From positions 41,601-105,600 of the IMG/VR virus record IMGVR_UViG_3300042691_008014: 64,000 bases of DNA; one strand, 5' to 3'. Position numbers and translations under genes: made by a program. Below, piece by piece: positions 1-64,000 of this stretch (position 1 is its first letter; every line of letters starts with the position of its first letter). Under the pieces are notes generated by a model. It was not told the origin of the DNA, did not search any database, and worked only from the letters and a program-made list of their open reading frames with translations. Origin of the DNA: a virus.

Positions 1-3000
1 ACGCCCATCTCTTTATTAATGCATCTCTTTCAAATTTCTCTAATTTAACTTTTGATTTATCTATAAAATTAGACCACCATGCTTGATGATATTCGGAAAC
101 ACCATCGTTGTTAGATAATTGAAATTCAGATTGTAATTTTTGTAATTTACTTAAATACTTACCTTGCTTTGAACTCAAATTTTCATTTTTAGGAAGTTGT
201 GTAACAGGAGGTCCTTGTATAGTATATTTAGATTGAACATCCGCATTCACTTGCTTAATCATCCCTGCCAATTTAGTTGCTGCAGATTGGTCAGCAGAAA
301 CTGCTTTACCACTTTCATCATAACAAGTTGTGTTATGAAATACCAATAAAGCCTGTCCGTAAGGAATAACATTTACAGAAGTTGGCCATATTACTTCCAA
401 ATTCATAAAACAATGTCCTTCATTAAATATTTTCTTTCGTTGTGGTTCCGAAAGAGATTGGATTGCCGCTGATAAATCTTTCATTGCAAAATTATATGCA
501 TCGGTTAATCCACCTCTACCACTAAATTTAGATGCAACATCTTCAATTCCCATTGCGTTTGCTCCACCATTTGCCAAATGTCCTTTGTTTCTTGCTGCAA
601 TCAATCTACCATTCTTCCAGCTAATTGCTAATGCCTGTCCATCGGTTTTTTCTCTTGTCAATTCTAACTCACCAGTCAATGCTCCTGTGATTATATTTTT
701 TAAATCACCAAAAGTTAAATCCATATCATCAAATGGGTGAGACATGTGACCGTATGCACCACCTTCAGTTAAAATCGTTTCATTTGTCTTTTTTTTTAAG
801 TTTCTTTTTTGAAGAACTAATTTATTTAATTCTGAAAATAAATCAGCAATATCTTTATCCAATTTTTTTTCATCAGCTGACATTGGGGATTCAATATCTA
901 CATTGGAATAAAGTTTTTTCTTTTTAGCAATTAAAGCATCTACTTTTTTAAGTAAATCATTCTTTGCCGTATCTAAATCTTTTATTATATCTTCCGTTGA
1001 TGATTCGTTTAGCTTAACCCCCGCATAATCTAATCTATATTCATAATACGCCTTTTTAATATCAGCAGGAATCTTTGAATTTTTAGTGAATATTTGGTCT
1101 ACCATCTTACGAGTATCATTTGATGATAGATTCCATTTTAACTTATTTTTATCTAATGTAAAGAAAGTATTTAAAGTAAAATCTATCTTACTCAACATTG
1201 GTTTCAAAATTTCATTTTCAAAAAATGAATCGTATTCCTTTCGCTGCTCTCTCTCTAAATAATTAAGAGCGAAGTTCCCATCATACAAATACGCTTCCAA
1301 TGCCTTTCCAACCATCCCCAACACATACTTTTTATCGTTAGGACCTAAATACTTTTCATCGGAATTACCAATCACATATGTGTACTGATTACCTACCAAG
1401 TCCTTTAATTTTACTTCGTTTAATTTACCGGTATCCGTTTTAAAGAATGGACCTCTTCTTACACTTCTAAAATCTAAACTCATTTCGTTTCCAAAAATCT
1501 CTTTCGGTGCAAGTACTTTTACTCTAATAGTTCCATTTTTGTTATCTACACCTATTGTTTCAAAATCAATTTCGGAGTATTTTTTACCTTTAAATCCTAA
1601 ATTTTTACCAGTAATAAACTTATGAACTTTACCACTACTAACTGCCTGTGCTTCACTTACAGGTTCATATCCATTATCTTCGGTATCTTTTATATTGGGT
1701 TGATGTCCTGGCTGTCTTTTTCTATTATCATCAAAATCTACAGTATCTAATTCAGCTGATTGCCCAATATCGTTCTTGTGATTGTTTGTAAAATCTTTTA
1801 CGGCTTGAGATATAGATTCACCACGTGGTATTCTAAATGTTGTTGCCTTCTTACCATTGATTGTAGGCATTCCGTGGTCATCTTTACCAATATCTTTAAC
1901 GGTAACTCTTTTATTTTTAAACTTACCCATTAAAACCTCATCACCCTTATCAACATCTACATTAATATCTTCTTTGACAAAATCAGTTTCAACATATTCT
2001 ACACTTGGTAAGTTTTTTATAGTATATTTTATAGTTCTTTCTTCCGCATCATCATCACCAAATATAGCATCTGCTTTTGGAAAATCGGTTTGAGTGTATC
2101 CACCATTCGCATACCAGGATTCAGGTCTATCGGAATCTAATTTTCTTTTTTTACCTTTTTTAATAAATGAACCATCTGGAACATCTGCGGTATTTGCAGT
2201 TCCAACATTACTAACCTCTGTGTAAATTTGTTTGTTGATTCTACCATATTCTCTCATAAGAATACCTGCTACGGCATGTGCTTGGTTTTCAACTGGCGAA
2301 CCATCTGCCCCATCTTTAACTTCGTTTCGTATAAACCCCAACTCATCTTGTTTTCTATGAACCATTTCATGTGCAAGTGTTCTCAATATATCCGCAGTTA
2401 ATCTACCTTCAGTTGCAACATATATTGATTTACTAATCGGGTCATATCCACCCAACGATGTTTTGGCTTCTGCAAATTTTCTACCACCAACTAAAGTTAT
2501 TTTTGGAGTTTCTTTTAATTTTAATCGTTTAGTTGCAAACTCTACAAAATTTTGAATAGATTGTTGTTTTGTTTCTGAAAGATTTTCTTTCATCAAATCC
2601 GAAGCATTAGCCATAGATTGATTTTTAGTTCCTTCTTTTTTATATCTAGCAATCGTTTGTATTAATTGTTCATCGGATAGTTTATAGTTTTGCATTATTT
2701 CTAATGTTTTTTCTATAAAGTTTGGTACAAATTTTTTCGTATCAAATCCTTCTTCTCCCTTTTTATTTTCAAATATACCAGCTACTCCCAATGCAATACC
2801 ACCTGCAGAAGCTTGTGCCGCATTAGCACCTAAAGCTTCAAACGCAGAGTGTTTTATTATGTCTTTAACTATGTAAGACCCCAAATGACCTCCACCAAAT
2901 TTAGCTGCTATTTTTGCTCCGGCTGCTTGTGCAATACCACTAGCACTAGCACCTTTTGATGCTGCAGATATGCCACCCATTAAACCACCTGTCGTTGCAA

Positions 3001-4771
3001 TTGAACCCATTATTATTGCGGAAGTTTTTACAAAATTTCCAAGACCCTTTTTTTGTTTTTGACTTTCATTCCAAGACTTTTCTGCTAATTCCCGTTGTTC
3101 TGGAGTTAAATCTTTTCTATATACAGGTTCTTTTTTTGTTTTTGGTTTTCCTAATATAGTTTTAGCCTGTATAGGATTACCATTTTCATCTTTAATCGGA
3201 TGTCCATGCTTATCTTCTTTGTAAACAGGAACATCTTTCATTTTAGGTTTTACTTTTCCTTGAAAATCTAGTTTACGAGTTGTTGAATCTGGTTCTGTAA
3301 AATCATCCCAATGTTTAGTTTTACCTTCTGAATCTTTAACAGCCCCAAATCTTCCAGTAGTTGCCAATGATTTTATAGCACTAGCAGTTCCCACCAGCAT
3401 TTCTTTGTTATGCTTGAATGTATGCATAATACCATGCCCTACATACGATGCTGCTTTTTTTAGTATATTCATAGCCCCTTTTCTTTCTTCAGATTGTGGG
3501 TTATTTGCTTTATCAATTGATTCGTTATCTCCTTTTGATAAACCTTTTCTGGCATCAGTTACTTGTTGACTTGTTTCCGCATCTTTCTTTTCTTTATCAG
3601 ATTTTTCAGCAGACGCTTTTAATTCAGAACCACTTAATTTTTGAGGTGATGTAGGCGGTGGCGGAGGTGGTGGTGGTGGCGGTTTTGGGACACCTTGTTT
3701 TTGTTTCGTTGCATCCACCTTACCTTGTGCAGTAGCTCCCTTATTTACAGGTTGTCCAGGTTGTGATGGTTTTGGTTGATTTGCAGGTGCATCCGATGGT
3801 CCCTGTGCCATTCCTTTTTTCTTAACTGCATCAGCTTCAGCAGGAGTTAGGGTTCTGATTTTACCATCTTCAGATTTATGACTCGCAGGTTGTCCTTCTT
3901 TACCATAGTATCCACCACCCAAATGTTTCAATCCCATTTTTTCGGCTTCGGATTCTTCTTTGAAATATGTTCTGGTAAATTCTTCGAACATTTCTTCCAT
4001 TGCAACTCTACCAATTATTTCTGCAATTGGATTATATAATTCGTCCGTTGGATGTTCAATTTGATGTCGAGTAGGATGTGGTTCGGGTCTCATTTCATAC
4101 GATGGCTTCGTATTATTAGTCTCATCTACTGAACCCGTTGGTGCTCCATTAATATATCCTCCTGGAAGATTTAATCCAGTTCCTATACCGCCTGGAAACC
4201 CATTTTCATTTAATTTACCTGTTATCATACCGAATACCTCTTTATCAAATTTTGGATATGCTTTTAAAAATCCCTTTTTCTTTTCATCATCACTTCCCTT
4301 ACCTAACCAATTACGAACATCTGTTCCACTAATTGGGTTTGGTTCGGCGGGAACGGCATATACATATCCAATTTCATCGTATCCGTATCCAGCTTTTTCG
4401 TTATATGGTTTAAAGTATTTACCCGCTAATCTATCTGCATCCTTTTCTCCAACTGCTGCTACATACGCAGTAGTTTTACCATCAAATTGAGATAATATTT
4501 CTTTTGGAGCATACGGATTACGAACTTGAACTATCTTATCTTCCGGTATTCCAAACATTGTAGTAATTATTTTCACCTTCTCATTAAAATTAAAAGGAGA
4601 TTTAGGACCTGATGTATCATTGGATGTTCCAATATATACATTTGATTTTCCAAATTTTTGAGCAAGCTTTAAATAAGAAACATAATGTCCCTTATGGAAT
4701 GGTTGAAAACGACCTGAATATACTACTATGGTCCTTTTTACTATCGGTTTATCTTTTTCGTTCAAATTCAT
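1..4771 (-). CDS. giant multi-domain protein: NMNAT-like nucleotidyltransferase + zincin + ligase-like domain (partial)
   Basis: This open frame of more than 1590 codons runs off the left edge, so its C-terminus is missing. Residues 1-~150 are a nucleotidyltransferase of the HxGH family: GRFQPFHKGH at 20-29, and further on an ISGTxVR motif, both typical of NMN/pantetheine adenylyltransferases. A proline-rich linker (run of eight prolines near residue 355) and an Ala/Gly-rich hydrophobic stretch (about 575-675) follow. Residues 801-805 are HEMVH with a likely third zinc ligand in ENQAH (E828), the layout of a gluzincin protease. A last domain has KTDG at 1375-1378, matching motif I of DNA/RNA ligases, with an LE pair at 1458-1459 as possible motif III. 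I chose the ATG at 4771 because the codons from there give the HxGH domain directly, 3 bases after a TTATATTTATA box. Functions are inferred from motifs; the protein could be a virion or injected multi-enzyme protein. Confidence 0.85.
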   Translation of the reverse strand, partial: MNLNEKDKPIVKRTIVVYSGRFQPFHKGHYVSYLKLAQKFGKSNVYIGTSNDTSGPKSPFNFNEKVKIITTMFGIPEDKIVQVRNPYAPKEILSQFDGKTTAYVAAVGEKDADRLAGKYFKPYNEKAGYGYDEIGYVYAVPAEPNPISGTDVRNWLGKGSDDEKKKGFLKAYPKFDKEVFGMITGKLNENGFPGGIGTGLNLPGGYINGAPTGSVDETNNTKPSYEMRPEPHPTRHQIEHPTDELYNPIAEIIGRVAMEEMFEEFTRTYFKEESEAEKMGLKHLGGGYYGKEGQPASHKSEDGKIRTLTPAEADAVKKKGMAQGPSDAPANQPKPSQPGQPVNKGATAQGKVDATKQKQGVPKPPPPPPPPPPTSPQKLSGSELKASAEKSDKEKKDAETSQQVTDARKGLSKGDNESIDKANNPQSEERKGAMNILKKAASYVGHGIMHTFKHNKEMLVGTASAIKSLATTGRFGAVKDSEGKTKHWDDFTEPDSTTRKLDFQGKVKPKMKDVPVYKEDKHGHPIKDENGNPIQAKTILGKPKTKKEPVYRKDLTPEQRELAEKSWNESQKQKKGLGNFVKTSAIIMGSIATTGGLMGGISAASKGASASGIAQAAGAKIAAKFGGGHLGSYIVKDIIKHSAFEALGANAAQASAGGIALGVAGIFENKKGEEGFDTKKFVPNFIEKTLEIMQNYKLSDEQLIQTIARYKKEGTKNQSMANASDLMKENLSETKQQSIQNFVEFATKRLKLKETPKITLVGGRKFAEAKTSLGGYDPISKSIYVATEGRLTADILRTLAHEMVHRKQDELGFIRNEVKDGADGSPVENQAHAVAGILMREYGRINKQIYTEVSNVGTANTADVPDGSFIKKGKKRKLDSDRPESWYANGGYTQTDFPKADAIFGDDDAEERTIKYTIKNLPSVEYVETDFVKEDINVDVDKGDEVLMGKFKNKRVTVKDIGKDDHGMPTINGKKATTFRIPRGESISQAVKDFTNNHKNDIGQSAELDTVDFDDNRKRQPGHQPNIKDTEDNGYEPVSEAQAVSSGKVHKFITGKNLGFKGKKYSEIDFETIGVDNKNGTIRVKVLAPKEIFGNEMSLDFRSVRRGPFFKTDTGKLNEVKLKDLVGNQYTYVIGNSDEKYLGPNDKKYVLGMVGKALEAYLYDGNFALNYLEREQRKEYDSFFENEILKPMLSKIDFTLNTFFTLDKNKLKWNLSSNDTRKMVDQIFTKNSKIPADIKKAYYEYRLDYAGVKLNESSTEDIIKDLDTAKNDLLKKVDALIAKKKKLYSNVDIESPMSADEKKLDKDIADLFSELNKLVLQKRNLKKKTNETILTEGGAYGHMSHPFDDMDLTFGDLKNIITGALTGELELTREKTDGQALAISWKNGRLIAARNKGHLANGGANAMGIEDVASKFSGRGGLTDAYNFAMKDLSAAIQSLSEPQRKKIFNEGHCFMNLEVIWPTSVNVIPYGQALLVFHNTTCYDESGKAVSADQSAATKLAGMIKQVNADVQSKYTIQGPPVTQLPKNENLSSKQGKYLSKLQKLQSEFQLSNNDGVSEYHQAWWSNFIDKSKVKLEKFERDALIKRWA

Positions 4772-4774
4772 ACA

Positions 4775-4785
4775 TATAAATATAA
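4775..4785 (-). promoter_or_regulatory. TTATATTTATA promoter-like box
   Basis: Reads TTATATTTATA on the minus strand, exactly the box found upstream of several other genes in the window. Here it is only 3 bases from the ATG of the giant protein, so a transcript starting 6-7 bases downstream would be leaderless or would use a later start. Confidence 0.4.
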
Positions 4786-6228
4786 TTAAATGAGAGTCTT
4801 ATTAAAAGATAGTAAAAATTTTAATACTAATTGCATTTCGGCATTGTTTTTTATATCTCCAAATGAAGCTTTACCATATTTTAAAAACAAACTTTGATTA
4901 TAAATACATATTTCTTTTACATTGTTTAAAAACTCATCTTTTTCTTCTTTTGTTTTATTTGAAAATTTAGTAATTTCTTGCTGAATCAATCGTAGTCTAG
5001 AAAAATCATCACACTCCATATCATAACTCTCATCAATATAAGGATGAAATGTTTTAAATCCAAATCTATTTTGTAAGTATTCTAATGATTTTGCAGGTCC
5101 TGCTAATATAAATGGTTGACAATGCCCAATTGGTTTCCATATTTTTTCTGAAAGATATCCTGTTGGGAAATTTACAAATATATCATCAACTCCTTTTGAT
5201 TGGAAAAATACCGATTCGGTTACAATGCTTACATACGAGTTTAGATAGATATTTTTATCTTCAAACCCAAACCCCGCTATTTTAGTTAAATCATTTATAT
5301 CCAATACAGAAGATGTTTCTTCGATTAATTTACCAAATTCTTCATTTCTGTCATGCACATACATTTCTTCCACTGCATTTTTTGAATAAAATCTTTTATC
5401 CCAAGATACTAAACTTTTATCCAATCCTAATTTATGCAAATGACTCAATAATAATAATCTATGTAATTTCCAATGTCTCGACAACAATAAAAAATCTTTT
5501 TTATCTTTTCCAATACTTTCTTCAAATTCTTCACAAGTTGCAACGGTAGATATGCCAGATTTAATAGCTCCTACCTGTGGTTCGTTTGAGTTCTCACCCC
5601 AATAACGAAAATCTGGATTATTTATTATATTATTAAATTCTTGAGATTTGGCAACCATATTTAATGCATAATCGGCTACATTGTATTTCAATCCTAGCTT
5701 TTTAAGATTATTTTTTAATTTAAAATCTGCAAATAAAAAATAAACTTTTTCTTCAGGTATTTCTTTATCACGAATATTTTTAATTAATCTTTCAAAGTTT
5801 TCTATTGTAACACCTTCACCACCATCTATTGTATAATGAAAAAATAATTTACCATTACCATTTTTTATTTCATCAATTGCTACTTTTGACATGAAATTTA
5901 GGGCAAATTCATGTATTGGGTGATTTCCAAAAAATTGATTTAAATTGCCAAATGGCTCTACAATGTAAAACCAATCATAATTAATACCGTTTCTTCTATC
6001 TTCTTTTATTTGATAAATTGATTTTTTTTCAACACATCTTTCAAAATAATTACTATTGTATACTGCCCAATCACAATTCCATCTTTTAGAAAAAAAGGCA
6101 CCTGAATTTGAAAAGTCAAAATCAGATGCGTTATGTATTGTATTTATATATTTTGGATTCATACAATTAGGCAATTCACCATTGTATGTTATTATATCAT
6201 ACCCAAATATTAATTTTTTATCGCTCAT
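4786..6228 (-). CDS. glycosyltransferase-like protein, SEKxxKP family
   Basis: A 480-residue protein that I cannot assign to a named family with certainty. Near residues 355-400 it has LSEKIWKPI followed by QPF, a GF-K-TF element and DESYD. The same order of motifs occurs in the protein at 11870-13300, and a looser form occurs at 27451-28773 and 29990-31090. The pattern of an acidic T/S-E-K, a short gap, then a small-residue strand resembles the C-terminal donor-binding half of GT-B/fucosyltransferase-like enzymes, so a sugar transferase is the best guess. It is the last gene of the glycan island, 77 bases downstream of a small basic gene. The variant box at 6237-6248 lies just upstream of its ATG. 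Confidence 0.75.
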   Translation of the reverse strand: MSDKKLIFGYDIITYNGELPNCMNPKYINTIHNASDFDFSNSGAFFSKRWNCDWAVYNSNYFERCVEKKSIYQIKEDRRNGINYDWFYIVEPFGNLNQFFGNHPIHEFALNFMSKVAIDEIKNGNGKLFFHYTIDGGEGVTIENFERLIKNIRDKEIPEEKVYFLFADFKLKNNLKKLGLKYNVADYALNMVAKSQEFNNIINNPDFRYWGENSNEPQVGAIKSGISTVATCEEFEESIGKDKKDFLLLSRHWKLHRLLLLSHLHKLGLDKSLVSWDKRFYSKNAVEEMYVHDRNEEFGKLIEETSSVLDINDLTKIAGFGFEDKNIYLNSYVSIVTESVFFQSKGVDDIFVNFPTGYLSEKIWKPIGHCQPFILAGPAKSLEYLQNRFGFKTFHPYIDESYDMECDDFSRLRLIQQEITKFSNKTKEEKDEFLNNVKEICIYNQSLFLKYGKASFGDIKNNAEMQLVLKFLLSFNKTLI

Positions 6229-6236
6229 TGATTTAC

Positions 6237-6248
6237 ATATAAATTATA
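6237..6248 (-). promoter_or_regulatory. variant promoter-like box
   Basis: Minus-strand TTATAATTTATA lies 8 bases upstream of the ATG at 6228 in a 76-base gap. It differs from the common TTATATTTATA box by one extra A. The evidence is only position and similarity. Confidence 0.25.
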
Positions 6249-6304
6249 ACTATATTATGATTTTATATCACTTTTCTAAATATGGTGCATATAATTCCCA
6301 TATC

Positions 6305-6430
6305 TTAAAATGATTTGTAAACAAATGGGTCTCTTTTTTTAAGTTCTTCTAATTTTTTCTTAATTTTTTTCTTTGTTTGGTATGCCTGATACCATTTTAC
6401 AAAGAATGAAATGATAGGTAAATTTTTCAT
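6305..6430 (-). CDS. small basic hypothetical protein (41 aa)
   Basis: A 41-codon frame with an ATG five bases after the stop of the ThDP Pyr-domain gene. The N-terminal third (MKNLPIISFFVKWYQAY) is hydrophobic and aromatic, and could be a short membrane or amphipathic helix. The middle is very lysine-rich with a helical look (KKKIKKKLEELKKRD). The tight spacing to the gene upstream and the lack of overlap with any other gene support it being real, but there is no family match I recognise and composition this AT-rich can give chance frames. Confidence 0.45.
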   Translation of the reverse strand: MKNLPIISFFVKWYQAYQTKKKIKKKLEELKKRDPFVYKSF

Positions 6431-6435
6431 ATTAG

Positions 6436-6978
6436 TTAGTTTTCGTAGTATAATGCAGGCCATTCAACAATAATATGAACCCCTCCTTCATTATACGCAT
6501 TTGTGTATATCTTATAAATATCGTTTGGATTTTTTAATTCCCAAATTTTTGTAAATTGTAATATAGATTTGAATTCTTGTGTATAATCGTTTCTATGTTG
6601 AATGCCTGGGTCTAATGGATTGGTGCTTCCTACACCTACTCTAATTATAATATTTGCATTTTTACCAGTCATGTTTTCAAACTTATCAGCATGATTTATT
6701 AACTGATTTGCCGCAGATACTAAAAAATCCCATCGTGGATAGAATGATATAACGGTTTTTCCTGTAATTGCCAATCCTAAACTGATTCCCATTTGAGTTT
6801 CTTCCATAACAGGTAGCTCAATCATTTTTTCTTTTGGTACTTCCGTTAAGGTTGTACTCATTGGATTTCCAGCATAAACTATTTGTTGTCCAATGAAGAT
6901 TGTATCTTCTTTTTGGGCAAGAAATGTCATTGCTTTGGATAATTCATCTTTATACGGAGATGTTTGTGGAGTACTCAT
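6436..6978 (-). CDS. ThDP-dependent enzyme, Pyr-domain (transketolase/E1-beta-like) subunit
   Basis: A 180-residue protein corresponding to the pyrimidine-binding (Pyr) domain of thiamin diphosphate enzymes. The segment EETQMGISLGLA (59-70) matches the transketolase EHAMGAIMNGIA motif, placing the cofactor-activating glutamate at E60. The following FYPRWDFLVSAANQLINHADK is the usual Pyr-domain core. The C-terminal third domain present in most E1-beta and transketolase chains (about 320 residues in total) is absent. The partner PP-domain gene is at 15865-16494 in the same island. Known pairs of this sort act on keto sugars or pyruvate-like donors; the substrate here is unknown. The gene ends one base before the radical SAM gene starts upstream of it. 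Confidence 0.8.
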   Translation of the reverse strand: MSTPQTSPYKDELSKAMTFLAQKEDTIFIGQQIVYAGNPMSTTLTEVPKEKMIELPVMEETQMGISLGLAITGKTVISFYPRWDFLVSAANQLINHADKFENMTGKNANIIIRVGVGSTNPLDPGIQHRNDYTQEFKSILQFTKIWELKNPNDIYKIYTNAYNEGGVHIIVEWPALYYEN

Positions 6979-6979
6979 A

Positions 6980-8107
6980 TTATTTGTTTAAATGATTAAA
7001 ATTATGACCTATGCAAATCTTATCGTTTACAAGGGTATGATTATTTATTTTATTTAGTTCTTCTAAAAATTCAGGAAACAATTCATGCTCTTCATTAAAT
7101 ACCTGTAATTCTTTTAATGTATCCGAATCATAGGTTCCCCAATCTACTAATTGTCTATAATTTATGTCCAAATGAAATGTTGAATCTTTAAATATATTGG
7201 TTACTAATTCATAAAACGCAAACATTTCTTTGTAATTGTGTTTACTCACAACCATAGAAACAATAAACCATCCTATTGTATCAACAGTTGATAAAAACTT
7301 TAGATTTTTAATTAACCTATCCCAATTACCATTTAATCTCGTTTTATTTTCATAGGTATCTTTTGTAGCAGCATCTATACTAACTTCAATTGTTTTGATG
7401 TAAGGACTTGCTTTCATTTGATTCCACAATTTTTCATCTAATAAATTACCATTTGTAATTATTTGCAATTGTTCTAAATTAGGATATTTAGATATGTCAA
7501 AATTTATTAAATAATCTCTATAAATTTTTGAATAAAATGGGTCTCCACTACCTGTTATCATAATTCTTTTTAGATTACTCGCAAAGTTATCTTCTATAGA
7601 TTTTAGTAAATGTAGTTTTGCGTTATGTTGTGGTGATTCTAAATTATCATTTGGAATTAGAGATATTCTACAAGATGGGCATTTTAAATTGCAACTTCTA
7701 TCAAACCCAAATAAAATTTCTTCTGGTGAAGTTTTAAAATTTACAATATCTTCTTCTGTGTGGATATTGTATACTTCTCTAAATTCTTCAATTTTCCTAA
7801 AAAAATATGGGGTTCTATCAGTATTTATTAGTTCATTTAATCTTGGACATATCGTATGGTCGCAATATTTATAGCTACCGTCTAAAACGGATTTACGAAT
7901 ATTTTGTGCCCGTACTGATGTCCAATTTCTCATTACATCATCGGTTTCATCTACTGGAAACCAATTTTCATTTCCATTAGAATCTACTCTGATATTGTGT
8001 GGTGCCCAAGATGGGCAACACACAAATTGAGATACAGTTTGTACATCGGAATACATAAATGGCATTTCACAAACGTATTTTTTAAGTATCTCTTTTTTAT
8101 CATTCAT
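6980..8107 (-). CDS. radical SAM enzyme with N-terminal cysteine cluster
   Basis: A 375-residue radical SAM protein: CNLKCPSC gives the CxxxCxxC 4Fe-4S site at C139, C143 and C146, followed by an ITGSGDPF segment in the place of the usual GGEP. Unusually the extra cysteines come first: FVCCPSW (C30, C31) and YCDHTICP (C82, C87), which look like a SPASM/twitch-type auxiliary cluster module placed before the barrel. One cysteine is near the C-terminus. Its ATG overlaps the stop of the SDR gene 8107-9099 by one base, so the two are likely translated together. Family members modify peptides or sugars; the setting between SDR and ThDP genes favours a sugar or glycan substrate, by inference. Confidence 0.85.
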   Translation of the reverse strand: MNDKKEILKKYVCEMPFMYSDVQTVSQFVCCPSWAPHNIRVDSNGNENWFPVDETDDVMRNWTSVRAQNIRKSVLDGSYKYCDHTICPRLNELINTDRTPYFFRKIEEFREVYNIHTEEDIVNFKTSPEEILFGFDRSCNLKCPSCRISLIPNDNLESPQHNAKLHLLKSIEDNFASNLKRIMITGSGDPFYSKIYRDYLINFDISKYPNLEQLQIITNGNLLDEKLWNQMKASPYIKTIEVSIDAATKDTYENKTRLNGNWDRLIKNLKFLSTVDTIGWFIVSMVVSKHNYKEMFAFYELVTNIFKDSTFHLDINYRQLVDWGTYDSDTLKELQVFNEEHELFPEFLEELNKINNHTLVNDKICIGHNFNHLNK

Positions 8108-9099
8108 TATGGTTTCGAATTTGGATTGTATTGATGTTTGTTTGTTTTATACCACTCAATGGTTTCTTTTAGAGCTTGTTTTAAATCTCTTTTTGGTTTC
8201 CAACCCAAATCATTAATCTTTTTAGAAGATAATAATCGAATCGGAATCATTGGTGCTTTATTATTTACATACTCAATAGGATTAGTGTTTCCATCTAATT
8301 CTTTAATTGTGGCAAGTGTTTCGTTTACTGTAAATCCTTCACCATAACATACATTGAAAATATCATATGTATCATTGTTCTCTGCAACAAAGATAAAACC
8401 ATCTGCCATATCTTCAACGTGCAACAAATCTCTCACTTCTGTTCCATCCCCCCAAACAGGAATAGGATTCAATCCATCTGCTACTTTACGGATGTTAGCA
8501 GGAGTAACGTGACACTTTTCGTAATCAAATTTATCATTTGGTCCGAATGCATTAGATGGTCTAACAATCAAACATTGCATTGGTTCGTGAATCTGATTAG
8601 AAAAGAAATCACATAACATCTCACCATACCGTTTCATACCACCAACTGCTTTGTAAACTGGTAACATTGGAGTTGCGTGTACATTTATATCTTCAGTACA
8701 AAATTCAGTACCCATATCTGGATATGTTGTATTTGATGAAATAAATAAGAATTTACGAACTTTATTTTTCCAACTTTGTTCCATTAAATTCGTATTCATC
8801 TCCACATTTGGAGTGACGTGAAGTAATGGATTGAATTTGGTATCCAACGCGTTTGATGTATTTGCTGCACAATGGAATACTACATCTACATCTTTACTAA
8901 CCAACTCACAAAACTCTGCAGTTTGTAAATCTCCTTTAATGTGTTCTACATTTTCAGTACCTTCGAAATCGTTTCTTAAATCTCTACTAAATGAGGTTGA
9001 GCGTAGGTTTTTGTACCCCTTTTCCCAAAGTAATCTTAATAAATGTGAACCAATAAATCCACTTGCACCTGTAACTAAAATCTTGTCTGTTTTTTTCAT
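8107..9099 (-). CDS. NAD-dependent epimerase/dehydratase (extended SDR), atypical active site
   Basis: A 330-residue extended short-chain dehydrogenase of the NDP-sugar type: VTGASGFIGSHL near the N-terminus is the GxxGxxG NAD site, with HCAANTS, ISSNTTYPD, VRPSNAFGP and RDLLHVEDMA in family order. Aligning on the K-x-x-G-E anchor (KRYGE), the lysine is present but the residue four before it is valine (VGGMK), so the usual catalytic tyrosine of YxxxK is missing. The mutation may be compensated elsewhere or the enzyme may have a different reaction. It follows an A-rich leader and overlaps the radical SAM gene by one base. The exact epimerase or dehydratase activity cannot be read from sequence. 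Confidence 0.88.
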   Translation of the reverse strand: MKKTDKILVTGASGFIGSHLLRLLWEKGYKNLRSTSFSRDLRNDFEGTENVEHIKGDLQTAEFCELVSKDVDVVFHCAANTSNALDTKFNPLLHVTPNVEMNTNLMEQSWKNKVRKFLFISSNTTYPDMGTEFCTEDINVHATPMLPVYKAVGGMKRYGEMLCDFFSNQIHEPMQCLIVRPSNAFGPNDKFDYEKCHVTPANIRKVADGLNPIPVWGDGTEVRDLLHVEDMADGFIFVAENNDTYDIFNVCYGEGFTVNETLATIKELDGNTNPIEYVNNKAPMIPIRLLSSKKINDLGWKPKRDLKQALKETIEWYKTNKHQYNPNSKP

Positions 9100-9107
9100 A
9101 ACTTTTT

Positions 9108-10151
9108 TTATTTAAATATATCCCATTTTAAAACTACATCATTTACAAATTTATGAGTTAATATGGATGATGTGTGTCCATACCAACTTCTTTCTAAATA
9201 CTTTTTTTGTTCCTCAATACTCATACCGTTCATCTCTCTCCATAAAACTTTTGGCAGATTATCTTTCTCCAATTCGAAATTAAAATTTCTTATACTCCAT
9301 TCTATTATTCCTCCGTATAAAGATACTAAATTTTCTTCAAAAAACCAAAAATATCTACTAAAATCTATCTTATCTGCATAAGTTTTTACATACGCATTAT
9401 CAAATTCTAATTGTTTTTGTTCCCAAGTATTACAAATATCTTTATTTTCAATTATACACTCATAAACTGATTTATTGGTTGGTGTATGATAATATGGTGG
9501 GGTTCTACCTTCTCTTAAATAATTTTTAGAAAAGTTATTACTCATATTAAAAAACTTTATTTTTGTAATTCCATTTATTTCTAAAAAGTTGAGCAATAAT
9601 AAAATATATTCGAACCATTCAAAATATCTTTCATTATAAGTCATAACTTTATCCAACCATTCAAATGTAACTGGGTCTATATTAATAGGATTTTTGGTTG
9701 GATTGAAACCACCAGTTAAATGAAAATAACCATGTTCGTATTCTGTTGTTTTATCTTTACCACCTATTAAGTAATCACTGGTATGTACCCAGCTATCATT
9801 TTGTTTAATATAACTGATTGCAGGGTTTTTGTTAGATTCATATTTTTCAGGTGAAATAAAAAATGAATTTCGTGTCAGAGTTGTCCATTGAGCAACTACC
9901 GATATATCATTTGGGTTTACACCTTGCTTTAATAAATCAGAAACTTTGTAAATAATAGAACGAGCAATTGTTTTATTATCATGTGTAATAGTTCCATAAT
10001 TATGTAATGTGTGTGTATCTTTTAATTTTTCTTGCAACCAATTGGCCCAAGTCCAATTTTCTATCGGGTCTCGTTCCCATCTTCTTTCATCACCAATATT
10101 AATTCTAAAATTGTTAGTAAATGAACAACCTGATACTACTATATGTTTCAT
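9108..10151 (-). CDS. SGNH-hydrolase-like protein (GCSFT type)
   Basis: A 347-residue protein starting MKHIVVSGCSFTNN, where GCSFT is the block-I serine element of SGNH esterases (S10). An NYGTITHDN segment sits where the Gly/Asn block would be, followed by an SVVAQWTTLTR strand like the IVQW-T-R of the neighbouring genes at 10148-10864 and 26567-27454. The C-terminal His block is weak (SWYGHTSS). Members of this phage group are long and tryptophan/tyrosine-rich. SGNH enzymes commonly add or remove O-acetyl groups on glycans; that role is an inference from the island. It overlaps the gene upstream by four bases. Confidence 0.7.
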   Translation of the reverse strand: MKHIVVSGCSFTNNFRINIGDERRWERDPIENWTWANWLQEKLKDTHTLHNYGTITHDNKTIARSIIYKVSDLLKQGVNPNDISVVAQWTTLTRNSFFISPEKYESNKNPAISYIKQNDSWVHTSDYLIGGKDKTTEYEHGYFHLTGGFNPTKNPINIDPVTFEWLDKVMTYNERYFEWFEYILLLLNFLEINGITKIKFFNMSNNFSKNYLREGRTPPYYHTPTNKSVYECIIENKDICNTWEQKQLEFDNAYVKTYADKIDFSRYFWFFEENLVSLYGGIIEWSIRNFNFELEKDNLPKVLWREMNGMSIEEQKKYLERSWYGHTSSILTHKFVNDVVLKWDIFK

Positions 10152-10864
10152 ATATAATTTAATGTTTGTAATTTATTTGATAGAAAATTTGCCCACATTT
10201 CATGTCCTTCTTTATTAGGATGTTCATTTTCAGTTGTTTTAGTGTATCCACCAAATGTTTCTTTTAAAAAATTTGGATAATTTGATATTTCATTATCTGA
10301 AATCATGCAGTTATCCCATCCAAAAAAGTGCAAATGTTTATAACCATTTAATTCCAAATATGCATATAGTGATTTTATATAATTTTTTGTTTTATTTATT
10401 TGATATTCTGTATCTAAAAAATATCTTATAAATCTTTGAAAATCATTATCATATAATTCTATTAATTTTTTTCTGTCTTCATCCGTTCTATTATAATCTA
10501 TATTTTCATTCATTACAAATTTAGTAAAATTCCCATAAAAATTTACATCTTTTAGTATTTTATCTGCCGATGCGTGTAATGCGTTTGGTATTGTAAAATA
10601 CCAGTTCTTATTATTGTGTGTTGTAATAAGTTCTGTACGAATATAATTCGTCCATTGAATTATTAATACATCTTCTTTTTTAAATTCTTCATTTAAAATA
10701 TAAAATACTTTTCTAAAAACATAATCGTTGGATGCTCCACAATTTCCAAAGTTATAACAATCTACTTTATGTTTTTCAGAAAGTAATTTTGTATAATTTT
10801 CTATTTCACAATTTTCTAACCCCTGACCTTCTGTAAACGAGCATCCAACGGAATATAATTTCAT
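10148..10864 (-). CDS. SGNH-hydrolase-like protein
   Basis: A 238-residue protein with clear SGNH blocks: VGCSFTEG with S9 as nucleophile, NFGNCGASNDY as the Gly/Asn oxyanion blocks, and EHPNKEGHEMWANF at the C-terminus, where H215 is the likely catalytic histidine. The acid three residues before it is glutamate rather than aspartate. Length is normal for the fold. It starts on the last base of the SDR gene 10864-11862 and ends overlapping the next SGNH gene, so the three are one translational unit. A role as an O-acyl esterase or acyltransferase on the phage-made glycan is plausible but unproven. Confidence 0.8.
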   Translation of the reverse strand: MKLYSVGCSFTEGQGLENCEIENYTKLLSEKHKVDCYNFGNCGASNDYVFRKVFYILNEEFKKEDVLIIQWTNYIRTELITTHNNKNWYFTIPNALHASADKILKDVNFYGNFTKFVMNENIDYNRTDEDRKKLIELYDNDFQRFIRYFLDTEYQINKTKNYIKSLYAYLELNGYKHLHFFGWDNCMISDNEISNYPNFLKETFGGYTKTTENEHPNKEGHEMWANFLSNKLQTLNYI

Positions 10865-11862
10865 TACAATCTACTTTTGTATTCTAAAATTGATTTTGTT
10901 AAACCTTCTTTCAAAGATGTTTGTGGTAAAATTCCATATTTTTTTTGCTTATCAGCTCCTAAACATCTAATTGGGTCACCATTTGTTTTGGTTTCATCCC
11001 ATACTATGTTTTTAGTTTTGCCTGTAATTTCGGTATAACACTCGACAATGGTTTCAATTGTATCTTTGATACTTACTGCTTCTGCACATCCAAAGTTGAT
11101 AATATCCCTAACTTCTTTTTTAACAACATCAATCGATGCCTGTGCAACATCATCTCCAAATACAAAATCCCTTTTAGATGAACCATTACCCCAACAAACC
11201 ATATCATCACCTTCTACATTGAATAGTTTCCAAATGTTAGATGATATTACAGTTGCATCTTGTGCAAAGTTATCGTTTGTTCCGTAGATATTTGAAGGTC
11301 TGATTACAGTCCAATTATCCCAACCATACTGAACTCTCAATGAATCCAAAGTAAGTTCTCCCATTCTTTTTGTCCAACCTGGATGCCAATCTAAACGAGA
11401 TGGAGTTGATGCCCAAGTTTCTTCCTGATTCCATGTATCTTCTTCGTTCATTATATCTGCTGGTCTATAAACCCCAACCGATGAAAGATACACAAACCAA
11501 TCAACTTTGGCATCAAACGATGCTTTAATCATATTGGTGTTAAACATCAACATTGGGAATAGATAATCAGCAGGACAAGTTGATGACCTTGCTGGTGAAC
11601 CTTTTACTCCTGCGATATGTAATACAATATTAATATCATCTAACTTAAATAAATTCTCACAATGTGAAAGATATGTTAAATCGGTTTTAACCAATTCCAA
11701 TCTATCTGTGTATTGTGCTTTTAAGAAGTTTAAATTTTCACTAAATTTAAGGTCTACTGCATATACTTTATCAGCTCCTTCTTCTAAACATTTTCTAACG
11801 GTTGGTAATCCTACCAACCCATTTGCTCCTGTAACCAGAACGGTTTTTCCTTTTAATTCCAT
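10864..11862 (-). CDS. NAD-dependent epimerase/dehydratase (extended SDR), atypical active site
   Basis: A 332-residue extended SDR: VTGANGLVGLPT is the NAD-binding loop, with HIAGVKGSPARS, LSSVGVYRP, VIRPSNIYGTND and RDFVFGDDVA in the usual order. The K-x-x-G-E anchor is KRMGE, but four residues before the lysine is proline (PGWTK), so the catalytic tyrosine of YxxxK is replaced, as also seen in the SDR at 8107-9099 where it is valine. The leader AAAATAAAAATAAAATG lacks a Shine-Dalgarno. It likely acts on a nucleotide sugar; which one is not visible. Confidence 0.88.
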   Translation of the reverse strand: MELKGKTVLVTGANGLVGLPTVRKCLEEGADKVYAVDLKFSENLNFLKAQYTDRLELVKTDLTYLSHCENLFKLDDINIVLHIAGVKGSPARSSTCPADYLFPMLMFNTNMIKASFDAKVDWFVYLSSVGVYRPADIMNEEDTWNQEETWASTPSRLDWHPGWTKRMGELTLDSLRVQYGWDNWTVIRPSNIYGTNDNFAQDATVISSNIWKLFNVEGDDMVCWGNGSSKRDFVFGDDVAQASIDVVKKEVRDIINFGCAEAVSIKDTIETIVECYTEITGKTKNIVWDETKTNGDPIRCLGADKQKKYGILPQTSLKEGLTKSILEYKSRL

Positions 11863-11869
11863 TTTATTT

Positions 11870-13300
11870 TTATTTTGTTGTGTAATCTATTTTTATTTTT
11901 TCAAATATTTCATCAAAACACTCATAGTTTTCAAATGAGTATATATGCTTTTGGTTATATAATAATATATCAATTATTGAATAATACCAATTATGTAATT
12001 CCTCAATTGGCATGTTTTTTAGTTTAATTAATTCTTTTTCTAAAAGTAACATTCGCTTTTTAGGGTCTTTTTCTAAATCATAACTTTCATCTATAAATGG
12101 TTCAAAGGTTTTAAACCCTAATCTCCGTAATTCTGCTAATGTTAAATAATCCCCAAATACTAAAAATGGTTGTAAATTTGATATTGGTTTAAATATTTTT
12201 TCTGAAAGGAATACGTTTGGTCCAAAGAATGTTTCGGTTACTAAATGAAAATATGAATTTGCGTACCATTCTTTTTTATTATTTCTAACTCCAAATGCTC
12301 TTTTTTTATCAGATGGCAATTCCTTTGTATCATCTTCATAAGGTAATAATTTCTCTAATTCAGATGTATATTTTTCAACATTTTCCTCCGTATCCTCATA
12401 TACTTTATTTACAATATTTTTTAATATATTTTTTTCTAATTTTTCAATAAATGTAAATAATCCATCTTTTAATAAATCGTATTTTAGTGCAAAATATCCC
12501 AACATAGTTCTTTGTGGTTTATTCATTGTTCTATTTGGGGATAAAAATTTATGTTTTCTAATTTTAGTGGAATCTAAATCTTTTTCTTCAAGTAACTCAC
12601 ACAAATATCCCAAATTACCAATCATTGGAAATGAATTTATTTCATCGGCATATCCTCTTATAAATAAATGCCCATTATATATTTTTATTTTACTATCAGG
12701 ATATATTTCATAGTATTCCGAAAATTTACTTCCTCCTAAAATTATGATATTAGAAGCATCTACTCCTAATTCATTTAATTGGATTTCAAATTGTTGTATA
12801 TTGTGTGAATCATATAAAGGGTCATGTATCATATTTACTAATATTTTTACTTTGCCCGATTTAATTAAATCAAATAATTCAGGTTCTATAATGTCTTTTA
12901 AAAACCAAGTATATTCTGTATCATTTAACAAAAAACTGTTTTTATTATGTAGTGCAGAAAGTGTATCTTTTATTTCTAATGGATATACATAAATGAAATC
13001 ATCATCTTTAATTTGATTAAATGATATTATATTTTTAGGAAAATTTCTAGAAAAATAATTAAACAATTCCGAATGGTCGAATTTTATACCCTTTTGTTCT
13101 GATTTATATTGTAGTATTTCATACCAATCTATTTTTAAATTGTTTTTTAAAACATATTGAATAAATTTAGTAATAACAGGATGCATTCCATTACCAAATG
13201 GCTTGAGTTGACCGTGGTCAATATACCAATCGGTATATATCATTTTAAAATTTGAACCATGTATTGCATTCATATTAATATCTGTATATTTTTTTAACAT
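11870..13300 (-). CDS. glycosyltransferase-like protein, SEKxxKP family
   Basis: A 476-residue relative of the protein at 4786-6228. Around residues 355-400 it carries ETFFGPNVFLSEKIFKPI, QPFLVFG, LGFKTF and FIDESYDLE, with the same spacing as its relative. The N-terminal half is not similar to anything I recognise. I infer a sugar-transferase role from the motif and the neighbourhood. Its start overlaps the end of the COG5610-like gene by 26 bases, an unusually long overlap that suggests translational coupling, unless a later ATG (codon 10) is used. Confidence 0.75.
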   Translation of the reverse strand: MLKKYTDINMNAIHGSNFKMIYTDWYIDHGQLKPFGNGMHPVITKFIQYVLKNNLKIDWYEILQYKSEQKGIKFDHSELFNYFSRNFPKNIISFNQIKDDDFIYVYPLEIKDTLSALHNKNSFLLNDTEYTWFLKDIIEPELFDLIKSGKVKILVNMIHDPLYDSHNIQQFEIQLNELGVDASNIIILGGSKFSEYYEIYPDSKIKIYNGHLFIRGYADEINSFPMIGNLGYLCELLEEKDLDSTKIRKHKFLSPNRTMNKPQRTMLGYFALKYDLLKDGLFTFIEKLEKNILKNIVNKVYEDTEENVEKYTSELEKLLPYEDDTKELPSDKKRAFGVRNNKKEWYANSYFHLVTETFFGPNVFLSEKIFKPISNLQPFLVFGDYLTLAELRRLGFKTFEPFIDESYDLEKDPKKRMLLLEKELIKLKNMPIEELHNWYYSIIDILLYNQKHIYSFENYECFDEIFEKIKIDYTTK

Positions 13301-14234
13301 TATTTCCTACATAATTGTTATCGTGAAAGAAACTTTCAAATAACAATTCATTTTTTATATAATCTTTAGTACACATTAAATTAAAAATATTATCTGAAAT
13401 TTCTGGTGATAGATTATAATTTATATTAGCATTCAGCATATCATTTACGAAATTTTTAATTCCATCTACTATTTTTATTTTATCACTAAAGTATTTTTGA
13501 TTTTCTGTATCGTTTTCGTTTATAAACTCACCATTAACAATATCGATATATGTTCCAACTTTATCGGTAAATACTGATTCAAAGAATATGATATTGTTTT
13601 TAAAATTACATTTTTCAAAATCATAAAAACCTTTTGTATTTTTCAAATCTATATTTCCTTTATAGGTCATATACCTGCCTTTCAAATCCAAATCAAATGT
13701 TTTTTGTAAATAATATTGAGTAGTACCTTGATAACCACTATCTACCATATATACATTTTTACATTCTCCAATCGTATTATTAATATATTTTCTATACGAA
13801 TCTCTTAATACCTTTGATTTACCCAATATATCTGGAGCACATAAATTTAAATTTGGTAATCTATTTGAAGTATCAATTTGAATATCATTTTCAATAATGT
13901 AATTTATTTGAAATCTATCTTTAAGTAATTCGGATAAATTACCTTGGTATCTATGTAAATTAAATGATTCATAAACATCATATTCAGATACAAACGAAGA
14001 TAGTGATGCCAATTTTCTTGATGTTTTAAAATAAACTGAATTTGGTAAATTATATTTTATTTTAAAATCTTGATATAATTGATTAAGAAAATATCCTTCT
14101 CGTGAGTTAAATAAAATCAAATCACCGTCTTTTACTTCATCTTTTAACCAATTAAAATAATTAAATACTAATGGTCCAAAAAAGATATAACCAAGTTCTT
14201 CCAATGATTCTGGATTTTTAACAATGTGGTCCAT
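13275..14234 (-). CDS. COG5610-like protein (HAD-related, glycan-cluster type)
   Basis: A 319-residue protein with LGYIFFGPLVFNYFNWL, then LILFNSREGYFLNQLY and later VDSGYQGTTQYYL. These match the order seen in COG5610 proteins of polysaccharide clusters, which read LGY-x-x-x-GP, then a strand ending in ARDGY-L, then VD-GW-GS-Q. Those proteins are usually called HAD-family hydrolases. Here the ARDGY element is SREGY, so an expected aspartate is glutamate. Function is unknown; the family is often fused or adjacent to glycosyltransferases, as here. It starts on the last base of the small HAD gene upstream. Confidence 0.65.
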   Translation of the reverse strand: MDHIVKNPESLEELGYIFFGPLVFNYFNWLKDEVKDGDLILFNSREGYFLNQLYQDFKIKYNLPNSVYFKTSRKLASLSSFVSEYDVYESFNLHRYQGNLSELLKDRFQINYIIENDIQIDTSNRLPNLNLCAPDILGKSKVLRDSYRKYINNTIGECKNVYMVDSGYQGTTQYYLQKTFDLDLKGRYMTYKGNIDLKNTKGFYDFEKCNFKNNIIFFESVFTDKVGTYIDIVNGEFINENDTENQKYFSDKIKIVDGIKNFVNDMLNANINYNLSPEISDNIFNLMCTKDYIKNELLFESFFHDNNYVGNNVKKIYRY

Positions 14235-14665
14235 TATAAATAAACTTTAAATGAAGGTATACCAAGTGAATTCCACAAATCAATTATTTCTTGTTTATCA
14301 TCAAATGCACAAAACACATCATCTTTGATAAAATCATTGTACATTTTTCGTTTTAATTCTACATCTTTAATATAATGATTTTCTTCACCTCTCATAAACA
14401 ATCCATCATATTTAATCCCATATATTTCTAACCAATCCTGTGTAGAATTAAGTATCATTCGTGGTCTACTAGTTAGTATATAAATCCCATAATCATTATA
14501 TAGGTGATTTATAATATCAATCATAGGTGCGTTTGGTTTATCTGATATTACATTTTTATAATCATATAAAACATCCCAATCGATACTACCATCAGATTTA
14601 GTTGCAAGTGCATACCTCTTTTTATTTATTGAAAGAGTATTATCTATATCTACTATAACAATCAT
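14234..14665 (-). CDS. HAD phosphatase, polynucleotide-kinase 3'-phosphatase-like
   Basis: A 143-residue HAD-fold protein: VDIDNTLS gives the DxDxT nucleophile and acid (D6, D8), ILTSRPR is motif II, and CAFDDKQEIIDLW holds the acidic motif IV pair near the C-terminus. Size and pattern resemble the phosphatase domain of phage polynucleotide kinases standing alone, without a kinase domain. In this operon it could equally dephosphorylate a sugar phosphate. It overlaps its neighbours on both sides by 1-4 bases. Confidence 0.8.
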   Translation of the reverse strand: MIVIVDIDNTLSINKKRYALATKSDGSIDWDVLYDYKNVISDKPNAPMIDIINHLYNDYGIYILTSRPRMILNSTQDWLEIYGIKYDGLFMRGEENHYIKDVELKRKMYNDFIKDDVFCAFDDKQEIIDLWNSLGIPSFKVYL

Positions 14666-15861
14666 TTTCGTAAACCTTGTTCTTTATAAGTTACTGGTAT
14701 TTTAATACCAGTATTACACCCATTACAATTATCACAAAATGTGATGTATCCAAGTTCGGTAAATCCCAAATCAAACTTAATTAAATCTTTGGGGTATACT
14801 TCTGATAAATTTACATAATCATTTTCGTTTGGTGAAAACAATTTAGTTAGAACTGCGCTTGTATTAAGGTGACAATAATAAAACTTGCCATCATTCAATC
14901 CTCTAAATGGAGCAGTGCAACTATCAAAGTGATTTATGAGTTCTTCTTCACTCATATTATTTTTAATTCTCAAATCACCAAAATCATACCACTCGATATT
15001 ATTCCTTACATAGTGATTGATATTTTTCTCTTGGTAAGTTCCTAAAACTCTATCAACTTTACTTTTTAATTTTTCTAATTTATTAGAGTAATTACTTACA
15101 CTTAAAATAACATTATTATTTTTTAACACTTCTAGTATTTCTTCTTTTGGGAGGACTGTACCATTAGTGGTTATTATAAACTTATCAATCTTATCTGAAT
15201 ACTTTTCTAAAATGTATTCGATTACATCTTTGATATTTGGGTGTAAAAACGGCTCTCCACCAACTAAATGGAAAATACTTACATAATCAACAAGATTAAA
15301 ATATAAGTCAATATCATTTAAGATAGTTTGAGTATCTCTGTGTTTTGGTAGTTCGTAATGTGGTATAAACATATTACAAAACGAACACGCCAAATTACAT
15401 TTTTCAGTCACCAATACATCTGTTTGAAATATGTGAACCTTTTGTTTGTGTATAAATGGCCAAATAGATGCAATGTTTTTATACCAAGTATATTTTACAT
15501 TTAGTTTATCTAAATATTCTTTATAGTATTGTCTATACTCATCTGATGTGATAATTACATTTTCACCAGTTGGTTCAAAGTTATCTATATGAACTAATTT
15601 TAAATTCTCACGAGTGTTGACGAGGTTTTTTGATTGATGATAAAATGAACTAATTTCGTTTACATTCAATATAGTTGATTCATCTTTAACATCGTGGTCA
15701 ACTATGTATTTTATTTTTAAAACATTATTACCCAACAAATAATCTACACTTCTAATAAATTGGACACACTCTTTACTTGCACCGAATAGAACATATTCGG
15801 TTTCAGTATCCCATTCTTGGATAAATTTCTCAAAATTATGTAGATTAGGATTATATTTCAT
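14662..15861 (-). CDS. radical SAM/SPASM enzyme with N-terminal Rossmann-like domain
   Basis: A 399-residue protein. Residues 20-130 look like a small nucleotide-binding domain (VLFGASKECVQFI, then IKYIVDHD). The radical SAM site is CNLACSFC (C155, C159, C162), with LVGGEPFLHP about 40 residues on, the usual SAM-binding GGEP. A C-terminal cysteine-rich stretch (C376, C379, C382 in FCDNCNGC, plus two earlier cysteines) suggests a SPASM auxiliary cluster. The combination of a Rossmann-like sensor and SPASM is seen in glycan and peptide modification enzymes. It is placed between the ThDP PP-domain gene and a HAD phosphatase, with gaps of 3 bases or less. Confidence 0.85.
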   Translation of the reverse strand: MKYNPNLHNFEKFIQEWDTETEYVLFGASKECVQFIRSVDYLLGNNVLKIKYIVDHDVKDESTILNVNEISSFYHQSKNLVNTRENLKLVHIDNFEPTGENVIITSDEYRQYYKEYLDKLNVKYTWYKNIASIWPFIHKQKVHIFQTDVLVTEKCNLACSFCNMFIPHYELPKHRDTQTILNDIDLYFNLVDYVSIFHLVGGEPFLHPNIKDVIEYILEKYSDKIDKFIITTNGTVLPKEEILEVLKNNNVILSVSNYSNKLEKLKSKVDRVLGTYQEKNINHYVRNNIEWYDFGDLRIKNNMSEEELINHFDSCTAPFRGLNDGKFYYCHLNTSAVLTKLFSPNENDYVNLSEVYPKDLIKFDLGFTELGYITFCDNCNGCNTGIKIPVTYKEQGLRK

Positions 15862-15864
15862 ATA

Positions 15865-16494
15865 TTAAAATACTACCCATTTACCACTTCCGTAGTGCGG
15901 ATACTTTGATTTATATTTGTAGTGAATTACATCGGATGGAATATCTTTCTTTTTATTCCAAGTTGCTTCCGTTGGTGTGTAAGTTGAAACATCATTATCT
16001 TCAACTATAAAATGTAAAGGTAAATCAAAATTTCTAGCGTATTTATGAACTTCATAGAATATACCACTCTCAAAACTCATATCTCCTATAAATACCCAAA
16101 CCTTTTCATCACTACCTTTGGCCTTAATTCCCATTGCTACACCCAATGCAATAGAAAGAGTTCCACCTACAATTGCGGATGAATAAAACTTCTCATCTAT
16201 CTTACAAAGAGTTATAGATTTACCATCAAGTATTTCATCGGTAATCCATTGTGGAGATATTCCTTTTAATAAAGCATGGTAGTGAGACCTCCAAGTTGAA
16301 AACACCCAATCGTTTTTAGATATTCTTTTGAATACCTCTATTAGTTGTTCTTCATTTCCGTTTGATAAGTGAATTGGTCCTCTGATTTTACCATCTTCCC
16401 AGTTTTGAACTATATCATTCTCAAACTGAATGAGTTCTTCTGCATTCCAATTATGTTCTCTAACTATTGGATATTGTTCTAAATTTTGTATCAT
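15865..16494 (-). CDS. ThDP-dependent enzyme, PP-domain (E1-alpha-like) subunit
   Basis: A 209-residue protein similar to the thiamin-diphosphate-binding part of 2-oxo acid dehydrogenase/acetoin dehydrogenase E1-alpha. WRSHYHALLKG (68-78) matches the RGHGHALAKG region, SAIVGGTLSIALGVAMG follows, and the cofactor motif is GDM (137-139) ending in EDND with N167 at the expected spacing. The third residue of GDG is Met, and the chain is much shorter than a full E1-alpha (about 330). The matching Pyr-domain gene is 9 kb away at 6436-6978. A two-gene minimal enzyme is the simplest reading; donor and acceptor are unknown. Confidence 0.8.
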   Translation of the reverse strand: MIQNLEQYPIVREHNWNAEELIQFENDIVQNWEDGKIRGPIHLSNGNEEQLIEVFKRISKNDWVFSTWRSHYHALLKGISPQWITDEILDGKSITLCKIDEKFYSSAIVGGTLSIALGVAMGIKAKGSDEKVWVFIGDMSFESGIFYEVHKYARNFDLPLHFIVEDNDVSTYTPTEATWNKKKDIPSDVIHYKYKSKYPHYGSGKWVVF

Positions 16495-17027
16495 CTATCT
16501 CTTTTTTGTAGTATTGGATTGTTTGTTGGCCATTCCATTTGATATTCAGGGTCATTCCACTTTACCACACCTTGTTCATTTGCATCCACATAACCGTCTT
16601 TGTAAAATAAGTTATAGTGAAACATACAATCAGTTAATGCATAGTGTCCGTTTGCAAATCCTGGTGGAACTAATACCTGATTTCTTAATCTTTCCGTTAT
16701 AATAAAACTTTCCCACTCCCCAAAGGTAGGACTATTTTCTCTCATATCCAAAACAACTAAATAGATATCACCTACTGCTGCTTGTACCAATTTCCAAGTC
16801 TTTTTATCCCAGTGTAATCCTCTCAATACACCTTTATAAGAACGAGAGAATCTACCATGTACTTCACATTTGCCATCGATATAATCAACTATTGGGTGCT
16901 CAATTGAATGAAATGTTGTCCATATTTCACCTCTGTATTCTCTAAATACGGATGGTTGAAATACTGGAACCTCATGTCCAAATTTTTTTGATGGAGTAAT
17001 TTGAAACTCATCCCATTTACTACTCAT
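16491..17027 (-). CDS. RmlC-like NDP-4-keto-sugar 3,5-epimerase
   Basis: A 178-residue cupin of the dTDP-4-dehydrorhamnose 3,5-epimerase family. It shows GVLRGLHWDKKTWKLV with the catalytic histidine in RGLH, then GDIYLVVLDMRENSPTFGEW, VPPGFANGHYAL, and the C-terminal GVVKWNDPEYQMEWP. All the family landmarks are in order and length is normal (about 180). Several family members are acetyl-carrying or 3-epimerase-only variants, so the exact product is uncertain. It lies between the canonical SDR and the ThDP PP gene, consistent with a shared nucleotide-sugar pathway. Confidence 0.92.
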   Translation of the reverse strand: MSSKWDEFQITPSKKFGHEVPVFQPSVFREYRGEIWTTFHSIEHPIVDYIDGKCEVHGRFSRSYKGVLRGLHWDKKTWKLVQAAVGDIYLVVLDMRENSPTFGEWESFIITERLRNQVLVPPGFANGHYALTDCMFHYNLFYKDGYVDANEQGVVKWNDPEYQMEWPTNNPILQKRDR

Positions 17028-17028
17028 A

Positions 17029-17994
17029 TTATGTATTATTTGCGTATCCTAAAGGAAATCCATTTCTAAATTCTGCTCCCATTTTTGGAACAATCATTTG
17101 GTATGCGTGAATTAATTCTTCGATACCTCTATCTAACCCCCACTCTGGTACCCATCCAGTTTCCTCTAGCTTTGCGTTAGAAACTATGTAATCCCTCTTA
17201 TCGGGGTCTTCGTAATAATCGTTGTATGATACGGCAAAATCCTTTACCTGGGATTGAATCTTTTCTAATAATTCTTGCTTTGAAAGATTGGCATTACTCA
17301 ACCCTACATTAAATACTTGTCCTTTATATTTTTCGTAATTTATAATCATAAATAAAAATGTAAATGCTACATCTTGAATATGAATAAAATTTCTCTTAAA
17401 GTTTTTCTCAAATACTACAATGTATTTATCAGTAATTGCTTTATAAACAAAATCGTTTACCAATAAATCGGTTCTCATACGAGGTGATACACCAAATACA
17501 GTTGCCAATCTAAATGTAATTGCCGATGTGGTTGCTCTTAAAAAAGTTTCAGCATCACACTTTGTTTGTCCATACACTGATATAGGTGTTAAAGGTGAAT
17601 CTTCGGTGCATTCAGTTTGTCCAACTCCAATACCATAACCACTATTTGTATTTGGATATAAAATTTTTTTATCCTTTGCAAATTTTACTATGTTACATAT
17701 TTGGTCAAAATTGATTTCCCTTGCCAGCTTTGGGTCTGCTGCGCAAGCTGGGAACCCAACAATTGCAGCTAATGGAATTATTACATCAGCTTCATTACAC
17801 AACTTTTCTAAAAGAGATTCATTACGAACATCTCCATATATGAATTTGAATTTAGGATTTGAAGTATATTGTAATAATGAGGTTTGATTAAATAATAGTT
17901 TATCCAATACTACTACCTTATAGTTTTGTTCCAATAACATACCAACTAATACAGAACCCAAATAACCTGCACCACCTGTAATTAATACTTTCAT
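17029..17994 (-). CDS. NAD-dependent epimerase/dehydratase (canonical extended SDR)
   Basis: A 321-residue SDR with ITGGAGYLGSVL as the NAD site and an intact catalytic YGQTK (YxxxK), followed by FRLATVFG and FIHIQDVA. Unlike the other two SDRs in the island its active-site tyrosine is kept, so it is the best candidate for the working 4,6-dehydratase/epimerase/reductase. Its substrate is probably the nucleotide sugar then handled by the RmlC-like enzyme that follows one base later. Some sequence (PLAAIVGFPACAADP) is typical of a branch often annotated as NAD-dependent epimerase in surface-sugar clusters. Confidence 0.9.
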   Translation of the reverse strand: MKVLITGGAGYLGSVLVGMLLEQNYKVVVLDKLLFNQTSLLQYTSNPKFKFIYGDVRNESLLEKLCNEADVIIPLAAIVGFPACAADPKLAREINFDQICNIVKFAKDKKILYPNTNSGYGIGVGQTECTEDSPLTPISVYGQTKCDAETFLRATTSAITFRLATVFGVSPRMRTDLLVNDFVYKAITDKYIVVFEKNFKRNFIHIQDVAFTFLFMIINYEKYKGQVFNVGLSNANLSKQELLEKIQSQVKDFAVSYNDYYEDPDKRDYIVSNAKLEETGWVPEWGLDRGIEELIHAYQMIVPKMGAEFRNGFPLGYANNT

Positions 17995-17998
17995 AATT

Positions 17999-18778
17999 TT
18001 AAAAATAAATGTTCTTTTCTATGTAAAATTGTGGATAGTTTCCACTAAAACTAACATCCCATACTTTATATCTATTGTAATGGTTAAAATCACATAAAAA
18101 TGCAAAATTATTTCTATATGGATAATCGTAATTTAATTTTCGTAAATCATTAAAAACTATATGTGAATACTGTTTTTCATAATTATCAATAAAATCTTGA
18201 ATTTCTTCAATTTTTAATTTTTTGTTTAATACAAACGCCATTTCAAATTCAAAATCTCCAATATGTTGATGTTCCTCTGGTCCAATCATACTACCACATC
18301 CGAACCAATAGAAAGAATTTTCGTATTTCACTTTTTCACCATCTTCAAATTCAATAATTCCTACCAACTTTCCATTTTTATAGCATTTAATATTTCTTTC
18401 CAAAAAATGGTCACAAATCATAGCGTACTCATTGAATTCATTAGTTTCTTCTGGTAATAATCCGGTAAAAATTTGTTTTGAATACATTTCTGTTTTACCA
18501 TCTATTTCTTTTGAAAACCAATATGTAAATGCAATTGAAACAATTCCCAAATTATCTTTATAAGCAGAAATACCAGAATGCATTCCATTTCTGGCAATAG
18601 CAAATGATTCTTTATTTTGAGCTACAGTATCAGGAAATATTTTAAACTTTAAGAATAAAGAAAAATCTTCATCCATATGTTTATCAATTCTAGATGATAC
18701 GGAGTATCTACTTTCCGGCAAAACGAAAAATATATTATCTTTGTTTACTCTTAAACTCATATTTTTATTGTTGAACAA
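17999..18778 (-). CDS. stand-alone LamG (concanavalin A-like) protein
   Basis: A 259-residue protein that looks like a laminin-G/ConA-like beta sandwich with nothing else: FSLFLKFKIFPDT strand, an ERNIKCYKNGKLVG hairpin and IGDFEFEMAFVLNKKL followed by a final helix are the standard LamG order. The same sort of domain is nested in the three GT7-like proteins encoded just upstream. It has no signal peptide, so it may work in the cytoplasm with the transferases or be a virion protein. It overlaps the radical SAM gene upstream by 22 bases. Confidence 0.6.
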   Translation of the reverse strand: MFNNKNMSLRVNKDNIFFVLPESRYSVSSRIDKHMDEDFSLFLKFKIFPDTVAQNKESFAIARNGMHSGISAYKDNLGIVSIAFTYWFSKEIDGKTEMYSKQIFTGLLPEETNEFNEYAMICDHFLERNIKCYKNGKLVGIIEFEDGEKVKYENSFYWFGCGSMIGPEEHQHIGDFEFEMAFVLNKKLKIEEIQDFIDNYEKQYSHIVFNDLRKLNYDYPYRNNFAFLCDFNHYNRYKVWDVSFSGNYPQFYIEKNIYF

Positions 18779-20172
18779 AAGTTATAAAATTCTTCTAATT
18801 CAGGAAATGTTTTACAAAAATCAGTTCCTCTACGTTTATCGTGGTTTGAAAAATATTGATAAAAACTATATCTATTTTTCATTTGTTGAGTCGCATCCTG
18901 TGGAGAAATCATCCAATCATAAATTCTTTTTACTTTTTGAACCTCAACATCGGAGTAACCAATGTGTTTTGGGTCAAATGATGGAGCTGCGTAGTAAGTG
19001 ATTAATTTAGCCTGGTCAGTTATATATTTAGCATAATCAAATGGAAGTACTTGGACAGTTTGATGTAAAGGGTATCGTAGATATGATGAATCTAAAAACA
19101 CTGCAGAATTCCAATATCTATCAGTGGATGCGTATACATCTTTTAATGTGTAAATATTATGAATTAATTGTTCATAATTAAAAACACTTAACGCATTATA
19201 TGTCGACATGAATGTTATAATAGTTCTTGGGCATTTTGTAAGAATTTTATTTACATTATCCCAAAATTTATTAAATTCTAATCCAGTACGAATGTATTCT
19301 GCTTGCTCTCCCCATGTATCAACCGATGTAAATATGACAATTTCTTTTGCTCTACCTTCATCTTCTATTTTTTGTATCTTTTCGATTAATTTATCTATCA
19401 ACTTATCTGGAACTCCCAAATTAGAATTAATAGCCAGTTTCAATTCAGTATTTGGATTTGGATGTTCTATGATATAATCAAGTACTCCCCAAGTATCTTT
19501 ACTCATAAGAGGTTCTCCGCCTGTGATTCTAAATGTATGAAGGTCTCTATACAAATCAGGCCACCATTTCCAAAATGCTTCTACATATGGATTATGTTCT
19601 TTATTTGGAATTGGTAATTTATCTTCGTTTTTCATCCAATCAACGGAATTAAAATTATCCAAAGTTGGGTATGCACCATGCTTTTCAATTTCTTCCATCC
19701 ACGCCGAACTATACGCAGGACCACAATATGAACATTTGAAATTACACGCATTACTAAATGCAACTTCTACATATTTTGGATTAAAATCATCTCTCCAATC
19801 AGATTGAATAATGTCATTGATAAATGGATAAGACCAACTTTCACCAGATTTAAATATTCTATCCGAAAATCTATCCGAATTATCTTCTACATTCCAACAA
19901 TAATCACATTCAGAAGGTCTTGCTCCCTGTAACATTTCCTTTCTACGAAGTTTCTTATATCTCGTATTATGAAGTGCTGATGGGTTTCTAGCAATTTCAG
20001 TTTCTGAAATTTTATGTGTTTTGGGGTGGTGACATGAATGATTATGTCCACTTTGTAATTGTAGTGTAACTTGCGTCCATTTGGCAGCACACATACCAGG
20101 ACCAACCACATTTAACTCGTCTTTAACGCGTAAATAAATTGGATTTTCACTATAAGTTTTATCTTCTGCCAT
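18757..20172 (-). CDS. twitch-domain radical SAM protein
   Basis: A 471-residue radical SAM protein with CNFKCSYC (C143, C147, C150) and RITGGEPLMSKDTW as the SAM-binding element. The N-terminal part has GMCAAKWTQVTLQL, SCHHP and an ECDYCW pair (C28, C47, C89, C92). This arrangement is what phage genomes usually call a twitch-domain-containing radical SAM protein. Cofactor-binding extra cluster residues therefore precede the barrel. Substrate is unknown. Its leader, AAAATAAAAATATG, has no Shine-Dalgarno. Confidence 0.88.
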   Translation of the reverse strand: MAEDKTYSENPIYLRVKDELNVVGPGMCAAKWTQVTLQLQSGHNHSCHHPKTHKISETEIARNPSALHNTRYKKLRRKEMLQGARPSECDYCWNVEDNSDRFSDRIFKSGESWSYPFINDIIQSDWRDDFNPKYVEVAFSNACNFKCSYCGPAYSSAWMEEIEKHGAYPTLDNFNSVDWMKNEDKLPIPNKEHNPYVEAFWKWWPDLYRDLHTFRITGGEPLMSKDTWGVLDYIIEHPNPNTELKLAINSNLGVPDKLIDKLIEKIQKIEDEGRAKEIVIFTSVDTWGEQAEYIRTGLEFNKFWDNVNKILTKCPRTIITFMSTYNALSVFNYEQLIHNIYTLKDVYASTDRYWNSAVFLDSSYLRYPLHQTVQVLPFDYAKYITDQAKLITYYAAPSFDPKHIGYSDVEVQKVKRIYDWMISPQDATQQMKNRYSFYQYFSNHDKRRGTDFCKTFPELEEFYNFCSTIKI

Positions 20173-20176
20173 ATTT

Positions 20177-21643
20177 TTATTTTAAACAATGAACATTTAT
20201 TAATTTGTGTTTATCAAAAATGATTTTAGTACTGATATGTTTATACTTCATATTATTTATACCATCTTTTTTATAATCAATTTTACCTTGCTGCATTTCT
20301 AATACATATCTTCTTTCGTTTCTTGCAGTGGTTTCACCTTTAGCCCATTTTTCAATACCACCTTCTTTAATTAAACCTTCAGTTTCATGTGGTAAACAGA
20401 AAAATTTACCATCTCTTCTATGTGGTAGTATTACATGGGGTATTTGTATTTCTCTTTCTTCAATACCAACATTATACAATACACCATCGTTTAATTCGGC
20501 CTGGTCTATTACAAATTTATCATCAACTATTTCATCAAAGTTATAGTGTAATACCAAACTATCGGTTGAATACTGCTTATGTAATAAATTAACTTCTTCA
20601 CCAGTTAACGCTCTATCCCACATTTTAATATCAGCTATTTCACCTTTAAAAAATGCGTTTGGTTCAAATGGTTCAACCGTTGTCGTATGCCCTACATAAA
20701 ATGGTTCATTTCCATATCGTTTTAAGTTATACTGATATTCAAACGGTGATTGCGTACCCGTTCCATTTCTAGCATCACTTTCATTTCCATTTAGATAAAA
20801 ATGCATTTTCTTTTCCAAATCATCAATTACCATCGTAACCCACGTCCATTCTCCCTCATACCTTTTAAACCATTGGTAGATATGTTCTCTATGAGCATTC
20901 CATAACATACCAGTATATGCCCTACTATTGTTAAATGATAATCCCCAATCATAACCTGGTTTTCTGAATATAGGATATTCTACGAATTTTCTGTTTGAAT
21001 CACCAATTAACCAAATAGGGACTTTTTCTATTTGTTGGTCTGCCTTTACTAATACAGAAATTGTATGTGAATTGGATATTGCTATTCTATTTTTTTCAGA
21101 AGATGGTATTTTGATGTATGAACTTTTACCATCAAATACTGCTACATTTTTTACTTTAGCGAAATCAATAGTTTGTTTATTAACATATCCTTCCATCACA
21201 CATCTCCAAAACAAATCATCATCTTCCATGCCCCAATCCCAATAATCATTTGAATAACCATTGGTTGCTAAAACTTGCTCTTTTGTAAAAACAACCGCAC
21301 CACCAAAGTATTCCTGATATTTTAATTGGTAATCCGATTGTGAGATACGAACTGCAATGTGTTGTGGATTTTCCATAGGATATGAATAATCACAACTATC
21401 ATCTTCGGGTACCATATCAATATCATGCCAAACTATGTAATCACATCCATCATCAATTGCATGTTTTGCAGCAATGTTTTTCATCAATCCTCTATTGAAT
21501 AGATATTCATCACACTGATGTGCAATATAAATGGTGTGGTCAATTCCTTTCTTTGTTAAGAAATTAGTAACCCAAGGAACAAATTGATTCATATGTTCCT
21601 CTCTGTTTCTATATGGTACGCAGACCCCTAACTTATGCCCCAT
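20177..21643 (-). CDS. beta-1,4-galactosyltransferase-like (GT7) enzyme with nested LamG domain
   Basis: A 488-residue protein. Residues 9-145 carry all GT7 hallmarks in order: VPYRNR (9-14), FNRG (49-52), HDIDMVPEDD with the DxD site (73-82), FGGAVVFTKEQ (from 113) and WDWGMEDDDL (135-144). Then, where a normal enzyme has a short connection, a complete LamG domain is inserted (about 165-400: FDGKSSYIKIP, FYLNG, IADIKMWDRAL). The catalytic fold resumes with a C-terminal KDGINNMKY element equal to the DGLNSLTY of animal enzymes. GT7 transfers galactose or GalNAc from UDP-sugar to GlcNAc-like acceptors; LamG binds carbohydrate. Both activities are inferred from family. Two relatives follow in tandem upstream. 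Confidence 0.88.
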   Translation of the reverse strand: MGHKLGVCVPYRNREEHMNQFVPWVTNFLTKKGIDHTIYIAHQCDEYLFNRGLMKNIAAKHAIDDGCDYIVWHDIDMVPEDDSCDYSYPMENPQHIAVRISQSDYQLKYQEYFGGAVVFTKEQVLATNGYSNDYWDWGMEDDDLFWRCVMEGYVNKQTIDFAKVKNVAVFDGKSSYIKIPSSEKNRIAISNSHTISVLVKADQQIEKVPIWLIGDSNRKFVEYPIFRKPGYDWGLSFNNSRAYTGMLWNAHREHIYQWFKRYEGEWTWVTMVIDDLEKKMHFYLNGNESDARNGTGTQSPFEYQYNLKRYGNEPFYVGHTTTVEPFEPNAFFKGEIADIKMWDRALTGEEVNLLHKQYSTDSLVLHYNFDEIVDDKFVIDQAELNDGVLYNVGIEEREIQIPHVILPHRRDGKFFCLPHETEGLIKEGGIEKWAKGETTARNERRYVLEMQQGKIDYKKDGINNMKYKHISTKIIFDKHKLINVHCLK

Positions 21644-21644
21644 T

Positions 21645-23075
21645 TTACAATAATACTGATAGATGATGATAGTTATTCATTGATACATCATTTAATACCT
21701 GATATAAACAATTGTTTAAACCATCCTTATCTGTGTTATATAATTTAGTTTTAATTTGATTTAAAAATCTTAATTGGTTTATACGAGTTTCTCTATGAAC
21801 CCAGTTTTTCTCATTCCAACTATTTGTTTTATGAGATAATAATTTAAATAAAGATTTTCTTCTATACGGAACCGTCATTTCTCTACCTAATGATTCATGT
21901 GATTTTATGAAATGGCAATTATTAATTTCACCATTATTACCGTTAAAAGATAAATCTAATAGAGTATTTTCTTTGTAGAATTTAAAATCATAATATAATT
22001 TTAAATGTTCCGCCGATTTATACGCTCTAAAATTTTCTAATAAAGAATTTTCCAAAACATTATCTGCTAATATAGAAATTTCTTTATCTTTCAATTTACA
22101 ATCGTATATTGCAAATTCAGAAATCATTCCATAAAAAAAGTTTGGGTTAGAATCCCTTTCAGGTGAACCAACGCCTAAATAAAAGTATTCTTCATCTGAA
22201 TAATCCTTTGGAGCATTCTTTAGTTTTTCTGTACCTACTAATTCACCATCTTTATAAAAAGAAATTTCATTTTTTTTATAATCAAAAGTTAAACAAATTT
22301 GAGTAAAATGATTAGTTAGTATTTCTGAATTAATAGAAGTGCAATCATCGGTATCATCCCAAAAATCTACTTTATATCTTCTAAAAGAATTATAACTTAT
22401 ATTCGTATCGTATCCAGGTATTGAAAATACAGTATATTCATCATAATCATTATTTGGATTTGATATTATTTCATCAGGTTTAAATGTAATTATTATTGAT
22501 GTATCTTTTTCAAAATCTAATAAGTCTTTCTTTAGTATCCTGATGTAAGAATCATTTCCACTAAAAGATAACCCATATAATTTTTTGGTTTCATTTTTAC
22601 CAATAATTTTTGAATCCAATGGAATGCTCTTTTGATTAACCCTAAATAAAAGGTCATCATCTTCAAACCCCCATCCCCAATATAAATTAGAATATCCATT
22701 TACTCTTTCAAATGTATCAGAACTAAACATAGTTACACCTCCAAAATAATCATCAAATGATAAGTTTTTGGATTTATCATATTCTAATTCAAAATTGGTT
22801 GCAAGGTGCATGGGTAATTCAGAATAAGAATAATCAACCTCAATTGGTAGCATATCCACATCGTGAAATACAATATATCCACATCCTAATTCTTTTGCTT
22901 TGATATACCCAATATTTAATAACTTCCCTCTATTAAACGGTTTATCATCGGTCTGTTCAACTACGATAATCTCGTGTTTAATTTTTTTGGATTTTAAATA
23001 TGAAGACATAGTTTCACCGAATCGTGCTAAATGCGATTCTCTATCTCTGTATGGTACAATTATTCCTAACTTCAT
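21645..23075 (-). CDS. beta-1,4-galactosyltransferase-like (GT7) enzyme with nested LamG domain
   Basis: A 476-residue paralogue of the gene next to it, one base apart. It has VPYRDR (8-13), FNRG (47-50), HDVDMLP (71-77), FGGVTMF (from 111) and the most canonical acidic motif of the three, WGWGFEDDDL (133-142). A LamG domain follows at about 165-385 (GNDSYIRIL, FYKDGELVG, EFAIYDCKL). The C-terminus has KDGLNNCLYQVL, very close to the vertebrate DGLNSLTYQVL. The catalytic residues appear intact. A sugar transferase acting on the island's glycan is the natural reading. Confidence 0.9.
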   Translation of the reverse strand: MKLGIIVPYRDRESHLARFGETMSSYLKSKKIKHEIIVVEQTDDKPFNRGKLLNIGYIKAKELGCGYIVFHDVDMLPIEVDYSYSELPMHLATNFELEYDKSKNLSFDDYFGGVTMFSSDTFERVNGYSNLYWGWGFEDDDLLFRVNQKSIPLDSKIIGKNETKKLYGLSFSGNDSYIRILKKDLLDFEKDTSIIITFKPDEIISNPNNDYDEYTVFSIPGYDTNISYNSFRRYKVDFWDDTDDCTSINSEILTNHFTQICLTFDYKKNEISFYKDGELVGTEKLKNAPKDYSDEEYFYLGVGSPERDSNPNFFYGMISEFAIYDCKLKDKEISILADNVLENSLLENFRAYKSAEHLKLYYDFKFYKENTLLDLSFNGNNGEINNCHFIKSHESLGREMTVPYRRKSLFKLLSHKTNSWNEKNWVHRETRINQLRFLNQIKTKLYNTDKDGLNNCLYQVLNDVSMNNYHHLSVLL

Positions 23076-23080
23076 TTAGA

Positions 23081-23422
23081 TTATACTTTTTCTATATCTT
23101 TTTTAGGTCTTGCTCTACGAGGTGGCGGTAATTCTGCATCATTTTCAATTTGAGCAGGTTCGGTGGGAATACTTCCTTTAAAAGATGTTTCTGAACTAGA
23201 TGATGACCCATTTTCTTTTGCAATGTTGTAGAATTCATAAAGATAATACGCAACTCTATCACTCCATTCTGATTTGTTAATTTCTTCAAACCAAATAGTA
23301 AGTGCATCTAAAGAATTGGCAATTTTTTCCAATGCTTTAACTTTTCTAGTTTCCAATACTACCGATTCCAAATTTTGTTCAGGTGTAGTTGTTGTGTCAG
23401 ATTGTAACTTAACTTTCGCCAT
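23081..23422 (-). CDS. hypothetical protein (113 aa), helical with charged proline-rich tail
   Basis: A 113-residue protein placed between two GT7-LamG genes, six bases upstream of one and six downstream of the other. Residues 15-75 are predicted helical by eye (ETRKVKALEKIANSLDAL then WFEEINKSEW and a YLYEFYNIA stretch). The C-terminal 40 are serine-rich then PPPRRARPKK. No family recognised. Its position suggests it assists or tethers the transferases, but that is a guess. Confidence 0.6.
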   Translation of the reverse strand: MAKVKLQSDTTTTPEQNLESVVLETRKVKALEKIANSLDALTIWFEEINKSEWSDRVAYYLYEFYNIAKENGSSSSSETSFKGSIPTEPAQIENDAELPPPRRARPKKDIEKV

Positions 23423-23428
23423 TTATTT

Positions 23429-24886
23429 TTATATTTTAATTTGATGCTTATAAACTCCTGTTTTAATTTCTTCTGTTGATACTAAATCATATGATAATGT
23501 ATTTAATCCAAATTTATCAGTATCTAATATATCAGTTGCAATTTCATAAAAGAAAATACCTTCATTTTCTTCAAAAATATCATCTTTTACTTTCCAACTA
23601 TAATTTTGTAATTTAGTGAATTTTTTTGAATTTTCCAAGATTTGAAACCGTCCATTTGATTGTTCTGGCATATCAAATTCATAAGACAGGTTTAATTGTT
23701 CAGAATACAATTCCTGATGTAACCCAGTTGATACTATTCTTGGATTTGAAAATGTTTTAGAATCATCTACATAAAAATCTCCAAACTTTTTATCAAATGG
23801 TACATTTATAACTGCTTCAAAATTTGTAGTTATTGTATCATTTATTGTTTTATACCCATCGGTGTATAGTTTTAATATTTCGGATTCTGCCAATGGGTAA
23901 TCGAATAATAATAGGTTAGATATTTTGCCATTAAATGAATTTTTAAATGCCAAACTACCAATCCACAAATCTTTTCCTTTAAAGTCCATTAAATAATTTG
24001 GTAATCCATCCAGTGCTTGTACAAGTTTGCCATCAATGTATAGACCGGCTTTTTTCTTATCCATATCAACCTTTAATGACAGGTTTATCCATTGATTGAC
24101 ATGTGCTTTGTGTGAATACCACATTTGATGTAAACTCTTATTATCATCCCACAATTGAACTACAATTGCATCGTTTTTCATAATAAAAATTCCCATATCA
24201 TAACCTTGTTTCCCAATAATACACGCATCGTTTGATTGATTATCGTTAATGAAAACATTCATTGATATTGTAAATGAATCTTCAAAAATATAATCGGTTG
24301 TTTTGCTTGCTCTTATAAACACACAATTATTTTCATTTGAATCAAAAGGATATATTGTTTTTTTAATATATTTATTTACCTCTTTTACATCTGTTAAAAC
24401 ATGCGGTTTATATATATTTTTAGTAAAAAATCTCTTTGCAGATAATAATTTGTGTTTTTTTAATCTATATAAGAAATCTATCCAATGAAAAGAACCTCCC
24501 CAATAATCGTTACTGAACCCGTTTGCTTCGAAGAAATTTTCTTTTGTAATTTTAAAAGCTCCGCCTATCCAATGAGGATACGGTTTTAAATTTGCGGCTA
24601 AATGTGTTGGGTAGTATTCAAAATCATAATTACACGATTCTTGTCTTGGTAGAATATCAATATCGTGGAATATATAATAATCGGAACGATTTTGTGTTAT
24701 ATCCGCACCAATATTACACAGTTTTCCATAATTAAAATAAACATCCGCATCTATTTGTTCGATGAAATGTATTTCGTAATCTATTTTATCTTTTAAAAAG
24801 TATTCCATGTGACCCACAAAGGTATACAGGTCTTGTAAACGATTGGAGTACGGTACTATAATTGATAACTTTTTACTATTCGCCAT
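23429..24886 (-). CDS. GT7-like protein with nested LamG domain, degenerate catalytic motif
   Basis: A 485-residue third paralogue. Kept: VPYSNR (11-16), HDIDILP (74-80), GGAFKITKENF and NGFSNDYW; a LamG domain at about 165-395 (NNCVFIRAS, LYIDGKLVQ, ISNLLLFDYPL) and the C-terminal FGLNTLSY. Changed: FNRG is FNYG, and the WGWGxEDDD acidic motif is WGGSFHWIDF, so the donor/metal-binding acidic cluster is lost. It may be an inactive scaffold, an adaptor or an enzyme of altered specificity. The gene continues the tandem array and lies 14 bases downstream of the GT-A gene. Confidence 0.85.
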   Translation of the reverse strand: MANSKKLSIIVPYSNRLQDLYTFVGHMEYFLKDKIDYEIHFIEQIDADVYFNYGKLCNIGADITQNRSDYYIFHDIDILPRQESCNYDFEYYPTHLAANLKPYPHWIGGAFKITKENFFEANGFSNDYWGGSFHWIDFLYRLKKHKLLSAKRFFTKNIYKPHVLTDVKEVNKYIKKTIYPFDSNENNCVFIRASKTTDYIFEDSFTISMNVFINDNQSNDACIIGKQGYDMGIFIMKNDAIVVQLWDDNKSLHQMWYSHKAHVNQWINLSLKVDMDKKKAGLYIDGKLVQALDGLPNYLMDFKGKDLWIGSLAFKNSFNGKISNLLLFDYPLAESEILKLYTDGYKTINDTITTNFEAVINVPFDKKFGDFYVDDSKTFSNPRIVSTGLHQELYSEQLNLSYEFDMPEQSNGRFQILENSKKFTKLQNYSWKVKDDIFEENEGIFFYEIATDILDTDKFGLNTLSYDLVSTEEIKTGVYKHQIKI

Positions 24887-24900
24887 CTTAATAACCTATT

Positions 24901-25749
24901 TTATATAGATATAATTTTTTTAAATAATTGTTTCCATTTTGAGTATCCTGAATAATGATAAGTTGGTGATAATTCGAATCCAAATCTCACATCATCCAAT
25001 GGTAATTTAAATCTAAATTTTGCCAATTCTCTATACATTTTTCGATATTCTTCTGAATATGAGTAATCTTTATTTATGTTTGCAACTGCTCTAATTCTTT
25101 CTCCACAAGTACTATCCCATTTAAAATGATGTACTTGCACACTGCATTTGTTAATTGGTGCAATCAGTGGATGATTCCAACCTTGCCATTTCCAAGTAGT
25201 ATGTCCGTCTATTTTTGCATAATGCTGTCCGTTTGTAATTTCAACATACCCCTTTGCTATACAAATTTTATTAGGATTAGCACCACTTAACGGAAATCTA
25301 AAAAATCCTGCGTATGGAAACTTTTCAAATATGTCATCCGTATCTAATAATTCAACAAATTCACCATCCTCTCCAATTCTATCTATAAATCCACCTCTTA
25401 CCATTTCCCATCCATTTACATCACAATTTGATGTGATACTTCGTAATGAATCCGAATAGACATGGAACTCATCATCATCGGATATTACCCACCAATCGTT
25501 TGGATGAGTTGATTTTACTTCATTGTAAAGTCTTGTTACCTTTTCCCAATTATACTTCTCTTCAATTACCGTTTTTACAATTTTAGCATTTGGAAATTGA
25601 GATACTATGGTTTTAACTTCTGATAAATTAGATTGCTCTTCCCAATCATATACAACAATATACATTTCATCCACTTTATCTTTGTAGTGGTTTAACATAT
25701 GTTTTAATGTTGTTGTTCTAGAACCTGTTACCGTAACTAATCTAATCAT
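24901..25749 (-). CDS. GT-A-type glycosyltransferase-like protein
   Basis: A 282-residue protein opening with TVTGSRTTTLKHMLNHY and later VSDDDEFHVYSDSL, where DDDEF is the DxD-type metal/UDP-sugar site of GT-A enzymes. A HHFKWDSTCGERI segment follows. I cannot tell its GT family. It starts within the last codons of the methyltransferase gene upstream (4-base overlap). The minus-strand string TTATATCTATA at its C-terminal codons resembles the promoter box and could serve the GT7 gene downstream. Confidence 0.75.
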   Translation of the reverse strand: MIRLVTVTGSRTTTLKHMLNHYKDKVDEMYIVVYDWEEQSNLSEVKTIVSQFPNAKIVKTVIEEKYNWEKVTRLYNEVKSTHPNDWWVISDDDEFHVYSDSLRSITSNCDVNGWEMVRGGFIDRIGEDGEFVELLDTDDIFEKFPYAGFFRFPLSGANPNKICIAKGYVEITNGQHYAKIDGHTTWKWQGWNHPLIAPINKCSVQVHHFKWDSTCGERIRAVANINKDYSYSEEYRKMYRELAKFRFKLPLDDVRFGFELSPTYHYSGYSKWKQLFKKIISI

Positions 25750-26504
25750 TTTCTTTTAACTAATGTTAATCCAGTTGATGATGGTTTATTTTTTACTATT
25801 CCAAAATTGAATAAATCAAATGTTTCCCACTTTGGATTATCTTTAAGTTCTTTAGCAAATGTAATTGGTCCATGCCAATCATCAAAATCACCTCTATCTT
25901 TTACTTCGTTTGTAACAATGTAACTATCTGCATAATTAGGGTCCGTATCGTGGATAGAAATGATACCATTTGGAGAAAGTAACTGCGAATATAGTTCAAA
26001 ATCCTCTTTTACATTCTCATAACTATGACCAGCATCTATATGTAAATAATCTATCTGAATATCATTAAGAATAAAGTAATTATGAAAAGCTTCTTCTGTT
26101 GTTTTATTAATAATTCGTGGATGAAATGTTCTTCTGAAGAATGATTCTTCTCTAAACCAATTCACATGTCCACCAATGCCGTTCATAGCATCAACAACAT
26201 AAGTAACACCAATATCTCCCCAATTTAAATCAGAATTTCCTTCAAAAATGCCTTGTTTATGTAAATCGTAACGAGCCTGTGTCATTAATCTAGGTACAAA
26301 TCCTCCACCTGAACCTAAACATACACAAGTTTTTGCTCTCATATACTGAATAAGAGAATAGATTATTAAACCATCTCCTAAATGATTATCAGTTGCTCCA
26401 TGTGACCATCTATACGGAACTGGAACTTCTTCTTGCTCCTGATATTCGTTATATTCTAAATTGTTTGTTAGATAATTCTTTAAGTATTGTAAATCTTGTA
26501 GCAT
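25746..26504 (-). CDS. SAM-dependent methyltransferase (Methyltransf_24/cephalosporin-hydroxylase type)
   Basis: A 252-residue class I methyltransferase: CVCLGSGGGFVPRL is motif I, YVVDAMNG motif II, and DYLHIDAGHSYENVKEDF plus GIISIHDTDP are the family's signature strands. Length is normal. In surface-sugar clusters such enzymes O-methylate sugars; this is inference here. The 62-base gap upstream contains TATATTGTATTC on the minus strand, a possible weak promoter. Confidence 0.85.
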   Translation of the reverse strand: MLQDLQYLKNYLTNNLEYNEYQEQEEVPVPYRWSHGATDNHLGDGLIIYSLIQYMRAKTCVCLGSGGGFVPRLMTQARYDLHKQGIFEGNSDLNWGDIGVTYVVDAMNGIGGHVNWFREESFFRRTFHPRIINKTTEEAFHNYFILNDIQIDYLHIDAGHSYENVKEDFELYSQLLSPNGIISIHDTDPNYADSYIVTNEVKDRGDFDDWHGPITFAKELKDNPKWETFDLFNFGIVKNKPSSTGLTLVKRK

Positions 26505-26566
26505 TAGATTAGTTGATAAAGTAAAGTGAATACAATATACTAAAAAAAATCTAAATTTACAACACT

Positions 26567-27454
26567 TTATTCATTTATTTTAGTATGATATTTTTCTACA
26601 TCATCTTTAATTTTTGGCCATAGGAAATTTGTAAAGAAATCAATTGATTGTTCTTTTGATGGATGAAACCAACCACCCAACATTGTTTGATTTTTGTTGG
26701 CAAAGTATTCCAATATACCACCTCCAAATCCTTTTATCCTAACATCATCGGTAAATATAAATTTATCAAAATCAATTTTTTCTAATAGTTCTGGTATTAT
26801 ATCTGCTTCAAACCAAGAATTTTCAAATGGTTCTAATTTATCAAATAAACTTTCTGTTTTTAATGTAGCGTAATTTCCTGTATCCACATCAGCTCTTTTT
26901 TGAAGATTATATAATTTGTCTACCGCAACATCCATTTGAAACAAATTACCAATTGTAATCATTTTATATGGTATATTTTTTTCTTTAAAATACTGTTGAG
27001 TGTGATATATACTTTCTAATGTTTGTAATATAGCACCATATATTGAATAATAATTTTCAAAAAATTCTTTCCCATACCCAAATATATCAGTTCCATTTAA
27101 CATATAGTTTATTTTACCAATTCTTTCAGGATGCATACTCATTCTTGGAAAATTTTTTGCTCTATCTTCGTTTACAAATACAGGATAATCCCATCTATCG
27201 ATTGTAGACCATTGAACTATTGCATAATCTACATTCGAGTGTGGTTTAGTTGGATTTTTGTAATGTGGTGAATTTAAAAATCTGAATACCTTTCTTCGCA
27301 TTATATCATTTCCAGAACCACCACATGCTGCATTATACACATCAAACGGGTCTGATGTTTTTTTTGGATTAAATAAGGAATATCCTTCCATTTCAAACCC
27401 AATAGGCCAGTTTTCATCTCCTGCAGTAAAAGAGCATCCGTTTATTAATATCAT
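26567..27454 (-). CDS. SGNH-hydrolase-like protein (phage type)
   Basis: A 295-residue protein beginning ILINGCSFTAGDENWP, with the GCSFT serine element (S8), NAACGGSGNDI as the Gly/Asn blocks and GGWFHPSKEQ near the C-terminus as a plausible histidine block. IVQWSTIDRWDYP matches IIQW-T-IR in the SGNH gene at 10148-10864. It is one of three relatives in the island. It ends with a stop followed 62 bases later by the methyltransferase gene, and starts inside the stop of the gene upstream. Confidence 0.75.
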   Translation of the reverse strand: MILINGCSFTAGDENWPIGFEMEGYSLFNPKKTSDPFDVYNAACGGSGNDIMRRKVFRFLNSPHYKNPTKPHSNVDYAIVQWSTIDRWDYPVFVNEDRAKNFPRMSMHPERIGKINYMLNGTDIFGYGKEFFENYYSIYGAILQTLESIYHTQQYFKEKNIPYKMITIGNLFQMDVAVDKLYNLQKRADVDTGNYATLKTESLFDKLEPFENSWFEADIIPELLEKIDFDKFIFTDDVRIKGFGGGILEYFANKNQTMLGGWFHPSKEQSIDFFTNFLWPKIKDDVEKYHTKINE

Positions 27455-28773
27455 AGCAATTTATTTATATTATTCATTATATTACAATAATGTGTTATTA
27501 ATTTTTGTTTGTTTTCTCGTAATATTACTGTATTTTTTATAAAAACATTTTTAATGTTATCTACATTTTTATCTTTTAAAAAATTCACTATCATATCGAT
27601 TTGTTCTAATTCATTTTTATTTTCAATTCCATTTAATCCAAAATCTTCTAAAAATAAATTTATACCTATTCTATTATATTCTTCATATACTTTATTTGAA
27701 CCAAATATTAATGCAAACTTTTCAGATAATACTGGTTTTATTGATTTTTCTGTAAAGAATCCATATTTTAAATTAAAAATACAATGAGTTTCTCCAACCA
27801 CTTCAAAATATGATAAATCGTATTCTTTTTCTCTAAAATAATAAAGTAAATGGTCAAATTCAAATGGAGCATTTAATGGTGTAACATTTATTTCATTTCG
27901 TAAAGATTTGAGTTTATCAAAATTTTTAGTTGTAAAGTATTTTATATGATTATCGGTATGTGTTTTAGTATGGTCTGTGTATATATGCCCTTCACTAACC
28001 ATTTGTGAGTATTCTAATAAAAATTTTTCATTTATACAATTCAAACCTGTTTTTAATATATCAAATTCTTTTGCTTTTAACAAAAATTGAACTCTGTGAA
28101 ATCTCGGTTTCAATGCCTGACTAGAATATACATATGGTTTTTCAGCATTATGTGTTATATTGAGATTTTTAAACACATCAGAAAAATTGTTATTATACGG
28201 TAATTTACCATTAGTATGATGTGGAAATAAAAAATGTGTAAATTGTCCCTCCGCCATTAAATGAAACATACAATAGAATGAATCATAGTGAAAGTTTTTA
28301 CCTTCATTAAATAATTCATAGTCTGTTATTTTAATATAATTAAATTTAAAATCATATCTAAAATATTTTTCATCTATTTCATATTCGTTTGCTTCTAAAA
28401 ATGCAAAATTGAATAAAACTTTTGTGTTTCTTTCAACATATAATTTTTCCAATTTATCAAATTCAATTGGATTTTTTTTCATCAATGGTAAATAGAATTC
28501 ACTCCATATTTTTCTATCAACCACAATTATTAAATTATCAATTGGGTTTGAATACAATAAATCAAAAGTAGTTATACCATCAAATGATTTTAAATGATTT
28601 AATATATTATATGGGTTTTGTATATAATGATGTATTTCAATTTCTTCACCACCATTATTTATAACAATTTTATGATGCTTTTCTATTTCTATTACATTTA
28701 CAGAAATTAAATTTGCTTCTGGAAACAAATTTTGTAACTCATTATATGTTGCTAATATATTTAGTGACCTCAT
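27451..28773 (-). CDS. glycosyltransferase-like protein, T/S-EK family
   Basis: A 440-residue protein. Near residues 340-385 it has YGFFTEKSIKPV, then FALIFGSNKVYEEYNRIGINLF, the same skeleton as the SEKxxKP proteins at 4786-6228 and 11870-13300 though more divergent. An FLFPHHTNGKLP stretch stands earlier. No catalytic residue can be named with confidence; the glycosyltransferase role is inferred from the motif and neighbours. Its first 32 bases overlap the GT4 gene upstream. Confidence 0.65.
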   Translation of the reverse strand: MRSLNILATYNELQNLFPEANLISVNVIEIEKHHKIVINNGGEEIEIHHYIQNPYNILNHLKSFDGITTFDLLYSNPIDNLIIVVDRKIWSEFYLPLMKKNPIEFDKLEKLYVERNTKVLFNFAFLEANEYEIDEKYFRYDFKFNYIKITDYELFNEGKNFHYDSFYCMFHLMAEGQFTHFLFPHHTNGKLPYNNNFSDVFKNLNITHNAEKPYVYSSQALKPRFHRVQFLLKAKEFDILKTGLNCINEKFLLEYSQMVSEGHIYTDHTKTHTDNHIKYFTTKNFDKLKSLRNEINVTPLNAPFEFDHLLYYFREKEYDLSYFEVVGETHCIFNLKYGFFTEKSIKPVLSEKFALIFGSNKVYEEYNRIGINLFLEDFGLNGIENKNELEQIDMIVNFLKDKNVDNIKNVFIKNTVILRENKQKLITHYCNIMNNINKLL

Positions 28774-29725
28774 TTATCCAATTTTGTTTGTTTGTATAAA
28801 AATATAATCTTGTTGATAGTTTATGAAATTCAGAACTAACTATATCCATATCATCTTCTAAAATTTGTAAATACATTTGATGAAATTCTCCTTTACTATT
28901 TGCCCTATATTTGTAATCGATGTGTGGCATCCAATCGGTATGTATAATTGGAATTTTACCATTATCAACTGCGTCAAAAATTGCATATCCAAATGGTTCT
29001 TTTGTATAACATCCGTGAAATATTTGAAAATTACTTTCAAAAAACTTTTGATGGAATCGATAATCGAATTCTATAAACCTATGGTAATCTGAATTGATTT
29101 TAGAACCTTCTAACATTCGTTTGTAATCATATTTGTTTGAAAATATAATTGATGGAATGTAATCTAAATAATGTGCGTTTTTTCTGGTTTCACATCTAGC
29201 AGCATATCCAATTTTGTTAGATATAACGCCTGTAAATGGTTTTTTATTTTTCCATTCGTAATAATTTGTGATTGTAATGGTATTTGGATACATTTTATGC
29301 ATAGTATCGTTTTCATATCCAATCCAAACTATATTATCGGAATTATCTAGTATTTCTTTTTGCCATTTCCAATCCACTTTAGTCATTAGATTTTCATACT
29401 CATCGTTCAATCCTAACATATCAGGAATAAAAGCATGCACAAAAGTAGTATGAATTTTGTGTAAATAATCTTTCAGTAAATCGTATGGTTTGTAGGGGTG
29501 ATGTAAGATTACAATTTTATCACATTGTTGAAAAATTTTACGAACTTCATTATCGTTTTCGTAAGTATAAACCGCACCTTCTTCTCTAATCAAAGGTCTG
29601 CCAACTACAACTATTTTGTAATCTTCTTTTACTAATGGCAATATATTTTCTACAAAGTTATTGCACCAAATATCTGAACCACCAATAATGTTTTTACCAT
29701 AACCTGTTGTGATAAATACTATCAT
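28742..29725 (-). CDS. GT4-like glycosyltransferase (GT-B fold)
   Basis: A 327-residue GT-B protein: TTGYGKNIIGGSDIWCNNF is the N-terminal acceptor-domain glycine loop, and EPFGYAIFDAVDNGKIPI near residue 250 matches the EPFGL-x-x-LEA-x-x-G-PV donor motif of GT4 enzymes. Length is slightly short for the family (about 350-400). It opens the glycosyltransferase part of the island. The upstream gap of 36 bases separates it from a small hypothetical gene. Confidence 0.8.
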   Translation of the reverse strand: MIVFITTGYGKNIIGGSDIWCNNFVENILPLVKEDYKIVVVGRPLIREEGAVYTYENDNEVRKIFQQCDKIVILHHPYKPYDLLKDYLHKIHTTFVHAFIPDMLGLNDEYENLMTKVDWKWQKEILDNSDNIVWIGYENDTMHKMYPNTITITNYYEWKNKKPFTGVISNKIGYAARCETRKNAHYLDYIPSIIFSNKYDYKRMLEGSKINSDYHRFIEFDYRFHQKFFESNFQIFHGCYTKEPFGYAIFDAVDNGKIPIIHTDWMPHIDYKYRANSKGEFHQMYLQILEDDMDIVSSEFHKLSTRLYFYTNKQNWINEVTKYISNI

Positions 29726-29760
29726 ATATAACCACTAATCAATAACTTTTTAATTTCAGA

Positions 29761-29937
29761 TTATTCTGCAGATTCTACGGGAATTAAAATGTATTTGTGA
29801 GTATCACCACATTCGTTTGGTTCATCAAAAATTTCTTGATGTTCGGCAATCCATTCCATTGCTTGCTCATTAGTTAATGATTCACAACCTTCAATGGGTG
29901 TATCTGTTCCTGATAATACTATTTTCCAAAGTTCCAT
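29761..29937 (-). CDS. small acidic hypothetical protein (58 aa)
   Basis: A 58-codon frame with a clear context: an exact promoter box 19 bases upstream of its ATG, an A-rich leader ending in AACAATT-ATG, and no competing gene in the space. The protein (MELWKIVLSG, an EQAMEWIAEHQEIF helix, an HKYILIPV strand) is acidic, compact and looks like a folded alpha/beta mini-domain. No family recognised. Confidence 0.6.
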   Translation of the reverse strand: MELWKIVLSGTDTPIEGCESLTNEQAMEWIAEHQEIFDEPNECGDTHKYILIPVESAE

Positions 29938-29956
29938 AATTGTTAGTTTTATTTAG

Positions 29957-29967
29957 TATAAATATAA
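29957..29967 (-). promoter_or_regulatory. TTATATTTATA promoter-like box
   Basis: Exact minus-strand TTATATTTATA in the gap before the small gene starting at 29937, followed by CTAAATAAAACTAAC and the ATG. Context is like the boxes at 42819 and 45994. Confidence 0.5.
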
Positions 29968-29989
29968 TATTTTTTTGATAAAAGTGATA

Positions 29990-31090
29990 TTAGTTCAACA
30001 GTTTCTTAAAAGTGGTTTCCATTTCCGAATAATCATTTAGGTATTCTATCAACTTATATCTATTTTCTATAGATTTTTCTAAAGAATGATTATATCTTTC
30101 TTCTATTTCATCATCTGATGTATTATATAACCATTCTGAAAACAGATTTATACTTCTTTCCACATCTTGGGCATTTGTTATATTTTGTACAAAATCAAAA
30201 TTTAATAAATAAAATCCCATATTTTTAAGTTCATTTAATGTTTCACTACATGCTACTAAAATTATCGGTTTTCCAAAAAATAAACCCTTATATATTTTTT
30301 CTGTAATAAATCTTTCTGGATTATTTCTATAATCCAATGTCTCAAATATTAAATTATAATTACAATATACATAATCATTTATTGCTTCGAAATGTTTGTA
30401 CTTTGGATATAACAAATCATACGCATCGTTTGCAGAATCTTTTGGATTTAACATTTTTTCAATTAAAGGATTATTATTAAGAATATCCATTCTCCAGCTA
30501 CCAGTACGATGTGCTCTTATATATGAAAATAACTTTGATTTAGATTTATCATATTTAGGTAATGATATATTATTTACCAATTCTTCTAAATAATAATATC
30601 CAATATAGTATCTGAAATATCTAAATGGAAATAACAAATCAAAATAAAAATTAGATTCCGTTTCCAGTATTGGTCTTTTTGACCCCGAAAGGATTAAATC
30701 ATAATTAATTTCCTGTACTCTTTTTACAAATGCAATATCAAATACTTCACCATAATGCCATATAAATACTTTTTTTATGTTTATATGATTGGTGTTTAAC
30801 TCAAATAGTTTATCCTCTAATAATTTATTTTCTAATTCTCCTGCAAATACTATACATCTATTAAATTTTTTAAAAAATTCAATTGGTTCTTTTATAAAAT
30901 TACTTAAATTGTTGTAAAAATATATTTTACTGTTTAGTTCTTTATGATAGTATATTTGCTTTTCAGAATTATCAAATTTTGTTGCATCAAATTCAGATAA
31001 ATAATCTACATTTTCTTTACCGAACATACCAAGCATTATTGGTAATTGGTTTGAATAAGTTATAAAAACCATTAGATTTTCCTCTATCAT
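29990..31090 (-). CDS. glycosyltransferase-like protein, T/S-EK family (divergent)
   Basis: A 366-residue protein at the head of the island. Near residues 260-300 it has PERFITEKIYKGLFFGKPIIL and then a LNELKNMGFYLLNFDF stretch, the same skeleton of T-E-K, small-residue strand and L-x-x-x-GF as in the other T/S-EK proteins. This resembles the C-terminal half of GT10-like fucosyltransferases (TEK followed by an AL-x-G-PV strand). That assignment is only motif-level. It overlaps the virion gene upstream by four bases. Confidence 0.65.
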   Translation of the reverse strand: MIEENLMVFITYSNQLPIMLGMFGKENVDYLSEFDATKFDNSEKQIYYHKELNSKIYFYNNLSNFIKEPIEFFKKFNRCIVFAGELENKLLEDKLFELNTNHINIKKVFIWHYGEVFDIAFVKRVQEINYDLILSGSKRPILETESNFYFDLLFPFRYFRYYIGYYYLEELVNNISLPKYDKSKSKLFSYIRAHRTGSWRMDILNNNPLIEKMLNPKDSANDAYDLLYPKYKHFEAINDYVYCNYNLIFETLDYRNNPERFITEKIYKGLFFGKPIILVACSETLNELKNMGFYLLNFDFVQNITNAQDVERSINLFSEWLYNTSDDEIEERYNHSLEKSIENRYKLIEYLNDYSEMETTFKKLLN

Positions 31091-31815
31091 ATTCCTCCTC
31101 CTCCTGAATCTGCTTCAATAAAATGGACAAATATTGCTTGTACATTATTAATATCGTTCCAAGGTATAGTTATTGTCAAATCGGAAACAGTTCCACCATC
31201 AGAAAAATAAGTATTAAAACTATTAACTGGAGTCCCATCTGGTCCGTTTCCATTGATACTACAATTTTCTATTGTTGGAGATACACCACATTGGTCGGAT
31301 ATTCCTCTATATCTTCCACTCGATTTACTATTAACTACAATTTCAAAACCACTTGAATAATTATTTGAGTAATCCCAATAGATATCAAATCTACCACACC
31401 CACCCAAGCTATTATCATTACCAAGAACTCCTGCCAACGAACGAGGATTAAATGAACCACAATTGGAAACATAAATTGATGTGTAATTGTTATGAATTTT
31501 ACTTCTTGGGATTTTTATTTCACCATAAGTATAGGCAAGACTATCTACCATAAAAGCTTGAATTCCACCTGCTAATCCAATGTTGGTTTCAAAATCAAAA
31601 AATAAAGAATTACCAAATCCACTTACATCTTGTGTTTGGTCATTAGCAGAAAATTGTGTCAAATCAGGAATATATTGATTTTCTGCTATATTAGGCCAAC
31701 GAATTTCAATTGGAAAAAATGCGTACGGAGTTGATGAGGTAGGTAAAACAGCACCTTGTCCTGATAAGTGATGTTTTAATTGTATTCTCGATGTTGGTAT
31801 TGTTATAGCTGACAT
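31087..31815 (-). CDS. probable virion/fibre-associated protein with glycine-rich C-terminus
   Basis: A 242-residue protein encoded directly after the tail fibre gene, one base apart. It begins SAITIPTSRIQLKHHLSGQGAV and ends in a GGGGI tail; the middle is rich in N, S, G and aromatic residues (CGRFDIYWDYSNNYSSG). The composition and place suggest a fibre tip, capping or adhesin protein, but no domain is recognised. Confidence 0.6.
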   Translation of the reverse strand: MSAITIPTSRIQLKHHLSGQGAVLPTSSTPYAFFPIEIRWPNIAENQYIPDLTQFSANDQTQDVSGFGNSLFFDFETNIGLAGGIQAFMVDSLAYTYGEIKIPRSKIHNNYTSIYVSNCGSFNPRSLAGVLGNDNSLGGCGRFDIYWDYSNNYSSGFEIVVNSKSSGRYRGISDQCGVSPTIENCSINGNGPDGTPVNSFNTYFSDGGTVSDLTITIPWNDINNVQAIFVHFIEADSGGGGI

Positions 31816-31816
31816 A

Positions 31817-34800
31817 TTACCTATTTAATAACTTTTTAATTGATATTATTTCATTTTTTAATTCAACAATTTCACTATTTTGTTCTTTTATTCCCTCAAT
31901 CAATAAAGCAATTATCTTTTCATAATCAACTCCTAAATACCCATCTCCTTTTTCTCTTACAACTTCTGGTAAAACTTCTTGAATTTCTTGTGCTAAAACC
32001 CCAACCTCTTGAATATTTTTTGGTTTGTTAGAAATACCGTTCCAATTAAAAGTATATCCTCCAATTTTTTTAATCTTATCCATTGGGTTTGAAATGGGAA
32101 TAATATTTTCTTTTAATCTTTTATCAGAACTAGATAGTGCGTACATATCACCAGTTGCTCTAATATCACCATTAATAGTTAATACCCCACTTGATATTGA
32201 GATTTCACCAACTGATAAATTTGTTATTGCACCATTTGTTGCACTTAATGTTGAGAATGTACTCAAACCTGTAAAGTTTGATGACCCTTTTACTGTCAGA
32301 AAATTGGTAGAAGATAAACTGGTATCAACTTTGAATTGGTTTGACCCATACAAAGATTGTAAACCTGCTTGGCAAATTTCAACACTTCTTGGAGCACTAC
32401 CTACCACTGCGTTAACACCACTAAAGTTTGGTGTTTTTAATGTTATACTTTCACCACTAACTAAATAATTTACACCAATTTGATGTTTTATTCTAACATC
32501 ATATGTTCCGCCTGAAGGGATTATTATGGATGCTCCACCAGTAGAAGTTATACTTCTTTCATAATTTGGATTATTATAAAAAACATATCCAGATGCAATT
32601 AACGCTTCCCCTACACCTACAACTTCCAAACTTATCCAATGATAGGTCTGAACGTAAGTAGCAGTAGATATTTGCATTAAGTACGAAGTACCAAGAGAGT
32701 TTGAAATCATTGCCGATATTTCCGCATCTGTCATAGAAACCTCTGTTCCAGCTGCAACAACACCCGTTGATACGGTATTTGAATTAAAAGTAGTACTCGC
32801 TTCAGCTTGTAAGTTTTGTCCAAATACAGGACCGTTTCTTGTTGTTGAACTTGTGCCACTAAAATCGGATAAAGCGGATGTAGAACTTGCTATTCTAAAT
32901 GAAGTATCATCCGTCATAATTACTGCGTTTCTAGACCCATCTTTTATGAAGAATCCTAAATCGGATGAATTTATTTCAATTGTACCAGTACTAGTTTTAC
33001 TTATCTTATCATTAGAAATTGACCAACCTCCAATTGTAGCACCTAATGCGGATAATTCACTTACTGTTATTTTATTAGCGGTTACCGCGCCAGCTGCTAT
33101 TGTGGTTGCGGTTACTGCGTCAGCTGCAATTTTACCTGCAATAATTGCACCAGCTGCTATTGTGGTTGCAGTTACTGCGTCAGCTGCAATTTTACCTGCA
33201 ACTATTGCATTTGCAACTATTTTACCAGAAGTAACTGCATCTGCTGCTATTTTACCTTCCGTTACTGCATTAGCCGCTAATTCTGCATTTGTTACGGTAC
33301 TTAAAGTTGCCAATCCACCTAATCCAGTAACTTGTCCAGTTGATACGGTGTTTTGAGTTGCTAATGTTCCAAGACCAGTAACTTGACCAGTTGTAACACT
33401 ATTTGCAGTTGCTAATGTTCCCAATCCAGTTACTACAGTATTTGGAACTGTACTACCAACACTTAAATTACCAACTATGTTTAGATTTGTTCCATCCCAA
33501 GTTAAAGAATTTGTTGCAGATTTTAAAGAAAGTTTGGAAACTCCACTATCTTGACCTAAAAATATACCAGTATTATTAAACCCTTGAGAGGATTGTCCAA
33601 TCGAAATATAAGGATTTGTAGAACCACCCGCTATAGTTATATTTGCCGAACTTAATGTGGTTGAAGTCGTACCAATGTTTATTGTATTTTGAACAAATGA
33701 ATCTTCAAATATACCTATTTTAGCTGCAACAAAGAAATCTTGTGCACCCAATGATATCCAACCCGTTTGTGATGATTGATGTGGTGCACCATCCGCGACG
33801 TTTCCTGTAGCTGAAAGATGTTGTCTAGTGGTTGCGTAGTAAGTATTATACGGTGGTGAGCCAGTTGAACTCCATAGAACAGTATCTCTTCTACCTGTCC
33901 CAGTTGTTAACCCATCTGAAAATTGGTATGTTCTACCACTTGTCCAAACTCCAGTATGAACTACACCAGGTCCAGTTTGGCCATTGGCACCATTTGCACC
34001 ATTTGCTCCCGTTGCTCCCGTTGCTCCCGTTGCTCCGGTATTACCGATTCCACTTACTCCAACTTCAAAATCAATAGTTCTGCCAGTAAATGCAGTACCT
34101 TCAGAGTTTCTGTAAGAAATAGTTATTACACCACTTGTACCACTAATACTAGTTGGAGTGTTTGGGGTGATTGTACCATTGCCATTATTTGTAGCGTTTG
34201 TGACACCAGTTATATTAAAAGTATTTGCTCCACTTGTATTGTATGTATAATTTGACCCACCTTCGTTTACTACAACGGTTACATTACTAGGTGTCCCTAT
34301 ACCAACTAACGAACCACTAACTACGGTTTGTGATTGTGGATTTGCAGAAATGTTTACAACGGGTGCAGAACTTCTTACTCTAGAAATCGTAGCAGTTACA
34401 TTCTTTGTACCTGAAACACCTTCACTATCGGTGAAATTGACAGGAATTGTTACTGTTCCACTATCGGATGTCATCGAAGATGCATTACTTGAAAACACTA
34501 TTGTATTAGAAGAAACACTACCCGCTAATCCATTTGTATAAGTAGGTGTTCCTAATGATGTAAATCTACTTATACCACCTTCTAATGCAGTTACAGTTAG
34601 GGTTTGTGGTGTAGCTGAACCACTACCACGAGAATTTGATTGGATTGATTGTGCAGTTGGTGAAACTGAAACTTCCACATTTGGTACTCCTCTCTTACTT
34701 TTTGAATAGGTTACCACCTTTGTTACATCAGTTGTATCTCCTGCTCCATCTTTATATCTTACTAATAACGTTAAAGAACCACTATCGGCAGTTAAAGTAG

Positions 34801-37057
34801 TAATACCATAAGTTGCATCATCAGGTGTTGAATCGTTTGCAATACAATTCACAGCAGTTGCAGAAATTACATCAAATCTATTATTTGTTGATAATCCTTC
34901 CTCTCTTGTAATATCTTCTCCACCAACTTTAACACTTACCGAACCACTTGTTGCTGCAAATGAAGCACTTGCTACAAATCCAGTTGATAATGCTGGTAAT
35001 GTTGCGTTCTCATTTGTAAGATTTACCGATAATCCATCTAATATTTTTACAGGAGTTACTTTTATAGCATCTGAAAATTGATTACCAAATTGGTCTGAAC
35101 CCGAAATGAAGTATGTAGTTTCGCCTGTTAAAAATGGATAAGATGCACCCGATAATGTGTAGGTATCTACTCCGTTTGTCGCATTTGTATCTACAAATGT
35201 TAACGGTGGTTTACCACTACCCGAATTTACGGTCAATGGAGTTGTTGCCGATGCTAAATTCTTACGTTTAGCTTCGATTGTTATTATTTGACCTACTGGG
35301 TTTAAAGATAAATCAGTTGCTTTATAAATGAATTGGTTTGTATTAGATGTTACAAATAATCCAGGTGCATTTTCACCATCTTCAAATCTGTATACAGTTT
35401 CAAATTGTTCCAATCCCTCACAAGATGCAGTATATACAATTGAACCAACTAATACTGATGATATACTACCACTAAAATTTGCAATAGTTAGTGTTGCACC
35501 CGCATCACTTACATTTGTTAATGTTCCAGGATAAGTTCCTCCGTATGATGATGGGTCTATGTAATTTCCTAAAGTGTCAAACGCAGACCTACCGTATGTA
35601 ACAGAACCTGTTAAATTTGATTTTGAAACCTTAAATCCCAATTGTTGAAAAGCAGGATTACCAAATGAACCACTAGAAAATCTAAATGCAGTTCTATCCG
35701 AATCAAATGTTAATAATTTAGTGGTTATTCCTGCAGTTCCACCTGTAAAATTTGCACTTTGTGTTACCGATACTGGAACAAAATTATTGTTCACATCGTA
35801 AAATTCAAATTTAAAATTATATGTTTCATTACCAATAACTGTAGGCATTGTTGTAATAAACGAAATCTCATCTGGTGAAAATGCGGTATCTTCGGAAAGT
35901 CTTAAACTTATATTTCCAACATGCCATTCTCCTTGTGATTGAGAAAAATATAAAGAACCACTTTCAAAATCAGAATCTACTTTAAAAGGAACTACTGTAT
36001 CTAATAAATTTTTTGTAGGAGTTATTCCATTTAATGTAGTAATTAAAACATCACCCCCATCGGACCCACTTATGTATATTCCTAAATTACTTGCAGTAGA
36101 TGATGAATAGAACGCATCCAAATTTAACTCGTAAGTATTTGATGCTTTTATATTCAATGATTGTGAATAAGTTAATAATCCACTTCCATTCAATTTCAAT
36201 CCACCCTCAACTCTACTAGATGTTAATTCAGTGGTTAATGAACCAGTGTTCCAAAATAAAGGCAATACTTCGGATGTAAATGTACCAGTGTTACCTATAA
36301 CACTTCCACTTAATTGTGTAGTTGTTAATAATTCTTTTGATTCTACTAATATATCTTGTATTAAATTAAAATCAGAAATATCTCCTTCAGAAGTTCTAAA
36401 TACTTTTACTCTTTTTACATCACCCGCGAATGTTTCTAAATTTGAAAGTTTTATATCAGCAAATGATTGATTTACTCCAGAATCAACTTTTGAACCACTT
36501 TCTATTCTGTATATTGGGGATAGTATTTCGTTAATAGTGGCAGTTGGTCTTTTATAAAAACGAATTTTGGTAGTATTTGCTAATGTAGGATTAACATTAA
36601 CAGTTCTTTGCCACTTTACATTGTAAGTACCCTGCCAATCAATTGGTATAGGTGTTAATAACCCGTTGCCATCATAGTATGAACTTAATTCACCTAGTAT
36701 TGTAATTGTACATGGACCATACGCGGTTGTATCTGGATAAACATATACTGCTACAACTTTTGATACTCCTTCGTAGTATTCTGTAACAAATGTTTCACCA
36801 TCTATGGAAGAGGATACTATACCTTCTCCAGGTTCGTGATATATAGTATTTCCCGCAGCATCTTTAATTTCAATTTTAACTAAAGTATCGGCTACCAATT
36901 CTTTTGAACCTGCTATTAAAAATGCGTTTTTACCACCAGTAAATGCATCAGGTATTTCTGTTACATTGAAGTAAGTACTGTTTGGAGCACTATCTACTAC
37001 GAATGTATTATACTTGTCTAAATTTTCAGCAAAAAGCGTTTTCTTTATTACGGCCAT
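31817..37057 (-). CDS. giant tail fibre with collagen-like repeat and S74 intramolecular chaperone
   Basis: A 1746-residue fibre. The first ~1000 residues are Ser/Thr/Gly-rich, beta-sheet-like repeats with Ig-like strand patterns. A collagen-like stretch of GAT/GAN triplets lies at about residues 1003-1030, and an AADAVTATTIAAGAI-type helical repeat at about 1253-1333. The C-terminus is the Peptidase_S74 endosialidase chaperone: SSDKRLKENI near residue 1643 and then VGVLAQEIQEVLPEVV and a closing coiled coil (IKEQNSEIVELKNEII). That chaperone normally self-cleaves after trimer folding. The box at 37074 precedes its ATG. Confidence 0.92.
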   Translation of the reverse strand: MAVIKKTLFAENLDKYNTFVVDSAPNSTYFNVTEIPDAFTGGKNAFLIAGSKELVADTLVKIEIKDAAGNTIYHEPGEGIVSSSIDGETFVTEYYEGVSKVVAVYVYPDTTAYGPCTITILGELSSYYDGNGLLTPIPIDWQGTYNVKWQRTVNVNPTLANTTKIRFYKRPTATINEILSPIYRIESGSKVDSGVNQSFADIKLSNLETFAGDVKRVKVFRTSEGDISDFNLIQDILVESKELLTTTQLSGSVIGNTGTFTSEVLPLFWNTGSLTTELTSSRVEGGLKLNGSGLLTYSQSLNIKASNTYELNLDAFYSSSTASNLGIYISGSDGGDVLITTLNGITPTKNLLDTVVPFKVDSDFESGSLYFSQSQGEWHVGNISLRLSEDTAFSPDEISFITTMPTVIGNETYNFKFEFYDVNNNFVPVSVTQSANFTGGTAGITTKLLTFDSDRTAFRFSSGSFGNPAFQQLGFKVSKSNLTGSVTYGRSAFDTLGNYIDPSSYGGTYPGTLTNVSDAGATLTIANFSGSISSVLVGSIVYTASCEGLEQFETVYRFEDGENAPGLFVTSNTNQFIYKATDLSLNPVGQIITIEAKRKNLASATTPLTVNSGSGKPPLTFVDTNATNGVDTYTLSGASYPFLTGETTYFISGSDQFGNQFSDAIKVTPVKILDGLSVNLTNENATLPALSTGFVASASFAATSGSVSVKVGGEDITREEGLSTNNRFDVISATAVNCIANDSTPDDATYGITTLTADSGSLTLLVRYKDGAGDTTDVTKVVTYSKSKRGVPNVEVSVSPTAQSIQSNSRGSGSATPQTLTVTALEGGISRFTSLGTPTYTNGLAGSVSSNTIVFSSNASSMTSDSGTVTIPVNFTDSEGVSGTKNVTATISRVRSSAPVVNISANPQSQTVVSGSLVGIGTPSNVTVVVNEGGSNYTYNTSGANTFNITGVTNATNNGNGTITPNTPTSISGTSGVITISYRNSEGTAFTGRTIDFEVGVSGIGNTGATGATGATGANGANGANGQTGPGVVHTGVWTSGRTYQFSDGLTTGTGRRDTVLWSSTGSPPYNTYYATTRQHLSATGNVADGAPHQSSQTGWISLGAQDFFVAAKIGIFEDSFVQNTINIGTTSTTLSSANITIAGGSTNPYISIGQSSQGFNNTGIFLGQDSGVSKLSLKSATNSLTWDGTNLNIVGNLSVGSTVPNTVVTGLGTLATANSVTTGQVTGLGTLATQNTVSTGQVTGLGGLATLSTVTNAELAANAVTEGKIAADAVTSGKIVANAIVAGKIAADAVTATTIAAGAIIAGKIAADAVTATTIAAGAVTANKITVSELSALGATIGGWSISNDKISKTSTGTIEINSSDLGFFIKDGSRNAVIMTDDTSFRIASSTSALSDFSGTSSTTRNGPVFGQNLQAEASTTFNSNTVSTGVVAAGTEVSMTDAEISAMISNSLGTSYLMQISTATYVQTYHWISLEVVGVGEALIASGYVFYNNPNYERSITSTGGASIIIPSGGTYDVRIKHQIGVNYLVSGESITLKTPNFSGVNAVVGSAPRSVEICQAGLQSLYGSNQFKVDTSLSSTNFLTVKGSSNFTGLSTFSTLSATNGAITNLSVGEISISSGVLTINGDIRATGDMYALSSSDKRLKENIIPISNPMDKIKKIGGYTFNWNGISNKPKNIQEVGVLAQEIQEVLPEVVREKGDGYLGVDYEKIIALLIEGIKEQNSEIVELKNEIISIKKLLNR
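33060..33300 (-). repeat. coding repeat: Ala-rich xVTATTIAAGxI units in the tail fibre
   Basis: About six near-repeats of a 30-33 base unit (for example GTTACTGCGTCAGCTGC on the plus strand) encode repeated A-x-A-V-T-x-x-x-I-A-A-x-A-I units. They are in frame with the fibre and imperfect, so they are a protein repeat, not a CRISPR. Confidence 0.8.
33968..34050 (-). repeat. collagen-like GAT/GAN triplet repeat in the tail fibre
   Basis: Repeated GxY triplets (GATGATGATGANGANGANG, then QTGPG) encoded by tandem 9-base units (GCTCCCGTT on the plus strand). Collagen-like triplets in phage fibres form trimeric shafts. Few prolines are present. Confidence 0.85.
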
Positions 37058-37073
37058 TATATAATATCTTTAC

Positions 37074-37084
37074 TATAAATATCC
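37074..37084 (-). promoter_or_regulatory. variant promoter-like box upstream of the tail fibre
   Basis: Minus-strand GGATATTTATA, nine of eleven bases matching TTATATTTATA, 16 bases before the fibre ATG. It is the minus-strand half of a divergent promoter region (see 37101-37111). Confidence 0.4.
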
Positions 37085-37100
37085 TTAAAAAATAAATCTA

Positions 37101-37111
37101 ACATATTTATA
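37101..37111 (+). promoter_or_regulatory. promoter-like box for the plus-strand gene
   Basis: Plus-strand ACATATTTATA, nine of eleven bases matching TTATATTTATA, about 50 bases before the ATG at 37161. This is the only such box facing the plus strand that I found, and it faces the only plus-strand gene. Confidence 0.35.
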
Positions 37112-37160
37112 TAAAGAAAACTAATAAATACTTTAATAAACTAAAGATAACTAAAGAGTT

Positions 37161-37334
37161 ATGAAATACGCAATGTTACAAATCAAAAAAGAAACCCACG
37201 AACTTCTCAAAAATTATTGTGAAGAACATGGATTTAAAATGGGAAGTTTAGTTGAAAACTTAATTAAGAAACATGTTGGTGTTCCTAAAATTCAAAACGG
37301 TGTGTTAAAAGCAGATAAAATTAAATCTTTTTAA
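37161..37334 (+). CDS. small ribbon-helix-helix-like DNA-binding protein (57 aa)
   Basis: The only plus-strand gene. It starts MKYAMLQIKKETHELLKNY, continues CEEHGFKMGSLVENLIKKHV and ends with a basic tail. A short beta strand (AMLQIKK), a helix (THELLKNYCEEHG), a turn and a second helix (GSLVENLIKKHV) is the ribbon-helix-helix order of Arc/CopG repressors. An AAAGAG precedes the ATG, a weak Shine-Dalgarno. It is divergent from the tail fibre gene and convergent with the 2OG oxygenase gene, whose stop overlaps its own (shared TTAA). A transcriptional regulator is the obvious guess; targets are unknown. Confidence 0.7.
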   Translation: MKYAMLQIKKETHELLKNYCEEHGFKMGSLVENLIKKHVGVPKIQNGVLKADKIKSF

Positions 37335-38044
37335 TCCTCGTGTGAGTAGAATGATACTATATTATATTTAATATCATTCTTTACTTTTTCAACTTCATGG
37401 AATAAATTTTTATCAGAATCTAATACTACAAAATTAGGAAAAATTGGATTTACTTTAATATCATTTCCATTTAAATCATGTAATATCAAATGCCCACCGT
37501 TTGATTCACCCCATTCATTATTTAAAAAATACAAAAATACACATATTCTGTTGTTAGGTTGTCCATCATCGTGTAATTTTATTTCGCAACCTTCATTGTA
37601 AAATTGCAGTTTTGTATTTTCAGTAAATCTACCAAACGATTTTTCAGGATAGTATTTTTTTACAAAGTTTTTTTGAAAATTTCTTAATACTTCATTGTTT
37701 ATTTTTCCATTTATTTCTGAATTCATAGAGGTACCAAATACCCAAGTTGGATAAAATCCACATTCTTCAATTTTTTTCAATTGATATTGATGTGCTTTAT
37801 TATAAACATAATCGGCAGTATTTAAATCTTTATCATTTTTTAAATACCCATCATACACCAATTCTTCCATATATGATTGGTCGTTGTATTTAAACCAATA
37901 ATCATATCTAGAATGTCTTACAAAATTTGTATTATCTATATAATCTTTTATTTGTTTAAACCCATCTAAATCGATTAGTTCGGAATAATCTTCCAACTTA
38001 CCGTAAATGTATCCACTATTTCTGTAATTTTCTATACTTTCCAT
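37331..38044 (-). CDS. 2-oxoglutarate/Fe(II) oxygenase (prolyl-4-hydroxylase-like)
   Basis: A 237-residue protein whose C-terminal half is a 2OG/Fe(II) double-stranded beta helix: KLHDDG supplies the H-x-D iron ligands (H158, D160), CVFLYFLNNEWGESNGGHLILHD is the core of the family, NLFHEV gives the distal histidine H216, and K226 in KYNIVSF stands where an arginine usually binds 2OG. It resembles the prolyl-4-hydroxylase group common in T4-like marine phages. It starts on the last base of the gp47-gp46 fusion gene. Substrate unknown; the collagen-like fibre gene is the next minus-strand gene. Confidence 0.85.
   Translation of the reverse strand: MESIENYRNSGYIYGKLEDYSELIDLDGFKQIKDYIDNTNFVRHSRYDYWFKYNDQSYMEELVYDGYLKNDKDLNTADYVYNKAHQYQLKKIEECGFYPTWVFGTSMNSEINGKINNEVLRNFQKNFVKKYYPEKSFGRFTENTKLQFYNEGCEIKLHDDGQPNNRICVFLYFLNNEWGESNGGHLILHDLNGNDIKVNPIFPNFVVLDSDKNLFHEVEKVKNDIKYNIVSFYSHED
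37348..37380 (+). terminator. possible AT-rich terminator or stem after the plus-strand gene
   Basis: A nine-base perfect inverted repeat (AGAATGATA at 37348-37356 with TATCATTCT at 37372-37380) with a 15-base loop begins 14 bases past the plus-strand stop, followed by TTACTTTTT. It lies inside the convergent oxygenase coding end. The stem is AT-rich, so it is only a possible terminator. Confidence 0.3.
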
Positions 38045-41000
38045 TAGAAATTAATTTTACTATATCCATTTTCTTTTTTAATTTCAATCAATCCATCTAC
38101 TATATCTCTCATTTGTTCTAAATGGGAAATTATCCATATAAAATCAAATTGAGTTTTAAGATATTGCATCATCATAAATAGTGATGATAAATTATCTGAA
38201 TCCAATGTGCCAAATCCTTCATCGATTACCAAAAAATTTGGACGAGGTAAGTTACACACATTGATAAGAGCAACTCTAATTGCCAATCCACTAACAAATT
38301 TTTCCATACCACTACACATCTCCAATGGCCATTCTTGGTCATCATAAACAATTTTGGCATTGATTGATTTTCCATCCATCTCCATCGTAACTCCAAAATC
38401 AACTACTTGTGCCAAAATATTATTTACCTCATTCTCAATTACAGGTAATGCTTTTGAAATTAACTCATATGGGATTCCATCTCTCTTTACTGAATCCAAA
38501 TAATAGGTATACAGGCGGTTCTTTTCTTCCAATGCCTTAACATCATTCATCTTCTGTTTTATGTCCTCTATAAACGAAGATATGGATGTAATAGAACCAT
38601 TTAAATTTGTTATATCTTTATTTAATTTACTAATATCATTTGCAATAGTATTTTTTGCTTTATTTAATTCAGAAATTTCACTTTCTATTTCTTTATTTCT
38701 AGAAATAGTATCTTCATTTTCATAATACTTATCTATATTTTCATCAATTGTATCTAATTGATTTTGTAATAATTGTTCTTTAGTTTTTAAAGCACTTAAT
38801 TCTATTTGTGTTTTTTCTAAAATAATTTTACTTCTAGAGTATTTGTTTTTTAGTTCATTCCACTCATTATATTGCTCTTCAACTCCATTTAAGGAATCTA
38901 AAACACAATTGATTGCAGCAACTTCATTAAAAGTATGCTCTACTGATATTTGCAATCCTTCTAAATCTGATTTTGCTTTTACTGCATCTTTCACAAATTC
39001 ATTATCACAACAGAATTTACAATTAGGGTCATATTGGTGATTATTTAAATGTCCAATCTTTTCTTCAGCTACTTCTAATTGTTGTTTTGCTTTTTGGTAT
39101 ACTTTTTCTGCTTCAACTAAATCTTTGGATTGTTTTACAAAATCGTTATGAGCAATTTCTATATCAACTTCATTGTCATCTATTGTGAATTTACATTTTT
39201 CAAATAGGGATTGTGAAACTTCGGTAAGTAAAATTTTATGTTGTTCAATTTTACTTTCTTTTAATTCATAATCAGTTTCTGCATCTTCAATCTGTTTCGA
39301 TATAGAGTTTCTTTTTGATTCTAATAAAGATAAATCAAGATTAGAATCAATTGGAGTTAATTCTCTACTTAAATTTACAATTTTATCATTTAATTCACTT
39401 ACTTCCGTATTTTTATCACTTAATAATACTTCTAATCCCTTTAATTGTGATTTTTTTTCCAATAATTCCTTACCCTTTTCGGCAAGTTCTGTTGTAAAAT
39501 CTGTTTTCTTAAAGTTTTTAATCAATACGGAAACTTCTCTAATATCTTCAGTTGCAGTATCATATAGTTTATCAAAAATAGTTAAACCCATAAATTGTGC
39601 AAGAAGGTCTTTCCTTTCTGATTGTGATTTATCAATAAAAAGGGCATTATTACCTTGCAGTGATAGTGCAGTTAGTACAAAATCTTCATATTTTCCAACA
39701 TATTGTTCAATAATTTGGTTTGTATCTCTTCTTTCGGTTCCATTTAGTGATGTTTTAGTATCACCATCTTGTCTCCAAAATTGAACATCTACTTTTACAT
39801 TTTTTCCTTTGTTAATCGTTTTAGCAGTTCTCTGAATACCATATTCTACCCCATCTATTTGAAAATATAGTGTACAATCAAAATCCGTTTTACGATTATT
39901 TAAGATATTAGATGCTTTATATGCTCTACTACTCTTATCATATAAACAAAACGATACTGCATCAAATAAAGAAGATTTGCCCGCTGCATTTGGGGCAAAT
40001 AATCCAACTAATCCGTTTAATTTTGTAAAATCAATTTTGTTACTTTCTCCATAACTAAACATATTTGAAAACTCAAAACGAATTGGTTTCCATTGAATGT
40101 TGCGTTGGATGTCATCTTGAACGATTCTACTATTTATATCTCTGTTAATCAATTCTAGCCCTTTTAAATCTTCAGGAACTACAAAAGGCATCATTCTCTC
40201 AATATACTCATTTATAAGTGAGTTTTGATAATTGATGTCTGAAATATCTTCAAAGTCTAATTTGTTTAATCTATCACCTGTTTTAGATTTAGAAAGGGAA
40301 TCGGTTCTAATAATTGTAAAATCCTCAACACCATATCTCATTTTAATTTCAGCCATTACTCTTTTAGTATCAGCGGAATCGGTATTAGATAAACGAACTC
40401 TCAAACGAGGTTTCTTTGGCATATCGGATACGATAGGAACTTTCCCATTATCAATATCCATAGTATAATACCCATAATCGTTTTGGATATCAACTGCTTC
40501 GTAAGTAAAAGTATCCAAATCCCAAACGAGGAACCCATGTTTATCTAGGGTTTCACCAAAGTTTTGTTGAATAAGAGAACCAGCATAGACAACCTTACAA
40601 CCTTTTGGAGAAATCATCTCTTGTCGTTTGTGAATATCACCTAATAAGGCTAAATCGTATCCATCAAACATATCAGTTGTAAAATGACGAGATGAAACGG
40701 TGTATCCAATATCTGTTTGAGAATTATCAACTGGCCCGTGAAATAAAGCAATCTTTTTGTTTCCAAATATAGTATTTGCTTTTGGCCAATTTGCTTTATT
40801 ATCAAAGATACTGAATACCGCAAAATCTATTCCACCAATACCATACACTTGAGTATCTTTGAGATATGTAAAGTTTGGTAAGTTTAAAGCATCTACAATT
40901 GGAGTAAGAACATCCAATCTATCAGAGTTATTCATATTACAATCGTGATTACCTGTAATAAGGATTGTTTCACAATGTTTAGAACACTCCGTAAATAACC

Positions 41001-41202
41001 AACTAATCTCCCTAACTAATTCAGGAGATAATTCTAATTTAGCATGAGCAATATCACCTGCTAAATAAATGATTGAATCATCCGTACCTCTTTTACGAAT
41101 CTCCTCAAACATCTTTTCAAAAACCTGTCTGTACTCATTGTGTCTTTTCACATTACGGATGTGTATATCTGCAATATGATAAATCTTTTTCAATCTACTC
41201 AT
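38044..41202 (-). CDS. fused Mre11/Rad50-like recombination protein (T4 gp47-gp46 in one chain)
   Basis: A 1052-residue fusion. Residues 1-~340 are an SbcD/Mre11/gp47 phosphodiesterase: ADIHIR, LAGDIAHAK, ITGNHDCN, FHGPVD and LGDIHKRQ are its metal-binding motifs in order. From ~380 comes an SbcC/Rad50/gp46 ATPase: Walker A near 400-408 reads APNAAGKSS (first glycine is alanine), long coiled coils follow, with a zinc-hook CKFC near residue 725, and Walker B plus D-loop is FLVIDEGFGTLD near 988. In T4 these are two genes. The chain is a DNA-end resection machine for replication and recombination. Single-chain fusion is the unusual point. Confidence 0.93.
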   Translation of the reverse strand: MSRLKKIYHIADIHIRNVKRHNEYRQVFEKMFEEIRKRGTDDSIIYLAGDIAHAKLELSPELVREISWLFTECSKHCETILITGNHDCNMNNSDRLDVLTPIVDALNLPNFTYLKDTQVYGIGGIDFAVFSIFDNKANWPKANTIFGNKKIALFHGPVDNSQTDIGYTVSSRHFTTDMFDGYDLALLGDIHKRQEMISPKGCKVVYAGSLIQQNFGETLDKHGFLVWDLDTFTYEAVDIQNDYGYYTMDIDNGKVPIVSDMPKKPRLRVRLSNTDSADTKRVMAEIKMRYGVEDFTIIRTDSLSKSKTGDRLNKLDFEDISDINYQNSLINEYIERMMPFVVPEDLKGLELINRDINSRIVQDDIQRNIQWKPIRFEFSNMFSYGESNKIDFTKLNGLVGLFAPNAAGKSSLFDAVSFCLYDKSSRAYKASNILNNRKTDFDCTLYFQIDGVEYGIQRTAKTINKGKNVKVDVQFWRQDGDTKTSLNGTERRDTNQIIEQYVGKYEDFVLTALSLQGNNALFIDKSQSERKDLLAQFMGLTIFDKLYDTATEDIREVSVLIKNFKKTDFTTELAEKGKELLEKKSQLKGLEVLLSDKNTEVSELNDKIVNLSRELTPIDSNLDLSLLESKRNSISKQIEDAETDYELKESKIEQHKILLTEVSQSLFEKCKFTIDDNEVDIEIAHNDFVKQSKDLVEAEKVYQKAKQQLEVAEEKIGHLNNHQYDPNCKFCCDNEFVKDAVKAKSDLEGLQISVEHTFNEVAAINCVLDSLNGVEEQYNEWNELKNKYSRSKIILEKTQIELSALKTKEQLLQNQLDTIDENIDKYYENEDTISRNKEIESEISELNKAKNTIANDISKLNKDITNLNGSITSISSFIEDIKQKMNDVKALEEKNRLYTYYLDSVKRDGIPYELISKALPVIENEVNNILAQVVDFGVTMEMDGKSINAKIVYDDQEWPLEMCSGMEKFVSGLAIRVALINVCNLPRPNFLVIDEGFGTLDSDNLSSLFMMMQYLKTQFDFIWIISHLEQMRDIVDGLIEIKKENGYSKINF

Positions 41203-42140
41203 AAACTATTTATTTTATTTAATAGTAATTCTTCCGAAGTAAACTCTTTAGTTTTATTTAGTTCTTCGTAGAATTTTTCATACCCCATATCAGCGGCATC
41301 TTTATCTTTCAAATACATCATCTTAACTTGAATTCCATTCTTTCTAAAGTATTCCGCAGCTTTTAATGCTTCATTCATCGCATCGTTATCTAATGAAATT
41401 ACAATATCACTAACTCCACTCATAAAGATTTTCTCAACCAATTGTTTGGATGGAAACTTACCTAAAAGTGGAATTGCATTTCTTTTGATTGTGATTGCAT
41501 CAAATACACCCTCACATAGTATAATTGGTTCATTCCAATTAACCTGTGATTCTAAACAAATTATATTTTTACTGATTGGAGGGTTTTTGTATTTCATCTT
41601 CTCATCTGGATAATAAGAACGAGAAACAAAATAGTTTAGTAAACCATCCGAACTGTACGATGGTATAATTATTCTCCTACTATACAACCCATCTTTGCAA
41701 TAACCAATGTTATATTTAACAATTTCCTTTATACCAATTCCTCTTTGAGAAAGATAGAACATAGCATGTTTATATTCTGGATTGAATCCAGTTGGTTCAT
41801 CTGCTAATGAAATAAATTCCTTTGGGAGTTGTATAAATACTCTAGTTTCAGCATCTTCTTGTTGAGGTGTCCAATTACTATCTCCGTAGATTTGTCTAAT
41901 TATGGATATAGTTTGTCTATCCACATCCAACTTACGAAGTAGAGATGTAAGTTTTTTACCACCACTATTACAATTCCAACAATGCCATTTCTGACTTTCT
42001 GTATTTACTTGCAATTTAGGTTTGTGGTGGTTACAGAAAGGGCAATAAAAGGCCAATTCATTACCTTTTAAATAATTGTATGTACCCAACACATTTGATA
42101 GTGTGGATGTAACGAGATTTTTATCAGTTTGATTCAACAC
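41199..42140 (-). CDS. DNA primase with CHC2-type zinc finger and Toprim domain (T4 gp61-like)
   Basis: A 313-residue primase. The zinc ribbon is FYCPFCNHHKPKL and HCWNC (C33, C36, C54, C57). The Toprim core has ILCEGVFDAI near 210 (the acidic glutamate) and SLDNDAMNEA near 252 (the DxD). Length matches T4 gp61 (342) and is short against DnaG, lacking a C-terminal helicase-binding region. The start codon at 42140 is GTG (a TTG one codon on would also do). A weak promoter box is 14 bases upstream. It overlaps the fused gp47-gp46 gene by four bases. Confidence 0.92.
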   Translation of the reverse strand: MLNQTDKNLVTSTLSNVLGTYNYLKGNELAFYCPFCNHHKPKLQVNTESQKWHCWNCNSGGKKLTSLLRKLDVDRQTISIIRQIYGDSNWTPQQEDAETRVFIQLPKEFISLADEPTGFNPEYKHAMFYLSQRGIGIKEIVKYNIGYCKDGLYSRRIIIPSYSSDGLLNYFVSRSYYPDEKMKYKNPPISKNIICLESQVNWNEPIILCEGVFDAITIKRNAIPLLGKFPSKQLVEKIFMSGVSDIVISLDNDAMNEALKAAEYFRKNGIQVKMMYLKDKDAADMGYEKFYEELNKTKEFTSEELLLNKINSL

Positions 42141-42153
42141 AAATCAAAGATAG

Positions 42154-42164
42154 TATAAATATTT
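42154..42164 (-). promoter_or_regulatory. variant promoter-like box upstream of the primase
   Basis: Minus-strand AAATATTTATA, nine of eleven bases matching the common box, 13 bases before the GTG at 42140 in a 40-base gap. Confidence 0.3.
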
Positions 42165-42180
42165 TAGATTTACAAGTCTT

Positions 42181-42585
42181 TTAAAACCAATCCTCTGGAA
42201 TAATCTTATCAGAGTATTTGAATCCGTTTTTATCACACCAATCTCCATACGAAGTTTTAGAGCTTTTTGTGATTTTGTTTTTTGAATTAGAAAATACGAA
42301 TCTTATATCCAGTTCTGGATTTTGAGATTTAACTAACAGATGCTTTTTCCTATCAGCTGCAACAAATCTACCTTTAGTTTCTACAAAAATACCATTAGGT
42401 AATTTGAAATCAGGATTATAAGTGTGGTTCGAAGCGGGTATGATGTAAGGAATCTTTTCAGATTCATATTTAACATCAATACCCCTCTCTTTGATTTGGC
42501 TTGAAATAGTTTCTTCAAGACCAGATTTGAATCCGTGTTTTCTAGCAACCCAACTTTTAGACTTCTTTGTAACTTTTTTAGCCAT
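42181..42585 (-). CDS. T7 endonuclease I-like Holliday-junction resolvase
   Basis: A 134-residue protein nearly motif-for-motif with T7 gp3: GLE at 22-24, IPASNHTYNPDF at 49-60, LPNGIFVETKGRF at 62-74, DRKKHLL and SYGDWCDKNGFKYSDKIIP. The catalytic tetrad falls at E24, D59, E69 and K71, with the same spacing as E20, D55, E65 and K67 of T7. It would resolve branched DNA (X- and Y-junctions) before packaging. T4-like phages normally use gp49 (endonuclease VII) for that job, so this is a replacement. The lysine-rich N-terminus (KKVTKKSKSWVARK) may help bind DNA. Confidence 0.95.
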   Translation of the reverse strand: MAKKVTKKSKSWVARKHGFKSGLEETISSQIKERGIDVKYESEKIPYIIPASNHTYNPDFKLPNGIFVETKGRFVAADRKKHLLVKSQNPELDIRFVFSNSKNKITKSSKTSYGDWCDKNGFKYSDKIIPEDWF

Positions 42586-42591
42586 TAAAAA

Positions 42592-42801
42592 TTATCGTTT
42601 TACTGATTCCGAATACTTTGCAAAGTTCTTTTCACCACCTCTACCTGTTTTGAATTTTGTAGCAGTTAAAACTTGCTCATCTGCTTTTTTCAAATCATTT
42701 GTAGAATATGGAGTGTTTGCAGCTTTTCCAGCTTCGAATGAAATCTTATCAACACCTAGTGATGTTTGTTGTGCTTTGTATAATTCTTCTAATGTTGCCA
42801 T
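42592..42801 (-). CDS. small hypothetical protein (69 aa)
   Basis: A 69-residue protein starting MATLEELYKAQQTSLG and ending in a basic GRGGEKNFAKYSESVKR. It has a good upstream box and ends six bases before the resolvase gene. No family recognised. A small virion or DNA-associated protein is possible. Confidence 0.6.
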   Translation of the reverse strand: MATLEELYKAQQTSLGVDKISFEAGKAANTPYSTNDLKKADEQVLTATKFKTGRGGEKNFAKYSESVKR

Positions 42802-42818
42802 TTGTTTTGTAGTTTAAG

Positions 42819-42829
42819 TATAAATATAA
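42819..42829 (-). promoter_or_regulatory. TTATATTTATA promoter-like box
   Basis: Exact minus-strand TTATATTTATA, followed by CTTAAACTACAAAACAA and the ATG of the small gene at 42801. It precedes the small gene, resolvase and primase block, or might serve that block as a whole. Confidence 0.5.
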
Positions 42830-42831
42830 GA

Positions 42832-44004
42832 TTATGTGTCAAATCGTATAATAAAGTTAACCGGAATATCTCTTTCTGATTTAATTGGTTGAGGAAGTTT
42901 AGCTACTGCAACTAAATCACAATTATCATCATATAAACCAATTGTTGTAATGAATGGTGTTAAGAAAGAACCAGTTGAATCAATAGAACTACTTAAATCG
43001 TAATGTTCAAATCCTGCAAAGTGAGTTGAAGAACTTACGGATGATGTATAACGATAATCCAAAGTATTTCCATTTTCTAATACAGATTTTTTACGAATAT
43101 ATTTAACAGGTTGTTTAGAGTATACTCTATGTGTGTTTCCAGAAGAGTCAACAAATGATTCGTATTCACCACCTTCCGTTACAACTGCGGATGGGTTTTG
43201 TGAAACATTGAATTCATCTTCATTAACAATTAGCAGATATTCATGCTCATAAATTGTTTTTGTAGATTTGAATGATACCTCCCAATTAGATATTAATACA
43301 TCATTAAGTGCACGAGTGATTACAATCAAACCTTGAGTATAAAATATATTACCAATTGAATTTGTTCCTGCTGCGCCTGATAAGAATGGTATATTATCTA
43401 CTACCATTACACCACTTTCAATGTTAAAACTAACAATGTTCATATCATAATTCACACCATTATAAACTAAATTGAATGTTTCTGATTGAATATCAAAATC
43501 ACCAACTGCAGTTTGGAAAGAAGCAGTATATGGAGAAGAAGCCAAGTCTGTAAATATGATTTCATTATCTTGAATATCTACAGATACTATAGTAATAGTA
43601 TCACCTGCCGAATCTATTAAATTTCCAAAGGTATCATCTATATATGTTTTACCATTATCCAATAAACTGATTGAACCTTTTTTGATTCCCTCACCAACAT
43701 ATATCTGTGGAATAGAAATTACTTTTGCAGACCCACTTAAAAATCTATCTCTACCTGAATCAGAGGTTTCGTATGTATTATTTTTGGAACCAAATCTCAA
43801 AAATGGATTATCTTCTAAACCATTATAAAATTGCGCTCTTAATTGTCCGTATATAGAGTTTTTAGGATACCCGTTTGATAATTCAGATGATGATATATTG
43901 GCTTCTAAAAAAGTAATTTGATTGGAACCACTGGAAAAGTTCCATTCTTTGTAGGCTTTGAAAGGCCTAATACTAATATCCGATTTTGGTATTCGTTTTA
44001 ACAT
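42832..44004 (-). CDS. tail/baseplate structural protein, relative of the next upstream gene
   Basis: A 390-residue virion-like protein, Ser/Asn/Gly-rich. Its C-terminal 45 residues (ITTIGLYDDNCDLVAVAKLPQPI, ending NFIIRFD) align with the C-terminus of the protein at 44104-45339 (ITTVGLYNDANELLAVAKTSKPI). A FEHYDLSSSIDS segment stands just before. No other domain recognised. The gene has its own promoter box directly after a strong terminator. Confidence 0.75.
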   Translation of the reverse strand: MLKRIPKSDISIRPFKAYKEWNFSSGSNQITFLEANISSSELSNGYPKNSIYGQLRAQFYNGLEDNPFLRFGSKNNTYETSDSGRDRFLSGSAKVISIPQIYVGEGIKKGSISLLDNGKTYIDDTFGNLIDSAGDTITIVSVDIQDNEIIFTDLASSPYTASFQTAVGDFDIQSETFNLVYNGVNYDMNIVSFNIESGVMVVDNIPFLSGAAGTNSIGNIFYTQGLIVITRALNDVLISNWEVSFKSTKTIYEHEYLLIVNEDEFNVSQNPSAVVTEGGEYESFVDSSGNTHRVYSKQPVKYIRKKSVLENGNTLDYRYTSSVSSSTHFAGFEHYDLSSSIDSTGSFLTPFITTIGLYDDNCDLVAVAKLPQPIKSERDIPVNFIIRFDT

Positions 44005-44010
44005 ATCACA

Positions 44011-44021
44011 TATAAATATAA
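44011..44021 (-). promoter_or_regulatory. TTATATTTATA promoter-like box after the terminator
   Basis: Exact minus-strand TTATATTTATA, six bases from the ATG at 44004 and directly downstream of the terminator at 44028-44053. A terminator followed at once by this box supports it as a promoter. Confidence 0.55.
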
Positions 44022-44027
44022 AGAAAT

Positions 44028-44053
44028 AAAAAACCCCATATTACTATGGGGTT
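44028..44053 (-). terminator. Rho-independent terminator
   Basis: Minus-strand stem AACCCCAT / ATGGGGTT (44046-44053 with 44032-44039), six-base loop, then a T run reading TTTTTT at 44033-44028. This is the clearest intrinsic terminator in the window and ends the upstream tail unit. Confidence 0.9.
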
Positions 44054-44103
44054 GAAACTCCAACGAGTCGGTCCTACGAGTCTATCATAGGAGTGGTAAT
44101 TTA
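44054..44103 (-). other. short GC-richer, possibly structured region
   Basis: Between the tail gene stop and the terminator lies a GC-richer stretch with an ACTCGT-x-GGA element twice (GACTCGTAGGACC and GACTCGTTGGAG on the minus strand) and flanking ACTCC/GGAGT arms. It may fold in RNA. No tRNA cloverleaf fits. Confidence 0.35.
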
Positions 44104-45339
44104 TTAGAAATCTAATTTTACTTTTATAGCTACCTCTTTATCAAATGATTTAGCAATTGGTTTAGAAGTTTTTGCTACTGCTAATAATTCGTTTGCGTCA
44201 TTATACAAACCAACGGTTGTAATATATACATGCGGGTCTCTCTCAAACAAAGGTTGTACAAATGCACCTACTGAACCAGTTACGAATGTAGGATTGTTAG
44301 AGAAGTTAAATTCTCTATTGTTTGCTCTTACAAAGTAATGAGATGTAGAAACATTTTCAGTTCTACGAGCTTGGAAATCAGCTCCTTTCTTCAATGCATC
44401 ATATAATTTCAATGAACCAGATACTGAACCTGATTGATGATATAATGCGGTTGTTGAACCCGCTGCTGCTGATAATTCACCACCAACCGATGCAGAAAGT
44501 GCAGTTGGGTTTAATAAGATGATACCCATATCAGGATAGAATAAACCGTATCCTTGTTGTGTATATGTATCGGAATACTGTGCAATTGAAGCAGTTAAAG
44601 ATGTTCCAATGTTTAATGCACCACTAACCATATTATAAACTCTACCCGCAGTTGTTACATTTTCACCAGTTCCACCTGAATCATCAATTAAGGTGATATA
44701 TCCAGCTGAACCTGATAGTGCAATTTGTATATTTCCTGGGTCTAATTTTTCTTTATATCTAGCTCTATTAATGTTAAGTACATAGAATGATGATAAATCA
44801 TGTCCTCCTGCAGTTGAACCAGTATAAACACTAAAATATGCATCAGCTGCATCTAACAATACATTCTTAAATTGGTTATAAACCGCAGTTGTTTGTAAAT
44901 TTGAATCATCATTTTGAGATAATGTAGGTGTTCCTTTTCCATCTACATCACCATACGCAATTGAGAATTGAACCTCTGCGGAAGTGGATGATGTTGCAAG
45001 ATTGTATACATCCAAATAGTATTTACCACTTACAGAGTTCAACTGTGTCGATGATGTGAAAAAATTAGTTAATGAACCCTCATCACCACTCCATATTCCA
45101 GAAGTTACAATTTCTGTTCTGTTGGTTACCTTATCAATTGCTCCAAATTTCTTATATATACCATTTGTAATGGTGGTTATATCCGAACTAATCTGTTCAC
45201 CCTGACCTAAAAATTGGTTTACAATGCTAACTAATTCATTTGTATCGATAGGAGTACCTGCTACATTTGACTGTCCTGCCAAGTATTGAGCTATATTACT
45301 TGCTAAAAGGGCTCCTCTATTGTCTCTAATTAATGCCAT
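44104..45339 (-). CDS. tail/baseplate structural protein
   Basis: A 411-residue virion protein. N-terminal part: IRDNRGALLASNIAQYLAG and a helical region (ELVSIVNQFLGQGEQI). The middle has Ala/Gly-rich and ring-like beta content. The C-terminus, from ITTVGLYNDAN to the end, is shared with the next gene at 42832-44004, so the two are distant relatives or share a docking domain. I cannot name it. It is the last gene before the terminator at 44028. Confidence 0.75.
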   Translation of the reverse strand: MALIRDNRGALLASNIAQYLAGQSNVAGTPIDTNELVSIVNQFLGQGEQISSDITTITNGIYKKFGAIDKVTNRTEIVTSGIWSGDEGSLTNFFTSSTQLNSVSGKYYLDVYNLATSSTSAEVQFSIAYGDVDGKGTPTLSQNDDSNLQTTAVYNQFKNVLLDAADAYFSVYTGSTAGGHDLSSFYVLNINRARYKEKLDPGNIQIALSGSAGYITLIDDSGGTGENVTTAGRVYNMVSGALNIGTSLTASIAQYSDTYTQQGYGLFYPDMGIILLNPTALSASVGGELSAAAGSTTALYHQSGSVSGSLKLYDALKKGADFQARRTENVSTSHYFVRANNREFNFSNNPTFVTGSVGAFVQPLFERDPHVYITTVGLYNDANELLAVAKTSKPIAKSFDKEVAIKVKLDF

Positions 45340-45347
45340 AGTTTATT

Positions 45348-45971
45348 TTATTGAACGTAAGTTATCGTTACTGGTATTGTTTGTGAACCACCAGTTTCGT
45401 TACCATAAACTGTAATTGTAGTTTTGATAGTCGAAGTTAATGATGGGTTTGGAATAAATTTAAATGTCAATCCTTTTGCAATTGCCGCAGTTGCAGATAC
45501 ATCATCACCAATAAATACTGGTACTGAACCTACATCGGAAGTCACACCTTCACCTACAATATCACCTGCGTTTTTGTTAGAAAGAACAATAGTATATCCT
45601 AAACTTCTATTTCCAGCTGGGGATGTAGTTGGAGATAATGATACCTCACCACTTCTTTGATTAACCGAAATAGTTGGTATACCGAACTCTACAACAGGAA
45701 TACGAGTTGTGTTTTTAGGTAATGTTACTAATTTGTATTTCATTACTTGAGTTTCATCAGGATTAGCTTCCAATACTGGCATACCCTTAATAGCTGCATC
45801 ATAATATGCAGAACCAAGTGGGTGTGCTGGTTCGTATAAAGTGTAATCAATCTCATCATCTGCTAACGCAAATTGAGTGATGTTTAATCCTTGACCTGAT
45901 GCTAATTTTTCTCTACCCTTTTTAGTAAGAATTGCATCGACAGTTAATTCGCTATTACTTAAATATCCCAT
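45348..45971 (-). CDS. virion structural protein (conserved SNSELTVDAILTKKGRE N-terminus)
   Basis: A 207-residue protein whose first 45 residues (YLSNSELTVDAILTKKGRE, then NITQFALADDEIDYTLYEP) are a start I know from structural proteins of large marine phages, exact role unset. The C-terminal ~100 residues look like an Ig-like beta sandwich (GLTFKFIPNPS, TTITVYG). It has an exact promoter box 23 bases upstream. Confidence 0.7.
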   Translation of the reverse strand: MGYLSNSELTVDAILTKKGREKLASGQGLNITQFALADDEIDYTLYEPAHPLGSAYYDAAIKGMPVLEANPDETQVMKYKLVTLPKNTTRIPVVEFGIPTISVNQRSGEVSLSPTTSPAGNRSLGYTIVLSNKNAGDIVGEGVTSDVGSVPVFIGDDVSATAAIAKGLTFKFIPNPSLTSTIKTTITVYGNETGGSQTIPVTITYVQ

Positions 45972-45993
45972 AATATTTTATTATTCTTTTGTT

Positions 45994-46004
45994 TATAAAT
46001 ATAA
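45994..46004 (-). promoter_or_regulatory. TTATATTTATA promoter-like box
   Basis: Exact minus-strand TTATATTTATA, followed by AACAAAAGAATAATAAAATATT and the ATG at 45971. The leader is A-rich without a Shine-Dalgarno. Confidence 0.55.
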
Positions 46005-46020
46005 TAATTTTTAAATTTCG

Positions 46021-49000
46021 TTATTCTACTTCCAAAATAGGTTCGGAAGAATCTCTACCAGTCTTATTTACTCTTAATGTATTTGGATTAGATGTAAATG
46101 TTTCAATAGGTGAACTTCCATCCAATGTAGTTGCCGAAGTATTTTTAGAACCTCTAAAGAAACTATTTTGCAATCCTCTTGTTAAATCGGATGTAAATTT
46201 ATTATGTGTTGGTAAATAACCATCTACATTTTTTACTTCTATTATATTACCTTTAACAGTGGGTACGGTAGAACCACTAAATGGTTGTATATTTAATTTT
46301 GTTTCAGTATATGTTTCAATATCCGAAACATAACCACCACGAGGGTCACCCAATCCGTTAGCCGAAGCAGTTATTGCAAATTTCTGTATAATTCTTTCTT
46401 TTTCTTCCGTAACCAATTGTACTCTAACTCTTTCTTTTACTACTCTGTTATCCTTATTAAAATATGTTCTAATTGCGGAGCCACTCTGTGCATAAATACC
46501 AAACCCAATTGTTTCAAATTCAGTTTGTCCTATAATTTGATTTGAATTTGAACTAACAATTTCACTTACAATTGTAGGGTCTCCCAATTCTGCATCTATA
46601 GTAATTTCTTTTTGGTAATAATCCGAATTAAAAACAAAATTAGAATTCATATCAATAGTAGAATCCTGTTGATAGTTTTCGGCCAATAAATTATTTACCG
46701 ATGCAGTTGAAATTAATGCTTCATACTGATTATTTTCTGCCGTTAAATTTTGTGATATATTGGCATCTATTAATGTTTCTTTTTGAATATCTTCAAATGA
46801 AATAACACTAGTATCAGATAATTTTATTTCAGTTTCTTTCTGATAATCATCTGCAGTAGGTTTTTTGTGAACAACTTTACTTCTTTCTAAAAAGTGTGGT
46901 TCTATTAATAGACCAGTGGTTGCTTTAACCCTTGCAGGTAACATTTTCTTTAAATCTTCAAACATAGATTTCTCATATAGTTTGATTAGATTTATATAAG
47001 AATAAATATCTCTATTATCAAATCTTTGGAAATAATAATTTCTTAAATTATCCAATGATTTGTAATTTGGTTTATAATCATCTGATGGGTCCCCAATATA
47101 ATTATCGATATTCAATCCACCAAAAGTTTTGGCAATATCCATATTCAACTCTTTTGTAGGAGAAAAGAATAAACCAACCCTGTTAGAATCGGTTGGAGAT
47201 TGGTCAAATGCCTTTTTAGTTGCTCTACTTTTTATTGATAAATCTACACCGACACTTCCGGATATTTTTTGATTAGTTAGAGTATATTGGTCTTCAAATC
47301 TAATCTTATTAGTTGAGAACCTACTCGCTCCACCATCTGGATATTCCATCACAATCGTTCTATCAATTACTTCAAATTGGAATGGGTATTCACTTACAGA
47401 TGGAAAACCAATTGCTGATGCGGATAATAATGGTGTAAGGTTTACTGAATATAATGAAGCGGTAGTTCCGTTTTCATAATGATTTCTAGTCAAACCATTT
47501 TCAAAATAAATGTTAGTATCAACATTTATTAACGAAGATGTTTCTGCTAAATTTTTAGGATATTCAAAATCTAAACGGAAATATAAATCATCGGTTGAAG
47601 ATGAAACACTATTTCCATTAATCATTTCAGGGAATGAAACGTGTTCGTAGAATTTTTCAGTATCCAATACTTCAGACCATAAACGAAATTCATCCACACT
47701 ACCAATATAGTTTCCACCCAATTTAATCGTAGAACCATTATTCCAATTTGTATAATTAGAAGATGATATTGATTCTTGGAATATAGTTCTTTCTTTATCG
47801 GCTTGTCTTACATCTAATTTTAATCCAGCGGAACCACTACTTACGGATATACCAAAAAACTTACCATTAAATATTGGTAATGTTGAAGTTTCTATTGATA
47901 GTGAACCACTATAATTAAATTTAACTTTACCATAATCACTATTTGTAGAACCACTTAAATTTACATTCCAACCACTACCACTTATTAAAGTATATTGGGA
48001 TGATTCTAATGGTTTTACAAATAACTCAATCGTATTTGGTTTAAGACTAGAAGTATTATTTGTTTGTTTCCACTCCATCTCTATTGATGAAGTTAATGTC
48101 ATATTAAGACCTGTAGTGATATTATCTAATACCAACTTACTTTTGGATGTATCACCTACTTCAGGACCTCCAAATTCTAAAATTGAAAGATTAGATGATG
48201 GAATTCCATAACATGCCATTAAAGCATGTATACCTCTTCTAGTACCTTTATGTTTAAGTAAATATGGTAAGTTGTTTACAATTCTTCTCCAAACTTCGTT
48301 AGTTCTTTGTTTTGCTGGGTTTGATTCCCTATCATTACCTTCTTTATCTTTACCAAACACATAACTCCACAAATCAGCATCTGCTGCTAAATTTTTAGCG
48401 TCCCAACTAAATGATTTTAATGTATCAAAAAGTAATTTGTCAGAAATACCATCTTTCGATTTATATCCTAATCCCCTACTTTTTTCAATTGATTTGGTAT
48501 GGAAATAGATATTATCAAAATGATGTCCAATCATTGAAAAGAATAATAATAAACTTTCATTTTCATTATTATTAACAATGTATTGAGGTATATTGTTTAA
48601 TACATAATTTGAATTATTGGCATCATATATATTTGCAAGTTCTTCTATATTACTGTACCAATTAGAAACTTCATTAGATGTACTCAATCTTCGAGTCGCT
48701 CCGTTATAAGGCCAACTTAAAGAAGATGATGTGTATAAGAATTTTTCAAATCCATCAAATCCGTTTACTAATTGATTTTTCTTTAATTGTTGTCTTTCTG
48801 CTTCCTGTATAGATGGTAACGAACCACTATGTGCCTGTGATGCGTTAGCTGCTGCTAAAGCAGTTTCATACACTTCAATGAGTTGAACTTTATAAACAAA
48901 ATTAGCAATACGTTCATTTGCAGAACTAAAATGAACAAAATTTTCCCATAAATAAGTAGAACCAGATGAGTATTCGATATTTAATTCATCCGTAGTTATT

Positions 49001-50997
49001 AACGATGAACTTAAATATAGTGATATTAACTCATTAGAAGATGTAGAACTATCTAGTATTATATTATCTAATGATTCATAATTAGTAGATTGTCCTTTTA
49101 CAAAATCTACATCAATTGTAAAATTAGGTCCTTTTATTGGTGGACAACTTACATCATTATTTTCCGTTAATACAACCGTTTCAATTAAAGGATTACTCAT
49201 TAATTTTGTAATCCAGAATGTTGAATTATTCTGTATATTAGCAGGTAATGGTGAATATAATTTTAATATAATTGAATTAACAACATCATTTGGAGCAACA
49301 AACGTATTACCTAAATTATCCGTAGATTTTTTAGATAATGTAAAATCATCGGTTTCCCATGATGAAATTATAATTTGTTCATCGTTTCCAAAATTAGCAA
49401 GGTGAGTTAAATACTTACTTTCTTTTGAAGGTTCATCAATTTTTAATTTTTCAGAAAAAGCATTAAATAAAGCGTTAGTAATTATATCTTCATTTAATGA
49501 AAGTGTTGGAAGTGTTAATTTTGTCAACACTTCGTATTCATTACCAATTAACTCCTCTGCTCCACTTCGATTATATGGTTTTAGTATTAATGTTATATTG
49601 TCACTACCAACCCAATTTGGATAATTTTCTCTTAATTTTTTAAGATTAATTTTTATAGAACCGTTTGGTGGTTGATTACTTAATAATCCAATTTTACTGC
49701 CATCTTTTTGTTTTAACCAAACATCAACCGATGAAACTGCAAAAGAGGAATATGAAACTTCATAATCAATGTTAAAATCAGAAAATGATGGTACATCAAT
49801 TGATTCTGCATATATAACCTCCGTAATAGCAGGGAAATCATTTATTGCAGTAAATGTTACAATTGCTTCTACTCTAGTGCCTGTTCCGAATTTATTACTG
49901 GTTGGAACAAAAAATATCTTTTTAGAACCGTAAACCTCATTGAAATCTTTTTGAAAGAATAAGGTTACTTCTTTATCTGAAGCTGGAATTTCTAAAACTT
50001 TATCAGCTGAAAGATATACTAAAACAGAATCTGCAAATTCAGTATTAAATGGAATTGCTATACTTTTTTCTGTATCAGAATCTTTTACGTTAACATTATA
50101 TTGTATTTGATTTAATACTACTACAGGTGCTTCTGATTTAACTTCTTTTTCCGCTTCGATTACAACTCCTAATCCAGAATTTAGTAATGATGCTGGTAAT
50201 TGGAATGCATAATTTTGTTTTGTTAATCTATCGTAATTAACTGAATCTGAACCAAATTGTTGAGTAGTTCCTGAATATATGTTTTTAATAAAAATGCCAT
50301 CGGGTACATTACCTTTAATTTCAAAATTAACAACAGCACTATCTAAAACATTTTTAGGTATACTTCCAATCTGATTATTAGATAATTGCAATTCTCCATC
50401 TACACCTATGTTACCTTCAAATACAATTTGATATTTTAAACTTAAAGTAGTTAATTCTTTTATATTTGAATCAAACAAAATTTCATATCCAACCATCGGA
50501 TTATCAACGGTTACCACATCTGCAGGAGGTGGAGGTGGAGTTTGTGTTCGTCTTGCTACTTCTGTTTTAAATCTTAAACTTATAGTTCCAAAATTGAAAT
50601 TTTGAGTTTGTTGTTCTTCCCATACATCATCTATTAATGAGTATTCAGTTACACCAATTCCTTCAACTATTTCATTTGCATATTGTAGTTGTTTGGTATT
50701 AATTATAAATTTAGATAATACTTTACCATTATCTAAATTTGCAGTATAAGTTTTGGGACCATTAAATTGTAAAGATGAATTATATACAATATCAACAGAT
50801 TTACCATATCCAGTAGATACACCTTCTTCAAAAAACTCTAAATCATTAGTTTCACTTACTAAATAAATTTTTAAACTAGAGGGAGGACTACTTGGTCTAT
50901 ATGTGGGGGCATTAAAAGGAGCCTCTCCATTGCTAGATGGGATTCCTGCGTTATTAGTAAAATCAGGATAGGAGTATAGACCGTTTTGTTCTGCCAT
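46021..50997 (-). CDS. giant tail/baseplate protein with embedded LamG-like domain (1658 aa)
   Basis: A 1658-residue virion protein. The N-terminal ~550 residues are beta-rich. A centre region has NNLPYLLKHKGTRRGIHALMACYGIP and ILEFGG, a phage tail motif I know from large marine phages. Straight after lies a LamG-like stretch ending in GSVDEFRLWSEVL. The C-terminal part has a helical LRNYYFQRFDNRDIYSYINLIKLYEKSMFEDLKKMLPARV block and repeated YQ-x-E-x-x-I-x-x-x elements. By place it is where gp7-like wedge proteins are found; that is position only. Confidence 0.75.
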   Translation of the reverse strand: MAEQNGLYSYPDFTNNAGIPSSNGEAPFNAPTYRPSSPPSSLKIYLVSETNDLEFFEEGVSTGYGKSVDIVYNSSLQFNGPKTYTANLDNGKVLSKFIINTKQLQYANEIVEGIGVTEYSLIDDVWEEQQTQNFNFGTISLRFKTEVARRTQTPPPPPADVVTVDNPMVGYEILFDSNIKELTTLSLKYQIVFEGNIGVDGELQLSNNQIGSIPKNVLDSAVVNFEIKGNVPDGIFIKNIYSGTTQQFGSDSVNYDRLTKQNYAFQLPASLLNSGLGVVIEAEKEVKSEAPVVVLNQIQYNVNVKDSDTEKSIAIPFNTEFADSVLVYLSADKVLEIPASDKEVTLFFQKDFNEVYGSKKIFFVPTSNKFGTGTRVEAIVTFTAINDFPAITEVIYAESIDVPSFSDFNIDYEVSYSSFAVSSVDVWLKQKDGSKIGLLSNQPPNGSIKINLKKLRENYPNWVGSDNITLILKPYNRSGAEELIGNEYEVLTKLTLPTLSLNEDIITNALFNAFSEKLKIDEPSKESKYLTHLANFGNDEQIIISSWETDDFTLSKKSTDNLGNTFVAPNDVVNSIILKLYSPLPANIQNNSTFWITKLMSNPLIETVVLTENNDVSCPPIKGPNFTIDVDFVKGQSTNYESLDNIILDSSTSSNELISLYLSSSLITTDELNIEYSSGSTYLWENFVHFSSANERIANFVYKVQLIEVYETALAAANASQAHSGSLPSIQEAERQQLKKNQLVNGFDGFEKFLYTSSSLSWPYNGATRRLSTSNEVSNWYSNIEELANIYDANNSNYVLNNIPQYIVNNNENESLLLFFSMIGHHFDNIYFHTKSIEKSRGLGYKSKDGISDKLLFDTLKSFSWDAKNLAADADLWSYVFGKDKEGNDRESNPAKQRTNEVWRRIVNNLPYLLKHKGTRRGIHALMACYGIPSSNLSILEFGGPEVGDTSKSKLVLDNITTGLNMTLTSSIEMEWKQTNNTSSLKPNTIELFVKPLESSQYTLISGSGWNVNLSGSTNSDYGKVKFNYSGSLSIETSTLPIFNGKFFGISVSSGSAGLKLDVRQADKERTIFQESISSSNYTNWNNGSTIKLGGNYIGSVDEFRLWSEVLDTEKFYEHVSFPEMINGNSVSSSTDDLYFRLDFEYPKNLAETSSLINVDTNIYFENGLTRNHYENGTTASLYSVNLTPLLSASAIGFPSVSEYPFQFEVIDRTIVMEYPDGGASRFSTNKIRFEDQYTLTNQKISGSVGVDLSIKSRATKKAFDQSPTDSNRVGLFFSPTKELNMDIAKTFGGLNIDNYIGDPSDDYKPNYKSLDNLRNYYFQRFDNRDIYSYINLIKLYEKSMFEDLKKMLPARVKATTGLLIEPHFLERSKVVHKKPTADDYQKETEIKLSDTSVISFEDIQKETLIDANISQNLTAENNQYEALISTASVNNLLAENYQQDSTIDMNSNFVFNSDYYQKEITIDAELGDPTIVSEIVSSNSNQIIGQTEFETIGFGIYAQSGSAIRTYFNKDNRVVKERVRVQLVTEEKERIIQKFAITASANGLGDPRGGYVSDIETYTETKLNIQPFSGSTVPTVKGNIIEVKNVDGYLPTHNKFTSDLTRGLQNSFFRGSKNTSATTLDGSSPIETFTSNPNTLRVNKTGRDSSEPILEVE

Positions 50998-51030
50998 CGA
51001 TTACTTTTGTTTTATATAAGTATTTTAATA

Positions 51031-52335
51031 TTATTTTATTGCCCCACGAGGTCTTTTAGTTGTTACCAATCCAGCTGCTTCATCTCTAAACGAAATTTCA
51101 CCAGGTGTGAACACATCAACAGTTCCTTCACCCATTGTTACAGTTTGTTCACCAGTTCCTCCGCCTGTTGTTACAACTGGTGGTTCAAAAACAGGCTCTG
51201 GCATTGTTACAGGAGCCTTCTCTTCTACTACAGGTATTTTCGGAGGAGGTTGTAATGCAGGTGGTTGTGGTGGTATAACTTCAACTGGTGTGGGTGGAGT
51301 TACATTTGAGATACCTTCAAATGATACTGCTACCAATTCTGGGGAATACACATTTCTTACAATTTCTACTTTAGTATCATAAGCTTCCACTAAATTTTGA
51401 ATTTCTTTTTTAACTTCTTCTACTCCAAATTCAATAGGTAACTTTTCATATTTTACAACCCTTCTACTTAATGTTTTTATATTAAATGTTATAGAATTAT
51501 TTAAAATATTTTTTATTTCATTTAATAAATAATTGAAATCATATTGTTCACAATCATCAAATCGTTTCTCCGATGGAGAACCAAATGTAGATTGAGCAAT
51601 ATCATAATTTTTATTGTTTAACCAATAATTAACACTATCTCTGAAATCTGTAAATATTTTAGTTTTAAATGCATTAAAGTTACTTAATCCAAAATCTTTT
51701 TTAAGAACTGATTGAAAATCATTTCCAAATTTTGCTGTCAATGCATCATCTATAGATTGTAAAGATGTTCTTTCAAACGAATCCAATCCATCTAATATAT
51801 TTTTTTTATAGTATTTAAAATCTCTATTTAGATTGTTTAAGTTTAAAAATTGTTTAGTATTAGTTGCGTTTATTTCAGGACTGTTAGTTTTTAATGGTAT
51901 AATACGAAGTTCTGCTCTTGATGGGGATATTTCATGTATCCAAACTCTTTCTAGTTCGTTTTCACTACCAATTCTACTACGAACAAAGTTTATATTAACT
52001 TTAAGGATTCCGTTTGTAAATCCTAAATCATTCAATAATTTTTCAATATTAATAGCAAGTTCTTTTTTACCTAATGTATTAGTAAGTGAATACATATATG
52101 AACCTATATTATTTTTTTTTATATATGCTACATTTTTTCCTGATTTTTGGGGTAAGAGTATATTGTTAATATCATATACAGATACTTCCATTACATCATA
52201 TTTACATTCACCAAATTCGGCTTCCTCTGTTTGATTTTTAGTAACAATAAATAAATCTTCAGCAACGAGAAATTGTCCTTCATTGGTTGAATTTGAATTT
52301 ATGCTATCAAAATTTGTATATTTTCTAATACTCAT
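51031..52335 (-). CDS. virion protein with proline-rich C-terminal tail
   Basis: A 434-residue protein. The first ~330 residues are mixed alpha/beta with no family I recognise. The last ~90 are a low-complexity Pro/Val/Gly tail (PPTPVEVIPPQPPALQPPPK, then VVTTGGGTGEQTVTMGEG) ending KRPRG. Such tails often link tail components. It lies between the 1658-residue tail protein and a coiled-coil tail protein, 10-34 bases from each. Confidence 0.65.
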   Translation of the reverse strand: MSIRKYTNFDSINSNSTNEGQFLVAEDLFIVTKNQTEEAEFGECKYDVMEVSVYDINNILLPQKSGKNVAYIKKNNIGSYMYSLTNTLGKKELAINIEKLLNDLGFTNGILKVNINFVRSRIGSENELERVWIHEISPSRAELRIIPLKTNSPEINATNTKQFLNLNNLNRDFKYYKKNILDGLDSFERTSLQSIDDALTAKFGNDFQSVLKKDFGLSNFNAFKTKIFTDFRDSVNYWLNNKNYDIAQSTFGSPSEKRFDDCEQYDFNYLLNEIKNILNNSITFNIKTLSRRVVKYEKLPIEFGVEEVKKEIQNLVEAYDTKVEIVRNVYSPELVAVSFEGISNVTPPTPVEVIPPQPPALQPPPKIPVVEEKAPVTMPEPVFEPPVVTTGGGTGEQTVTMGEGTVDVFTPGEISFRDEAAGLVTTKRPRGAIK

Positions 52336-52345
52336 AATTTATATA

Positions 52346-53494
52346 TTAATACGAACCCGGATTTGCTTTTACAATATTACATGGGTATTCTTTAAATTCA
52401 GTTGTACCATCTTTTTTAGTTGCAATAACTTTTATAGTTCCTTTATATTCGGTAGTAGACCCCCAACCAATAAATTTGGATTCGGATTCAGCACTTTTTG
52501 GTACTGCGTTAGCTTTTATTTTAAATTCTATAGTTTCATTTCCACCACCAGCTAAATCAAAATTATTCTTTGGTATAATTAACCAATTCCAATTGTTTGC
52601 CAATTTAACTTGAAATGTTATGTTTACAGGTTGAGTATCGTTGTTTGTTATAGCCAATTGACCACCTGCTTCCCATTTAGTTGCATTGTAATCTTTTGCA
52701 TTAATTTTACCAGCTAATCCCTTTGTTATATCAGTTCTAGTTGTTGCGCCTGACCACTTAATGATTGTGGTTTTAACTAAAATATCACCACCACTTGCTA
52801 ATGCGGTATTGGATGCAGATTGTTGTATGGCCTGTTGTTGTTGAACTGCTCCTAATTGAGATTGTAATCCTTCAATTATGGAATTCAACGAATCAATTTG
52901 TTTAATTAGGGCTTCAATTTGTGCTTTAAATCCTGCATTTTGAGATTGTAATGATGCTCTTAAAATGGATTCATCTACTGATTTTTGTACTGCAGATTGT
53001 ATCTGTGTTGCAAATTGTTCAATCACTTTTGATAACGCATCCAACTGATTAGCCAATATATCATTGGTTTGCTCTATTGCTAATCTTTTATTAGTTTCAG
53101 ATAACACTTGTGATGTTAAAGTGTTGATTTCAGCATTTAAAACTTCAATATCCGTTGTTAATTTTTGAACCTGTTTTCTTAAATCCGCATTAGTAAGAAC
53201 TTCAGCGTCGTATAATGGTTTAGGTACTAAATCAAGATTTACTGTAGGGATATTTGGTTTTAATTCCTTAACTTCAGTATCAATTGCTTTTAAAAGTTCA
53301 ACATCATCTAATTTAGATTTAACCAATGGTTTGAATATCAAAGATGATGCGATATTATCTTCACTAACTACGGTTACACCATATTCATTTTTAGAAACAG
53401 CAGCAGACCCTGATACTTTTAGAATGTTTTCTAAATCAGTGTTTCTTTTTTCTTCTAATTTTAATGCAATTGCTTCTAATGATGTTAATGCCAT
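52346..53494 (-). CDS. tail protein with long coiled coil and C-terminal beta domain
   Basis: A 382-residue protein. Residues ~100-240 are a continuous coiled coil (LRKQVQKLTTDIEVLNAEI, then NDILANQLDALSKVIEQF and QIDSLNSIIEGLQSQLGAV). The last ~120 residues look like a beta sandwich (WEAGGQLAITNNDTQPVNIT), a carbohydrate-binding-like pattern. A trimeric fibre or spike with a C-terminal head is plausible. No family named. Confidence 0.65.
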   Translation of the reverse strand: MALTSLEAIALKLEEKRNTDLENILKVSGSAAVSKNEYGVTVVSEDNIASSLIFKPLVKSKLDDVELLKAIDTEVKELKPNIPTVNLDLVPKPLYDAEVLTNADLRKQVQKLTTDIEVLNAEINTLTSQVLSETNKRLAIEQTNDILANQLDALSKVIEQFATQIQSAVQKSVDESILRASLQSQNAGFKAQIEALIKQIDSLNSIIEGLQSQLGAVQQQQAIQQSASNTALASGGDILVKTTIIKWSGATTRTDITKGLAGKINAKDYNATKWEAGGQLAITNNDTQPVNITFQVKLANNWNWLIIPKNNFDLAGGGNETIEFKIKANAVPKSAESESKFIGWGSTTEYKGTIKVIATKKDGTTEFKEYPCNIVKANPGSY

Positions 53495-53496
53495 TG

Positions 53497-54558
53497 TTAT
53501 ACTATTTGAAATGTTAATTTATCATCAATTATAGTAGATATTTCACCATCAATTATTTTTAATTTTAATCGGTATGTTCTATACAATGGTAATGTATTTA
53601 AATCTAAAATAAAATAATTAGATGTGTTATCACATGAAATTTTAGTGTATTCTCCAAATGGAAATATAACATCGTTTGTGATATAATCTTCTAATTGATA
53701 ATATGATGTTGTAGGTAAATACTTTGATTGGTCGTATTCAAATGTTGTTGAAAATGACTTTAAAGGAAACATATCTCTACCTTTAATTCTAATTTTTATT
53801 CTACTATCTTTAGTATATTCCGTTTTTAAATTGGTAATAACTACCTTATAATCATCTTCAGCATAGCCAGTTACTGGTAATAAACTTCCAGTTGCAAAGG
53901 ATGTGTCATTCCAAACTACCTCTAATTTTGGTTCATATATCGTATTGGTTTCTTTAGAAAAGAATTTTAATACACCATAATCTAATGTATTTTCTTCGTT
54001 TTCTAATCCATGATGTACGATAAACCCATTATTTGGTATAGAACCACTTAACCATCCATTAACTATACCTGTCACATTGATTCTAATATCTGCATCTTCG
54101 TAGTTGTAAGATTGAGATGCCTGTGATGCCGTATACCATGTACCACCTTCCGCATTTGCAGAACCAGTTGTACCCGGTGTAAACACTGCGGTTCCTGCCG
54201 TAACATTATCTTGCCAAGTATTAACACCATTTCTGTATTTCCAACTTACACCATCTGATGTAATGTTATCGAATTTAGTACCAGTACCCATTGACCAACT
54301 CTGTGATATTGCGTTAGCGTGTATCGTATATTCTAAAGGAATTTCTTCCGCTTGGGAGGATTTTAGATTTAAATATACAATAGAACCACTTGGGATTCCC
54401 ATATTAGCTACATCAAATTTTATTAAAGTTCTAGCTATATCTTTACTAGAACCATAATACAATTTACCAACCTCTAATATCTCATCTCTACCTGCATTTT
54501 GGTCTGGTTGTTGTAAGTAAATACTGGCATCGAACGATGATGTGAATAATTTATGCAT
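53497..54558 (-). CDS. DNRLRE-like virion protein
   Basis: A 353-residue protein. Residues 1-~215 match the DNRLRE pattern: repeated beta strands ending in IARTLIKFDVANMGIPSGSIV, then VTGIVNGWLSGSIPNNGFIV and YEPKLEVVW. The remaining 135 residues form a separate beta domain starting at about 225. In phages such domains are found in tail and fibre proteins. It lies directly after the gp6/J gene, one base apart. Confidence 0.7.
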   Translation of the reverse strand: MHKLFTSSFDASIYLQQPDQNAGRDEILEVGKLYYGSSKDIARTLIKFDVANMGIPSGSIVYLNLKSSQAEEIPLEYTIHANAISQSWSMGTGTKFDNITSDGVSWKYRNGVNTWQDNVTAGTAVFTPGTTGSANAEGGTWYTASQASQSYNYEDADIRINVTGIVNGWLSGSIPNNGFIVHHGLENEENTLDYGVLKFFSKETNTIYEPKLEVVWNDTSFATGSLLPVTGYAEDDYKVVITNLKTEYTKDSRIKIRIKGRDMFPLKSFSTTFEYDQSKYLPTTSYYQLEDYITNDVIFPFGEYTKISCDNTSNYFILDLNTLPLYRTYRLKLKIIDGEISTIIDDKLTFQIV

Positions 54559-54559
54559 A

Positions 54560-56587
54560 TTATAAAGCTCTTCCTTTTATATCTTTGTTAGGGTATCTTA
54601 CTTCGAAAACACAAGGGTCTAATGATGGGTATACCACTTTACCTCTAGTTGCTTCATCGATATTGTATTTATTTGGTGAATAATTTCCATCTCCACCACA
54701 TAAGTTTGAAATCTTAACAGATGGAACACTCATGACTCCTTCTACATTTGCAAGTATTAATTCTAATTCAGAAATGTTTATTGGTTTATTGAATGTCCAA
54801 TTATCTATATTAAAATAATCTTGTATTTTAACTAAACAATTAGCAACCACTTCTCTTTTATTGTAATTTGAATAACATATTACATCAAAGTCAACACCTA
54901 TGTTTACAATGAATCCATCAATCATATTTACCGCATCGGTAATCAATCGATATTCACCTAAATAAGTTTTAAGATTTTGTTTAACTGCTTGATTTAAATT
55001 TACCAAATGTTTGTTAGAATCATACCCCAAAACATACATATTGATAGCAAATGGATTATTTACTTCATTTAATGATGATTTTTTAGTTGAAAGGTATTTA
55101 ATTAATTGTCCTTGAATATCCGATTTACTCATACCCTTAAATCCATCTACTAAATTAGTAAATTCTGCAATAGATGCTGGGCTAGATAAAATAGATGCAG
55201 GTGAATTGTTGTCTATCTCTCCATCTTGAGATACATACACCTTCGCAACTGAACCATATCTTTCTGGCAATGATAATGCTCTTACTATATAATCCTGTTT
55301 AGTTACTGCTCTGTTTTGTGAACCAAATGTTGCTAAAGCGTTTTGTCTGATTTCTTCAATAGATTCTGCCCCTCTACCACCTATTGCAGGTTCTAAATTT
55401 TCTACTGCAATTGATGATTTGAATGAGTTATACATACCAACAATGTCCGTTGGGATAGCCAGTAAATCATCATCGAATTCAATTTTTTGAATTTTTGTTA
55501 AATCACCAACATTAACATTTGATGCAATTCCTCCACCTGTTAAGTATTTTATACTCAACACTTGCCCAGCAGGTGCTATGCCAAATGTGTTTGTTTTTAA
55601 AAAGTTAGATGGGTCAATTCCTTGATTCAATCTATTAATAGAATTTGCCAAACCTAATCCTATATTTTTTGTATTAGGTAGTATTTGCTCATCTCTTAAA
55701 TTAACATCACCACTACCAAATTGTATTTCAGTTGTATTATCCGAATTAATTTTTACAGAAAATCTACGAGGTACTTTTTGTACTTCTAAAATATATGGTA
55801 CTGAACCAGAATACTGTGATAAATCATTCACATTGGGTTGTTCTACAAATATACTTTCTTGAGCCAAATATGGAACTTCATAATATCTGTTGTTATTGGA
55901 ATCAGTTATTGATACTATTTGTATGATATTAGTTTCGGATAATTGAATAGATGGGTAATCAGTATCACTACCCAATGTAATAGCAGTAGTATTTTCTTTA
56001 GCTGAAATGGCTTTAATTTTTTTGGATACTAAATATTGAGTAGGGGTACCAGTTGTAGCATCCCTTTCGTATACTTCAATTGTTCTATCCGTTGGATTTT
56101 CAAAATCGATTGCATCGGTAGTTATAAAAGATACATTACTATTTGTGGAGGATTGTACCTCAAATCCAGCTTTTATTTTAAAATAAAATCTACTATCTGC
56201 GGAATAATTAACACCACCATTTTCAACTTCAAAAACCGATGGTATTAATTGATAAACAGTCAGTGTGGTTATAGCGGGTGAAGTTACTTTAGGTTTATAT
56301 CCCATAGATTGAGCCAATGAAACCACATTTTTACGTTCCGTAGCATGGGATAACATTGATTCTTTTAATTGAGTATCTTGGTAAAATGAAAGAACATCTC
56401 CAATTGCAGCAGCCTGTTCAATAAACACCATACCAGGTGATGCTTCATTAAAATCTGAATATGTATTTGGGAAATAGGTTTTAGTAAAATCTATTAAATT
56501 TTGCTTAAACGTGGCAAAATCTTTACCAATGTAATTGATGTTTTTAGTATCACTACCCCAACTTTTGTTTGATGGATTAATTGCCAT
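54560..56587 (-). CDS. baseplate wedge protein, gp6/J family
   Basis: A 675-residue baseplate J / gp6-like wedge protein. Signs are the N-terminal NYIGKDFATFKQNLIDF, SPGMVFIEQAAAIGDVLSFY (the conserved helix), then EIQFGSGDVNLRD and, near 400, GGRGAESIEEIRQNALATFG, all standard for the family, with a C-terminal helix-strand docking domain. Length matches gp6 (660). It sits right after gp25, as in related phages. Confidence 0.92.
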   Translation of the reverse strand: MAINPSNKSWGSDTKNINYIGKDFATFKQNLIDFTKTYFPNTYSDFNEASPGMVFIEQAAAIGDVLSFYQDTQLKESMLSHATERKNVVSLAQSMGYKPKVTSPAITTLTVYQLIPSVFEVENGGVNYSADSRFYFKIKAGFEVQSSTNSNVSFITTDAIDFENPTDRTIEVYERDATTGTPTQYLVSKKIKAISAKENTTAITLGSDTDYPSIQLSETNIIQIVSITDSNNNRYYEVPYLAQESIFVEQPNVNDLSQYSGSVPYILEVQKVPRRFSVKINSDNTTEIQFGSGDVNLRDEQILPNTKNIGLGLANSINRLNQGIDPSNFLKTNTFGIAPAGQVLSIKYLTGGGIASNVNVGDLTKIQKIEFDDDLLAIPTDIVGMYNSFKSSIAVENLEPAIGGRGAESIEEIRQNALATFGSQNRAVTKQDYIVRALSLPERYGSVAKVYVSQDGEIDNNSPASILSSPASIAEFTNLVDGFKGMSKSDIQGQLIKYLSTKKSSLNEVNNPFAINMYVLGYDSNKHLVNLNQAVKQNLKTYLGEYRLITDAVNMIDGFIVNIGVDFDVICYSNYNKREVVANCLVKIQDYFNIDNWTFNKPINISELELILANVEGVMSVPSVKISNLCGGDGNYSPNKYNIDEATRGKVVYPSLDPCVFEVRYPNKDIKGRAL

Positions 56588-56589
56588 TA

Positions 56590-57027
56590 CTAATTATTTA
56601 TGTTTATTTGTACTGATTCTGTTAAATTTGGATTTGATGCTAAAGAAAATTGAATGTCCAATGATATTCTGTTTGTATCAATATCATTATCATCGTAATC
56701 AAATACTATTGAAGTTAAACTTAAATATGGTAACCAAGTATCAACTGCATCTACAATAGATGTTTCAATTCTTGACTCAATAGTAGCACCGTCCATCTGT
56801 TCAAATAACACCAACCAAACATCACACCCAAATTCAGGATTCATTAATCTTTCTCCTTTTTTTGTTAGGATTAGGTTTTTTAAATTATCTTTTGCTTGAG
56901 TTAGAGTAGTATAATTTGTAGAAAATACACCATTAGAATTTGAAGATTTGTTTATCCCAATTCCTAATACTTTATAATCATTTTCAGCTAAATCCGCTAC
57001 TTTTACATTACCTAACTCTATTGCCAT
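56590..57027 (-). CDS. 25: baseplate wedge protein gp25-like
   Basis: A 145-residue gp25 family protein: QAKDNLKNLILTKKGERLMNPEFGCDVW is the diagnostic segment, followed by LFEQMDG and a beta-hairpin C-terminus. Length is near T4 gp25 (132). It joins the wedge to the sheath initiation complex. It overlaps the upstream gene by one base. Confidence 0.93.
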   Translation of the reverse strand: MAIELGNVKVADLAENDYKVLGIGINKSSNSNGVFSTNYTTLTQAKDNLKNLILTKKGERLMNPEFGCDVWLVLFEQMDGATIESRIETSIVDAVDTWLPYLSLTSIVFDYDDNDIDTNRISLDIQFSLASNPNLTESVQININN

Positions 57028-57551
57028 TATTTAAATCTTTTTACTAATTCTGAATAATCTCTTGATAATGCCTTTATTGTAGCATCTTGTAATCCATCAC
57101 CCGTAGATTCAAAGTTTGGAACATTAGATGGTACATTTACCTCTCTAAAATCCATAGTTTCCCATTCACTCTCATCAACTCTTAATTCAGGTTTAATCAT
57201 ATCTAATACACTCCCAACTGCTTGAGCACCTTCCTTACGTTGTTCTGATGAAAATGGTTGGGTCATATTTAGAATCTCATTTATCATCGGGTCTTTTGAA
57301 AATTCCTTTTTGATTTGAGGTTTTTGTTGAGGTTGTACCACCTTTCTACTTTGTTGTAAAGCATTATTCGCAGCTGCAAATGGGTCTACTGATTTAATAG
57401 CCTCCTTTAAAGTAGGTGCGGTTGATGCTTTAGGTAAATTTGGAGTAACTGCACCAGATTTGATAAGTTTAGCAACTTCCTCTTTTACTTGTGCTTTTAC
57501 TTCATTCTTAACCACTTCTTTAATTAGTGATACTAAAATGTCTGATTTCAT
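57027..57551 (-). CDS. hypothetical baseplate-region protein (174 aa)
   Basis: A 174-residue protein with an N-terminal amphipathic helix (LIKEVVKNEVKAQVKEEVAKLIK), an Ala/Pro/Gln-rich middle (PQQKPQIKKEFSKDPMINEILNM) and a helical end. It is followed directly by gp25. I cannot name it; a small baseplate or hub assembly protein is likely from place. Confidence 0.65.
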   Translation of the reverse strand: MKSDILVSLIKEVVKNEVKAQVKEEVAKLIKSGAVTPNLPKASTAPTLKEAIKSVDPFAAANNALQQSRKVVQPQQKPQIKKEFSKDPMINEILNMTQPFSSEQRKEGAQAVGSVLDMIKPELRVDESEWETMDFREVNVPSNVPNFESTGDGLQDATIKALSRDYSELVKRFK

Positions 57552-57573
57552 AAAAATTATTGTTCTGTTTGTT

Positions 57574-57584
57574 AATAAATATAA
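57574..57584 (-). promoter_or_regulatory. promoter-like box, one mismatch
   Basis: Minus-strand TTATATTTATT (ten of eleven bases of the common box) followed by AACAAACAGAACAATAATTTTT and the ATG at 57551. Confidence 0.45.
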
Positions 57585-57605
57585 TAAGTTAAAATTTACA
57601 CCGAT

Positions 57606-58592
57606 TTATCTTGAGGCAAGTAGTGTAGATGATTCTATTAGTTCTGCTTCATCTCCATATATTATAGATTTTATAGCTGCTGCGATTTCTGGTTCTTGAG
57701 TTTGCTCACCTTCTATAAATCCTTTAGCGATAGCAGTTCCAATTGCAGAAAGTGTATCAGTTTGATTTTCCGTTTGAGTTATAGCACTCGTTGCATCTAA
57801 TGCAGTATCTACACCAACTATTGCTATACCACCCGCGAGTGATACCATATCTTTAAAATCTAAAGAAGATAATGGACTACCACTAAATGGTTTAACAAAA
57901 TAACCAGCCCATGGTAAAACTCCAGGAGCAGGTGGGGCAGGTGGAGGGTATGTACAATTACAAGTAAATAATCCACCTACCGTTAGTAAATGTACTGATG
58001 CGGATATTATAAAATTTAATAAAAATGGTGAAATACTAGCCATTGGTGGTACAACAATTGGTGTCCATATTCCAGGAGATAAATTCAAACCAGTATTTGT
58101 TGTTAAATTTGCAACTGCACCAATACATGGTATATTTGGAACAGGTATTTTAGCAGAAGTTGCACCTAACCAATATGCCTGAATCGCAGGTCCAATATCT
58201 CTTAACAAATCTCCAGTTTTACTTAATGTAGTTGTATTCAAAATTAAAAGTAAAGTTGACTCCATTAAAGCAACATTGCCTCCTGTGAATGGAACACCTC
58301 CTATCAAAGTTTTACCACCTCGTATAGCTTTATCATATTCTTCGGTTAAAGATTGAGCGAATGAGTAGTTGTTTGCTATATTATTTAAATCTGTTTCAGG
58401 GAAAAAATCACCAATAACACCAGTATCACCCAATACAGAAGTACCTCCCACAACCGAAGAAGCTACCGCTGCTATTTTAGATTTAGCAACATTTTCTGCC
58501 ATTTCTAATGACATATTTAAATAAAAGTCCGACCAACTATTAGAAATTCCTCCTTTAAAAAGTTGTTTTGCCGCATTTAAATTTATAGCCAT
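57606..58592 (-). CDS. hypothetical baseplate-region protein with Pro-rich segment (328 aa)
   Basis: A 328-residue Ala/Gly-rich protein with PAAR-like aspects near residues 145-225: KIPVPNIPCIGAVANLTT, TPIVVPPMASISPFLL and a CNCTYPPPAPPAPG cysteine/proline turn. That is only a resemblance. The start ATG overlaps the stop of the central-spike gene. It may cap or extend the hub/spike. Confidence 0.6.
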   Translation of the reverse strand: MAINLNAAKQLFKGGISNSWSDFYLNMSLEMAENVAKSKIAAVASSVVGGTSVLGDTGVIGDFFPETDLNNIANNYSFAQSLTEEYDKAIRGGKTLIGGVPFTGGNVALMESTLLLILNTTTLSKTGDLLRDIGPAIQAYWLGATSAKIPVPNIPCIGAVANLTTNTGLNLSPGIWTPIVVPPMASISPFLLNFIISASVHLLTVGGLFTCNCTYPPPAPPAPGVLPWAGYFVKPFSGSPLSSLDFKDMVSLAGGIAIVGVDTALDATSAITQTENQTDTLSAIGTAIAKGFIEGEQTQEPEIAAAIKSIIYGDEAELIESSTLLASR

Positions 58593-59836
58593 TAGGTTTT
58601 ACTTAAATAATTATTAGCAGATAATATGGTTTTTAATTGTGAGTTTATTGATTGAAATGCTGCAGCGTTTTCTGGACCAACTTTCGATGGACCAGATGGT
58701 GTTAAGTAATTTTGTTGTAAAATCGCACTTATTAAATCTTTTAATATCTTAACAAGTTCCCCACCCAATACCATTTGTTGTACAGCCGCTCCTTCTTGTC
58801 CTACTCCACTATTCTTTCCTATAAATACTTTACCACTATCGGAATTAAGAAATATCTGATTAGAACCTTTTGAGTGTAATGTTATATTTTTATTATTGTG
58901 AATATAAACTTCTTGCTCTGCATCAACTGTAAAATTACCATCAGTTAGTATTCCAGTATTTCCTTTTCCAAATATAATAAATTCACTTGCTTTTGATGAA
59001 AGGATTATTCTATCTGAATTTATAAATAATTGGTCACCTTTTAACGAATCGGATGATGGATATCCTTTGAATGCAGTTTTAGTTTTAGCTACGGTTTCTT
59101 TAAAAGGTACTTTAACTTTATTAGAAGTTATATAAATTGATGTACCATCTTTGTTAATATCTTCATCTACTAATTCACCTATTTTTTTTGAATCTAATTC
59201 TGGATTCTGTTTATTACGAATGAATATAGATGGGGATGATGTTTTACTATCTTCAGTTAAAAAAAACTCACTAAAACGAATTGTGTTGCCAACTCTACCA
59301 CTTATAATAGTATCACCGTTTGATGGTTTTAAAAATTTAATTTTTTCATTTACCGAATACTCGTTTTTATCTTTAGTTTTAGTTTTTGCATTTGTCTTAC
59401 CACCAGTAGCAGCAGTATTAGCCATAGAACCACCACCTTGTTTTCCAGCAGGCACTTCTACATCTTCCTCTAACGTAGCGTAATAGGTTGTGTAATCTCT
59501 TCTATAATTTGAATAAGGAGTATTGGTATATGGTAGATAAAATGATTGATTGTGTAATTTTACTATCACTACCGTTTCTCCTTTGATTGGAAATGTAAAA
59601 TTATTTTTATCAAATGGAAATGCGTAATCATCTACTTTGATATTACTTTCTCTTCGATAAGTAATGGCACCGTACATTCTAGCATCTTTGTCAGAAAATG
59701 CTTTATTATCGTTGTATACCGAAATAGCATCAAGTCCAGCTTCACCTGCTTCTTTAGTTAATAATTCGGTTGTTGTACCATATACATTATCTACTGTTGC
59801 TAAAAATCCAAATATGTTACTTTGGGTATCTGCCAT
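58592..59836 (-). CDS. baseplate hub/central spike protein with OB-like and beta-helix domains (gp5-like)
   Basis: A 414-residue protein. Residues 1-110 look like an OB fold (ARMYGAITYRRE, FPIKGETVVIVKL). A repeat-rich beta helix follows from about 270 (FINSDRIILSSKASEFIIFG, then VDAEQEVYIHNNKNITLHSK and IFLNSDSGKVFIGKN), as in T4 gp5 and VgrG spikes. There is no lysozyme domain. It ends in a helix. It follows the start of the next gene by one base. Confidence 0.85.
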   Translation of the reverse strand: MADTQSNIFGFLATVDNVYGTTTELLTKEAGEAGLDAISVYNDNKAFSDKDARMYGAITYRRESNIKVDDYAFPFDKNNFTFPIKGETVVIVKLHNQSFYLPYTNTPYSNYRRDYTTYYATLEEDVEVPAGKQGGGSMANTAATGGKTNAKTKTKDKNEYSVNEKIKFLKPSNGDTIISGRVGNTIRFSEFFLTEDSKTSSPSIFIRNKQNPELDSKKIGELVDEDINKDGTSIYITSNKVKVPFKETVAKTKTAFKGYPSSDSLKGDQLFINSDRIILSSKASEFIIFGKGNTGILTDGNFTVDAEQEVYIHNNKNITLHSKGSNQIFLNSDSGKVFIGKNSGVGQEGAAVQQMVLGGELVKILKDLISAILQQNYLTPSGPSKVGPENAAAFQSINSQLKTILSANNYLSKT

Positions 59837-60240
59837 TATAATTTAGTTTTTATCTCTTCAATTTCGACCTGAATATCTAATAACTTTTCATCGTTCTTCT
59901 TGTCCAATTCATTTACCGTATCTTCTAATTCGGTAAGCAATTGAGCCTTTTCATGTTCACTCAACCAACCATCTTCACCTATACCTTTAGCTTCAGCCTG
60001 TGCCAATCTCTGTGCAATTGTAGCCAACTTAATTAAATGGTCATCATTCTTAATGGATGAATCGATTAGGTCTCTAATAATGGGAGCTATTACAGTTGCT
60101 TCACCTACACTTTTAATTAACTTACGAAGTGATTCAATCATTTCTGAAATGTTCTTCTTCTTTACTTGTTGATTATCGTAAATATCTTTGAATAGTGATG
60201 ATAAGTTTTTACCATCAAATAATTGAAATTCTGCGCTCAT
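59836..60240 (-). CDS. hypothetical helical protein at the head of the tail operon (134 aa)
   Basis: A 134-residue, almost wholly helical protein with a heptad-like pattern (ISEMIESLRKLIKSV, then IAQRLAQAEAKG and ELEDTVNELDKKNDEKLLDI). It is the first gene of the tail unit after the carbamoyltransferase; the gap between them has AT-rich TTATAATTATATA on the minus strand, a possible weak promoter. No family recognised. Confidence 0.6.
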   Translation of the reverse strand: MSAEFQLFDGKNLSSLFKDIYDNQQVKKKNISEMIESLRKLIKSVGEATVIAPIIRDLIDSSIKNDDHLIKLATIAQRLAQAEAKGIGEDGWLSEHEKAQLLTELEDTVNELDKKNDEKLLDIQVEIEEIKTKL

Positions 60241-60299
60241 ATTATGTTGTTCTTTACTATATAATTATAAAGTTATTCACTTATTAGATTGTATTCGTA

Positions 60300-61997
60300 T
60301 TATATCTTACTTATTATGTAATTACCAATAACTAAATAATCCATATCACAATTTTTAAATGTGTTAACCGCAGTGTACGGGTCATTAACCATTGTTTGTC
60401 CTCTTAAATTAAAAGATGTATTCAATAGTATAGGTGTTCCACTTACTTTTTCAAATGCTTTTAACAATTCATAATACAGAGGATTTTGTTGACTTTTTAC
60501 CGTTTGAATTCGTGCACTATTATCTACATGAGTTACGGATGGGATTGGTATTTCGGAAATTACTTGTACAACCTGATTCATGTATGGAACATCTTCTTCT
60601 GATTTAAAGTATTGTTGATAATCTTCGTGAGTTACGGATGGAGCAAATGGTCTAAACATTTCCCTCTTTTTGACAACCTTATTTATCCTATCTCTAACAT
60701 CTGGTAAATGTGGATTGGCTAAAATAGAACGATTACCTAATGCTCTTGCACCGAATTCAGTTCTACCTTGAAACCATCCTATGATATTACCTTCATTGAT
60801 TAACTCTGCGGTTTTATTTAATAACTCATCTGAATTTTTATAGTATTTAAACGATATATCTCCGATTCTATCTATAATGTTTAATACATATTCTTTACTA
60901 AATTCGGGTCCTAAATATGGGGATTGGTTATCACCACCTTTTACTTTAGGATTTCCAATTACATCATGCCACACATATAAACATGCTCCAATTGCAGAAC
61001 CCGCATCAGATGGTGCGTATGGAATCCAAACATTTTTTATTGCACAATGTTTTTTTATTTTACCATTAGCAGTTCCATTATATGCACATCCTCCACCTAA
61101 TACTAAATTTGAATTATCGGAATGACTGCATGAGTTATTGATAATATAATACAAACATCTCTCATACCATCGTTGTAAAGCAGCAGCTAAATCCATATGA
61201 TGTTGTTCTAATTTAGATTCAGGTTCACGTGGTTCAAATCCTATCAATTTAACCAAATCCAATGTAAACATATCCGTATTAGAATACTCCCATGTAAAAT
61301 ACTTCTGATTTATATCAACCAAATTAACAGTATCCAATGATGCGAATGTATCAAATAATTCGTTATATTTTGAAGAATCTCCGTATGGAGCCAATCCCAT
61401 TACTTTGTACTCACCACTATTTGGTTTAAATCCCAAATATGAAGTTATAGTTGAATATATTAATCCCAATGAATTTGGGAATTTGACTGTTTTAATTTCA
61501 ATAATACCATTTGAATTACATTCTGCAATGGATATGGTATCCCATTCACCAACCCCATCAATTGAAATTCCAATAGCTTTATCAAAAGGTGAGGTATAAA
61601 AAGATAAAGCCAAATGAGATAAGTGATGTTTTGTAAATGTAATTACTCCATCGTATCCAATAGCATCTTTTATATATTTTTTTAAATTACCTTGAGTTGC
61701 TTTAAATTCTTTTTTAAATTTATTCCAAGTTTTGAAATACTTAATCCATCTCTTTCCTAATGTCTTACTAACTCTATCATATTTGATATTTGGTACTTCA
61801 TACCAACACACCATATCAACTTCATCTATTGTAATTTGTGCATGAGATAGACATGCTTCTATGGCCTTAAACGGAAAAGAGTTGTCGTGCTTTATACCCG
61901 ACAACTTCTCTTCTTCTATTGCAAATACTACCTTACCATCTATAACTAATGCCGCAGCTGAATCGTGGTAAAATGCTGATAATCCTAATTGAATCAT
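60300..61997 (-). CDS. NodU/TobZ-type carbamoyltransferase
   Basis: A 565-residue carbamoyltransferase. N-terminal Kae1-like part: AFYHDSAAAL (H11, D12), KHHLSHLA (H124, H125, H128) and IDGVGEWDT (D148) for metal and ATP. LVLGGGCAYNG and YAPSDAGSAIGAC are the family glycine loops, and WFQGRTEFGARALGNRSILA with LNTSFNLRGQ the C-terminal adenylate/carbamoyl site. All catalytic landmarks seem intact. It puts carbamoyl from carbamoyl phosphate on a hydroxyl of a sugar or antibiotic-like acceptor; in phages it is linked to DNA or glycan modification. Confidence 0.95.
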   Translation of the reverse strand: MIQLGLSAFYHDSAAALVIDGKVVFAIEEEKLSGIKHDNSFPFKAIEACLSHAQITIDEVDMVCWYEVPNIKYDRVSKTLGKRWIKYFKTWNKFKKEFKATQGNLKKYIKDAIGYDGVITFTKHHLSHLALSFYTSPFDKAIGISIDGVGEWDTISIAECNSNGIIEIKTVKFPNSLGLIYSTITSYLGFKPNSGEYKVMGLAPYGDSSKYNELFDTFASLDTVNLVDINQKYFTWEYSNTDMFTLDLVKLIGFEPREPESKLEQHHMDLAAALQRWYERCLYYIINNSCSHSDNSNLVLGGGCAYNGTANGKIKKHCAIKNVWIPYAPSDAGSAIGACLYVWHDVIGNPKVKGGDNQSPYLGPEFSKEYVLNIIDRIGDISFKYYKNSDELLNKTAELINEGNIIGWFQGRTEFGARALGNRSILANPHLPDVRDRINKVVKKREMFRPFAPSVTHEDYQQYFKSEEDVPYMNQVVQVISEIPIPSVTHVDNSARIQTVKSQQNPLYYELLKAFEKVSGTPILLNTSFNLRGQTMVNDPYTAVNTFKNCDMDYLVIGNYIISKI

Positions 61998-62001
61998 AAT
62001 C

Positions 62002-62691
62002 TTAAATTTTTATGTCACCATCTCTTTCGAACTCATTATATAGTTCCATTTGTCTTTCTCTCATCTTATTAACAACTTTAGTAATATAATGAGTTGGGTG
62101 TCCTGTCATTTCTCTAATAAGTAGATATAATGATTTTTTATTAAAATTTTCTATGTATTCTGCTCTTCTAAATAATTCCAATACGGAATCTGCTATTTGT
62201 AAATCTCTTTTTTTAGGAAAGAAGTTTTCCAAATGTTTATCCCAATAGTTCAACATTACTACATTAAAAGTTCTATGGTCATCATTACGAACTTCTTCTG
62301 TAAAATTGTTTTCAGTATCCCAATGGTCTGGCATTGCAGACATTATATCGGTATCTTTGTATCTTTTGTAATTTGCGTTGTTATTTAAAATTAAATAATT
62401 CCTAGCAACAATTGTAAAATACGAAAAGGCTTTACCCTTTCCATTTTTATACATATGAATCTTCTCAATCATAAACGCAACTACTTCACACATCACATCC
62501 TGTGGGTCATCATCGAAATATGAAAACTTCCATTTGTTATAAACTATTTCTGCTAGTTTATCAAATGCAGGTTTAATTCTATCTCTATATAATAAATCTT
62601 TAACACGCTGATTATCCGATAGATTATATTCGATAATAGCTTGTTCCGTATCTGATGTAAAGTATTGTTTATTTTTGGCTTTTCTAGGCAT
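62002..62691 (-). CDS. 55: late-transcription sigma factor, gp55-like
   Basis: A 229-residue protein with a region-2-like GKAFSYFTIVARNYLI and a C-terminal helix-turn (LYLLIREMTGHPTHYITKVV) resembling region 4, in the T4 gp55 family of late sigma factors. An alternative reading is a general sigma-70-like phage factor. It would direct RNA polymerase to late promoters; the recurring TTATATTTATA box upstream of structural genes is the natural candidate target. Confidence 0.85.
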   Translation of the reverse strand: MPRKAKNKQYFTSDTEQAIIEYNLSDNQRVKDLLYRDRIKPAFDKLAEIVYNKWKFSYFDDDPQDVMCEVVAFMIEKIHMYKNGKGKAFSYFTIVARNYLILNNNANYKRYKDTDIMSAMPDHWDTENNFTEEVRNDDHRTFNVVMLNYWDKHLENFFPKKRDLQIADSVLELFRRAEYIENFNKKSLYLLIREMTGHPTHYITKVVNKMRERQMELYNEFERDGDIKI

Positions 62692-62692
62692 T

Positions 62693-62935
62693 TTAATTAA
62701 ATTGTTTGAATCTTTCGATAGTTTCTTTTATTTGATAAAATATAGAACCTACTTCATCATCCTTCTCAAACATTTCACGACTATCAATTTGTCGTAATGC
62801 CTCCAGTAATGCTTCGTTTCTTTGAGTTTCTATTTCTACAAACTCTTCGTATTTTTCTAACTTTTTTAATAAGTTAAAAATAATGTAAATACATAATACG
62901 AATAATAAGGTGATTATAAATAAAGCTATTTCCAT
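62693..62935 (-). CDS. small membrane protein with coiled-coil tail (80 aa)
   Basis: An 80-residue protein with one N-terminal membrane helix (IALFIITLLFVLCIYIIF) and an acidic helical cytoplasmic tail (LLKKLEKYEEFVEIETQRN). It lies between the deformylase and sigma genes with gaps of one to two bases. No family recognised. Confidence 0.65.
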   Translation of the reverse strand: MEIALFIITLLFVLCIYIIFNLLKKLEKYEEFVEIETQRNEALLEALRQIDSREMFEKDDEVGSIFYQIKETIERFKQFN

Positions 62936-62937
62936 AA

Positions 62938-63585
62938 TTACACTATTTCATATCCTTGTAAAAAATAATTATTTGCTTTTTTGTATTTAACCTCAACCAG
63001 TTCACCAGTTGGTGATTTCATTACAATTTTATCATTTCTACCATAATTATTTTTCTTTACGATAGTTGTAGAATAAACCCTATCTTTAATAGTTATTCCA
63101 TCTAAATGGTCAATTTCATGCTGAACGATAACAGTCATCATTGTTTCAATTGAAACTCTTTCATCAGCTTTATCTCCTTCTGGATTGATTTCAAATTCCA
63201 ATTCTCCCAAATTATCAGTTTGAACTTTAATTTTACAAGACCTAATAGTTCGTAATGGGTTTTCAATGGTTTTAGGAATGGATAAACATCCTTCATAAAA
63301 AAGAAATCCTTCTTTAGACCGTTCTGTAATAACGGGATTCACTAAAAATAGTTCTCTACTATCTTCATCGTACCCAAACTTAATATAACATGCTCTTTTT
63401 TTAATACCCAATTGAGTTGCAGATATACCTAATCCTGGGTATTCGTTTAATCCATCTTTCAGAGTTTGTTCTAATTCATCTGCTTCTTTAGCAGTAATTT
63501 CGGTTTTGGGGACGCGTGTTAAAAGAAACTCGCTAAATTCTTTAGATTGTAATCCGTTTGATGCTTTGTCTGTAATTAATTTCAT
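62938..63585 (-). CDS. def: peptide deformylase
   Basis: A 215-residue peptide deformylase: GISATQLG (53-60), EGCLSIP with the cysteine ligand C100, and QHEIDHLDG with H156, E157 and H160 as metal site and base. It removes the formyl group from nascent proteins. It is a little longer than the usual ~170 because of the N-terminal helices and an inserted loop around 130-145. Phages often carry a deformylase. The leader AAATAAAAATATG lacks a Shine-Dalgarno. Confidence 0.95.
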   Translation of the reverse strand: MKLITDKASNGLQSKEFSEFLLTRVPKTEITAKEADELEQTLKDGLNEYPGLGISATQLGIKKRACYIKFGYDEDSRELFLVNPVITERSKEGFLFYEGCLSIPKTIENPLRTIRSCKIKVQTDNLGELEFEINPEGDKADERVSIETMMTVIVQHEIDHLDGITIKDRVYSTTIVKKNNYGRNDKIVMKSPTGELVEVKYKKANNYFLQGYEIV

Positions 63586-63589
63586 ATTT

Positions 63590-63799
63590 TTATTTATTTT
63601 TAAGTCCGTATTTTATAAATTTATACCATATTCTTTCATGTAGAAAGTATTGTATGGGTTTGTACACTAATTCAACCACTCCGAAAGCAGCACCTATTTT
63701 AATAGAACCACTTATCCACCACATTATTAAGAATCCAATTAAAGTACTTACAATGCGGTATGAGATGGTTTTAGCTATGTGTCTTTTTACCTGTGGCAT
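63590..63799 (-). CDS. DUF2061 membrane protein
   Basis: A 69-residue DUF2061 protein: KRHIAKTISYRIVSTLIGF, then an ISGSIKIGAAFGVVEL segment and YFLHERIWYKF, the family's three blocks. Two membrane helices are likely. In bacteria it neighbours adenylylsulfate kinase and similar genes, consistent with the nucleotidyltransferase gene that overlaps it by 29 bases. Function unknown. Confidence 0.85.
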   Translation of the reverse strand: MPQVKRHIAKTISYRIVSTLIGFLIMWWISGSIKIGAAFGVVELVYKPIQYFLHERIWYKFIKYGLKNK

Positions 63800-64000
63800 C
63801 TATTTCTCCATTTCTGATTGCAGTTCCACTAATTTCGGCTATATTTGTGGGTGGTTCGTGATAAATTACATCATACCCTACTCCTCTACCATAATTTACT
63901 GATTCAATATCAGGAATAATTGATATATGAATTTTATCCCAATTATCAATAAAAAAAGATTCTTTAGTTAAATCTATCATAACCTGTTGAGCAGTTTTTG
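63771..64000 (-). CDS. nucleotidyltransferase, C-terminal end (partial)
   Basis: The frame is open past the right edge, so only the last 76 codons are seen. It reads QQVMIDLTKESFFIDNWDKI, then NYGRGVGYDVIYHEPP and AEISGTAIRNG, ending KKTHS. ISGTAIR is the C-terminal motif of HxGH-type adenylyl/cytidylyltransferases, the same signature as in the giant protein at the other end of the window. In some phages this fold is fused to adenylylsulfate kinase, which would suit the DUF2061 neighbour. The true start is outside the window. Confidence 0.75.
   Translation of the reverse strand, partial: KTAQQVMIDLTKESFFIDNWDKIHISIIPDIESVNYGRGVGYDVIYHEPPTNIAEISGTAIRNGEIDATGKKTHS

Follow-up and report, generated by a model that had tools for sequence, protein, structure and literature searches.

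A LamG domain nested within the GT7 catalytic fold of three neighbouring phage proteins

Introduction

Where glycosyltransferases carry a lectin-type module, it is, to our knowledge, located next to the catalytic domain and not inside it. Three neighbouring genes in a viral stretch of 64,000 nucleotides (IMG/VR record IMGVR_UViG_3300042691_008014, positions 41,601 to 105,600; hereafter the window) raise the question of whether a LamG domain can interrupt a GT7 catalytic fold, and of what it might do there. A preliminary description, made from the sequence, had reported three neighbouring GT7-LamG proteins and proposed a phage transferase family that reads its acceptor through the inserted domain. 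The three open reading frames (ORFs) are found at this place on the minus strand, and the motifs given for them are correct: WGWG or WDWG with EDDD occurs in two of the three proteins, and the GLN/GIN-xxx-Y tail in all three. In the product of each gene, a whole LamG/pentraxin-like beta sandwich interrupts a GT-A fold of the GT7 (beta-1,4-galactosyltransferase) type. The genes and their parts are as follows.

20177..21643, minus strand: P1, 488 aa; predicted to be an active GT7 transferase, with LamG nested in it (Pfam, PDB sequence matches, alignment)
21164..21643, minus strand: P1 GT-A N-terminal part, residues 1–160, with VPYRNR, FNRG, HDID, EYFGG and YWDWGMEDDD
20438..21151, minus strand: P1 inserted LamG, about residues 165–402; limits approximate (Pfam Laminin_G_3 at 171–352; profile match at 175–416 when numbered from the upstream stop)
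20180..20437, minus strand: P1 GT-A C-terminal part, about residues 403–488, with H419 and DGINNMKY
21645..23075, minus strand: P2, 476 aa; predicted to be an active GT7 transferase, with LamG nested in it; AlphaFold pLDDT 93.7, pTM 0.87
22617..23075, minus strand: P2 GT-A N-terminal part, residues 1–153, with D72xD74, Y110, W135, E138 and D139
21879..22589, minus strand: P2 inserted LamG, about residues 163–399; entry strand 154–172, exit strand 388–402 (AlphaFold model)
21648..21878, minus strand: P2 GT-A C-terminal part, residues 400–476, with H415 and DGLNNCLY
23429..24886, minus strand: P3, 485 aa; probable pseudoenzyme that has the GT7 fold and a nested LamG; AlphaFold pLDDT 89.1, pTM 0.80
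24437..24886, minus strand: P3 GT-A N-terminal part, residues 1–150; HDID kept, HWID in place of EDDD
23681..24361, minus strand: P3 inserted LamG, about residues 176–402 (AlphaFold model)
23432..23680, minus strand: P3 GT-A C-terminal part, about residues 403–485, with FGLNTLSY

GT7 Membership and Nesting of the LamG Domain

According to Pfam, the domain order in P1, P2 and P3 is Glyco_transf_7N, Glyco_transf_7C and Laminin_G_3, with E-values of 7e-19, 2e-18 and 1e-13 in P1, 1e-19, 4e-17 and 2e-13 in P2, and 4e-14, 9e-5 and 8e-12 in P3, respectively. Both GT7 profiles are over the cut-off in P1 and P2; in P3, 7N is over it and 7C, at 22.5 bits, is just under the cut-off of 23 bits. The 7C profile (78 positions) is covered only to position 59–60 in P1 and P2 and to position 43 in P3, and such an early end is expected if the GT7 fold is interrupted. 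The best PDB sequence match is B4GALT7 for P2 (1.2e-26) and B4GALT1 for both P1 (3.2e-32) and the P3-family profile (8.3e-44), and all of these matches end ahead of LamG. The GT7 membership proposed earlier is borne out by Pfam, by the PDB matches and by the P2 and P3 models. PHROGs gave only weak matches for P1–P3 (best 1.7e-4); one of its matches in P2, to a tail terminator at 310–389, lies on LamG and the exit strand.

The AlphaFold model of P2 aligns with B4GALT1 (1tvy) over residues 1..476 (Z 26.1, rmsd 2.3, 212 residues), and that of P3 with human B4GALT7 (4irq) over 1..485 (Z 26.4, 209 residues). In both models the segments flanking LamG form one joint B4GALT fold, the C-terminal tail packs into the core and the GT-A core is complete; both models agree with the earlier claim that LamG interrupts the catalytic domain, and a LamG simply appended to GT7 is ruled out by these alignments. 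The nesting in P1 is indicated by the Pfam order and by homology to P2 (32% identity). The insert itself is a separate jelly roll (Z about 22): in P2, residues 166–402 match PAPP-A with Z 22.0, residues 164–398 match 4dqa, titled a putative carbohydrate binding protein, with Z 21.7, and pentraxins match with Z 17–19. The LamG/concanavalin A-like jelly roll is matched by profile in P1, P2 and P3 and by fold in P2 and P3. A structural search of BFVD gave no TMq above 0.42 among the 50 matches listed, so none of these covers both domains well; the named ones are LamG-like, GT7-like or uncharacterised, and many are nameless.

LamG-Free Relatives and the Insertion Point

Bacteria, among them SAR11 and Azospirillum, have GT7 relatives without LamG, as do other viral contigs; the two genomes searched gave one match each. 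The bacterial proteins of this kind are about 240–330 aa long and have the same core and tail as the phage proteins; nine that were aligned share 29–35% identity with P2, and their alignment with B4GALT covers profile positions 7–231 of 249, tail included. Comparison with the SAR11 and Azospirillum proteins shows where LamG enters: behind the WGWGxED helix, about 10–17 residues ahead of an invariant histidine.

Family Survey, Trees and Selection

The nested order recurs in other genomes, being present in 290 of 345 distinct GT7-core ORFs from the loci fetched, a proportion biased by the use of nested proteins as queries. Contigs L081–L091 repeat earlier ones and were removed ahead of the counts; among the 345 ORFs, 18 with LamG and 5 without were truncated by locus ends and dropped. 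The complete LamG-bearing ORFs (291, the short-tailed L028 included) form 234 clusters at 90% identity. A loose tail pattern is unmatched in 27 of the 290 nested ORFs, and the 52 LamG ORFs classed as "non-GT7" include the three GT7 genes of the window and six from the repeat contigs L083–L091.

In the GT7 tree, which sampled 19 of 37 P1 sequences, 25 of 50 P2 sequences (every second row), all 19 P3 sequences and 31 LamG-free ones, LamG-bearing and LamG-free proteins are separated by one change (SH-aLRT 98); the tree is a quick one, in which long branches meet between the LamG-bearing and SAR11 sets. LamG was probably inserted once. The three paralogue groups stand apart in the tree, in agreement with the earlier view of a phage family that has duplicated and diverged. 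In the LamG tree the P1 and P2 groups have a support of 99 each and the P3 group only 40, stand-alone LamG proteins need two changes, and no sign of LamG swapping between paralogues is seen. The mean pairwise identity for P2 and P1 is 0.37–0.41 in LamG versus 0.60–0.66 in the GT N-terminal part, and the GT C-terminal part is no better than LamG (P2 0.37, P3 0.36). Against three close relatives, dN/dS by domain is 0.03–0.26.

Catalytic Residues and the P3 Paralogue

The D-x-D motif, the Trp of W-G, the Glu-Asp pair and the histidine after LamG are invariant in P2 (50 of 50 sequences) and P1 (37 of 37), and both proteins are predicted to be active transferases; following the family, their chemistry would be inverting, metal- and NDP-sugar-dependent and of the GT-A type. 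UDP-galactose is a first guess for the donor because the tyrosine of YFGG is kept. The histidine after LamG is a candidate metal ligand: aligned via the bacterial profile, it falls on the segment of the metal ligands in the B4GALT1 rows, but in the B4GALT7 rows it is offset from H-x-H.

In P3 of the window, HWID replaces EDDD and N419 replaces the histidine; among 19 P3 sequences, the histidine is present in 9 and the Asp in 11. Since the Glu-Asp pair and the metal-type histidine are lost in this lineage, P3 is probably not a transferase but a pseudoenzyme, and it is under purifying selection, with an overall dN/dS of 0.10–0.12 against three close relatives. Of the phage transferase family proposed at the outset, the GT7-LamG fold holds for P1–P3, but transferase function probably does not extend to P3.

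Gene Neighbourhood

The genes around P1–P3 belong to a sugar cluster, in which epimerase/dehydratase-family and RmlC-like proteins (the latter under the NCBI cut-off) are also encoded. Homologues were counted over 50 representative loci, some of them short, so that the counts are lower bounds; the 50/50 locus count of the P3 query was not used owing to cross-hits to P1 and P2. The 113-aa ORF between P2 and P3 is absent from the preliminary description.

17999..18778, minus strand: 259-aa protein, probable stand-alone LamG; without a LamG match itself, homologues elsewhere match the LamG profile
18757..20172, minus strand: radical SAM protein with a twitch domain (NF033640); at least 47 of 50 loci have a homologue
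23081..23422, minus strand: 113-aa ORF between P2 and P3, without a match in NCBIfam; at least 16 of 50 loci have a homologue
24901..25749, minus strand: GT2-like protein (Glyco_tranf_2_4, 22.1 bits, under the 27.5 cut-off); homologues in at least 49 of 50 loci
25746..26504, minus strand: Methyltransf_24 protein; homologues in at least 47 of 50 loci

Proposed Role and Alternative Explanations

It is considered moderately probable that P1 and P2 are active GT7 enzymes whose inserted LamG binds or orients the acceptor, with P3 as a non-catalytic partner, all working in the sugar cluster. A LamG/pentraxin-type jelly roll would have entered GT7, probably once, at a point flanked by the helix that follows WGWGxEDDD and by the conserved-histidine segment; in the models two long strands appear to hold it rigidly, next to the segment that forms the acceptor lid in B4GALT1. 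By analogy, the inserted LamG is most likely an acceptor reader that holds or orients a surface component of the phage or host, either a glycan or a polymer bearing glycans, although the LamG fold alone is no proof of sugar binding, since PAPP-A and dimethylformamidase have the same fold. After gene duplication, P3 would have kept the fold and LamG, lost the catalytic residues in this lineage and probably been retained as a non-catalytic acceptor-binding partner; the module would act together with the GT2-like protein, the methyltransferase, the radical SAM protein and the sugar-nucleotide enzymes.

Two other explanations overlap with this one as to where the product lies, and each is possible but rather unlikely. 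LamG might dock the enzyme not on a glycan acceptor but on a protein or protein complex of the phage virion, the glycosylated products being virion proteins such as fibres or capsid. The insert has its best PDB match in the LamG of PAPP-A, and the titles of the PAPP-A entries are those of protein complexes. In addition, a gene in the same orientation about 7 kb upstream (31817-37057) encodes a 1746-aa protein that ends in an S74 chaperone, but this fibre-like gene is not adjacent to P1–P3. According to PMC12619734, virion glycosylation has been reported for mycobacteriophages. The enzymes might equally act on a polysaccharide at the surface of the host, either O-antigen or capsule, one possible benefit being protection from superinfection, as the sugar-nucleotide-type enzymes of the cluster (epimerase/dehydratase-family, RmlC-like) would allow; however, a T4-like Gp23 gene in 6 of 8 related records suggests lytic phages, and serotype-converting transferases are typically genes of temperate phages.

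Glycosylation of phage DNA (hypermodified bases), for which T4-like phages are known, is improbable. A Nol-like carbamoyltransferase is encoded in the window and in 7 of 8 related records, but it lies about 35 kb from P3, and a lectin-like insert would be unexpected for a DNA acceptor. A PF00303 gene, of the thymidylate synthase family, which includes dCMP hydroxymethylase, is present in 3 of the 8 related records and missing in 5, including a 202-kb record with identical P1–P3, with the proviso that records may be fragments; on these surveys of PF00303 and the carbamoyltransferase, which are weak grounds, DNA glycosylation is set aside as the main role. It is just as improbable that P1–P3 are structural or adhesive proteins in which the GT7-LamG fold serves as a non-catalytic scaffold: selection on P3 despite its lost catalytic residues favours this, but the residues kept throughout P1 and P2 speak against it. 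An artefact of assembly, fusion or misreading, to which one ORF that stops 11 residues past LamG (L028, 5441-6652; the only such case in the 291) might point, is refuted for the family as a whole by the 290 distinct nested ORFs, the confident models of two paralogues and the low dN/dS, and is hardly conceivable.

Comparison with Known Systems

P1–P3 resemble animal B4GALT1 and B4GALT7 in the GT-A fold (about 190–212 residues, Z 22–26), in D-x-D and WGWGxED(D/E)(D/E) and in the tail motif. The crystallised animal catalytic domains (about 230–280 residues), in contrast, have no insert, and phage P3 differs from them in lacking the catalytic residues. Animal B4GALT Golgi enzymes have an N-terminal transmembrane stem, whereas the phage proteins have none, VPYxxR beginning at residue 7, 9 or 11. 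The LamG-free GT7 proteins of SAR11, Azospirillum and other Alphaproteobacteria share core and tail with P1–P3 but not LamG. A glycosyltransferase carrying a putative glycan-binding module is also found in the LacdiNAc synthases B4GALNT3/4, which are related to GT7. It has been reported (PMC11254600) that the putative glycan-binding domain of B4GALNT3 is required for activity, a precedent for the role proposed for LamG; this module is PA14, unlike the LamG of the phage proteins.

The insert has the same fold as Laminin_G_3/pentraxin-like jelly rolls (PAPP-A LamG, 4dqa, CRP, PTX3; Z 17–23), but among the matches listed none that matches it is titled a glycosyltransferase. In BFVD, GT7-like proteins of Mimivirus and an Aureococcus virus are likewise viral and galactosyltransferase-like, but their match to P2 extends over only about 160 columns (TMq 0.28) and shows no nested LamG.

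Occurrence and Implications

Among INPHARED isolate-phage proteins, from which records near the window may have been left out, the P2 query (limit 1e-3) gave no match, and neither did those of L045 P2, L060 P3 and the LamG-free L100 (limit 1e-2); the P1 query (limit 10) gave two weak matches in the LamG region (E 0.07 and 0.3). The collection works, as the controls match (baseplate wedge, 19 records; carbamoyltransferase, 141). The isolate baseplate proteins closest to the wedge control come from Microcystis and Flavobacterium phages. Members of the family are frequent on contigs of uncultured aquatic phages; in the isolate phages that were searched, none turned up. A literature search over titles and abstract openings, partly aimed at neighbouring topics, found among the papers listed no earlier description of a GT7 with LamG inside its catalytic fold, and a passage on GT7 in PMC4202792 had no bearing on the matter.

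Two or three nested GT7-LamG proteins are encoded by large aquatic phages that have not been cultured. A clean deletion of LamG is possible, since LamG-free relatives mark the insertion point. We tentatively suggest, as a fuller picture that may or may not hold, a phage GT7 lineage in which LamG, embedded beside the acceptor lid, would turn the catalytic domain itself into an acceptor reader, and in which two active enzymes and a dead paralogue serving as reader or scaffold, coupled to the stand-alone LamG and the twitch radical SAM protein, would make a glycan of a new kind, on the virion or on a surface, in T4-like phages that are large and aquatic. With LamG inside the GT-A core, next to the histidine and lid segment, the reading of the acceptor may be tied mechanically to catalysis.

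Structure of the GT7 Proteins and Position of the LamG Insert

The GT7 (β-1,4-galactosyltransferase, B4GALT-type) proteins P1, P2 and P3 share the same Pfam order, in which Glyco_transf_7N is followed by Glyco_transf_7C and then Laminin_G_3, and the Glyco_transf_7C match stops short of the profile end in all three; their C-terminal tails (DGLNNCLY, DGINNMKY and FGLNTLSY) are similar to the B4GALT tail DGLNSLTY. The predicted model of P2, folded with 59 aligned sequences, has a pLDDT of 93.7 and a pTM of 0.87, and that of P3, folded with 19, has values of 89.1 and 0.80. The preliminary description held that LamG interrupts the catalytic fold, so that the tail should pack into the GT-A core, and this is borne out in both predicted models, since B4GALT enzymes align over their full length: bovine B4GALT1 with P2 (residues 1..476, Z 26.1, 212 residues, rmsd 2.3) and human B4GALT7 with P3 (1..485, Z 26.4, 209 residues). 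As about 160 residues of P2 precede LamG and 212 are aligned to B4GALT1, the aligned set must include residues behind LamG. The P2 LamG (~163–399) alone matches PAPP-A (Z 22.0), 4dqa (Z 21.7) and pentraxins (Z 17–19). Long strands lead into and out of it (154–172 and 388–402), and this predicted secondary structure suggests a rigid mount.

LamG-free relatives from SAR11 (L101–L107), Azospirillum (L096) and other proteobacteria have the order WGWGFEDxD, helix, R(K/D)GxFxxLxH and DGL/DGI tail, and their profile aligns with B4GALT7 and B4GALT1, tail included. In the phage proteins, LamG is located between the post-WGWG helix and the histidine segment, whose histidine, H415 of P2 or H419 of P1, comes about 15–17 residues after LamG; thus, the insert abuts the segment that becomes the flexible acceptor lid in B4GALT1. 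By a count on the printed alignment, the bacterial histidine falls in the metal-ligand segment in the B4GALT1 rows, the ligands in the bovine enzyme being M344/H347; in the B4GALT7 rows its alignment is offset.

Catalytic Residues and Divergence of P3

All 50 P2 and all 37 P1 sequences keep the D-x-D motif, the Glu-Asp pair, the Trp that precedes Gly-x-Glu, the histidine behind LamG and the YFGG tyrosine; the later acidic positions vary slightly in P2 (44/50 and 49/50). In P3 of the window, WGGSFHWID takes the place of WGWGxEDDD and N419 that of the histidine; the L060 homologue retains most motifs. In two further P3 homologues (L016, 6213–7700; L017, 4309–5796) D-x-D is gone as well, the sequence there being HSPYFIP, which takes the catalytic loss one step further. 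The P3 frame is uninterrupted in three close relatives, and its dN/dS is 0.10–0.12 versus 0.05–0.13 for P1 and P2; judged from sequence, P3 appears to have been kept with an altered function rather than to be decaying.

In a GT-core tree with LamG left out, built by a quick method with a long-branch warning and with the root set rather than inferred, one change separates LamG-bearing from LamG-free sequences (SH-aLRT 98); P1 (99), P2 (90) and P3 (96) each form a single group, with P3 placed as sister to P2 (89). The tree of LamG parts gives the same groups, P3 weakly. This fits one LamG insertion and two duplications. The earlier proposal of duplication and divergence agrees with these three separately supported paralogue groups.

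Distribution

The IMG/VR scan with the P2-family profile gave 473 stretches that code for nested or non-nested relatives, of which 80 were kept. The 351 loci analysed contain 345 distinct GT7-core ORFs: 290 nested, 31 complete and LamG-free, one with just 11 residues after LamG, and 18 LamG-bearing and 5 LamG-free cut by locus ends; as the queries were mostly nested proteins themselves, these counts are biased towards nested forms. The loose tail pattern was matched by 263/290 nested ORFs, and the 291 complete LamG-bearing ORFs form 234 clusters at 90% identity. No other long insert behind the GT7 core was found in the 31 complete LamG-free ORFs. Across 14 virus records, nine carry two nested copies and five carry three. 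A single scan covering 84,980 genomes of bacteria and archaea yielded 17 relatives: three nested (L092–L094), on MAG contigs of 9–23 kb with phage-module neighbours, 12 complete and LamG-free, one truncated where its contig stops (L099), and a weak one (L108).

Several ORFs have unusual lengths. The P1-type ORF ending 11 residues past LamG (L028, 5441–6652) may reflect either a sequence error or a natural loss; among the nested ORFs of the fetched loci, at least one runs on for 527 residues behind the LamG match versus a median of 81; and in a 683-aa ORF (L121, 2708–4756) the GT7 core, here LamG-free, lies towards the end, with ~430 residues ahead.

Gene Neighbourhood and Source Phage

On the minus strand, from 24886 to 20177, the transcription order is P3, a 113-aa ORF, P2 and P1, with two further genes beyond P1:

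23081–23422, minus strand: 113-aa ORF between P2 and P3, whose tail is proline-rich and charged; homologues in 16/50 loci
18757–20172, minus strand: twitch-domain radical SAM protein (NF033640, 2.9e-105); homologues in 47/50 loci
17999–18778, minus strand: probable stand-alone LamG protein; its counterparts on other contigs hit the LamG profile

Among the 50 representative loci, GT2-like and methyltransferase homologues occur in 49 and 47, respectively. An INPHARED search at 1e-10 gave no match for the radical SAM protein. Beyond its gene, many loci encode a ~220–280-aa protein matching the LamG profile; the 17999–18778 protein is below the profile threshold, and its L009 homologue (320 bits between the two) is above it at 36.5 bits. 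Epimerase-family, RmlC-like and additional sugar genes follow further on.

The window covers 41601–105600 of a 105.6-kb IMG/VR record, and P1, P2 and P3 also occur at 100% protein identity in 94-kb and 202-kb contigs. A T4-like Gp23 capsid gene is present in 6/8 related records checked, and among isolates the window's baseplate wedge most resembles those of Microcystis phage Mel-JY01 (42%) and of Flavobacterium phages (39%). Elsewhere on the minus strand lie a Nol-like carbamoyltransferase (60300–61997; phrog_1601, 2.8e-125), present in 7/8 related records and also in INPHARED, in 141 records that are mostly cyanophages; a probable tail fibre of 1746 aa that ends in a Peptidase_S74 chaperone domain (31817–37057); and a 1052-aa ORF (38044–41202) with SbcD-like (5–337) and SbcC-like (324–1051) profiles, possibly a natural fusion.

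Novelty and Possible Function

GT7 and LamG are each already known; their nesting was not found in INPHARED by protein searches, was absent among the BFVD matches listed, many of them unnamed, and no description was found in the literature searched. The invariant YFGG tyrosine, the counterpart of B4GALT1 Y289, which sets donor choice, leads to the guess that P1 and P2 use UDP-galactose. B4GALNT3 needs its PA14 domain, a putative glycan-binding module modelled close to the donor site, for activity (PMC11254600); there the putative glycan-binding module is PA14, whereas in P1 and P2 the domain is LamG. The product may be on the virion or on the host surface, and both alternatives overlap with the best explanation on product location; DNA is the least favoured acceptor. 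That explanation, the most economical reading of the analysis, is that P1 and P2 would transfer sugar, with their LamG domain holding or selecting the acceptor.
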